Shown here piece by piece: positions 1-43,652 of a stretch of DNA of 43,652 bases (positions are counted from its first letter, which is position 1; the number at the start of each line of letters is the position of its first letter). Source of the DNA: Carex sylvatica (Eukaryota; Streptophyta; Magnoliopsida; Poales; Cyperaceae); NCBI GenBank assembly GCA_964058845.1, contig CAXKVR010000331.1:1-43652 (forward strand), in the 5' to 3' direction. A model generated the notes under the pieces. The model was not told the origin of the DNA. It worked only from the letters and a program-made list of their open reading frames with translations, and did no database searches. The position numbers and the translations under genes were made by a program.

Positions 1-480
1 ATTGGAATGTGTCTGCCTTTGAATTGGGCTTATCTTGAACTAATTTGCCTACTGCTGAATAATTAATTTGCTTATTTTGGGCCTTAGACTTATTTATAAA
101 AAATCTGAAAAATTATTTTCCCTGATTTGCCTACGCCTAACTTCAACTCTGGTTTCGCCTTGAGAAGAATAACACTCTATGATTTATTGCTAAGAGCATC
201 TAATTTGATGTAGCAGTTTTTAATTTAATTTTAAAAATATGAAAAAAATTTAAATTTCTTATTAAGAAACTGTTTATAAACTCTATGCTGACTAAATAAT
301 TGGCTCAAATTATTTCTCATTTTTAATTAATTTGTTGCTGACGTGACTTAATAAAAACTTTAAAATTACTTTCAGAAATGTAAGAGTTAAAAAATTTTGA
401 GATCTTAATTTCAAAAAAAATAGTTAATAATTATTTAAAAACTCATTTGAGTTGGTGATGAAGATGCTCTAATAAATTAG
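1..480. other. AT-rich non-coding DNA, probable intron of the Ole e 1-like gene
   Basis: No coding exon is visible here. The sequence is AT-rich and ends in an AG directly before the open Ole e 1-like exon, so it is best read as the intron that separates that exon from a first exon lying to the left of the window. No signal-peptide exon can be found within these bases. Confidence 0.45.
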
Positions 481-803
481 TTTTGACATGTGTAGATGCC
501 AAGGTTGACGTCATATGCCCGGACAGAAACGGCCGTCCAGTGTACCACGTTTCTGACTTGACAGACGAGACCGGAGAATTCCGATTTACAATTCCTTGCA
601 ACTACAATGGATTGATCTTAGATCCAAAGGACGCAGTCGTGAGGTTGATCTCCTCTCCCTCAAGTTGCAACATTGCCACAAATTTCAATAACGGAAAGCA
701 TGGTGTTAGCCCGCAAAACCCGACTACCTGGCGCCATGACAAGGTTGAGTACGAATGCGGTCCTTTCTACTTCACCATCCCACTGTGTGGTGTTCCGGAG
801 TAG
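481..803 (+). CDS. Ole e 1 / pollen-extensin-like secreted protein, 3' exon only
   Basis: This exon encodes the cysteine-rich core and C-terminus of an Ole e 1-like domain, a small secreted cell-wall or pollen protein family in plants. It reads in frame from the AG at 479-480 to the TAG at 801-803. Visible landmarks are VDVICPDRNGRP (the family's cysteine and conserved strand), GEFRFTIPC, and the closing YECGPFYFTIPLCG. There are six cysteines, as expected for the three disulphides of the family. There is no suitable ATG and no signal peptide, so the first exon must lie before base 1, or the gene is 5'-truncated. The family is normally about 150-170 residues, and roughly 107 are seen here. 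The frame is intact, so I treat it as a partial real gene; a 5'-truncated pseudogene cannot be excluded. Confidence 0.7.
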
Positions 804-1084
804 AGCCGAATGGCGTTGTTCGTGTGGTTTTTTTTGCATGCTTTTCTTCTTTTTTTGTCCTGAGACTGTACTGGTAATAATGTGAAGAGAGGGTTAGTTA
901 TGGTTTCATGAGGTAGATTTGTGCGAGATGTGTTTTTACTGTAAATTGTGATGTACAAGACCATTGTAAGGAGCTTACCACTTATTTTGTTCTTGTTATT
1001 AATTCCATGGGCTTATGCGGAATCATTATATCGTCTAACTTAATTTTATGTTAAGTTTAATTGAAACCTTGAGATGGTATCTGT
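804..1084 (+). other. Presumed 3' UTR and downstream flank of the Ole e 1-like gene
   Basis: T-rich sequence directly after the stop codon with no open exon on either strand. It is typical of a plant 3' UTR, but no polyadenylation site can be fixed from the sequence alone. Confidence 0.35.
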
Positions 1085-1420
1085 AAATACGGGTGTTCAA
1101 ATGGTTGGGTTTGTTCAATTTTTAATCAAACCGAAATATTTTGGTTTAAATGGATTGGTTTTTTGGTTTTCGGTTGAAATTTTGAATAATTTCAGTTTTA
1201 ATAGATCGGTTTTTCGGTTTAAATCAATCGGTTCGGTTGAAATTTTGAATAATTTCGGTTTAAATGGATCGGTTCGGTTTAGATTTCTCAAAACCGACTA
1301 AACCGAACCGACCGGTTTATATTGGTTCGACTATAATTTTATTGGTGTTATAATTATTTCATTAAACCAAACTGAACTAAACCAAACCAAATTTCAATTG
1401 TTGTGTATGACAGTATTTTA
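1085..1420. repeat. Degenerate GGTTCGGTTT / AAACCGAACC repeat block
   Basis: Imperfect tandem units of about 58 bp, each holding CGGTTGAAATTTTGAATAAT followed by a GGTTTAAATGG-type segment (clearest at about 1168 and 1227). The block then switches to the complementary AAACCGAACCGACC form at about 1290-1390, so the whole has weak inverted symmetry. It encodes nothing. Blocks of this type are common low-complexity DNA in plant intergenic regions. Confidence 0.7.
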
Positions 1421-2087
1421 TTTTCGTTAATAATAGTATCAATAGGTTTATTTCGGCTTGAACCATCAGTTTGATTCTTAATATTTTGAAAAGTTTAATT
1501 GGTTCAGTTTGATTCAACTTTAAAAAAAAAATAAAAATTAGTTTGATCATTTTACTTCAGTTTGAATCAAACAACACTCCAGGTATATATATGAAAAAAG
1601 ATATAATTCTTCTACGAGCATCAACAAAATTAAGACGTTCAATATTAATAGTTTGCATAATTTATTGATGGGTCTCACTGATAAACAATTTTAAAGAAGT
1701 TCAATTTATATAAGTTAATTTTTTGAGTTCTATTACAACAAAAAAAGTTGTGTACATTCGATGTTATTAAAACCGGATTGGATATTGACTCGATAAAGTT
1801 TCGGGTTAACGGTTTATTGGTCCGATAGGTGATCAATCAGTTCAACGGTTGATTTTTTAAAACAATTGAATTTGATATTTAGTTACTATCTCCTACCTTG
1901 CTAAAATGTCAATTACACTAATATTATATTCATAGAGCTTAATTTGAGCAAATATTCCTTAGATAAATAATCCAAACAATAATATTAATATTTTTTCCCA
2001 ATTCAGATTGGTGCAAACTGGTTTTTTTATAATTTATTATATAAATCATCAAATTAACAATTTTCTTAATTTTTTAGTTCAGAATGG
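1421..2087. other. Intergenic AT-rich DNA, no gene seen
   Basis: No supportable exon. A stretch at about 1765-1860 has alternating CCGGATTGG / CGGTTTATTGG / CAACGGTTG motifs resembling old plant MITE or SINE debris. Related wording recurs at 7385-7450. Confidence 0.4.
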
Positions 2088-2105
2088 TGCACACTACTAC
2101 ACTAG

Positions 2106-2521
2106 TATGTCAGTGACGAGTTTGGCTAGTATACATTTCAATCTATATAACACCAATTTTAAAGCTTCTCCTCTTCAAACAGTAAATCCAAACAGTTCAA
2201 ACCGATCTACTTCATTAGTTGTGCGTTTACATGCAAAATTTATAAATTTTCGAATTTATTTAGTATTAGGTCAAGCGGTCAAATATGTGAGTTTTTAAAT
2301 TAATTTTAATACATTAATTTTTCAATATTTTTACCGCTTGATTTGATACTAAAATAACTCGAAAATATAAAAAATTTGTCTGTAAACGCATCACACATAA
2401 TGTAAATTGGTTTGAATGGTTTGGATTTACCGTTTGAAGTCAATTTGATAGGTTTTAGAGTTGGTGTTATATAGGTTGAAATGACACTGATGTTATACTA
2501 GCCAAACTCGTCAGTGACATA
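2106..2521. mobile_element. Foldback MITE, near-complete 416-bp palindrome
   Basis: The two halves are reverse complements of each other. TATGTCAGTGACGAGTTTGG at 2106 matches the inverse of the right end at 2521 with one mismatch. Pairing continues inward for about 190 bp per arm through CTTCAAAC-GTAAATCCAAAC and GTGCGTTTACA to a centre at about 2310, at an estimated 80-90% match. Such a structure is a foldback-type or hairpin MITE, and its transcript would form one long hairpin. Weaker inverted similarity (GTGC...GCAC) extends to about 2088-2541, where AATG flanks both sides. That short repeat is too weak to be called a target duplication with confidence. No transposase is encoded. Confidence 0.85.
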
Positions 2522-2544
2522 TCAGGTCTTTTGTCAGCACAATG

Positions 2545-2945
2545 TTTAAATCAGTAGTATATTTATTGCTGATTGTATATGCAATCTAACCCCTTTTATC
2601 TCTTCTCTCCTCCTTATTAAGGAGCTTAATGTCTAGATCCTGCAAGGGTCTTGATTTATTGATCTAAATTCGAATTGAATCTAAACCGTACAGTCAAATA
2701 ATCTGTGTTCCTTTAATTAAATGCATCTTTTATATATGTAGAAGTCTAAATTTAGTTTAAATTGGACTCACTACATGTATAACCACACATCTTATTACAA
2801 ATATTTTTGTTCTACACCATTGAATCTGAATAAAAAATCGTGCTGATTGAATGTCAGATGTGCAATTTTTTTTGGCTGGGACGCTTGTTGCCCATCCCCC
2901 TCCCCCTCCCCGATCCCTTTTTTCCAAAGAAAAAGAATGAGAAAA
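2545..2945. other. Intergenic DNA, no gene seen
   Basis: AT-rich DNA without a supportable exon. The left end of the neighbouring Helitron probably lies here or slightly to the right, but I could not fix a TC-type start. Confidence 0.3.
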
Positions 2946-3125
2946 AAAATCTAATCGCTTCAGTCATCTCCGCCATCTCTCTCGCTCTCTCACCTGACCC
3001 GTGCCGAGAATGAGAAAAATAAATCTGAAAGCTACTTGGCAGAGAGGAGAGACTTCTCTCTTCCCCATTCCCAATTCCGAAATCACCTTTCCAAGATCAA
3101 TTATTTAGAAAAAGTCAAAACAAAT

Positions 3126-3135
3126 TAGGGTTTAG
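3126..3135. promoter_or_regulatory. Telobox-like AGGGTTTAG before the PHD exon
   Basis: TTAGGGTTTAG sits immediately before the ATG at 3136. Together with the pyrimidine-rich leader from about 2955, it suggests that the captured fragment includes the donor gene's 5' UTR and possibly its promoter. Telobox motifs are common near plant housekeeping gene starts. Confidence 0.45.
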
Positions 3136-3261
3136 ATGAAGGCGCGATGCTCCTACAGGCCTGACCTACCAACGGCGGCGGCCGCGGCAGAAGACTGGGG
3201 CGATGGCTCATGGACGGTAGACTGCTCGTGTGGCGTGAACTTCGATGACGGCGAGGAGATG
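3136..3261 (+). pseudogene. PHD-finger protein, captured exon 1
   Basis: This is an open 42-codon exon from ATG 3136 to a GTGAGT donor at 3262. It ends in WTVDCSCGVNFDDGEEM, the first zinc-ligand segment of the PHD finger in a plant PHD-protein group that continues with a CDxCGVWVHTRC-type segment in the next exon. Here the next exon is missing. What follows (about 3319-3378 and 3450-3523) is flanked by splice-like sites but does not read as PHD sequence. PHD fingers bind histone tails, but this fragment lacks half of the zinc cluster and cannot fold as one. It has an Ala-rich start and is preceded by a leader-like region, so it looks like a captured first exon with 5' UTR. Confidence 0.7.
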
Positions 3262-3692
3262 GTGAGTTGTGACTTCGATTTTGTTTTTCGTTTTTTTCAA
3301 GTTCTTTTTTGTTCTCAGCGTAAAGAAAAGCTAGCTATTGAACTGTTGACACGAAGAAGATTAAGGCTAACGAGGAGGTACGCATTACACTTTTGCTGAG
3401 AACTGTTACGAGATCATTCAAAAATGAAACAACAGTAGTGAGGATTTTTTAGGAGGAGTGTGCTAAAATGGAAACTTGTAGATTTTTGGCTGCGAAATTA
3501 GACAATTTTACTTTCTGCGATCAGGTATGTGGATAATATTTTTTGTTTTAATTTCTTTCTTTTTGGTTATTGTTAGACTACTTGTGTATTTGTTTTAGTA
3601 TAGAGAATTTTGATAAATGTTATTTTATTTCTGTTTTCATTAAAACAGTTAATTTATTTTCAACATATTCATCTTAACTTTTTCGTTATCAG

Positions 3693-3972
3693 GTGCAATT
3701 ATTAAGCGAGACTGACGTACTGGCCACCGCACACGGCATGCAAATGACAAACATGATCTTCATGGAAAGAAACAGCAGTGTGATGGAGTTCTACCCGATG
3801 GGGTGGAAGGAGATGGCTGGCTCGCAGACTGGCCCGGGATGAGGCACCAGGGAGCCTGGCGTGACAACGGGGGGGCCTCACTTGCAAGGGCACGACTGCA
3901 AGGTTGGAATGCTTCACTTCATTTAAGGATTGTCAGATCGGGCATGATGCGATTTACTTCTCTAAAAGTGGT
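3693..3972 (+). pseudogene. GT61-family glycosyltransferase C-terminal fragment, frameshifted
   Basis: After an AG acceptor at 3691-3692 the sequence reads LLSETDVLATAHGMQMTNM, then RNSSVMEFYPMGWKEMAG. This matches the conserved ETDVLxTPHGAQLTNM and NSSVMEFFPxGW blocks of plant GT61 (EGF-domain O-GlcNAc transferase-like) enzymes, which work in the Golgi or ER on protein or cell-wall substrates. The frame then shifts at about 3820. The next conserved block, WPGMRHQGAWRD, is in another frame at 3831-3866, and a second shift restores CQIGHDAIYFSK near 3930. Two frameshifts and the missing N-terminal half make this a dead fragment. The His-Gly pair of the THG motif is kept as AHG. Confidence 0.75.
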
Positions 3973-4577
3973 AAAATTGTAAATTGAATGAAATTTTAGG
4001 AACTCTTTTCATTTATTCTCCATTGAATTGAACTCTATGTTTGTTGTCACGATCATAGCCTATTTCTTTGTTTGTCAAATGGAAAAAATCACGATCCCCA
4101 ATTATGCCGCATCCTTGTTTTATTTCAAAAATAAACGTATTGAGTTATTTATCCATATTTGCTTATTTGCTTTATTGAAATTATTTCTTATCCATATTGA
4201 GTTGATGTATTTTTTTACTTAATAGTTCATTTATACTAATAAACTTGGGTTGGGACAGATTTGCCTATGTAGTACATTAATTAAAATTTTCAATTAATTA
4301 TCTTTTTTTACGAGTTCATAACCTATAACACCAAGTTTTTTTAATCCTTCTTTCTTTTTGTCTTCAGTGATTCCAAAACAATGAAATGAGGAGTTAGCAC
4401 TAACAGCATATTCGCAGATGTAGATGAATGATGTCTACTTCTTTTATCTAAGAAAAAACAGATGATGACTCCGGGCTACATGAACCATGAATGTTGCAAC
4501 TCTAACAATTGTTGATTCAGACCATAACAGAAAAGACATGAATGCAAATACCCTCTAAGCTGTAAGCCCCCAATCTA
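3973..4577 (+). other. Helitron interior without recognised coding sequence
   Basis: AT-rich spacer between captured fragments. Some intron-like TTTTCAG ends are visible but I could not match any reading frame to a family. Confidence 0.35.
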
Positions 4578-4623
4578 TTGAGAAGAATAATTTCTGCAGA
4601 TGACACATCTTGTTTTCAAATAG

Positions 4624-4871
4624 TATCCTTAGCTGAGGGCATGTCAGGTCGAATCATAAAATTACAGTCAAAAGTGGAGACTGAGAAAGCTATAAAGGGA
4701 TTCGAAGCAATAATAAATACAATGAATGAAGAACTAGTGCACTTCCAGGAGCAAAAAATGGTTGATTTAGGCTTTGCTTTTCATGAATTTGCGAAGGGTC
4801 AGGCCAAGCTGGCACATGACGTGGCTGATGCTTGGAGGGGTAGTGTTCTGCCAAAGCTTGAGGCTTTGTAA
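4624..4871 (+). pseudogene. Sorting nexin (SNX1-like) BAR-domain C-terminal exon
   Basis: The open frame reads from an AG acceptor at about 4620 to a TAA at 4869-4871. It contains EELVHFQEQK, then FAFHEFAKGQAKLAHDVADA and WRGSVLPKLEAL. This resembles the last helix of the BAR domain in plant sorting nexin 1 and its C-terminus (MNEEIVRFQEQKT...WRSLLPKLE). In intact SNX1 this region forms a coiled-coil dimer that senses curved endosomal membrane in the retromer pathway. The PX domain and most of the BAR domain are absent. The exon has no internal stop, so it may be a relatively young capture. Assignment rests on pattern memory of the family, not an alignment. Confidence 0.6.
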
Positions 4872-5125
4872 TTGTAAGAAAACTTAAGATATTAATTGTA
4901 AGACAATGGTGAGTTTTCTAATTGTAAGAAAGTATTAATTGGTCCAATCTTGTTTATGTTGTTTTTTTTATTTTCATCTTTTTTTCTATTTAGGAGTGTT
5001 TTTCAATTGTAAGAAAGTATTGGTCCAATCTTGATAATGTTTTCTTATTGTCATTTATTTTCATTCAGTGCATTTGTTTAGCCTAAAACATTTTTCATAA
5101 TTTAATTGTATGTTTGTTTTGGCAG

Positions 5126-5191
5126 GTTGCTCTCAAGAGTGTGAAGATATACACTGTAATTAGTGATGATACAATAAATTTGGTTGATAAG
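5126..5191 (+). pseudogene. ANTH-like clathrin-assembly protein exon fragment
   Basis: A 22-codon exon bounded by GCAG at 5122-5125 and GTGTTG at 5192 reads VALKSVKIY then DDTINLVDK. This resembles the CVRIYCIINDGIINLVDKFF segment of plant ANTH/AP180-type clathrin adaptors, which act at the plasma membrane and trans-Golgi. It is short, and the match is by eye to one conserved block only. A following TAACATATGGAGTTG stretch interrupts any further frame. Confidence 0.45.
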
Positions 5192-5241
5192 GTGTTGTTT
5201 TAACATATGGAGTTGCTTCAAATTTTTGAAGGTCTCTCTTG

Positions 5242-5322
5242 ATGAAGGTGGTGGCGCTGCATGTTAGCGGTGGCAAAAGCAGCTGCTTTTCCGTGATGCA
5301 CCGCATCGATTATGACCATGAG
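5242..5322 (+). pseudogene. DPH6: Diphthine-ammonia ligase (DPH6) exon 1 fragment
   Basis: From ATG 5242 the sequence reads MKVVALHVSGGKSSC and ends in DYDHE exactly at a GTATCT donor. Plant DPH6 begins MKVVALVSGGKDSC and its first exon ends at a GHE. The enzyme is an ATP-pyrophosphatase family member that makes the last amidation of diphthamide on translation factor eEF2. The nucleotide-binding P-loop SGGKDS is altered to SGGKSS and there is an inserted residue (HV instead of V). Later exons are missing, so only the first exon was captured. The exon is 27 codons and intact. Confidence 0.75.
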
Positions 5323-5656
5323 GTATCTTTGAATCCATTCCTCTTCGATTTCCTGCTAGAATATGCCCCATTTTCTCCTATGATATGTCCTCGTTGCAAA
5401 CTTGCAATATTGTAACAGAAATACAGAATTACAGATATGTTACAGATATGCCCTTTGCTTAATATTTAATAAAATCAAATAGTACATTAATCATATTTTG
5501 ATTGTTATAGGACTGAATCTGAGGGAAATGAAAGGAATAAGTCGATGAGGGTTTGGTATCGACTGAATTTGTCGGTGACAAGAGACTTTAATGCAACCAA
5601 AAACATATTTTTTGAACCGTCAACAACTTTTTTTCTGATTTAAGAACAGTAATTAA

Positions 5657-5950
<294 letters not shown>

Positions 5951-6534
5951 CCTCCTGGTGTTTTCCTGTTTTGGTTTGAATGGTTTTTTTTATGAATAAA
6001 CCTTTTATTTTCATGTGTAATTTTCTTTTGAGGATTTTTTTTTCATGTGTAATTATAAGGTGTTGTGTTTGATTTTCTTTCATTTTATTATTTTGTATAC
6101 TCTGTTGCAATCCTTGTCTAATTTTGATGAGATGAGAATAATAACTACCTTTTGTTGATAGTTTTCAACGGGTAATTAGTGTTATTTCTGGTACCTTGCT
6201 TAGAAATTCTACAGACTTGTGCCATGATGATATATTCAACATGCTGTTGATATTTGTGAATTCATTGGAACTGGGGAATGGGGATAGTCATCTGAAGTTT
6301 ACCCTGTCGTAAAATTAGTTTTTGACTTTTTATATGTATTGAAGTTATTGAACATTAAATTTATTTTAATTAGAATAATAAAAACTAATAGAGCATCAGT
6401 AACATACTCAAATTAGCAAAAAAATAAAACAAAAATAAGCTACATTTATAAAAGAAAAAAGATTTCCATATTAGTTATACAAACTAATGTTGATAAAAAG
6501 GTCTTTTTATGTTTTATTCAATTTTATAATGTCT
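5951..6534 (+). other. AT-rich 3' part of the Helitron
   Basis: No coding sequence is recognisable. It is a strongly AT-rich run leading to the CG-richer terminal motif, as is usual for Helitron 3' regions. Confidence 0.4.
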
Positions 6535-6535
6535 T

Positions 6536-6563
6536 TGTTGCAACGCACGGGCACTATACTAGT
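6536..6563 (+). mobile_element. Helitron-type 3' terminus (CTAG then T)
   Basis: The terminus reads GTTGCAACGCACGGGCAC, then TATACTAG ending at 6562, followed by host T. Plant Helitrons typically end in a short CG-rich hairpin about 10 bp before CTAG or a similar CTRR. The right arm (GCACGGG) is preserved and the left arm is decayed, leaving the 8-bp palindrome GTTGCAAC. Confidence 0.7.
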
Positions 6564-6911
6564 AATATAATACAAGCATATAATAATTAAAAATAAATAA
6601 TTTTTTTGATAGAGTTAAAATTGTAAATTTCGTTTTTAGACTAATAAATAAACGCAAAATAAATGTATCTTAATTTTCTTTTTTTTGACAATAAAAATGA
6701 AACTTATACTTATAGATAAAAATGAATTAATATTTTAAGAAAAAAAAACAGCTTTTATCTTTCTTTTGTAATATATAAAACTTAATCATTTGCATATATT
6801 TTTATTTTTTGCATAAAAGAAATCTACATTTTAATTGGTCTTAAAGTTAAAAGATTAAATTAATAGATTATTTCTCGAGACTCGTGTTCAAGTGGACTAA
6901 TAACTTCAGAT
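6563..6911. other. Intergenic AT-rich DNA, no gene seen
   Basis: No supportable reading frame or RNA gene is visible. Confidence 0.4.
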
Positions 6912-7131
6912 GGAATTCGTATCCTCGCGTTAACTCAAAAAGAAATCTTTTGAGTTAATGTATCTTAACTGTCTGATCAGCTTTGAGATTCGTGTAAATT
7001 AGATCAGCACTAAAATTAAAGACTCCCTATGTTATAGGCGGGAGGTTGGATGAGCTCCGTTTATAATCGGACGGATGATATCTATTAACTCAAAAGATGC
7101 TCTGTTGAGTTAATACAGACGATGCGGACTG
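6912..7131. mobile_element. MITE copy A, TIR beginning GGAATTCGTATCCTCGCGTT
   Basis: An element of about 220 bp with terminal inverted repeats. The left end, GAATTCGTATCCTC then GTTAACTCAAAA, is matched in reverse by CTCAAAAGATGCTCTGTTGAG and a decayed right end at 7131. Its interior (GATTCGTGTA...AATTAAAG...TCCGTTTATAATCGGACGG) aligns with copy B at 8376-8597, so both are members of one family. No coding capacity. No clear target duplication is left, so it is probably the older copy. Confidence 0.75.
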
Positions 7132-7905
7132 CTGACGACATCAAAAGATTAAATAAAAGCACTTTTAAAATAAATGGGTCCCATTGTCAGAAGCTTCTCC
7201 TCTTCACACTTTCTTCTTTTATATTCTGAATTTGTTTTCTCTGTCAATTTCTTTGAGAATTTGAAACTTTTAAGTAAATCTGTTTTGAATCGGATTTATC
7301 TTCATAATAGTTCGTCGATTATTAAGAAAACTCAGTCAGTTAAACCATTTTCCACCGATCTAGTTACACAAACGATTCTTCAAAAGAACCAAACCGGACA
7401 AGTGATCGGTTTCGATTTTTTCTAGTCCGACCAGTCGATCCGATCCGGTTATGATAACACTGGTACATATTGAAAAATAATTGACACATCAGCATAAGCA
7501 ATCCATAAGCAATCACTGTTGGAGATGCTCTTAGTAACTTTTTGTGGTACCTGAACAACGAGCATTGCATACTAGATACAACCCTACATGTAAATTTTAA
7601 ATTAGTAATATTTTTTTAAATGTTTAATAACATCATTTTTTTATGAATATTTAATGAATTGTCTTTTCTTTTTTTTAAAATTTGAATGCAGACGAGGAAA
7701 GTATTTTGTTAAGATATGTAGGCGTTATTTATTTATTTTGTTTCGTATATCACTATTCCATCGTATACAAACGACATTTCAAACAGACAATATTTTTAAA
7801 ATAAACGACATATCCAATAAACAACATTTAAACTAAATAACAATTCAATTATAATATAAAAAAAAAAAAAAAAAACAAAATAACAATATGTTACAAAAAA
7901 AGTAT
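7132..7905. other. Intergenic DNA with repeat debris
   Basis: The small open frames here have no recognisable family. The stretch at 7385-7450 carries CCGGACAAG...CGATCCGATCCGGTT wording like the debris at 1765-1860. A 19-bp poly(A) run lies at about 7858-7876. Confidence 0.4.
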
Positions 7906-8022
7906 GTCTGTCATTTTACGTTGCGGACATGTAAAGGAGGTGTTTATAACCTCAAATTACGGACCACAATCACTGTTTGCAACGTGACATATCTTTAGTG
8001 TCCGCAACATGAAATGACGGAC
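7906..8022. repeat. 117-bp inverted repeat with 24-bp arms
   Basis: GTCTGTCATTTTACGTTGCG at 7906 pairs with the inverse of the right arm ending at 8022 (CGCAACATGAAATGACGGAC), with three mismatches in 24 bp. The interior is not coding. It could be a small hairpin element or the subterminal remnant of a larger DNA transposon; I cannot assign a family. Confidence 0.65.
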
Positions 8023-8171
8023 GTAACAAATTTTAAATTTTCAGAATTCAATGGTTTTTTTAGTTTATCAATTTTTGGAGGGTTATTTTTAAAAATTTCG
8101 GCCCAGCAACAGCAATAGAGCATCCTTTCTCACTCCTTTTGTTCTCTCTCGACGGGTCATCTACTGATTTC

Positions 8172-8350
8172 GGAATTCCTATCCTCTGAGATATCTCAAA
8201 CTTTGCGTGACTTCATGGAAAATCTCAACCGTTTAAATACATTCTGCACGAATCTCAAAGCACACAAAATACTCCTCCCACATCAGCCCCGAATAGGCAC
8301 CGTACACGTCGGTCACGCAAAAGTTGAGATATCTCAGAGGAAGGCACTCC
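8172..8350. mobile_element. MITE copy C, 179 bp, with TGATTTC flanking duplication
   Basis: The left end, GGAATTCCTATCCTCTGAGA then TATCTCAAACTTTGCGTGAC, is mirrored by the right end at 8350 over about 40 bp. TGATTTC occurs immediately outside both ends (8165-8171 and 8351-8357). The outermost TIR bases (GGAATTC-TATCCTCTG) are shared with copies A and B, but the interior differs. It is thus a second subfamily using the same terminal motif. Non-coding. Confidence 0.85.
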
Positions 8351-8375
8351 TGATTTCGATGGCTGCCCAAAATGA

Positions 8376-8597
8376 GAATTCGTATCCTCTGCATTAACTC
8401 AAAAGGGAATTTTTTGAGTAAATGAATATTGAACATCCGATCTACTTTAAGATTCGTGTATACTAAATTCACACTAATATTAAAGGGCTTCCTATATCAT
8501 AAGCAGGAGCCGGATTGGCTCCGTTTAAAATAAGACGGTTGAGATTCATTAACTCAAAAGATTCGTTTTTGAGTTAACGCAGAGGATATGAACTCCT
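8376..8597. mobile_element. MITE copy B, 222 bp, with AAAATGA flanking duplication
   Basis: TIR GAATTCGTATCCTCTGCATT at the left is mirrored by the AACGCAGAGGATATGAACTC end at right. AAAATGA is present directly outside both ends (8369-8375 and 8598-8604). The interior aligns with copy A. It sits only 18 bp from the flank of copy C and about 300 bp before the glycosyltransferase start codon. Non-coding. Confidence 0.85.
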
Positions 8598-8604
8598 AAA
8601 ATGA

Positions 8605-8910
8605 TCGGCTTTTCCAATCAAACCTGTTACCCGAATCCGATTGCCCGATCCCAGTCGTTGACTCGTTGACTCGTTCTTCCGATCCATCATCCATAGCACA
8701 GAAATTTAATAATAGGATTTGTTTATTGTTTGTTCATCTTTGTTTTTAAAATTGAAGACGGATGTTTTGTTTGAATCTCAGATAAACCAATTAATAATAT
8801 TATTCCTTCCTGGCCCCATTAAACAAATCACACCCTGCTTTCACTCACTGTCCTTCTCACTCATGCATTAATTCTCCAATTCTCCAATTCTCCAAATTCC
8901 TTTTTCCCAG
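8605..8910 (+). promoter_or_regulatory. Promoter and 5' UTR region of the glycosyltransferase gene, tandem W-boxes
   Basis: TTGACTCG is repeated in tandem (TTGAC at 8658 and 8666), two W-box cores 8 bp apart that could bind WRKY factors. A leader of three ATTCTCCA units (8871-8894) precedes the ATG at 8911. No convincing TATA box was seen. The two MITEs end just before this region, so they may form part of the upstream promoter. Confidence 0.45.
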
Positions 8911-11900
8911 ATGGCAACCGTAGTGTCGAGGCGGGGCCCACATGTCCTTCCCGACAGAGAAACCTCCGTCCGACCGTTAGATCGTGGCGGCGGCGTCCGG
9001 CAGAGGCGGGAACCACGCAGGGCCACGTGGCACCGCAAATATTGCGTCTACTGCGTCGGTCTTTCTATGGTTATCGCGTGGGTCATTGTTCTCGCCGTTT
9101 ATCAGCAGGGTTCGATCAATGTCGATGTGCGCCGTACCGCGGCTGAGATGTTGCTGCACGGTGAGCTTCGGAGCACGGAGCAGCGTGCGCACCGGATGTT
9201 GCCATTCTCGTCGTTGTCGGTGGAGGCGAGGTGTGAGGATGGTAAGCTTCAAATTGAGAGATCTAAGCGAGGGAATATTGTCGGGCTGAGGTTGCCTCGT
9301 TTGGCACTCGTGAGTAATCATTTGTTTCTGGTTTAATGAATTAGTTTTTCCTTTGTTTGTATCCTTGTTTTGTACAATTAGATGGAATTCTTTGAGGAGT
9401 TCTACATTAACTTAATGGTCTGAAAATGTAAGGAATTGAAGCTGTGAGGTGGTATTTTGAGGGAAATAAGAAATTCCTTTTGCCTAACATATTGTTTTTT
9501 GGTTTCAGGTTATAGGAAGTGGAAATACAGACGCACAGTTGTTGATGCTGCTAACTCTGACAAAAACACTTACCGGACTTGGTTATAGATTTACTGTGAG
9601 CTTCTTTTCTACACTTTAGTTATCTACTTTTGTTTATTGTCTATCTATTCTAGCTGAATACCCAACATGATGTCATGAGAGTTCAAGAGTTCGTTATTCA
9701 AGTCAAAACTATATTGCTTCTGTTTTATTTTATCTAAAATTATTTTAGCAAAAATGATGTTTGTCTATTTTCTTTTTGATAATAATATTATAGGTTAGCT
9801 TTAAGTTCTGTTTTTTTTTTTTTTTGTCTGGGACACATAATATTTGATAATTCTTCATTTCTTAACAGTGTGAATTTTGGCATGATTTTAATAATTTGAT
9901 TAGGTGTTTACATTTGAGGATGGAGGAGCTTATTACTTGTGGAAAAATATAGGTTATCAAGTGCACATTGTCAAGTCCCTGGGGCTCATGTCCATTGACT
10001 GGTCAAAGTAAGTTTCAAATTTTTGTTACCACTGTAAACCTTTACATTTTATTGGTCCTGATAATAGTGCTTTACTCACCTTTGTTTTGTTTTTAATTAG
10101 TTATGAAGGTGTGATACTAGGTTCCCTTGAATGTAAAAGAGTTCTCCCCAGGTAATTATTTTCTAATGTTTATACTTTTGGTAGTTTTAATTCGCTTCTT
10201 TCTGGGAAGTTTATTAATATTTTCTGGTCTTTTGTTCTCCACACCGTGAAAGCCTTGTATATGAATTTTTTTCAAAATTACACAACCAATACTTGCTTGG
10301 TGAGCTTACAACTCTGACCTCCCACTGTGCACCCAAACTCTAATGTCCCAAATAAGAGCAAAAAGAGAAAAATGCTGATTTCATATGTGATATTCTCCTT
10401 GCTCTGAGCCATACATTATATTCTGATGCTTTATAGAGTTATATCTGAAATTATCCCAAAAAAGAAGAAAAAGCATCCAGTGGTTATGCTGCCAAGGTTC
10501 TTTTCATGTGTTCCAAAACTGCCATCATTGGCTCTAGGTTGTGTTTTTACTTTTAAGAGCCTTCCTTGCATCATGAACTCAGCATGTTACACTGCATTCA
10601 GTCTTATGCAGGAACCCTTTTTATCTATACCTTTAATATGGCTCATTCATGAAGATACTCTCGGGAAGCGTCTCAGAGAATATGAAGAAAAGGGTTTTGA
10701 TAATCTTATTAGCCAATGGAGAAGCTCTTTTTACAGAGCCAATGCCATCATATTTCCTGATTTCTCCCTTCCTGTAAAGCACCTTTGTCTCTCATTGTAA
10801 TTTATAATTCTAAAAATGGTCTCCTTTTCATTGTTTTTAACTTTTCAGCGAACTACCATATTTTCTGTATGATAGATCACTATTACCATCCATGTATGGT
10901 TTGATGCATCCTGCACCTGTTCATTTGTTTGTTTGTGTGGAACAGTCAATGATAAATTGATGCTACATACTTGAGTCAATCCTTTACTGATGATCTAATT
11001 CATTTTTTTTTGTCTTGAAAATTGCATTTCAGTTGCTGTATGTTGCACTTGGTGCTAAAAACTTTATGGTTATTTCTAGTCCCCTTGCCGATGTACTGAA
11101 GACCGAGAGTTACTTGGCTTCTCATTCACAGTATCATGCGAGGAAAGATTATGGATATGGTGAGAATGAACTCATAGTTCTTTTTGTTGGGAGCTATTTC
11201 CACTATGATGACATCATTTGGGATTTTGCGGCTGCAATGCAAGCCTTGGCCCCGCAAGTTTCAAAACTTGAGAAAAGTATGAATGGAGGAGTTCATTCTA
11301 TCTTCTTGTGTGGAAATTCTTCGGATGCCTACAGCTCCTCATTTCAGGCAATACAACTTCTCTCCCTGATAAACTCTGATGGTGACGGGTTTGTTTTATT
11401 TAGTGGTTAACCCTCTATTAAAACTCATTGTTATCCTACCAGGCCAAAAGTTTGAAAATAGTTCATAGCTATGCGTGACCTCATCCATTATGGTACCTAA
11501 ATTTACCAAAAATGACACTACTTGACCTGCCTGAGAAATATATGAAACGAACTTTACAAATATATATGAGAGAAAGGACATGATGACTCCTCTCTCTCTC
11601 TCTCCATCTCTCTATGTTGTTTCCTTTTTGGTTGAAATGAAGAACTTTTCCATCACATAGCTGTTCGCCATTTGCGTGCACTACTAAAATTGGGAATCGT
11701 GATTCTTCTAGGTGGCAGTTCTGCTGTAGTCCTTAACCTGGCACATGAATTGGTGTTAGTCCTCTTTACGAGCTTTCAAGAAAAACAAATTCGAGAATTG
11801 ATCACTTGTTGTTAAACCATATTTCTGTGATAATTTGGTTGTGTGCTACTTGACTTCAGTAAGTCAATCAAACATATCTTATAAAGAAGATATTACAAAA

Positions 11901-14900
11901 GCAAAAGTCTTATCTAACTTTTATGATTAGGAACTTGCAACACAGATGGGTTTCCCTGCTAGTTCAATAAAGCGCTATCCTTTTGATCATGACGCAAGTA
12001 GTTTGCTACTAATAGCTGACATTGTCTTACATGGTTCCTTCAATGAGGAGCCTAGCTTTCCTCCTCTGTTATTGCAAGCCATGTCCTTTGGAGTTCCTAT
12101 TATCGCACCAAACATCAGTCAAATTACAAAGCATGTAAGTCAAGTACTCAAGTAGTTTCTTTTGGCTCAATTTCATGTGTACTGCTGTTAAAATGTCAAT
12201 AAATAATTTATGACCCTGCAAGAGAGAAATATCATATACTCTATCCTAAAAGCCCCCAACAATCCCTTTCCTCATGGTTTCTTCTGTAAATAAAGAGGAA
12301 GAAATGAGGGGTTACTGCGATGTTCTACAAGGAATTAGTAATGCTGTAAAACATTATATTTGCATTGTTTAAATGGGTATGTGAGAAGCTTCTCATTGTG
12401 ATGGTTGCAGGCAGATGTATTGACAATTTGTAGGGTGCACATGAAATAGTTTCTCTTTTATGAATATTTAACCATGTGATGCATAATTCAACTTATGTGC
12501 CTGTTCATTTTTGCATTGTTTTATTTTCTTTAATACTTTTTTTTTGTTTAGTTCTATCTTTAACATTCCAAATTAACATAACTTAGAAAAACTTCTAGTT
12601 GGGCCTTACTTTATCCTTATTTACATGGATATATCCTCACAGGCAACCCCTTGTTAAGCAACTTAACCTCAACTTCCCCATGATTTTACAATTGAGCACC
12701 AAGGTAAGAAAAAAGAAGAAGAAAGGAAGCCCTGAAACAGTGGTCATTTTGGTCCTAGTTATTATATGGGTTTGTAGATACTACATACCACCAATCCTTT
12801 ACATCCACTGGAAGTAATGATTGCTGTTTGTGAGTGCAAATCAAGAGTAAGCTATGTACTGTTGTTTCATTGCTAACACAATAGTTGATGGCAGGTAATT
12901 GATGGAGTTAATGGCTTTCTCTTCCAACCGAAGGACCTGACCACATTGACTAAAGCCTTCTCACGTGTAATAGGAGAACGGAAGCTCTCAGTCTTGGGAA
13001 ACAAAGTTGCTAGCAATGGTAAAATGCTTGCAAAAAATATGCTAGCATATGAATGTGTTTTGTCATATGCAAAACTCCTAGAAAACATGCTATATTTCCC
13101 ATCAAATGTGATGCTTCCGGCTTCTCCCTCTCAAATCCAACAAAAGACATGGTCATGGGACTTGTTTGAGAGGAAAACAACAAATGAGAATGATCAGAGC
13201 ATGGAATTAAGTGTCCTAGAAATGCTTGAGCGACAATTTGAGAAAAATCTTTCTGGAATGTCCCATTTTGAAAATGAGACCTTGAGTGATGACTTCCCCT
13301 CACAGCTAGATTGGGAAGATTTAAATGATATGGAAATCTCGGAAGATATAGAGACACGAGAAGTGCAAGAGGTTAGCTTCATTTATACTTTAATTTCCTT
13401 TGTATTATTTGTTACATGTATCACTTCGGAAGTACATGTTGTCAGTTTATTGCCTTATGAGATACATCAGACATGTATCACTTTGGAAATAAATGTTGCC
13501 AGTTTATTTGCCTTATGAGAAGTTTGCGGTTTTTGCTAATATGGGAAATTCCTTTAGAAGGTCAACCCCATAGACAACTGTCTTGACCAAAGCTAACTTT
13601 GTATACAGAATACCTCAAGAAGATCAACTGGATAATTTTTTTTTTTTTTTTTGAAAAGGAGGTTTGCTATATAGTTAAATTCATTGACCTAAGCTGACCT
13701 TTATGACAGCAAAATTACCCAAATAGCAAGCTAGGTTACATTGGGAAGGTGTATTCTCAACAATTAAACATTGAGAAGGCACATGTCCCATACAGAGGGC
13801 AGTGTTTACCCAAAACATGACTTCATTTTAGTTATTACTAAATATTTCATTTGGTGTAGCTTGAAGAAAGGATCGAGACACCCTTGAAAACATGGGAAGA
13901 TGTGTACCACACTGCCAGAAAGGCTGAGAAGGCAAAATCCGAGAAAAATGAGAGAGATGAAGGGGAGTTAGAGAGAACTGGACAGCCTGTGTGTATATAC
14001 GAGATTTACAATGGAGAGGGGGCATGGCCATTTCTACATCACGGTTCCATTTACCGTGGCATCACCCTGGTATTAACTTGCTAAATTATGAGAACATGCA
14101 ATGTCTTTTTGCCATATTTTCATGAAAGATATCTGTTTTATGTATATATTGCATGTGTAACCTGAAAAGCATATGATATGTAGGTTTCATACCTGCCAGT
14201 ACCACCAGTAAAATACAGAGGAACCAATTAGATAGTAGTTTATGCTTTTTATTGCTAACTGTGTTTTAATGGGAGGTTCTTTGGTGAGTTAGCAATAAAC
14301 AAGTGTAACCATTATTGTACATATAAATGCAGGGGTTATTTATTGGATGCAAACTGGTACTGTCAGACTCTCAGCTGTGTCCCAGTTGGGAATATTTGTT
14401 CAATTCTATATGTCATGACTTGTCAAAGTTTCTCTTTATGCCAGTCCAGAAGTGGCAGGAGACCAGAAACTGATGATGTGGATGCAGTTAGGCGGCTTCC
14501 TGTTTTAGAAGATTCACACTACAGAGATCTTCTGTGTGAGTTTGGTGCAATACTGTCTATTGCTAACAAGGTGGATACCGTCCACAAGTTACCTTGGATC
14601 GGTTTCCAGTCATGGCGTGCCACTAGTAGAATGGTATTTACTCGATGGTCCCATGCCTTTATCGGCTTTATTACTTTTTTGGAGTCTATAACTTTAAATG
14701 ATGGTTTTACCATCTATGTTGGGATCAAAGCCTTGGTGGTTATAACTAATAAGATCATAATCATTGAAATATCCTTTAGAGTTGGTTATGGTTATGTGTT
14801 GACATGCGTTACCATTTATGATCCCAATGCTGAAGTCCCATTCCTTTAGAAAGGTTTCCTTTTGTGGATGCACTGCAAGCACCCTATAGAAAAAGGAAGA

Positions 14901-17900
14901 AAGAAAGAAGTTAAGGAAAAAAAAAAGGAACTATAACTTGATTTTGTTGGGGATTTACTGAAAAAGTCCTTTGTATAGGTTTCTTTGTCAAAAACTGCTG
15001 AAAAAAAGTTGGAGACGATTATTATGGAAGAAAACAAGGGAGATGCTGTTTATTATTGGGCACTTTTGGATATGGATCTGAATGCGAACAAATTTGACTT
15101 TTGGTCCTCGTGTGATAGCCTAAATGCAGGTCACTGCAGGTATTTTTATTTAAATAAATTGATGTTTTACTATCATTTATATTTGATAAAAAAAAAATTC
15201 AATGCCAAGCAGCTTGTACTCTAAATTTTTTGAAGGCAATGGATGACAAGGTGGATTCTTTTGTTGGATGATAGTTGCTGGTACCTTATAGAAGGACCAT
15301 ATTTTAGAAATTGTGGTATCTTTTCCACAAAGGTTACCGGTTCTAGAGTTATATGTAGAGTTGGAATCCAACCATACCGGTTTTAATTTCCAATTAAATA
15401 TGAACAGTCAGATCCCTGAAACTCGATCTCGACCCAGTACCAGCTGAAACCTTGAACCAATTACTCGATCCCGAACCAGTACTAGTCGAAATCCTGAACC
15501 CATAACTCAATTCCGACCAAGTACCAGTCAAAATTATGAACCCATAACTCAATCCCGACCCAGTACTAGTCGGAACCCTGAACCCATAACTCAATCCCGA
15601 CCAAGTACTAGTTGGGTCCGTAGACCGGTACCGGTTCCATTACATCCTTTACCTGTGGATGCAATTGATGAGGACAGTTTAGAGAGCGGGGATGAGAGGC
15701 TCTTAGATGAGTCATCAGGTTCTGACAGTGATGTTATGTCAACCATACAGTCACAATCACAGTCCCGGAAAGCACGTTACCCGATAACTGATCGAGAAGA
15801 TATGAGACATCCGATTGATAGTTTCAATGACATATTCAGTTTTCGTCCTGCGGATGTCAATTTTTTCGGCAGGTCAACGAGAACATTCGATAATCCATTG
15901 GCCAAAGGCCAAGTGTTTGAGTCGAAAGCAGCTCTAAGGGTACCAATAAATGAGTTTCATATCCAGTCCAATCGTGAATGTTTGGTTTCTAAAAGCTAAA
16001 CTAAACATTTAACTATAAAGTGCAGAGATAATTTTTGCAAATTCAAATTATCCGCTAAGTCTAACGGTCTTTCAGGATCTTGAATTATTACCAAATAAGC
16101 AATTCTTCATGTATGTAAAGTACCGGCAACACGCTCTGATCATCGTCAGCTAACTGCAGAGATAATTGCCCTATCAATCGATGATACCATTAGAAAGAAT
16201 GTGTGCGCGACTATAAATCATATCCGCGATGTGGTAAAAAAAGAGTACAAAAATGTAACACCCAAGTACAACAAATTATGGCGAGGCCGTGAGCTTGCTA
16301 TTGCAAATTTGTTTGGCAGTTGGGAGGACTCGTACAACTTGCTTATTTCACTTTTGGAAGCCATACAAAGAAAATAATCCGGGAACCAAATATTGTGTGA
16401 CCTCGACCCCTATTGCTGATAATACTGATAGGCAATTCAATCAAGCGGCATGGGCATATGGGCCGTGTATTGCAGCGCTACTATTCCTTAGACCAGTGAT
16501 TAGTATAAACTGAGATTTTTTTAGAGGATCCGGCACCGGAATCTCTTGAAACAATCCGAATTGCCGCATACAACGATCCGGATAAGTATGCTCAACTATC
16601 CAATAAAATATCAGTGGACTGCAATACAAGTAGTAAGGCTGAGAAATTTATTCAGAATGATAGTTGCTGGTACCTTATAGAAGGACCATATTTGTGTTGT
16701 CTTAATCTACATAATTATGGCCTTGATTTGTGTTATAACAGGTGAACTAATATTTTCTAAGGTTACTGAACTGTTAGCTCATACTTCAATTGGCAGATCT
16801 TTACTCATTGATTATGGTCTTGTTTTCTTTATTCTTTTGTCGTCTTATTTTTACATGATTATGCTGTTGTTTTCTTGTGTTATAACAAGTGAACTAATAT
16901 GTTCTAAGATTGCTTAATTGGTAGCTTATATTTTAATTGGCAGATCTTTATTCAGTGATGCATTCAGACTGATGTATGGTCTTGAAGAGAACATGGCATC
17001 TTTGCCCCCTATGCCTGTTGGTGGGTCCTACTGGTCTGCTCTTCATAGCTGGATCATGCCTACACCCTCGTTCCTGGAGTTCATTATGTTCTCAAGGTAT
17101 GCTTCGTCGCGAGAATAAGAGACAATAATCGCGCTTCAAAGTAGCCTCATATAGCTTGTTGTGGTATACTGAGACAAAATCACACTCGACCAGCCCAAAT
17201 GAATAATTCATAATCCAACCTTTTTGAGCTTAATACTGGACTCCTATCTGATTTAATTGGGTTTACCTGAATATGAGTAACATGACCTGAGACAAAATCA
17301 CACTCGACCAGCACAGTTAAACCTGACCTGACTACAAAAATAATTCAATGTGCCCCAAAATAACTCACAACCCCAAGTTTACAAGACTGGAACTACGGAG
17401 GATCAGAAATATACTTGAGGTGGCCAGAGACTCAAACAAGTCAAATGCTACCCGTAAACCCCAAGTTGCCCTTGTGACTCTAATTAAGTATAATTCTGTT
17501 AGGTTGATTGCTAACCTACCAGTCTGTCTAAAATATAAAGCTTATAGAGGTAGTTAACTTCTATAGTATTTCATTTTTTTTTAATATCTTTCCTCAGAAT
17601 GTTTCTGGATTCACTTGATCAGCTGAGTTACAACAAAAGCAATCCTTCTTGTTTGCTGGGATCATCTGAAATAGAGGTGCTAAAATATCTCTCTACTATG
17701 GGTTACTATACCAGAAATTTGGTCAGGTCATATCCAAATCAGTATGATATGCCCCAGTTCTGACCCCTTCTGTTTATTATATATGTTTTGGTGGGCTTGT
17801 TTTGTATTTGGTGTTGGAAGTAAGGGTAACTCGAGACTAAACTGGATTGCAAAAGAGTATTGCACATTTGAGGGGTGGTTTAGGTAAAAATGGGTTAAAT

Positions 17901-18543
17901 TTAGGCCTTGTTTCATAATTGAGGGTTAATTGAGGTTTGATTGAACACCTATGAACCAACTTCCATACTGGTTGTGCACCCATCAAAAATATCAATTGCA
18001 ATGCCTATTGTTATTTTCTGGTCGAAATTTATGCTTATTGATGAAAATACCAATTGTAATACTTGCTCACTCCAAATTGTGATCTCTATTTAAGAAGTGC
18101 TTTATTATGATCCTGAAGTGCCAAATCATCTTATCTGGATTCATCTTTTGGCTCAGAAAAGACAGTGTTACTGCCGTATTCTGGAATTCCTGGTAAATAT
18201 CTGGGCCTATCACAGTGGTAGAAGGATGTTTTACCTTAACCCAGTTACGGCCCAGCTGTCCGAACAACACCCTCTTGAGCAAAGACAAGGGGTAATTTGG
18301 GCAAAATACTTCCAACCTACCCTGTTGAAGAGCATGGATGAGGATTTGGCTGAAAAGGCAGATGATGACTTATATCTTAATTCTAACTGGCTTTGGCCTC
18401 TAATGGGAGAAGTGCATTGGCAAGGGGTATTTGACCGAGAGAGGGAAGAACGCTATGTAAAAAAGATGGACAAAAAGAGAAAGACGAAAGAAAAATTGCT
18501 TGATCGGCAGAAATATGGTTACAAGCAAAAAGCCTTGGGGTAA
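8911..18543 (+). CDS. Plant GT-B (GT4-like) glycosyltransferase, single-pass membrane protein, 14 exons
   Basis: Predicted exons: 8911-9309, 9509-9595, 9904-10007, 10101-10151, 10602-10773, 11033-11347, 11931-12134, 12895-13371, 13860-14069, 14445-14633, 14979-15139, 16944-17096, 17598-17676, 18157-18543. Together they encode 995 residues with all phases consistent. The N-terminus is Arg-rich with one hydrophobic helix at about residues 44-65 (CVYCVGLSMVIAWVIVLAV), suggesting a type II, probably Golgi, protein. The GT-B domain holds the FPPLLLQAMSFGVPIIAPN block (residues 419-437), and the plant-specific C-terminal half holds ERDEGELERTGQPVCIYE, WIGFQSWRAT and LKSMDEDLAE. This is the family of Arabidopsis At5g04480 and At4g01210, whose acceptor is unknown to me. 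Exon 6 to 7 needs a GC donor. The stop at 18541 follows KQKALG; relatives continue with a GKYVKPP-like tail, so a further short exon using the GTAAAT at 18540 is possible. Confidence 0.88.
11348..11930 (+). other. GC-AG intron in the glycosyltransferase gene
   Basis: Exon 6 ends ...TCATTTCAG and the intron would start GCAATA, ending at ATTAG before GAACTTGC. Splicing here gives SSSFQ-ELATQMGF, which has the length seen in the family (xxLQAVASRLGF-type). Reading on gives a stop at 11408, and the nearest downstream GT would insert extra residues. GC donors occur in about 1% of plant introns. Confidence 0.75.
11590..11614. repeat. CT-rich microsatellite in intron 6
   Basis: A run of CTCTCTCTCTCTCT within the GC-AG intron. 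Simple repeat with no coding role. Confidence 0.8.
15268..15304. repeat. 37-bp direct repeat, left copy, flanking the MULE fragment
   Basis: It starts ATGATAGTTGCTGGTACCTT and ends ACCATATTT. It is identical to 16657-16693. The two copies bracket the inserted MULE piece in intron 11, so the 37 bp represent a duplicated target. Confidence 0.95.
15305..16656 (+). mobile_element. Internal MULE fragment inserted in intron 11, no terminal repeats
   Basis: This 1352-bp segment matches 24634-25985 of the MULE in the same orientation with a constant offset of 9329, hence no indels. I count 11 substitutions, about 99.2% identity. It contains the end of the PB1-like part, a tandem PITQSRPSTS-type repeat (15413-15620), and the N-terminal MuDR DNA-binding part with FESKAALRVPINEFHIQSNR. 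There is no terminal inverted repeat or transposon end. Ten of the 11 differences are transitions; eight give T or A here where the other copy has C or G, including one that turns TGG into TGA. Non-functional passenger sequence in the intron. Confidence 0.92.
16657..16693. repeat. 37-bp direct repeat, right copy
   Basis: Identical to 15268-15304. Its first four bases, ATGA, also match the donor sequence at the right junction. The last bases of the left copy, ATTT, match the donor at the left junction. Confidence 0.95.
16729..16952 (+). repeat. Tandem duplication of the exon 12 splice acceptor region
   Basis: Two diverged copies, 16729-16805 and 16876-16952, both run from TGTGTTATAACA to AATTGGCAGATCTTTA. 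The second contains the true acceptor of exon 12 (exon starts 16944). The first offers a cryptic acceptor 147 bp upstream. Use of the cryptic site keeps the frame but meets a TAA at 16915-16917, so it would truncate the protein. Confidence 0.8.
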
Positions 18544-19039
18544 ATAAGCTACTTAACAAAATTTTGTTGAGTTTAGTAAAAGAAAAATATTTGCCTATGC
18601 AGTAGACCTGCAGAAATTCCTTAATGTATAAAGAGGTTTTTTTTTTTTGTTCATCATGGCTATGTCTCCTAAGGAGATTGCAACCAGAGGGCATTACACC
18701 GTAGATTCAGTTCTAATTACTTCTCTTAGGTTTCTGAAGTGCTGTAGGAAATAAATATCCTTCCCCACATCTAATCCCATTTTATGTTTTACTTGTTCAG
18801 CGCGCTACTAGAAATATGATTTTTTTTTTTTTTTTTTTGAGGAAACTACTAGAGATATGATAATTTGTGTTGATTCTATCATCATTCTTTAAATTTGGTG
18901 AAAGCTGCAAGGGATCTTTGTACAGTGGCTGCAGTGAAAATACCTTAATGAAAACCTTATTTTAGTTACATCGTAGTACTTCCTGTTATTCCGAAGTTCT
19001 TATTTTTTTTTAACTTAACGTTGGTGGCCTTTTTTTAAC
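18544..19039 (+). other. 3' UTR and flank of the glycosyltransferase gene
   Basis: T-rich non-coding sequence. A TTTCTCTTAG followed by a short frame at 18731 could be a last exon, but it does not resemble the family's C-terminus, so I do not call it. Confidence 0.35.
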
Positions 19040-19235
19040 TTTATGAAGAATTTTATGGAGTTAATGTTCTAAAGCAAATGTTTTTTGATACATTAGTTGA
19101 TATAATCAATTTGTTTCTTGAATTTGATATTACTTATATTTGGAATAAGAAGTCAAGATTGTGAGACACAATCTCGTAACAAGTAATAAACTCTATATTT
19201 TTCTAATCTTTGTAATTAGTAAGAAACACTGATTA
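19040..19235 (+). repeat. Left arm of a large inverted repeat
   Basis: Starts ATGAAGAATTTTATGGAGTT and continues through AGAAGTCAAGATTGTGAGAC and CTCGTAACAAGTAATAAA to about 19235 (AACACTGA). It is the reverse complement of 20390-20585 with scattered mismatches and a few indels. No coding content. Similarity stops abruptly at both ends. Confidence 0.75.
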
Positions 19236-20389
19236 CATGTGATTAGCGTAATGATTAAATATTGATTGAATTTCACAGATGAAGCGACATGGGTCAGTTT
19301 AATATCACAAATGCATATGAGGTCATATGACATTGGAAGTGATATAATGCTGAACATTATATTAGGGGTTTGGGTGTGTCTATGTCATTAATATTCGCAT
19401 GGTGTAAATGTCTTAAGTCTGAGATGATTCGGTGTCCTCACTTGGGATATGTGCAGATGATGTTATTTTGAAGATCTTCTGCAAAGAGATAAGTAGTTAT
19501 TCTCTATACCAATCTTACTTCGAGGATTTCTTGTAGAATCAAGAAGATAAATATCTCTCATCACGATATGAGTATCTGGATGAGTGATGATATCTGCTGG
19601 ACTCCTTGATTGAGCGAGATTATATATACGCATTATAATCTTGGAGATTGTAAATATAATCAACCTCATGATGGACCAAATTGGTACTATTAACTTTTAG
19701 CATATAAAAATATACTTAGTTACCCTAATTCCTACTTTCGTTCTGATCACAAGCGTATGATCCTACCGTGTAGTAATGTTGGGTGTCGATCCACAGGGAT
19801 AAATCTTTAAATGAATAACGTCTACTAGTCTAGGTTCACCGGTTAAAATAGTTTTGAGGCGAGGTGCTAGTATGCAGATAAAACACATAAATAGATAGAT
19901 ATAGAGAGCCTCTAGGGTTCATATCATATCCTTCTAAATGAAGCAAAGTATAATTCAGACGTTTCTCTGTCTCGCATATGGTCCTGTCACTACTGCATGC
20001 GACATGGATAGTCCCGCGAGGCAACCCACATACGGTACTATCACTACCTGCAGGTGCCTAGGGTTTCTGACTTATGCGATTTGAAAGGTTTTTCAATCTT
20101 TCGATCGGCTTTTGGGAGTAATGATAGGGGTGAAATAAGTAGTGATTTTTTCTATCACTTAACCTAAAATATTGTCATTTATCGAATTATAATTACTCAT
20201 TTTATATGGAACCAGATTTCTTTATGTTATTTTACTTGATTTTAGAGAATTACATATTTCCAACGATATTCAATCTAAAACAGGCATAAAACGAAGCAAT
20301 TCTGACACTTAGTCTCAGGCGTGCGGATGCCCTCATTCGCATGTGACCCAGAGAGCTGTCGCACAAGAGGTTATGCCCTCAGTGTTCCT
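19236..20389. other. Non-coding repeat interior between the inverted arms
   Basis: No recognisable gene. TGTCGATCCACAGGGATAAA at about 19786 belongs to a repeat wording that recurs, inverted, at 22555-22575 (TCCCTGTGGATCGATACC). The interval is probably a decayed non-autonomous transposable element. Confidence 0.45.
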
Positions 20390-20585
20390 TACTAATAACG
20401 AAGATTAGAGAAATCTATAATTTATTACTTGTTACGAGATAGTGTCTCACAATCTTGACTTCTTGTTTCAAATATAAGTAATAGCAAACTCAAAGAACAA
20501 GTTGATTATATCAACCAATGTATGAACAAACATGCAAAAAACATCTGCTCTATGACATTAACTCCATAAAATTCTTCATCTACTT
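20390..20585 (-). repeat. Right arm of the large inverted repeat
   Basis: Reverse complement of the left arm. On the right the sequence beyond 20590 is not matched outside the left arm, so the pair may be two separately inserted copies of one family in opposite orientation rather than the ends of a single element. No target duplication was found. Confidence 0.7.
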
Positions 20586-20589
20586 CAAG

Positions 20590-21058
20590 CAGTATAATGC
20601 TTCAAATAATAGAACTCCAATTTGTGCCCATTTTGCTCCAAATCTCTTCCTTTGTGCATTTTCCTATAAAATCACATAAATCATGACAATTATCATATCG
20701 TACCATAAATTTAAGATAAATACACTAAAATTCAAATATAAATGGCTTAATTCCTAGCTAAAACACTAGGTTTTCTTATATACGAATTTCACTCGTCAGT
20801 AACGAATTACATCTATTCCTGACTATTATAAAATGAATGAATTAATAATTAAGATGCATAACTAAAAGTCTTATATTGAGCTTGACATTAATTTCTGCAT
20901 GTATATCTTGGTCACACATTGTTGATGAGAAAAATTATGAGAGAGATGGCACTAGTTGTGCAAAAACAACTCCATTCTAATTCTAAGTGCAACAAATTGT
21001 GGCTTTAAAATATAAGATTCATTAAAGACAGTCCATTATATTGGAACAAATAATTTTG
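20590..21058. other. Intergenic repeat-like DNA, no gene seen
   Basis: AT-rich non-coding DNA, probably part of the same element family as the right inverted arm. No supportable reading frame. Confidence 0.4.
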
Positions 21059-21215
21059 GTTAAAACTAGCGGCCCAATAAATTTTCAAAAAAGTAGTTTT
21101 AGAATGTGTTGTCTTAATTTTAAAACTATCGAACAAATAAATTTTCATACAAGTATTATTCGAATATGCGTTGGTATAAATTTTAAAACTATTGGACATA
21201 CATATTTTGTGTAAA
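21059..21215. repeat. Degenerate tandem repeat, about 65-bp unit
   Basis: Roughly three units begin with TTTTAAAACTA then AATAAATTTTCA or a close variant, at about 21058, 21118 and 21180. They are AT-rich and non-coding. Confidence 0.6.
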
Positions 21216-21339
21216 TATTTATGGATAAATAGTTGGCTTATTCAATAGCTCCTAATTTTCGTTCACTAAATCCATCAAAAAATAGAAAGAAGAAGGTAAG
21301 CAGTGATATCTCCATATTATATCTAAATTATGACCCTAA

Positions 21340-22640
21340 TTTACAATGAAACCTGTGCTTTAAAGCCTATGAATGTAGACTTTTTACTTGTATTTCGATG
21401 AAATGTGGTACTGCTATGCTTTGTTTGGTATTTTGCAGGAAAAATGGCGAAAAACTGCATCTGACTACTTTTCATACGGTCCGTATGACATTCTGTACAG
21501 ACCGTACAAGATCTGCCCAACCACACCGAAGGATCCACAACAGAGGCACAAAGTCTCCAAGTCAAAGCCCAGGCATACGGTCTGTACCGGATTTCGTACG
21601 GACCGTACAACGCTGATTCGGAAAATCCAGCTGGAATATGAAATGAGCATGATTTGAGGAGCCGAAAAGGAAACCCCTGGAGGCGTGATCTGGGGTGTTA
21701 AAGGAGATATTCCACAGCAGAAGGGGGGGAATCAATCAATAACTTTCTATCAATCTTTCTAGGTTGCTTGGACAGGAGGAAAAGGAGAAGAGAAGGGAAG
21801 AACGCGAGTTTTGAACGGATCTTCGGATTTTCCACTGTTTTTGTCATGAACTCTTTTATTTCTTGTTATTTGTGTTATCTCATGAACATGAGTAGCTAAT
21901 TTACTTTGTTTCTAGGGGTAAGATGTAGTTTCTAGTTTTGTTTTGTTTGTATACTACTTGGATCTTGTGTTGAATGCTTTGTTTTTACTTTGTTGCGTAG
22001 TATTTTTATTGCTTTATTTGTGCTTGCTTGAATTAATTAGTCATCTCGTTAGATGAATGCGTACATCTAAGTATTAGGAGCCAAGTCTATGACATTTATT
22101 CCAACCGAATAAAGTATATGAAGTAGGGTGAAACCAAGGAATACCCGAAAGGCGAAACTTTCCTTGAGGCGAAAGCCCTTGGATGCTTTTAGTAAACTAA
22201 CAAGTAACTTAGATAAATTAGGCCAAAATGCGAAAGTTGAGGTTAGGTATCTAGATCTGGTCGAAAAGAAACCCTAAACACAGTATCAACACAGAAAACA
22301 GTAGCTGCAGCATCAACTCGAGGTTCCATACGGACCGTACAGGAATCTGTATGGGCCGTATGCCTCGAGGCTGAACAGAAATGAAATCTGAACCCTGGAA
22401 ACGCCCTTTTATCAATTGAAAACAACTTTAATTATCTTTTATTGTCTTTTAAACTTGTCATAAATCAGTATAATTGTTAGAACTAAACCCAAACCAATCT
22501 CTCTCACTTCTAGAGTTTCAAGTGATTTTAGGATAAGTCCAGTGTTTTTCTTCCGTCCCTGTGGATCGATACCTGAGCATACTCAACGACAGGATAATAC
22601 ACTTGCTATCTGAATTGACAGAGTATAACAAAGGTTTAAA
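21340..22640 (+). repeat. Non-coding dispersed element with paired TACGGACCGTA palindromes
   Basis: No recognisable protein domain is encoded. The region carries three pairs of 15-bp quasi-palindromes of the form CRTACGGNCCGTAYG at 21473/21494, 21574/21595 and 22327/22348. A long stretch (21850-22200) looks like the non-coding leader of a plant repeat, and it finishes with TCCCTGTGGATCGATACC at about 22555. I see no LTR, polyprotein or inverted terminus that would name the class. It may be a LARD-like or otherwise non-autonomous element. Confidence 0.55.
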
Positions 22641-22710
22641 AAGTATAGCTTGCTATACTAAAACTTTGTAGCATATATTCAAGTGCGACCAAGCAGTTAA
22701 ATAGAATATT

Positions 22711-22722
22711 GCTATATAAACA
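22711..22722 (+). promoter_or_regulatory. TATA box of the PMEI-like gene
   Basis: GCTATATAAACA, with TATATAAA at 22713-22720, lies about 64 bp before the ATG at 22777. That spacing suits a TATA box with a short 5' UTR. Confidence 0.6.
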
Positions 22723-22776
22723 CAATAAAGTACCTACAACATTAATTTATTCATATTGAACGACAAACTACACAAA

Positions 22777-23349
22777 ATGGTTGCTTCAAACATGAGTTTT
22801 CGTTCTCCTTTAGTTATTATCTTGCTTCTTGCATCGTTTGTTTATCTTCCATATTTCACCGATGCTTCTCTTTTGTCCTCTATCTGTAGTAGAGTAAAAA
22901 TGCATCAACCAACATTACTAAGTGTATCTCATGATTTTTGCTTGACATCCTTACAGATTGACCCAAAAAGTGCATCAGCCAACTTAACCGGTCTTCTTCA
23001 AAATAGCATAAATCTTACAATTAAAAATACAACAGATTTAATGTCACACGTAAGATATGTACTTGCGGACAAGACATATTCGCATCTCAAGGAAGGCCTC
23101 AGTTGCTGTCAAATTGAGTACACTAGAGCATTCAATTATCTATTTGAAGCTCTCCATCAAATTTCTAAGAAGTCTTCAAAACAATACAAGGATAATACCA
23201 AATCTTCACTCAGCGATGCTCAGGAATCAATGGTCTATTGCGCGAATTATTGTGACATAAACCTCCATAAAATTTTGTCTAAGAAGTATGAAAATGTATT
23301 TAAGCTCCTTCAATTAGCTCTTTCCTTTTGTTATGAATTAAACTTTTAA
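22777..23349 (+). CDS. Plant invertase / pectin methylesterase inhibitor (PMEI) family protein
   Basis: An intronless 190-residue secreted protein. The start is ATG 22777; an upstream TTG-initiated extension is not credible in a plant. Residues 9-30 form a signal peptide (PLVIILLLASFVYLPYFTDA). After it come helical blocks with cysteines at 37, 55, 110, 111, 155, 159 and 185. The first two plus the later C110/C155 positions fit the four-cysteine hairpin-and-bundle layout of the family, although the C37-C55 spacing is wider than usual and there are extra cysteines. N-glycosylation sites occur at NLT (69) and NLT/NTT (79-85). These proteins bind invertases or pectin methylesterases in the apoplast or vacuole; which one cannot be told here. 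It has its own TATA box and sits between a non-coding repeat and the MULE. Confidence 0.75.
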   Translation: MVASNMSFRSPLVIILLLASFVYLPYFTDASLLSSICSRVKMHQPTLLSVSHDFCLTSLQIDPKSASANLTGLLQNSINLTIKNTTDLMSHVRYVLADKTYSHLKEGLSCCQIEYTRAFNYLFEALHQISKKSSKQYKDNTKSSLSDAQESMVYCANYCDINLHKILSKKYENVFKLLQLALSFCYELNF

Positions 23350-23548
23350 AATTTAGCTAATTTCTTATTTTTGAGGTAAGTTGGCGAGGCGGGTTGAGTC
23401 GTACACATCAGCTCCAACATGAGATTTGCTGTAAGTAATATATGATAAATTTTATTGATCGATTATGTAATATGCACTACAAAAAAAATAAAAAATATTA
23501 TGTATACAAAAAACAAAAAAATATTATATAAAAAAAAGCACAAATAGA
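23350..23548. other. 3' flank of the PMEI-like gene
   Basis: A-rich non-coding sequence up to the left target duplication of the MULE, which lies about 200 bp after the stop codon. Confidence 0.5.
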
Positions 23549-23557
23549 TATATTGTG
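23549..23557. repeat. Left 9-bp target-site duplication of the MULE
   Basis: TATATTGTG, identical to 28339-28347. Nine bp is the length made by Mutator-type transposases. Confidence 0.92.
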
Positions 23558-23638
23558 CCGAAATTTTTATTAATATCCAAAATTTGAAAAGAATTACTGA
23601 ATCTACTCAGTTTGCTGAAGGAATTCGATTTGTGTCCT
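23558..23638 (+). repeat. MULE left terminal inverted repeat
   Basis: Pairs with 28257-28338. Best-conserved blocks are TTTTTATTAATA, GAATTACTGAATCTAC and ATTCGATTT. There are indels between the two ends. Confidence 0.85.
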
Positions 23639-23788
23639 GTCCGGTTATTTATTAACTGGACCTTTCTTTTCAGTTATTTATTAACCGGACAAGGAAAATT
23701 GGTTCGGTTAATAAATAATCGGACAGGGAACAATTCGGTTAAAATATAACTGGAAAGATAGAATTGGTCCGGTTATTTATTAACTAGG
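23639..23788. repeat. Left subterminal array of five 22-bp palindromes
   Basis: Copies of GTCCGGTTATTTATTAACYG-type palindromes begin at 23639, 23669, 23703, 23733 and 23767, spaced 30-34 bp. They match the array at the other end of the element. Position and repetition suggest transposase-binding sites. Confidence 0.8.
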
Positions 23789-23814
23789 CACAATTGCCTG
23801 ATATACCCCGCAAT

Positions 23815-24260
23815 TCCAATTTAGTCTGATAACACGCAGCTCAATTCAATTCCAATTTAGTCTGATAACCCGCAGCTCAATTCAATTCCAATTTAGTATG
23901 ATAATCTGCAGCTCAATTCCAATTTAGCCTGGTAAAATTCGTCCGATACAATTTTGAGAAAAATAGAAGAAAAAGAAAAAAAATGTAAGTTTCTTTTATA
24001 AATAATTTATAATCCCGCAGTTCAATTTCAATTTAGTATGATAAAATTCGTCGGACAAAATTTTGAGAAAAAAAGAAGAAGAAAAAAATGTAAGTTTCTT
24101 TTAAAAATAATTTATAAATTATGTTGTAATTTATTGTTGATAAATTATATAAATATGACCTGCGCATTCGTCTAATTTTGTATCTGTCAGAGAAAATTTT
24201 GAATTTGTATCTGAGAAGAAAAGAAGGGAAAAGAGAAGAGAAGAAAAAATGTAAGTTTTC
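23815..24260. repeat. Tandem repeats in the MULE 5' region
   Basis: CAATTCCAATTTAGTCTGAT followed by AACxCGCAGCTC repeats about every 50 bp from 23815 to 23940. A longer unit, starting with TTTAGTATGATAAAATTCGT and including GAGAAAAA-AGAAGAA and ATGTAAGTTTCTTTTA, then occurs at about 23930 and 24035, with a weaker third copy near 24190. Non-coding, presumably an internal promoter or leader region. Confidence 0.7.
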
Positions 24261-24366
24261 TTTACAAATAAGTTGTAAATTATTTAATTTCTGAAATTAT
24301 GTTGTACTTATAATATTATAATTTTTTTAAATTGTAGTTTGTTATCCAAACCAATCAAAACAAAAA

Positions 24367-25985
24367 ATGACCACCATTTGTGTGAGGATTTTTGTTGAAG
24401 GAGAAATCAGGTACAATGATGACGGGGTTTTTATAGTACCCGACCTAAATACTCATTATCTATAACCATAAATCATAACTTTGATTATCTCCAGAATGAA
24501 ATTTATAAACTGGTTGGGTATAATGTCAGTGAAGCAAATCTAGAAATCTAAGACAAGTTTAATATGTCTACCGATGGCGAATGTGACTATCAATTAATAC
24601 TGATAACAAACCAGCAATCACTGGAAATGATTTTAGAAATTGTGGTATCTTTTCCACAAAGGTTACCGGTTCTAGAGTTATATGTAGAGTTGGAATCCAA
24701 CCATACCGGTTTTAATTTCCAATTAAATATGAACAGTCAGATCCCTGAAACTCGATCTCGACCCAGTACCAGCTGAAACCTTGAACCAATTACTCGATCC
24801 CGAACCAGTACTAGTCGAAATCCTGAACCCATAACTCAATCCCGACCAAGTACCAGTCAAAATTATGAACCCATAACTCAATCCCGACCCAGTACTAGTC
24901 GGAACCCTGAACCCATAACTCAATCCCGACCAAGTACTAGTTGGGTCCGTAGACCGGTACCGGTTCCATTACATCCTTTACCTGTGGATGCAATTGATGA
25001 GGACAGTTTAGAGAGCGGGGATGAGAGGCTCTTAGATGAGTCATCAGGTTCTGACAGTGATGTTATGCCAACCATACAGTCACAATCACAGTCCCGGGAA
25101 GCACGTTACCCGATAACTGATCGAGAAGATATGAGACATCCGATTGATAGTTTCAATGACATATCCAGTTTTCGTCCTGCGGATGTCAATTTTTTCGGCA
25201 GGTCAACGAGAACATTCGATAATCCATTGGCCAAAGGCCAAGTGTTTGAGTCGAAAGCAGCTCTAAGGGTACCAATAAATGAGTTTCATATCCAGTCCAA
25301 TCGTGAATGTTTGGTTTCTAAAAGCTAAACTAAACATTTAACTATAAAGTGCAGAGATAATTTTTGCAAATTCAAATTATCCGCTAAGTCTAACGGTCTT
25401 TCAGGATCTTGAATTATTACCAAATAAGCAATTCTTCATGTATGTAAAGTACCGGCAACACGCTCTGATCATCGTCAGCTAACTGCAGAGATAATTGCCC
25501 TATCAATCGATGATACCATTAGAAAGAATGTGTGCGCGACTATAAATCATATCTGCGATGTGGTAAAAAAAGAGTACAAAAATGTAACACCCAAGTACAA
25601 CAAATTATGGCGAGGCCGTGAGCTTGCTATTGCAAATTTGTTTGGCAGTTGGGAGAACTCGTACAACTTGCTTATTCCACTTTTGGAAGCCATACAAAGA
25701 AAATAATCCGGGAACCAAATATTGTGTGACCTCGACCCCTATTGCTGATAATACTGATAGGCAATTCAATCAAGCGGCATGGGCATATGGGCCGTGTATT
25801 GCAGCGCTACTATTCCTTAGACCAGTGATTAGTATAAACTGGGATTTTTTCAGAGGATCCGGCACCGGAATCTCTTGAAACAATCCGAATTGCCGCATAC
25901 AACGATCCGGATAAGTATGCTCAACTATCCAATAAAATATCAGTGGCCCGCAATACAAGTAGTAAGGCTGAGAAATTTATTCAGA
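24367..25985 (+). pseudogene. MuDR-type MULE transposase, truncated and interrupted
   Basis: From ATG 24367 the PB1-like N-terminal region is visible (MTTICVRIFVEGEIRY, then NEIYKLVGYNVSEANLEI and LPVLELYVELES), broken by stops. A Ser/Thr/Pro tandem repeat follows. The DNA-binding part of MuDR (FESKAALRVPINEFHIQSNR...KS) lies at 25241-25328. Then come the helical segment with KNVCATINHIRDVVKKEYKN and the start of the catalytic region, WAYGPCIAALLFLRPVISI. Family members continue DGTFLRGKY with the first catalytic Asp; here IN-DFFRGS is followed by unrelated sequence. The DDE catalytic core, SWIM finger and the rest are missing, so this cannot be an active transposase. Several frame changes and stops (for example at 24774) confirm decay. 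Confidence 0.85.
24743..24950 (+). repeat. 42-bp coding tandem repeat in the MULE transposase
   Basis: About five units encode variants of NPEPITQSRPSTSR (14 residues, 42 bp). One unit has a TGA in place of an Arg or Gln-type codon. The same array is present in the intron fragment at 15413-15620. Confidence 0.85.
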
Positions 25986-25989
25986 ATGA

Positions 25990-26600
25990 AAATGTGAGTT
26001 ATAATTTATAAGTACATATAACTAAATAAATAACTTAAGTAAAACATACCCTTTCCTCCTGAGTCACTCTCGGAAGTTTGTGGTAGACACTCTTGTACGG
26101 CTCCTAATTCACCAAATTATCCGTCAACGCCTGAAACTAGCTTCGGGATACCTGCACCGGCAGTCTTGGCGTGAGAAGAGTTCTCGTACTTATGTGGACA
26201 ACACCATTTGTATGCAAAAGATGAGCATGTTTCGTCATCTGGGGCGCCCCAGGCAGGTTCTCAGTTATTATCTAGAGGTTTCGGTCGATGAACTGAAAAG
26301 CGGGTCCACGACCAGTGTTGGAGAAGCATCACTGGACCATGCATAGATCTGTTCCCGGGATCAGTAGCGGTACATAGATGTCGATATAGATATGCAAGAA
26401 CCGCTTCACCCCAATTTTATTGTACCGGATTGTCCAAATCCACAATTAGATCGAGATACCACAGCGGTATCTCGTCCCCGCCACTATCTGCGAACAAACT
26501 GGACGATAATAGGTCCAAGATAAATGCACGGACATACCTAGAAAATTTCAAGAATGTGAGTACATTAATGATAGGATGAAGTACAAAATAAGTTGAGATT
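25990..26600 (+). other. MULE interior after the transposase, no recognised domain
   Basis: A frame starting near 26060 is Ser/Pro-rich and contains two stops. Another at 26080-26346 is open but unlike any family I know. This may be the decayed tail of the transposase or of another captured gene. Confidence 0.4.
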
Positions 26601-26639
26601 TATATATAAAATACTTATCACTTCAGAGTTTATGCATCG

Positions 26640-27357
26640 GGGTCTTCCGGCAGCACACTATATCCCTCACGGAACTTAGATTTTATGAAAGTCAACTCCA
26701 TGTATTTTGCGTTTTCCTAAGATCCTCGTCTTTTCATAAGTCCCCTCTGTTAATGCTCTTGGATCTCTAATAATTCGAAGAGCCAATTTTTTGCATTCGT
26801 TCCGTCTGTACTCCCCGTCACTGGGGCTCCCACAATGGACAAACCCCACAAACAGCTTACGTCCTCCAACGTAACTGTAATTTATCAAATAAAAAATATA
26901 AATTTCTTCATTTGGATTGTCGGTAAATTATAACAAAGAAGGTTAATAAATTTGAATTAGTTTAGTTAATACCTATCATCTCTCCAAATGAAAGATGAAA
27001 GGTGTGCGTCTTAGGACGTCATCGCTCTACAAGTCCGTGTATCAACGTCGCATCGATCTGGATGTTAGGCATGCATGCGATCTGGTATAAGCCCAATCGA
27101 ATAAAAAATGACGCGTACGAACTGTTGTACGAGGTATGACAATTGTAGTGCTTGACATTTATAACCTCTGAATTCTACATTACCGAAAATAAAAATTAAA
27201 AATTAAAATATGATCAGATTTCTGAACAAGTCACGAAAAAATAAATTCTTACCTCCTTAGAAGCTTCACAAACCTTATGATTGCTGTGAGGTATCCACAA
27301 GAGATCACTGAAAGTATCCCGCTCCCTCTGTACTTGATTATTGATTTCGTCTGTCAT
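26640..27357 (-). pseudogene. Plant mobile domain (PMD) gene inside the MULE, broken
   Basis: Read on the - strand. Exon 1 is 27357 down to 27253 (35 codons, ends ASKE before GTAAGA). Exon 2 is 27174 to 26973, containing GLYQIACMPNIQIDATLIHG and then VER-stop-RPKTHTFHLSFGEM. Exon 3 starts at 26874 with VTLEDVSCLWGLSIVGAPVT. This order (IDxALIxxLVERWRPxTHTF HLPFGEMT, TLxDVxxLxGLPIDGxPVTG) is the plant mobile domain, found in MAIN-like nuclear proteins and widely carried by plant transposons. The conserved Trp of VERWRP is a TGA here (TGG to TGA), and exon 3 has further stops. Splice phases still fit, so decay is recent. It lies opposite to the transposase, as a second gene of the element. Confidence 0.85.
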
Positions 27358-27399
27358 ACTACAAAATTAATTCAAAATTAATTCAGTAATCTTAACTAT

Positions 27400-27915
27400 A
27401 TTTCGACAACAATTACTACTCAACAAATTTCGAAATATAATTCTAAAACGTTGGCATTCAACCATTCAACAATATTCGAGTTAAATGCATTCAACAAATA
27501 TTGTAAACAATTTCTAAATTATTTCTAAACAATTTCTAAACAAATATACAACAAATATTCTAAACAATTCCTAAACAAATTTCGAAATATAATTCTAAAA
27601 TTTTGGCATTCAACCATTCAACAATATTCGAGTTAAATGCATTCAACAAAAATCCTAAACAATTTTAAAATTATTTCTAAATAATTTCTAAACTATTTCT
27701 AAACAATTCCTAAACAAATATTCTAAACCATTTCTAGCCAATATTCGGGTCATATAACAAATATTGTAAATAATTTCTAAATAATTTCTAAACAATTTCT
27801 AAACAAATATTTCTAAATAAATATTCAACAAAAAATAATTTCTAAACAATATTCAACAACCATTCAATAATTTCTAAATTATTTAAACCACAATCTAAAT
27901 AATATTCTAATATTC
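27400..27915. repeat. AT-rich tandem repeat, AACAATTTCTAA type
   Basis: Dozens of degenerate TTTCTAAACAA units. A larger duplication is superimposed: CAAATTTCGAAATATAATTC and TTGGCATTCAACCATTCAAC occur at about 27425 and again at about 27580. Non-coding. Confidence 0.8.
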
Positions 27916-28070
27916 TATAAATAATAATAAAAAAATATGTTGAGCCAGCACCTTTCTTCTCCCTTCACTGCCTTCCTTTCTCTTCCACGAGCACCCTCTT
28001 TTTTTTTTCCGCCGTGCCTCCCTCCTTTTTTTTTTTATGCCGCGACGAGACAGCCCTTCCTGCTCCTACC

Positions 28071-28256
28071 GTCCGGTTTATTATTAACCGGAGCAACCTT
28101 ACTTTCCGATTAATTATTAACCGGACTCATGTGTTCGATTAGTTATTAATCGGACGAAGCTCCTCTGTTCGGTTAATTATTAACTGGATGAATCTCAGTT
28201 GTTCAGTTAATTATGAACCGGAAAGGAAGGATTTGTCCGGTTAATAATTAACCGAA
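28071..28256. repeat. Right subterminal array of six 22-bp palindromes
   Basis: Palindromes of the GTCCGGTTAATAATTAACCG type begin at 28071, 28104, 28134, 28168, 28202 and 28234. Mean spacing is close to 33 bp, about three turns of the helix. Same consensus as the left array. Confidence 0.85.
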
Positions 28257-28338
28257 CAGGGCAGAAATCGAAATTTTTTGCACAGTAGGGTAGATTCAGT
28301 AATTCGTTTCAATTTTTGGGTATTAATAAAATTTTTGG
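28257..28338 (-). repeat. MULE right terminal inverted repeat
   Basis: Inverse of 23558-23638, ending AAATTTTTGG at 28338. Confidence 0.85.
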
Positions 28339-28347
28339 TATATTGTG
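28339..28347. repeat. Right 9-bp target-site duplication of the MULE
   Basis: TATATTGTG, identical to the left copy at 23549-23557. Confidence 0.92.
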
Positions 28348-30180
28348 CATATACTCTGATAGTTTGTTCCTTCCACATTTATTTATCTACTAACTTTTTT
28401 CTAGATCACAACAAAAGCACATATCTCCTATGGTATAGTTTCAAGCATAAATAAAGCCTTGTTTACTGTATATGGGACAATTTAAAATACTCTATCAAAA
28501 ATGAAATTGGTAGATTAGGTTTTGCGTATTCTAGACTAAACAATGTCTAACAAGTTCAATCTTGTCTTTTGAAAATAACATGTTTCTCGTAGTGCTCATA
28601 GAATGTGAATTATGGGACCATCCTAGGCACCTATGAACCTTCTTCAGAAATCGCGTGTCCTAGTACTACTCATTTCTGCATAATGAAATGATATTCCTTC
28701 CAATTATGTGTTAGTGTTGTGACCTAGAAACCAATAGTTTGACTATTGTATCTTATGTTTTATTATTTATTGATCGTTGAGTCGAGGACTTGAATTTTGA
28801 AATTGTTCCTAACCTTAGATATTAGACATAAATACTAATTAACCAAATATATTGTGGATTAAGTAACTGTTATGTTTTGTAAATTAAATGATAAAAATAT
28901 CAAATTAGCCTCAAAGATGTATATTAAATAATACGACATTGGACAAATGCAGTATGACAGTTTCAATAGCCTGTGGGTTGACACGCATTTCAGGTTGTCT
29001 ATAGCTTAAAAGCTATTTTCAAATATTGGATCATCTTATACAAGGTTTTGAAATATTATTTTTTATTTATTTTAAGATTTTTATACACTTCAATATCTTG
29101 TTGGATTCTCCTCTTTCCGTATAAATCATTTAATTTAACGGTTCTAGTGTTCTTTAAACTAAAATCAAATCATTAATTGTCACGCATGGTGGATCTACAA
29201 ATACTGAATGAAGCCAATTCACCTCCATTTTTATTCAAAAATATAATTTGTATATCGTATTTCTAAATATTTTAAGTAAAAATACTATAAATACTCTAAA
29301 TTAGCCTTCAAACTTTGTAAAATATTTTCTACACATGACTTTCATATATTTTTTAAATAAAATTTTATATGATTCACCTTCATATTTTAAATTTCCACCT
29401 CCACTTCTATCATCGTATATATTTGTGCTCTCCTGGAAGAAGACAGCTTAAGCAAGAGTTTATATCTGCTATTTTTCTAACGAGTAAAACCTTGCTATTT
29501 AAATTTTTTCCATCAAATTTAAAATATCGATCTGATTTAATATTTAAGAGGCTCTTTTGTATAAATTTTAATTTGTTTATTTCCAATGATGGAACCCGAT
29601 TTAGAATATTAGGCACAGTGAGAAAGCAAATGAAAATGGATGAGACAGGGTAAAGATATTAAAAGAGCAGTTTTTGTTTTATGCAGTGCTCAAACAATAA
29701 AAGTAAAACAACGTCATATATGACTTGTGCGTTCACTAAGTAAAAATTGATATGTTAATATGTCTCGGTAAGACTTCTCGCTATGATAATCCAACAGCTG
29801 GTCCGTTTAGTTCAATTAAAATCAAATTAATATGATTAAATTTAAATTTTATTCGGTATTAAAAAAATCCAATGAATTCACCATATTAAACTAGCGAGCG
29901 AATCTAATTACAACAAAAGCATCAATTACGTGCGCCAACCCAATGTGCGCACTAAATCGCGGTGCGCATTGATAGTCCGCGTAAATGGTAGGAAATGAAA
30001 TCCAAAAAATTTCGGAATAAACCGCATCCAATAAACATCACAGGTCCGTTACGACCTTGAACGACTTTTGTTAAGTTTGTGACTTGACCGGCTTCCTAAC
30101 CGTCTCTTCTAGTTTCAACTTTCAATAGCCCTTCTGCACTAATAGTATAACTTAATAATAATTAATCATCATTTCTCTAA
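28348..30180. other. Intergenic DNA upstream of VPS50, no gene seen
   Basis: AT-rich. The open frames around 29369-29653 overlap on both strands and show no family features. Three GTGCGC-containing motifs occur at about 29930, 29945 and 29962. Confidence 0.4.
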
Positions 30181-30340
30181 GTAAAACAGAAGCTAACTTT
30201 CCTCAACTATATTATTAACTCCCATATTATTTTTAATATATTTTTTTCTCTCTTCTCCCGATTTTTGCTTGGCTGCATCTCTCTCTCTCGATCCGATCAC
30301 CGACAAAACCCTAGCCCGAGCGTCTCAGGCGAACGGTTCC
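30181..30340 (+). promoter_or_regulatory. VPS50 promoter and 5' UTR with telobox
   Basis: A CT-rich leader (CTCTCTTCTCC, CTCTCTCTCTCG) is followed by AAAACCCTAG at about 30305, a telobox of the kind common in housekeeping plant genes. ATATATTTTTTT at about 30237 could act as a weak TATA element. Confidence 0.45.
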
Positions 30341-30367
30341 ATGGAGAGCTTCGGCTTTTCCGACTGA
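30341..30367 (+). CDS. Upstream ORF in the VPS50 leader, in frame with the main start
   Basis: ATG 30341 reads MESFGFSD and stops at TGA 30365-30367. The main ATG at 30371 is in the same frame, separated by a single GAT codon. Reinitiation after so short an ORF, or readthrough of the TGA to give a 10-residue extension, is conceivable. Confidence 0.45.
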   Translation: MESFGFSD

Positions 30368-30370
30368 GAT

Positions 30371-31401
30371 ATGCAGAGAGACACGACGCCAGGTATACCT
30401 TCCTTCCTCGGCAGTGGTGGCGACTTTGATACACCTGGCCCACTACTGTTCCTTCCCTTGCTTCTCATCCAAGGCGGGGGCATGGATCTCTCGCGCGTCG
30501 GAGAGAAGCTCCTTAGTTCTGTTCGTTCCGCTAGATCTCTGGGTCTCCTCCCGACCGCTTCTGACCGACCTGAGGTGCACTCAATTCGCTAGTTTTATTG
30601 GGTCCTGTTGATTTTCATGTAGGGATCTGGTTTTGTGTGTGGTAATTGGGTTTTTAGTGATTGGAATAGGTAAAGAGATAATGCTGGTCCGTGCATGATC
30701 TGTCAAGTATAAAAAAAAAATAACTAATTTGAGATGAAAAATCTGCTCTATATCTGGTTCATGATTATTATTTTTGGTCCATTTGTTATATAGAACTTGA
30801 AATTTTATTTCTGGAAATGCTTTAGCATTTGTGCTGCTTGTTTGGGTTTACCTTCTGACTGGCTTTTACCATGCCAACCTAAATTTTGCTGGTTTTTAGT
30901 ACTTAAATGCTGAAACATATTGAATTTTTTTTGTACTGTTCATCATAAGAGGGAATGTATGTTCATCTAATGCCAATTCCTGTCAAAATCCAAAGTTTTA
31001 TGTTACTAGATATTATACAATAATACTGTTTAGGCCAGTGTCAGTATGTATTGTATTGCATATTTTGGCTTATCATATTGTGAGAATGCAATTGTCTGGA
31101 CTAAATATTTGAAGGTCCAGCTAAAGAGAGAAATATAAAAGAAACAAACAAGTGAGGACCAGCTTGAAAAGTATAACAATTGCATTGAGTTGCTTCCTTG
31201 AAATTGTAATTGGTTTATGAAGGTTCCAGCTAGAGCTGCAGCTGCTGCTGCTGTTGCACGAGCACTTGCTGGCCTACCGCCGCACCAACGGATTGCCCTT
31301 CCTTCCAGCTCTGAAAACTTGGTCTCAATTTACGGTAGCAACCCTCAGGGTCAAACGGTAGAGGAGCTTGAAGATGACTTCTATCAGGAGGTTCCCCTCG
31401 T

Positions 31402-31437
<36 letters not shown>

Positions 31438-34400
31438 TCAAACACAGACATATTCGTGTGCACACAGACTTTGGTAGTTTTTTTGTTTTCTTCGTTGTTT
31501 TTAATGGCATTTTTAATTGAAGATTCTTTTTTTTTGAAAGGCTAATGCTTGACTGAGCATTAGCATTTGGTTTGGTGAAGTTACTTAAGTCAATCAACCT
31601 GTGAACTTCTGTTTCTGTTTATATTAGGCTGTGAAGTTCTACCCTGAACTGATAGATTTTTTTTTTTTTGAAATGCTGATAGAGGCTATCAGTTGTACAA
31701 AGTTAAAGAAAAAAAAAATCCAAACAATTACAACTGCAACTATACATATTCACACACTAAACTCAGCAGTGCTTGATCCATAATCTTCCTTCCTCTATGG
31801 CCCTATGAGCTACCCATTCTGGGTCTCTGATCTTTCCTTCAAATAGCTTGAGGTTACGTTCCATCCAGAGGAACCAGCATGCAGCAATGAAAAATACACA
31901 CCATTTGTTCCTCGGTATATTTTCCTTGCATCTTCTCCATGACCTGTTGTATTTTTCCTGCACTGATTGAGAAGTCCACGTGATTCGACATCCCAACAGA
32001 TCACCCATTTTATTCCAAACTTTTTTGGCAAACTTGCATTGGAAAAACAAATGCACTGCTGTTTCCATTAGACAGGTCTGACAGGTGAGGCAACGCATAT
32101 CACAAGTAAATCCTCTTCGTTCCATGACATCGTGAGTCAAGACCTTTCCTTGCAAAAGGAGGTATACAAAGATCTTTACCGTAGCAGGTATTTTAAAGGT
32201 CCAGGTGTGCTTGAACTGACATGTGGTTTTCCCCCCTGCTACCATGATTTCGTAGAGGGATTTCGCCGAATAGCATGCATTGGCTGACCACAACCAGTAC
32301 AGTTGATCTTCACTTTCTGAGAGCTCAATCTCATGTGGTGAGATGGACAGTGCTATTGCATCCTTTAGGGAGGCATTCCGATTGGTTAGCCTATGCTGAT
32401 GTAGGGTGGACATCTGAACTGATAGATCTACCAGACCCAGTTAATTCCAGAATCATGAGTAAGTACCTCCAATACAGATCGGGATAAAATTTGACCTGCT
32501 GGCAGGCTGGGTCTGAAAGAACCTGTTTGGCACCTCAATTGAAATTTTTTTCTAAATAGAAGGCTAAACTCCCAAATATATCGTAGCGCTTAACATCATA
32601 GCTCATAGTCCAAAATAAAATTTTGATGATTATGCAGATTAATTAGAGAATGGCCTACTAATTGGTCTTGGCGGCTGATTTGTCTTTTAAAATATATTAT
32701 CATTATTCATAATTCAAACTATTTTTGCTGATTTTGCGGCCTAATTGGAAAATGGCTGATTGATCTTGGCAGCTGATTAGTCATTAAGAATTGCAAAACA
32801 ACCTCTGCATACAGAATATGTGATGGAGTGACCTCCAATCCGACTATTCGGCCACCAAGACCTTTTTTTACAACACTGATAAAAATCGAGGAAAATTAGC
32901 AATCTGACACGGTTGACTCATCTGAGTAACCTGTAGAGCTACAGAATGTTGCAGATATAAATAGTCGTAATCTACATCTATATCTTATATCTTTGTGGAT
33001 ATGGATACAGATACTTTATGTGGATATTTACACAGATATATAAGGAAGTAATTTAGTAGCCCCTTTTAATATAGATATGGATAAGAAGGATTTCTGTGGA
33101 TCTATCTTTTTCTTTTTTAATCAAAGGGCTAATATTTTATGAACTTGTTATCTATTATGCAAAATTGCAAATAAATATTACATGTTTTCTTGTTATATTT
33201 TTTGCACTTCAGAAGTCAGGTGTTATTTTTCTTAAAATGTTTATTTTGTTGTATGTGTGCCTTTTGTTTTTATTGTCAATGCTTTAACTTATTTGATTTA
33301 CTCCAATTTCGTATCCCTTTTATATGCGTTTCATATCAATATCCATAGTACTGCAGCTGTGGCTTTGAATTTATATATCTGTTTAGCATGTGTATTCCTA
33401 TCCCTATCCGTTTAATAAAATGTGGGATGGAAATTTGTTTTAGACTATCTGTTTTGTACCTACTCTGTTTTGACCCCTACTGACCTGTGAATGGGAAGGT
33501 CAGGTCAGGTCAGCATTTCTTGGCCTGTTTATGGCTGGGTCTAGCCTACCTGACCTGGTATTGTTTCAAGTACAAGTGACTGTGAGTGCTACCTCTAGAT
33601 GCTCTTAATTTTGTAAACAAACTTTAGGCTACCAGATCCTTACATTTGGTGATGGACTAATTGAACTCTGAAAAATTAAAGAATTATTTTATTTACTTTG
33701 GCTGGCAAACATAATGGGTCAAGTAACTCAGGTTTACCTTCTATAATTTCCCTTTTCAATATATATGTTTATTGCAGGAATTTGATCCAGTGAAGTACAT
33801 ATTGGACAACATTCCATCTGAAGATAGTGACGCTACCTATTTTGATAAACAGGTTTGTGGAGCCAATAATTATAAAAAAAATATTAGCTTTTAGTATTGC
33901 TTTCTTGTTTTGTGTTTTGTACTTGATAGACATTGCTTGTTTCTTAATATCTTGAATATGTTATTTTCTTTTGTGTTATGCAATGCTTTTGTCACAACTC
34001 TTATATGTGGTATTTCTGCAGTCTACCCTTAGATTGGCGCAGCTTGATAAAATTGCAGAACGATTATCAAAACATGTTATGGAGCACCATGAAGAAATGG
34101 GTAAGCCATTGGTTTATATATTTATTTGATTTTTTCCTTTATTTTATATTTGTTATGTACCTTCTGACTTTTTCTTTGTCAAAATTTTAAAAAATTGTTG
34201 TCTTGGTTGGCCCAGTGAAGGGAATGCAGTTGGTAATGGAGCTAGAACAAGACCTGAAAGTTGCAAACGTCATATGCATGGTACTTCTAATTATTAGCTT
34301 GTGGATTTTTCCAAGAATTTTTCTCTAATTTGTGCTGTGCTAGTTTTAGTGGGCAATTAGTTAATCATGTGCTGTAAAAAATTACAGAATGGGAGAAGAC

Positions 34401-37400
34401 ACATAACTTCATCAAAGCTTGAGGTGTCAAGAGACCTTGTGGTCAATACAAAATCAAAGAGGAAGCAAGCTCTCTTGGTAAATTAGTTTGTATTCTAAAA
34501 TTGTAACTTTGTTTCACATGCATCCCTGTATATAATTCAAGTCATGTCCTAGTAGTGAAACCTTGAAAGTCCCTCTAGCTACAACTAAAAGAGTAATAAA
34601 AAAGATGGGAAACTGCAACCTTGCATCCAACATTCATAAATTTAAATGAACCAAAATAAGCGGAAGGACCAAACTTTTCATAACAGTTATAAACCTGCAC
34701 CATTTGTTACTTCTAGTGATATCCCGGTATGTTACTATTTTGTTATAAACCTGTACCATTTGTTCTGGTCATCAGCAAGGCAATACTAACCATTTGCAGT
34801 TGGAAAAATCACAAATCAATTTTAGATTATCTACTTGTACTTACTGTTTGAGAAAGGGAGACAACAATGAAACTTTATCTTACTTGCAATGCAGGACATG
34901 CTTCCCATTCTTACAGAACTTCGCCGAGCAGTTGACATGCAAATGGAACTTGATTTGTTAGTTGAGAAGGAAAACTACTGTCAGGCAAGTCATTTTCTTG
35001 ACTGCATTTGACAAGGATTACCATACAATTTGGTACTGGCATACATTAGGCCTGCCTGTCTTTTTATAATGTTTAAGGTTAACTTAATATCGTTGAATCT
35101 TGAAAAAAGAATGAACAGAAAAATCTTGAGTCCAATTGGTACATATTGAATTAGTGACACTCTGGCCAGTACGTATTGTACTTTCTTCTTAGATGTTCAT
35201 TTTCTTTTGTTATTCCTCTTTCTATTTTCTAATAGGCATTTGCTCTGTTGCCTGAGTATTTGCAAATTTTGGATAATTATTCAGAGCTCCCTGCTATTCA
35301 AGAAATGGGCCGTGGTGTTGAGGTTAGTAATTTTTTTCTATTACATTTTAATAACCTTTTTTTACTCTCTTATCTGAAACTCTCATCTGATATGCTAGTA
35401 GGTGAGGTTTTCATGAGATGATTGTATTTTCAGGCTTGGCTAGCAAAGACTATTCAAAAGCTAGATTTACATTTGTTAGGAATTTGTCAAGCATTCAAGG
35501 AAGAAAATTATATTACTGTAAGAATTTGTTTCTATTTGCAGTGGTTCTATCATCTCTATTTTCTCATCAACTGTCTCTCTTTTTCTAATTTTGTTTTCGA
35601 ATGTCATATTAAAACTAAAATTTCAGGCAATTGATGCATATGCTTTAATGGGGGATGTCAGTGGCATGGCTGAAAAGATGCAAAGTTTCTTTCTTCAAGA
35701 AGTTCTCTCTCAGACTCATGCTGTTCTTAGAGACGTGCTTCATGAAGTACAACTCTAGTCTCTTCCTTCTTAATTTTCACAGTTTCTTTTTTTTTTACTT
35801 GCCGTGGCATGCCAATTTATTCTGTGGCCTCTGGAAATTGAGCTTATAGACAAATGAACAGTAACTTACTTTTGAACACAGATAAAGCGAGAACACAGAA
35901 ATAACAAATCATACACAACAATAAAAATATGGTTTCCTTGTGGAGTCTGGGTTTCGCTGGTATCAGATCTCATTATTTGGTTTCATGCTGAATCTCGGAA
36001 TTGATTGCTTTTTTTCTTACAATAATGGCAGGAAGTTGGTTGGAGTACACAAAGCAGGTGACATACTAATATAGTTTTGTTCCTTGTTGGGATGTGACAA
36101 GTTCCTAATTTGAATTTATTTGGTGATTTGACTATCTTATGTGATTCTTTTGTGACAGACTTACATATAGCGATCTGTGTGACTTAGTTCCTGAATCCAA
36201 GTTCAGGCTGTGCTTATTGAGAACTTTTGAGTGCTTATTTAGGCTGATGTGCTCTTATTACTCTATTCTAAGTTTCTGTTCAGAAGAGAAGGTAAACTGT
36301 GGTTGATTATTTTTTGTTATTAAAATATTGATTTAAATTTGATTTTGTTTTACATAATGTCACTTTCCCTCCTGTTCTTAGTTGAACTTCCCCTTGAAGT
36401 TTCTCTTATTTTCTGATTTTTGAAAATCTGTTTAATATAGGATTCAGAACCACAGACATCAGGCACTAACAAGGTCAATCGCACTGCATCTGACAGCTTA
36501 GTTGGCACTACTCTTGGCTCACTGGAAAATATTTCCAGTGAGCCAAGTGTTCAAAATCTGAAAATTGAAGCATTGGAAAGTTCAGCCAGTACCAGCACTT
36601 CATCAAATTTAGCTGCTGGTACTGGCTCAATGGAGAACAATTCCCCCTTCTATCAACTGAGAAAAGAAGCGACAGTGCTTGTTGCAAACACTCTAGAAAG
36701 AGGAAGAAGAAATCTTTGGCAACTCACAACAAGTCGTTTGTCTGTTCTACTCTCATGTGGTGCTGTTTGTTCAACTAGTACATACCAGTTTCTGAGGAAT
36801 TATGAAGATATGTGCATATTTATTTTGGCTGGTGAGGCCTTTTGTGGTGTCGAAGCCACCGAGTTTAGGGCAAAGCTAAAAGCAGTTTGTGAAAACTATA
36901 TTGTCAATTTCCACCGCCAAAATGTTTACGTGAGCACTTTTTACCCGTTTTCTTTCCCTTTTTTATATTAATTTTGATCTGCCTCTGATATGAATATGTT
37001 TCTGGGTTCAAACTCTAGGCATCAAAGGGATGTTATATGCTACTTGCAGTTCTGTCAGTTGTAATAGCTTTATTTGGCATATTTGTTTTAATTAACCATG
37101 GGCTGACTTACACTAACATGTTCTGATGAAAGTTTATTGTGAAAATGTTAAACATATAAAGGTTACTTGTTGGTAGAAAATCTAAAACAAATAACTGAAG
37201 ACCATCACTTTTGTTTTCATATATAGCATACTATTAGTGGGGTCTGCCACTATAAGAGGGCACGTGAGTACCCCAAGAAATCCTTCTTTAATACTCTGAA
37301 TGCCTTCTCTGACCATTATCCCTTCCACTAGGCTCTTAAGATGGTTTTGGACGAAGAATCCTAGGTCAAGTTGCTTCGGATTCTTGTTCTGATTAAATAT

Positions 37401-40400
37401 GGGCTGATGTATCCAAAGATTCCTCTCATGTAGTTTACTGTAAAAAAAAGCATGAAAACCTGACATGATGATAAAATAATCGCCCCAATCTAAAATAGAT
37501 TACTAAGAGAACAACACATGTTTTTTTGTATATAACATTCACTATTGGTATATTGGATAGATGTAGTGAGCAGGTGTAGTGTACATGGCACTAAATTTTT
37601 CCTTTAATGCTTTGTAATACCTTCCCTGATAATTATTACTTCTACCAGGCTCTTAAGATGGTTCTGGACAAAGAATCATGGATCAAAATGCCGGTAGACA
37701 CACCGCAAGTTGTTAGTCTGGCAGGCCTAACCGGTGATGGTGCCGCCTTAATCACTCACTCCACTCCCAGCATGTTGGGCCAGAGCTACAGAAGAGACAT
37801 CCACTCTTCCTCTGATGCTGGAAGACACAGGAGCGGCTTTGCCAACTGGCTCAGAATAGATAACCCCTTCTCTGCAAGACTAGAACATGGCTCAAGGGAG
37901 TCATCTCCCAGGTATAATTCAAACGGTGGGGTGGAGTTATGGCAGGGGGATAAGGTATCTCTGTCTTCTTCTCCTAAGAGCGTTGAAAACGGGAGCAGCT
38001 CTGTTCTGGAAGATGAAAATGAAGATTTGCTTGCGGATTTTATTGACGAGGACAGTCAGTTGCCGAGCCGCATCTCGAATTCGAGAATTAGACGAGGCAG
38101 TTCGGCACACTGGATTGACGAAGAGATCTCGGCTCAAACTGGGTCTTCCATTTGTTTGTTGAGGTACTTTTTTTTCTGCTGTATGTTATCTTGGGGTTTG
38201 TTTTTGTTGTAAATTACAACCATTGTGTGCTGCTTTTGCAAAAATGTCATATGCATTTCTTATATGCAACTAATGGCCATTCCTTTTTAAGTTACTTTGA
38301 AGTAGTGCAATACCAAATCAATAGAACTTAAACCGAGGTTACATTAAAGCAAAGTAAATGAATTGCTTTGTTTTTTTGTAGTAACTGATACTACATGATA
38401 ATTAGGTAACATAAAATTGTTATTTTAATTTAATAATTTAGTCTCTGGCAATGTGCATGACATGAGACTTGCTATAGTGATGATAGTCTATTGCTAATAA
38501 TGATATCCAATGTTACAGTGGAAACCTTTTTACTTTCTTGTTCAGGTTGATGGATAAATATGCTAGACTAATGCAAAAGTTGGAGATTGTAAATGTTGAG
38601 CTTTTCAAGGTTTGTTTTCATATGCAAATGTGTGGATATTGTTCTCCTACATCATATATTGCTAGTCTTTCATTGAACTCTTTTGTTTATTTTACCTCCA
38701 TTTTTGTATTGTGAATAATTTCAGGGTCTTTGTCAACTATTTGGCACCTTTTTCCATTTTATTTTCGAGTCATTTGGGCAGCCTGGAAGTCAGAATGTTA
38801 AATCCACTCCTGATGCTCTGTCCAGTAAGCATTGTTTTGTTGTTTAGCTTGATGTCTTTCTCACTTTTTAAACTTTTGGTTGGAAATTGGATTTTTGTAA
38901 CTTATTTTCTGTATGATAGAAGGATTACCTGTATGGGTTTGGTACAGTATTGTACTAATTCCGTCAATATTTAGTCAACCATCTGAATGAGCCTCAGTTA
39001 AAGTTGTATTTGTGCACTAGTTTTTCACCTACTTTTGTCATATATTAAAATGCCTGGTCATACCCCTAGACTCTAGTCAACCTGACATTGTTTATTCAAG
39101 CATAGAAAAAGACAAAATAAACTATAGAGGACATTTGATAGTATCATGTAGGTTTAGGTTAAAAAATACTGGAGGTTATGTCAATTAATATTAGGTTCAT
39201 GGCACTGAAATTGGTATGTTAATCCTTGGATATACTTGACTATTATTCCGAAGATTGAGAATATAAGTTCAGATACTCTTGTTAAAAAGAGAAGCTTTTT
39301 TATCTCTACAAGTGCCTTCTCTCTCTTTTTGCTTAAATTGGTTATTAGAATTACTAAAATAACATTGCCTTCTGGTATTAATGGTCTTGACTCATTTTCC
39401 CCTGTCTTGTGGTATCCAGCACGCCTTAGAACAGCTATATCCAAAATAACACAAGACTGTGATCAGTGGATCAGGCCTCAAAGTAATAATTCGCCAACCT
39501 CATCCATATCATACAATCCAAACTTATCTCATATGGATGTGATGCCTACTTCACCCTTAGGCCATACCCCTTTTGTACTGAAGGTATGCATATTTTCTTG
39601 AAGCTGCTTTTGCAATTAGTTGATTGGTTAATGCACAGATCATAATTTAGTTGAGGCTTAACTAGATCCTGCCAAACAGTATGCCAAGTAAAAGCAATTA
39701 TGGGTACCATATTGGTTAGATACCCTACCTTTGGATTCTGGTGCTGGTAATACTGGCCTGTATGAACCAAAGTTCCCCATGTGTTACAAACTTAAAAAAG
39801 TAATTTGTGTTCTAGTAGCCATGAAGTCATCTGAAGCGACAAGAAGCATGTTTACATTTTTCTTTAGTATAATTTTATGCTTGTCAATGAGCTAATGCTT
39901 GAGATGCATACTGCTTTTTCAGGAGAGATGCATTGCTGCTGAGACACTATCATTGGTTGCTAGGGTTTTGAATAGATCTAGACCTCATCTACAGTCAATG
40001 TTACAGACCAGATCTTCTATTGTTGAGAACTTCTTTGTACATCTGGTAATGTTCATGAGTAATTGCTTGATAATGTTACCTGCTCAAAATGAATTGCGTG
40101 TGTGAAAAAGAGAATTAATAATTCACCTACTGGTGCTCTTGTTGTGTGTTTTTCATTTTTGTCTGAAAATTAAGATTATCAGCATGTATTTCAGGAATCT
40201 TGATCTTATATGAAGATAAACTTCTCTGTTATTGTTTGCGTCTTTTGTCCAATTCTGTTGATATTTGATTTTTTTTCTTTTCTTTTCCTTTTCTCTGGCT
40301 TTTTCAGGTTGATTCTGTACCAGACCTGATTGAGCATATTCATAAGACCAGTGCAAGAATGCTTCTTCATATGAGTGGGTAACGCACTAGAAGCATTTAG

Positions 40401-42238
40401 TTGTATATAATATTTTCATTTCAAGAGGGAATTTCTCTTGTAGTTATGTATTCTTACTTGCCTATCAATATTCTCCCACCCAAACCTTGAGCTTCATTGT
40501 CATAAGTTAACCGATCGAATAGCTTCTTTGATGAAGTCAAGGAATGTGTAACTAAAACATGTTAATGTATGCAGGTACATTGACAAGATTACCAATGCTA
40601 AATGGGAGGTTAAAGAGCTTGGGTTGGAACATAATGGGTGTGTGCTACTCTATATTTAGTCAACTTTGTGTTTATGTTGTTGATTCTTCGTATTTACTCT
40701 CGAATCTCTCTTTCGTCAGTCAAAATGAAAAAAAAAAAAAAATTCCTATCATGGCTTTTTAATTTGTTGCTCCATTATTCTGTTAATCCAGTTATGTAGA
40801 TTTGTTATTGGGAGAATTTAAGCACTTCAAGACAAGATTATCCCATGAGGGAATTTCTAAGGAGGTGGGCCTCATCATTCTTTTCTTTTCTTGTCCTTTT
40901 TATAAAGCATATTTCTACCTTTTTAAAAAAAAAAAATATTTTATCTTCTTTTCTTGTTGGATAGTGAGTTATATTTATTGAGTTGCTAGGTTCAAGATAT
41001 GCTTCTTGATTACGGAGTGGAAAGTATTGTTGAAACCCTAATTGAAGGATTATCGAGAGTAAAGAGATGCACTGATGAAGGCCGAGCTCTAATGTCACTT
41101 GATCTTCAGGTTTTAATTTAACAAATTGAAGTGCTGGTTCTGTCTGGTAACTGACATCATTGTATATATTGGCCAACTCTCCTCTGGCATATCCATCTGG
41201 CCGTCAAATATCAAACTCATAGCAGTTTGGAATTCCTTTTCTTTTCTTTTTCCTTTTTGTGATCTGTGCTTTCTGGTGCTTAATTTAATTGTTTAAGCAG
41301 CGGTCCTACCACGTGCATGCACCTGACCTGACCTGACCTTATGTTTTACTGGTCAATTCAACACTGCCTGAGATACTGGGTCACAACATGATGCAGACCA
41401 GAACCCATATGAACCACAATAAATTACGGCATGGGCCTCACTTGCCTTAAAAAGTATGGCACAGCATTTTATGACTTGATACGGCTATCATTGTTGAGAA
41501 AAAAAAAGGCTAAAAATGAAACTAAACTTTTTTTTTACGCAGGTGCTAATGAATGGACTAAGACATTTTGTCCCTGGGAATGTGAAGCCGAAGTTCCAAA
41601 TTGTGGAAGTCTTTATTAAGGTTAGACATGGAGCCATATCTTATATCAAATTATATTAATAGATGGATAAAGATGAATATTGGAAGTCTTATCAATTGGT
41701 AAGTATGTAACACTGATGGTGTTTCTAACTCACTATTTGAGAGGGTCCTAGGATTCCTAAATTGACCAAGAATCATTTCATACAATAATTTATTCATGTG
41801 AACTACCAAACATATGTATAGTTGATCTTATATGGGATATTTTATACTTGAATCTTGGTTGAGTAATCACAAATATGGTCTCTCTGATTTTATCACAAAG
41901 CATTTGCTCTTGCAAATCCTGATAAACTTTATTAACAACAATTCTCTGTTTGTGTACTGAAACAGGCTTATTATCTCCCAGAGACTGAATATGTACACTG
42001 GGCCCGTGTTCATCCAGTAATCCTTCTTTCTTTTATAACATAAATAAAAGAAAAAAAGTTTAAGGGTTTAATCAAAATTGTATTAGTTGCCTCTGATATA
42101 TTTTGATTTTGTTTTTCTGTTTTATAGGAATATAGCAAAAGCCAGGTTATTGGGCTTGTAAACCTTGTGGCTACCATGAAAGGATGGAAAAGAAAAACAC
42201 GATTGGAAGTGATAGATAAGATCGAGTTCGGACCGTAG
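30371..42238 (+). CDS. VPS50: VPS50 / syndetin, subunit of the EARP endosomal recycling tether, 25 exons
   Basis: Exons: 30371-30574, 31223-31390, 33778-33852, 34022-34100, 34216-34280, 34388-34477, 34895-34984, 35236-35322, 35434-35517, 35627-35746, 36032-36057, 36159-36291, 36441-36929, 37649-38163, 38546-38609, 38725-38824, 39420-39583, 39923-40045, 40308-40378, 40575-40637, 40792-40864, 40990-41109, 41543-41620, 41966-42016, 42128-42238. All phases agree and give 1080 residues. Hallmarks are GGGMDLSRVGEKLLSSVRSA and RPEVPARAAAAAAVARALAG near the N-terminus, then the Vps54-N-like helical region (RLAQLDKIAERLSKHVMEHH, ELEQDLKVANVICMNGRRH). A Ser-rich linker (about 570-740) leads to the C-terminal DUF2451-type domain (ITQDCDQWI, YVDLLLGEFKHF, FVPGNVKPKFQIVEVFIK). 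With VPS51, VPS52 and VPS53 it forms the EARP tether at recycling endosomes. Exon 11 is a 26-nt microexon, and intron 7 uses a GC donor. Confidence 0.92.
31400..31450. repeat. (CT)n(CA)n compound microsatellite in VPS50 intron 2
   Basis: TCTCTCTCTCTCTCTC followed directly by ACACACACACACACAC just after the exon 2 donor. Confidence 0.9.
31644..31657. repeat. Left 14-bp target-site duplication of the LINE
   Basis: CTGAACTGATAGAT, identical to 32414-32427. Confidence 0.92.
31658..32413 (-). mobile_element. 5'-truncated LINE in VPS50 intron 2, antisense
   Basis: The element lies on the - strand. Its poly(A) tail appears as a run of T at 31658-31669 directly after the left target duplication, and it ends abruptly at 32413 next to the right copy of the 14-bp duplication. 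Tail plus duplication plus 5' truncation are the marks of target-primed reverse transcription. Length is 756 bp, a small part of a full LINE. Confidence 0.93.
31763..32413 (-). pseudogene. LINE reverse transcriptase C-terminal zinc-binding region (zf-RVT)
   Basis: An open frame of about 216 codons without stops. It contains WTFKIPATVKIFVYLLLQGK (family W..PxKVxxFxWrl), then RGFTCDMRCLTCQTCLMETA, VHLFFQCKFAKKVW and the C-terminal WFLWMERNLKLFEGK. This is the zinc-binding domain following the reverse transcriptase of plant L1-type elements. The RT and endonuclease domains are missing by 5' truncation, so it is not functional. The frame runs up to the truncation point, implying a young insertion. 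It is antisense to VPS50. Confidence 0.88.
32414..32427. repeat. Right 14-bp target-site duplication of the LINE
   Basis: CTGAACTGATAGAT, identical to 31644-31657. Confidence 0.92.
32540..33620. repeat. Repeat debris in VPS50 intron 2
   Basis: A segment with AATTGGTCTTGGCGGCTGAT (about 32659) is partly repeated about 105 bp later (TGATCTTGGCAGCTGATTAG). Further on there are GGATATGGATA-type motifs and GACCTG-rich stretches (33485-33560). Similar GACCTG clusters occur at 17320-17335 and 41320-41340. Non-coding. Confidence 0.5.
34985..35235 (+). other. GC-AG intron in VPS50
   Basis: Exon 7 ends ...TACTGTCAG and the intron starts GCAAGTC, the exact consensus for GC donors. It ends AATAG before GCATTTGC. 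The join gives ENYCQ-AFALLPEYLQ, as in the family (xxAFxVLxEYLQ). No nearby GT donor keeps the frame. Confidence 0.92.
37200..37372 (+). repeat. Decoy copy of the exon 14 start in VPS50 intron 13
   Basis: CACTAGGCTCTTAAGATGGT at 37326 repeats the true acceptor and first codons at 37643. The decoy would read ALKMVLDEES and then TAG at 37362-37364. The similarity extends through the upstream pyrimidine stretch (CTTCTCTGACCATTATCCCT against CTTCCCTGATAATTATTACT), showing a local duplication about 317 bp apart. Confidence 0.85.
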
Positions 42239-42500
42239 AGTCAAGGCTGGTTTTCTGATGCTGTAGAGTTGTAATTTTTCCCCTCAATTTTTTTTTTCTC
42301 AGTTTTGTCTATTTTTCCTTTTTTTTTTTTTTTTCCTCTCTTCATTATTCCATTGTGATGTGTATGTTATGCCCCGCCTCTGTATATTTAGTCAAATTGT
42401 GTATTATATCTTGTCTGAAAGAATCACTTGTATTAACTCACACATCTGTCCATAACATGTACTAGTTTCATAATCAAGAGTATTTTCATGTAACAAAATA
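42239..42500 (+). terminator. VPS50 3' UTR and presumed polyadenylation region
   Basis: Long T-rich tracts (about 42285-42335) followed by TGTATATTTAGTC and TTGTGTATTATATC, typical of plant near-upstream and far-upstream elements. The exact cleavage site is not determinable. Confidence 0.35.
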
Positions 42501-42508
42501 TGGCGAGA

Positions 42509-42918
42509 CTAGCATAAAAATAACCATATGGAGTACAAAAAAGAAAAAGAAAAATTGGATCTGTTATGAAGTCTTGTACAAGGAACGAGAAATATAGGCA
42601 CCTGAAATACCTGAACCAATGAGATCATATCATTATTGCTTTTGAGTTTTGTTTGGGAAAAGAGCATCAGAAGAAATTGGTGATTAATGTAAGCGTTGTA
42701 GACTGTAGTAGAAATGAACGGAACTGGTAACAATGCTATGCCTGAAAATGTTGGAGAGATGGTGGATCGATAGTGAGAAGAAAGGTGAGACCGAGCGTGA
42801 AATAACAAATATTGATACCGAGTCTTTATTTGAGTGTCAACCTCTTCAAAAGCTAAAACGAGGTCAAGAGTGAAGGACATGGCCTCAGACTCAGATGCAC
42901 TGAAAGGTGGATCCTCTT
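42509..42918 (-). other. Unassigned minus-strand open frame, possible exon
   Basis: Read on the - strand, CTTGTTTCAG looks like a good acceptor ending at 42919. It is followed by an open frame that reads EDPPFSASESEAMSFTLDLV and continues to the TAG near 42509. I recognise no domain, and the second half is rich in hydrophobic and Ser residues typical of translated AT-rich DNA. It could be the last exon of a convergent gene that starts outside the window, or chance. Confidence 0.2.
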
Positions 42919-42929
42919 CTGAAACAAGG

Positions 42930-43652
42930 AAATAGTTAGTATTGTTTAGGGCTTTTATAATAACTTTTGGGCAAATTGAGGATGAGAGAGGACAGTGGGG
43001 TTCAATACTATTAAATATTCTAAATTGGATAATTTAACCGTGTGATTAAAATAGTTAATGATCTTAATAGGAATTAATAGTATAGGCATGGTATTACAAA
43101 AAACAAAAATTCAGGTTTTCTCTGGGAAAATGTTGAATATTAACTGTAGCATTACAATTTAATAGTTGACGTTGCTTACTAGGCAGATCAATTAGGTGGA
43201 ATCTATTTTTTTTCTTTTCTTTTTGGGGGATTCATTAGTAATAAATTCCAGGTTAAATGCGCTTGTTAAGAGTTTTGCTTTTCACTTATTATAATTAAAA
43301 AAAAAAATGATTCAGTAGAATGGGTCTATAGTATATATATGTCCATGGAGATAGTTTTCTGAAAAATGAATTTAATTTCGACATGAATGCACATATATGA
43401 GTACAACTAGGGTGTTTTTAAGTTCAGCAAGTCTCTTTGTGAATTGTAAATTTAACTCTAAAATTTATCGGATTGGTTTCAAACGAAGAATTCAAATCGT
43501 TGAAATCCTTCTACATTACGAGTGATGCATCTACATGTGAAAATTTTAAACTTTTAAATTAATTTAGTATAAAGTAAAGTGGTCAAAATTAAAATGTTTA
43601 TAATATAATTTTAATGCATTTGTTTTTTGGACGCCTTTTAGCCACTTGACTC
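42930..43652. other. Intergenic AT-rich DNA to the window end
   Basis: No supportable gene, repeat or RNA feature seen. Confidence 0.4.

Follow-up and report, generated by a model that had tools for sequence, protein, structure and literature searches.

A copied interior fragment of a neighbouring MULE, flanked by a 37-bp target duplication, in a glycosyltransferase intron of Carex sylvatica

Introduction

How a transposon fragment that lacks transposon ends comes to lie within a host intron is the question raised by a 43,652-nt stretch of Carex sylvatica DNA (contig CAXKVR010000331.1, hereafter the window), in which an intron of a glycosyltransferase gene holds 1352 bp of MULE sequence between two copies of a 37-bp target duplication. 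A sequence-only reading of the window had proposed that the fragment was copied from a MULE further along the contig during the repair of a staggered break. The insert is most likely a repair-mediated duplication, a known kind of event that is here of larger size; the means by which the copy was made is less certain, and is considered below together with the alternatives. The features of the gene, the insert and the donor element all lie on the plus strand.

The host gene

The glycosyltransferase gene (8911..18539) was modelled by hand with 14 exons, three of whose borders were set by trying variants. The model encodes an open protein of 991 aa. With a Carex rostrata protein annotated as UDP-glycosyltransferase superfamily it shares 96% identity (830/867 columns); the two differ by 3 residues where exons 4 and 5 meet, the alignment ends at model residue 864, and both this border and the part of the model after residue 864 are uncertain. 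Intron 6 appears to start with GC rather than GT (11348-11349), a join that agrees with the Carex protein.

Intron 11 (15140..16943) is 1804 bp in length, or 415 bp once the insert and the second 37-mer are subtracted, and the other introns of the model measure 93-760 bp. The exon 11/12 join is unbroken in the alignment to the C. rostrata protein and the frame is open across the intron; the insert sits between exons 11 and 12 of the hand model, in the intron to which it was originally assigned. The 3' end of intron 11 also contains a tandem duplication (16699-16812 and 16841-16959) that takes in the splice acceptor together with the opening bases of exon 12; it is an older event, with copies 80.5% identical over 118 columns, and leaves a second acceptor-like AG near 16796.

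The insert and its target duplication

The insert (15305..16656) aligns base by base with 24634-25985 over 1352 columns with 11 substitutions and 0 gaps (1341/1352 positions the same), exactly as had been claimed; in a self-comparison of the window this pair is the best non-self match, at 1360 bp and 99.2% with the microhomologies counted in. The donor lies downstream on the same strand, at a distance of 7,940 bp. On either side of the insert stands one copy of a 37-bp piece of the intron (15268..15304 on the left and 16657..16693 on the right); the copies are identical at 37/37 bases, the identity extends 0 bases to either side, and the final four bases of the left copy (ATTT) and the opening four of the right (ATGA) are also found in the donor. 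No target bases were lost at the insertion site, and the junctions of the insert carry 0 extra bases at either side.

After complexity filtering, the window holds 31 direct repeats that are exact over 14 bp or more and have a spacing of 60-6000 bp, among which the 37-mer is the second longest. In 11 of these, more than 70% of the interior (at least 50 bp) has a match at another place in the window: the 37-mer, eight repeats within arrays belonging to the MULE or to its copy, and two more, of which one belongs to the tandem duplication at the intron 3' end and the other (8392-8560) to a dispersed repeat that has diverged (74%). A 99% end-to-end copy of a distant sequence is flanked by the 37-mer alone.

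The absence of transposon ends, also part of the sequence-only reading, is borne out: no inverted pair of at least 14 bp occurs in 15139-16943, leaving the insert without terminal inverted repeats, and its boundaries fall inside the MULE. Whereas MULE transposition is expected to produce a target duplication of about 9 bp, 37 bp are present here; the missing inverted ends, the length of the duplication and the internal boundaries together rule out transposition of a MULE as the origin of the insert. Insertion of a reverse-transcribed MULE RNA by a retrotransposon would account for a target duplication, which accompanies such insertions (PMC2671141); however, reading of the sequence found no poly-A or poly-T tail at either insert end, 37 bp is long for a duplication of this origin and the donor lies in cis, so that this route is the least credible of those considered. 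No intron was identified in the donor segment, and intron loss is thus no guide to reverse transcription.

The insert could also be an assembly artefact, a repeat wrongly placed at a gap through a 37-base overlap, since it is repetitive sequence and the assembly to which its contig belongs is partial; against this, 11 bases set it apart from the donor, no other scored copy is nearer, and the gene is open on both sides, which makes an artefact highly improbable.

The donor MULE

The donor segment (24634..25985), delimited by alignment to the insert and to relatives, lies inside a MULE (23558..28338) defined by its terminal inverted repeats, the outer 49 bp of which are 90% complementary. Identical 9-bp target duplications, read by eye, border the element at 23549..23557 and 28339..28347; as the donor retains both its inverted ends and this duplication, nothing moved out of it, and the insert reproduces the interior of the MULE, as first proposed, with its source still in place.

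The element is internally deleted and its frames are broken by stops. These short frames gave no match to the MULE transposase, MuDR or SWIM domains, and the middle part of the element is missing; the MuDR-type transposase of the family is instead seen in relative L022 (contig C387), which has an open frame of 900 aa with PF10551 (MULE transposase, 1.7e-11), PF03108 (MuDR DNA-binding, 2.6e-8) and SWIM (3.4e-5) domains. Relatives match the donor up to 25835 and resume from about 25849 with kilobases between (on C387, for example, matches end at 2875 and restart at 6638), which places the internal-deletion junction at 25836..25848. Among the scored copies, only the insert and the donor span this junction.

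Nine MULE copies match the insert with equal score, extent and identity (contigs C877, C843, C700, C665, C584, C387, C321, C190 and C35), which suggests a recent burst. Elsewhere in the window, a pectin methylesterase/invertase inhibitor-like frame (22729-23349; PMEI, 5.2e-11) stops some 200 bp short of the donor MULE; an inverted pair of about 200 bp (19043-19232 and 20379-20579; 84.6% identical, 1.15 kb apart) perhaps represents the ends of another element; and a minus-strand frame at 31763-32440, matching zf-RVT, the zinc-binding domain of reverse transcriptases (1.2e-19), is probably a LINE remnant.

Source of the copied segment

Statements on other MULE copies hold for the scored copies in the searched 64 Mb of genome sequence (G000). 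Within this scope the donor matches the insert at 99%, while the next-best scored match reaches 87% over 1-1202; shorter scored pieces reach 89%, and one piece of 131 bp reaches 91%. A better donor was found neither among the 40 scored of 105 candidates, nor among the 40 scored of 270 or the 40 scored of 92, in three comparisons. With the 99% match, the private deletion junction carried by the insert and no better match among the scored copies, the identification of this MULE as the donor holds.

Relatives run through both boundaries of the insert (query positions 1235 and 2586), with C226 matching over 615-2436 and C149 over 2450-3986; this continuity indicates that the insert is an arbitrary cut from the MULE interior, and a nested element inside the MULE was rejected as its source on the same grounds.

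A query made of the joined intron flanks, representing the empty site, matched this locus alone in the searched 64 Mb, itself seemingly a partial genome. A complete plant genome is expected to contain at least 14 proteasome subunit genes; the whole searched sequence gave three proteasome-domain matches at two places, a count in which short exons may have been missed, and for this reason the sequence is read as partial and the absence of an empty site from it means little.

Five other MULE fragments, taken with short flanks, were searched for exact direct repeats of at least 12 bp, a weak test. None were found at L061, L062 or L064; at L063 and L065 such repeats are present in AT-rich or tandem arrays, and a T-rich 13-mer that also brackets the MULE remnant at L065 is taken as low complexity. 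L062 (contig C48, about 436321-438298) is an inverted repeat in which two MULE pieces lie; its arms, at least 933 nt long and 94% complementary, are separated by 112 nt and reach the edge of the examined sequence. Its layout resembles the hairpin design of maize Mu killer, and small RNAs directed at this MULE family could arise from the locus.

Junction microhomology and mechanism of copying

Each end of the insert has a junction ambiguity of 4 bp common to intron and donor, ATTT on the left and ATGA on the right, and the claim that the edges of the 37-bp unit are themselves the microhomology proved correct. Four or more ambiguous bases occur in 2.3% of 400,000 random intron/MULE breakpoint pairs; the chance of at least 4 bp at both junctions is about 5e-4, a value computed after the fact. 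These overlaps support priming by microhomology, though they too were noticed after the fact.

The best explanation, held with moderate confidence, is repair that copied a nearby ectopic template by two-ended, microhomology-primed synthesis-dependent strand annealing. Intron 11 would be opened by a break or by a pair of opposed nicks with 37 bases between them, which would leave both 3' ends with a 37-base single-strand stretch; the end in ATTT and the other end, the complement of ATGA, would each anneal by four bases to the MULE 7.9 kb downstream. Both annealed ends would then be extended toward each other along the MULE by a polymerase, and the newly made strands, with 1352 bp of complementarity, would anneal and be sealed. 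The outcome would be a copied MULE piece with the 37 bases on both sides and the MULE remaining in place. We infer the staggered break, the priming from both ends and the polymerase activity from this product. Two-ended annealing is put first because rice commonly shows duplications of tens of bases that are ascribed to adjacent nicks, and because the recorded proximal repair duplications include a class that combines microhomology with target duplication. Of the staggered-break model in the sequence-only reading, copying from the MULE and microhomology at both ends stand; its geometry of two 3' overhangs fits the locus, but a double template switch and the end-joining of a captured fragment into a staggered break would each give an identical product.

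The chief rival is a double template switch in replication or break-induced synthesis, a type of event that goes by the names MMBIR and FoSTeS. A 3' end would leave the intron at ATTT, copy 1352 bp of the MULE and return at ATGA, 37 bases behind its point of departure. This route accounts for the same microhomologies and suits a near, same-strand donor, and the product sequence is the same as that of two-ended annealing; however, the locus displays neither further switches nor added junction bases. It is regarded as a possible but tentative alternative.

Two further routes were weighed. A double-stranded MULE fragment broken out elsewhere may have been end-joined by microhomology into a staggered break, and the 4-bp microhomologies at both ends do fit alternative end joining; since the MULE at 23558-28338 is still present, the fragment would have to derive from a sister chromatid or homologue, and copying from a nearby template is simpler, so that fragment joining is judged improbable. 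An origin in two steps, with a 37-bp tandem duplication followed by entry of a MULE piece exactly at the seam, is favoured by the frequency of tandem duplications in rice (PMC7971508) and by the older one at the intron 3' end; the second event would have to strike the exact seam with microhomology on both sides, and such a sequence of events is very unlikely.

Substitutions and age

In polarising the 11 substitutions, the nearest relatives (C226, C33 and C191) served as the main guide; counts across the family are non-independent, as some genomic places occur twice (e.g. L003 and L013). Seven changes are placed on the insert (208, 435, 465, 532, 1023, 1218 and 1316 in insert numbering) and two on the donor (921 and 1314), with two undecided: 1044, where T in the nearest relative stands against C in most copies, and 1209, which is without a relative. 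On the coding strand of the gene, C to T accounts for five of the seven insert-derived changes, and G to A and A to G for one each, numbers too small to test for a strand bias.

An excess of changes on the insert is what error-prone synthesis would leave, and in this respect the 7 vs 2 split would suit a double template switch; the split was also counted in favour of two-ended repair copying. The excess is not significant, however (two-sided binomial, 0.18). Six of the seven insert changes (C to T or G to A) are of a kind that ordinary cytosine deamination yields as well, and error-prone synthesis was rejected as a conclusion from the excess. A stronger form of the template-switch reading would make the locus a germline fossil of microhomology-primed replicative switching in a plant, in which 1.35 kb of a neighbouring transposon was copied at a raised error rate before the return 37 bases behind; this is considered doubtful. 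If it were true, copying on the kilobase scale would mean that template-switch synthesis in plants can be far more processive than the usual short fillers.

The divergence between insert and donor is 0.81%. With plant substitution rates of 0.65-1.3e-8 per site and year, the event is dated to about 0.3-0.6 million years ago; the zero differences between the 37-bp copies are consistent with this estimate.

Comparison with known repair products

Narrow searching of sedge-related literature (titles and abstract starts) returned no repair scars of this type, which is weak evidence of absence. Vaughn and Bennetzen reportedly treated patch-mediated tandem duplication in rice in 2014. The closest described class is the repair-mediated duplication by capture of proximal DNA in vertebrates (Pace, Sen, Batzer and Feschotte 2009; PMC2671141). 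The sedge insert shares with that class a copy of a nearby donor kept intact and in place, breakpoint microhomology together with target duplication, and the lack of a poly-A or poly-T tail; of the 39 proximal breakpoints listed there, three display microhomology with target duplication and two more have filler as well. Proximal inserts in that set reach at most 619 bp with donors within 5 kb, target duplications over the whole table are 4-21 nt, and the authors consider longer events atypical; here the insert is 1352 bp, the duplication 37 bp and the donor distance 7.9 kb. That 1352 bp and 37 bp exceed the proximal human set counts against two-ended annealing as the best explanation.

Plant systems resemble the insert in part. 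In rice, another monocot, duplications of tens of bases are attributed to repair of adjacent nicks and are common (PMC7971508); the length of the duplication is alike, although the plain tandem duplications of rice have no foreign piece between the copies while the sedge case has one. Filler DNA of 1-123 bp at rice transposon excision sites (PMC4423477) is likewise a foreign segment copied by synthesis-dependent strand annealing, but the sedge insert is 1352 bp long and its site bears no sign of excision. Templated insertions by Arabidopsis polymerase theta (PMC10923293) share microhomology priming on a template; these are small segments within deletions, whereas the target here loses no base. 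In intron 1 of wheat VRT-A2, a 563-bp stretch is replaced by 160 bp from the immediate flanks (PMC8364232), and its authors hypothesize break repair with a local template, as is proposed for intron 11; the wheat rearrangement lacks a transposon piece.

Significance

The locus indicates that transposon pieces without ends can enter gene introns without transposition, and repeat annotation would probably label a fragment of this sort as a MULE insertion. So little time has passed since the event that the donor, the target duplication and both microhomologies are still legible; this legibility makes the scar a good test case for the reach of ectopically templated repair synthesis in plants. The locus contributes a sedge example on the kilobase scale, and is a clean, unusually long case of a known kind of repair scar.
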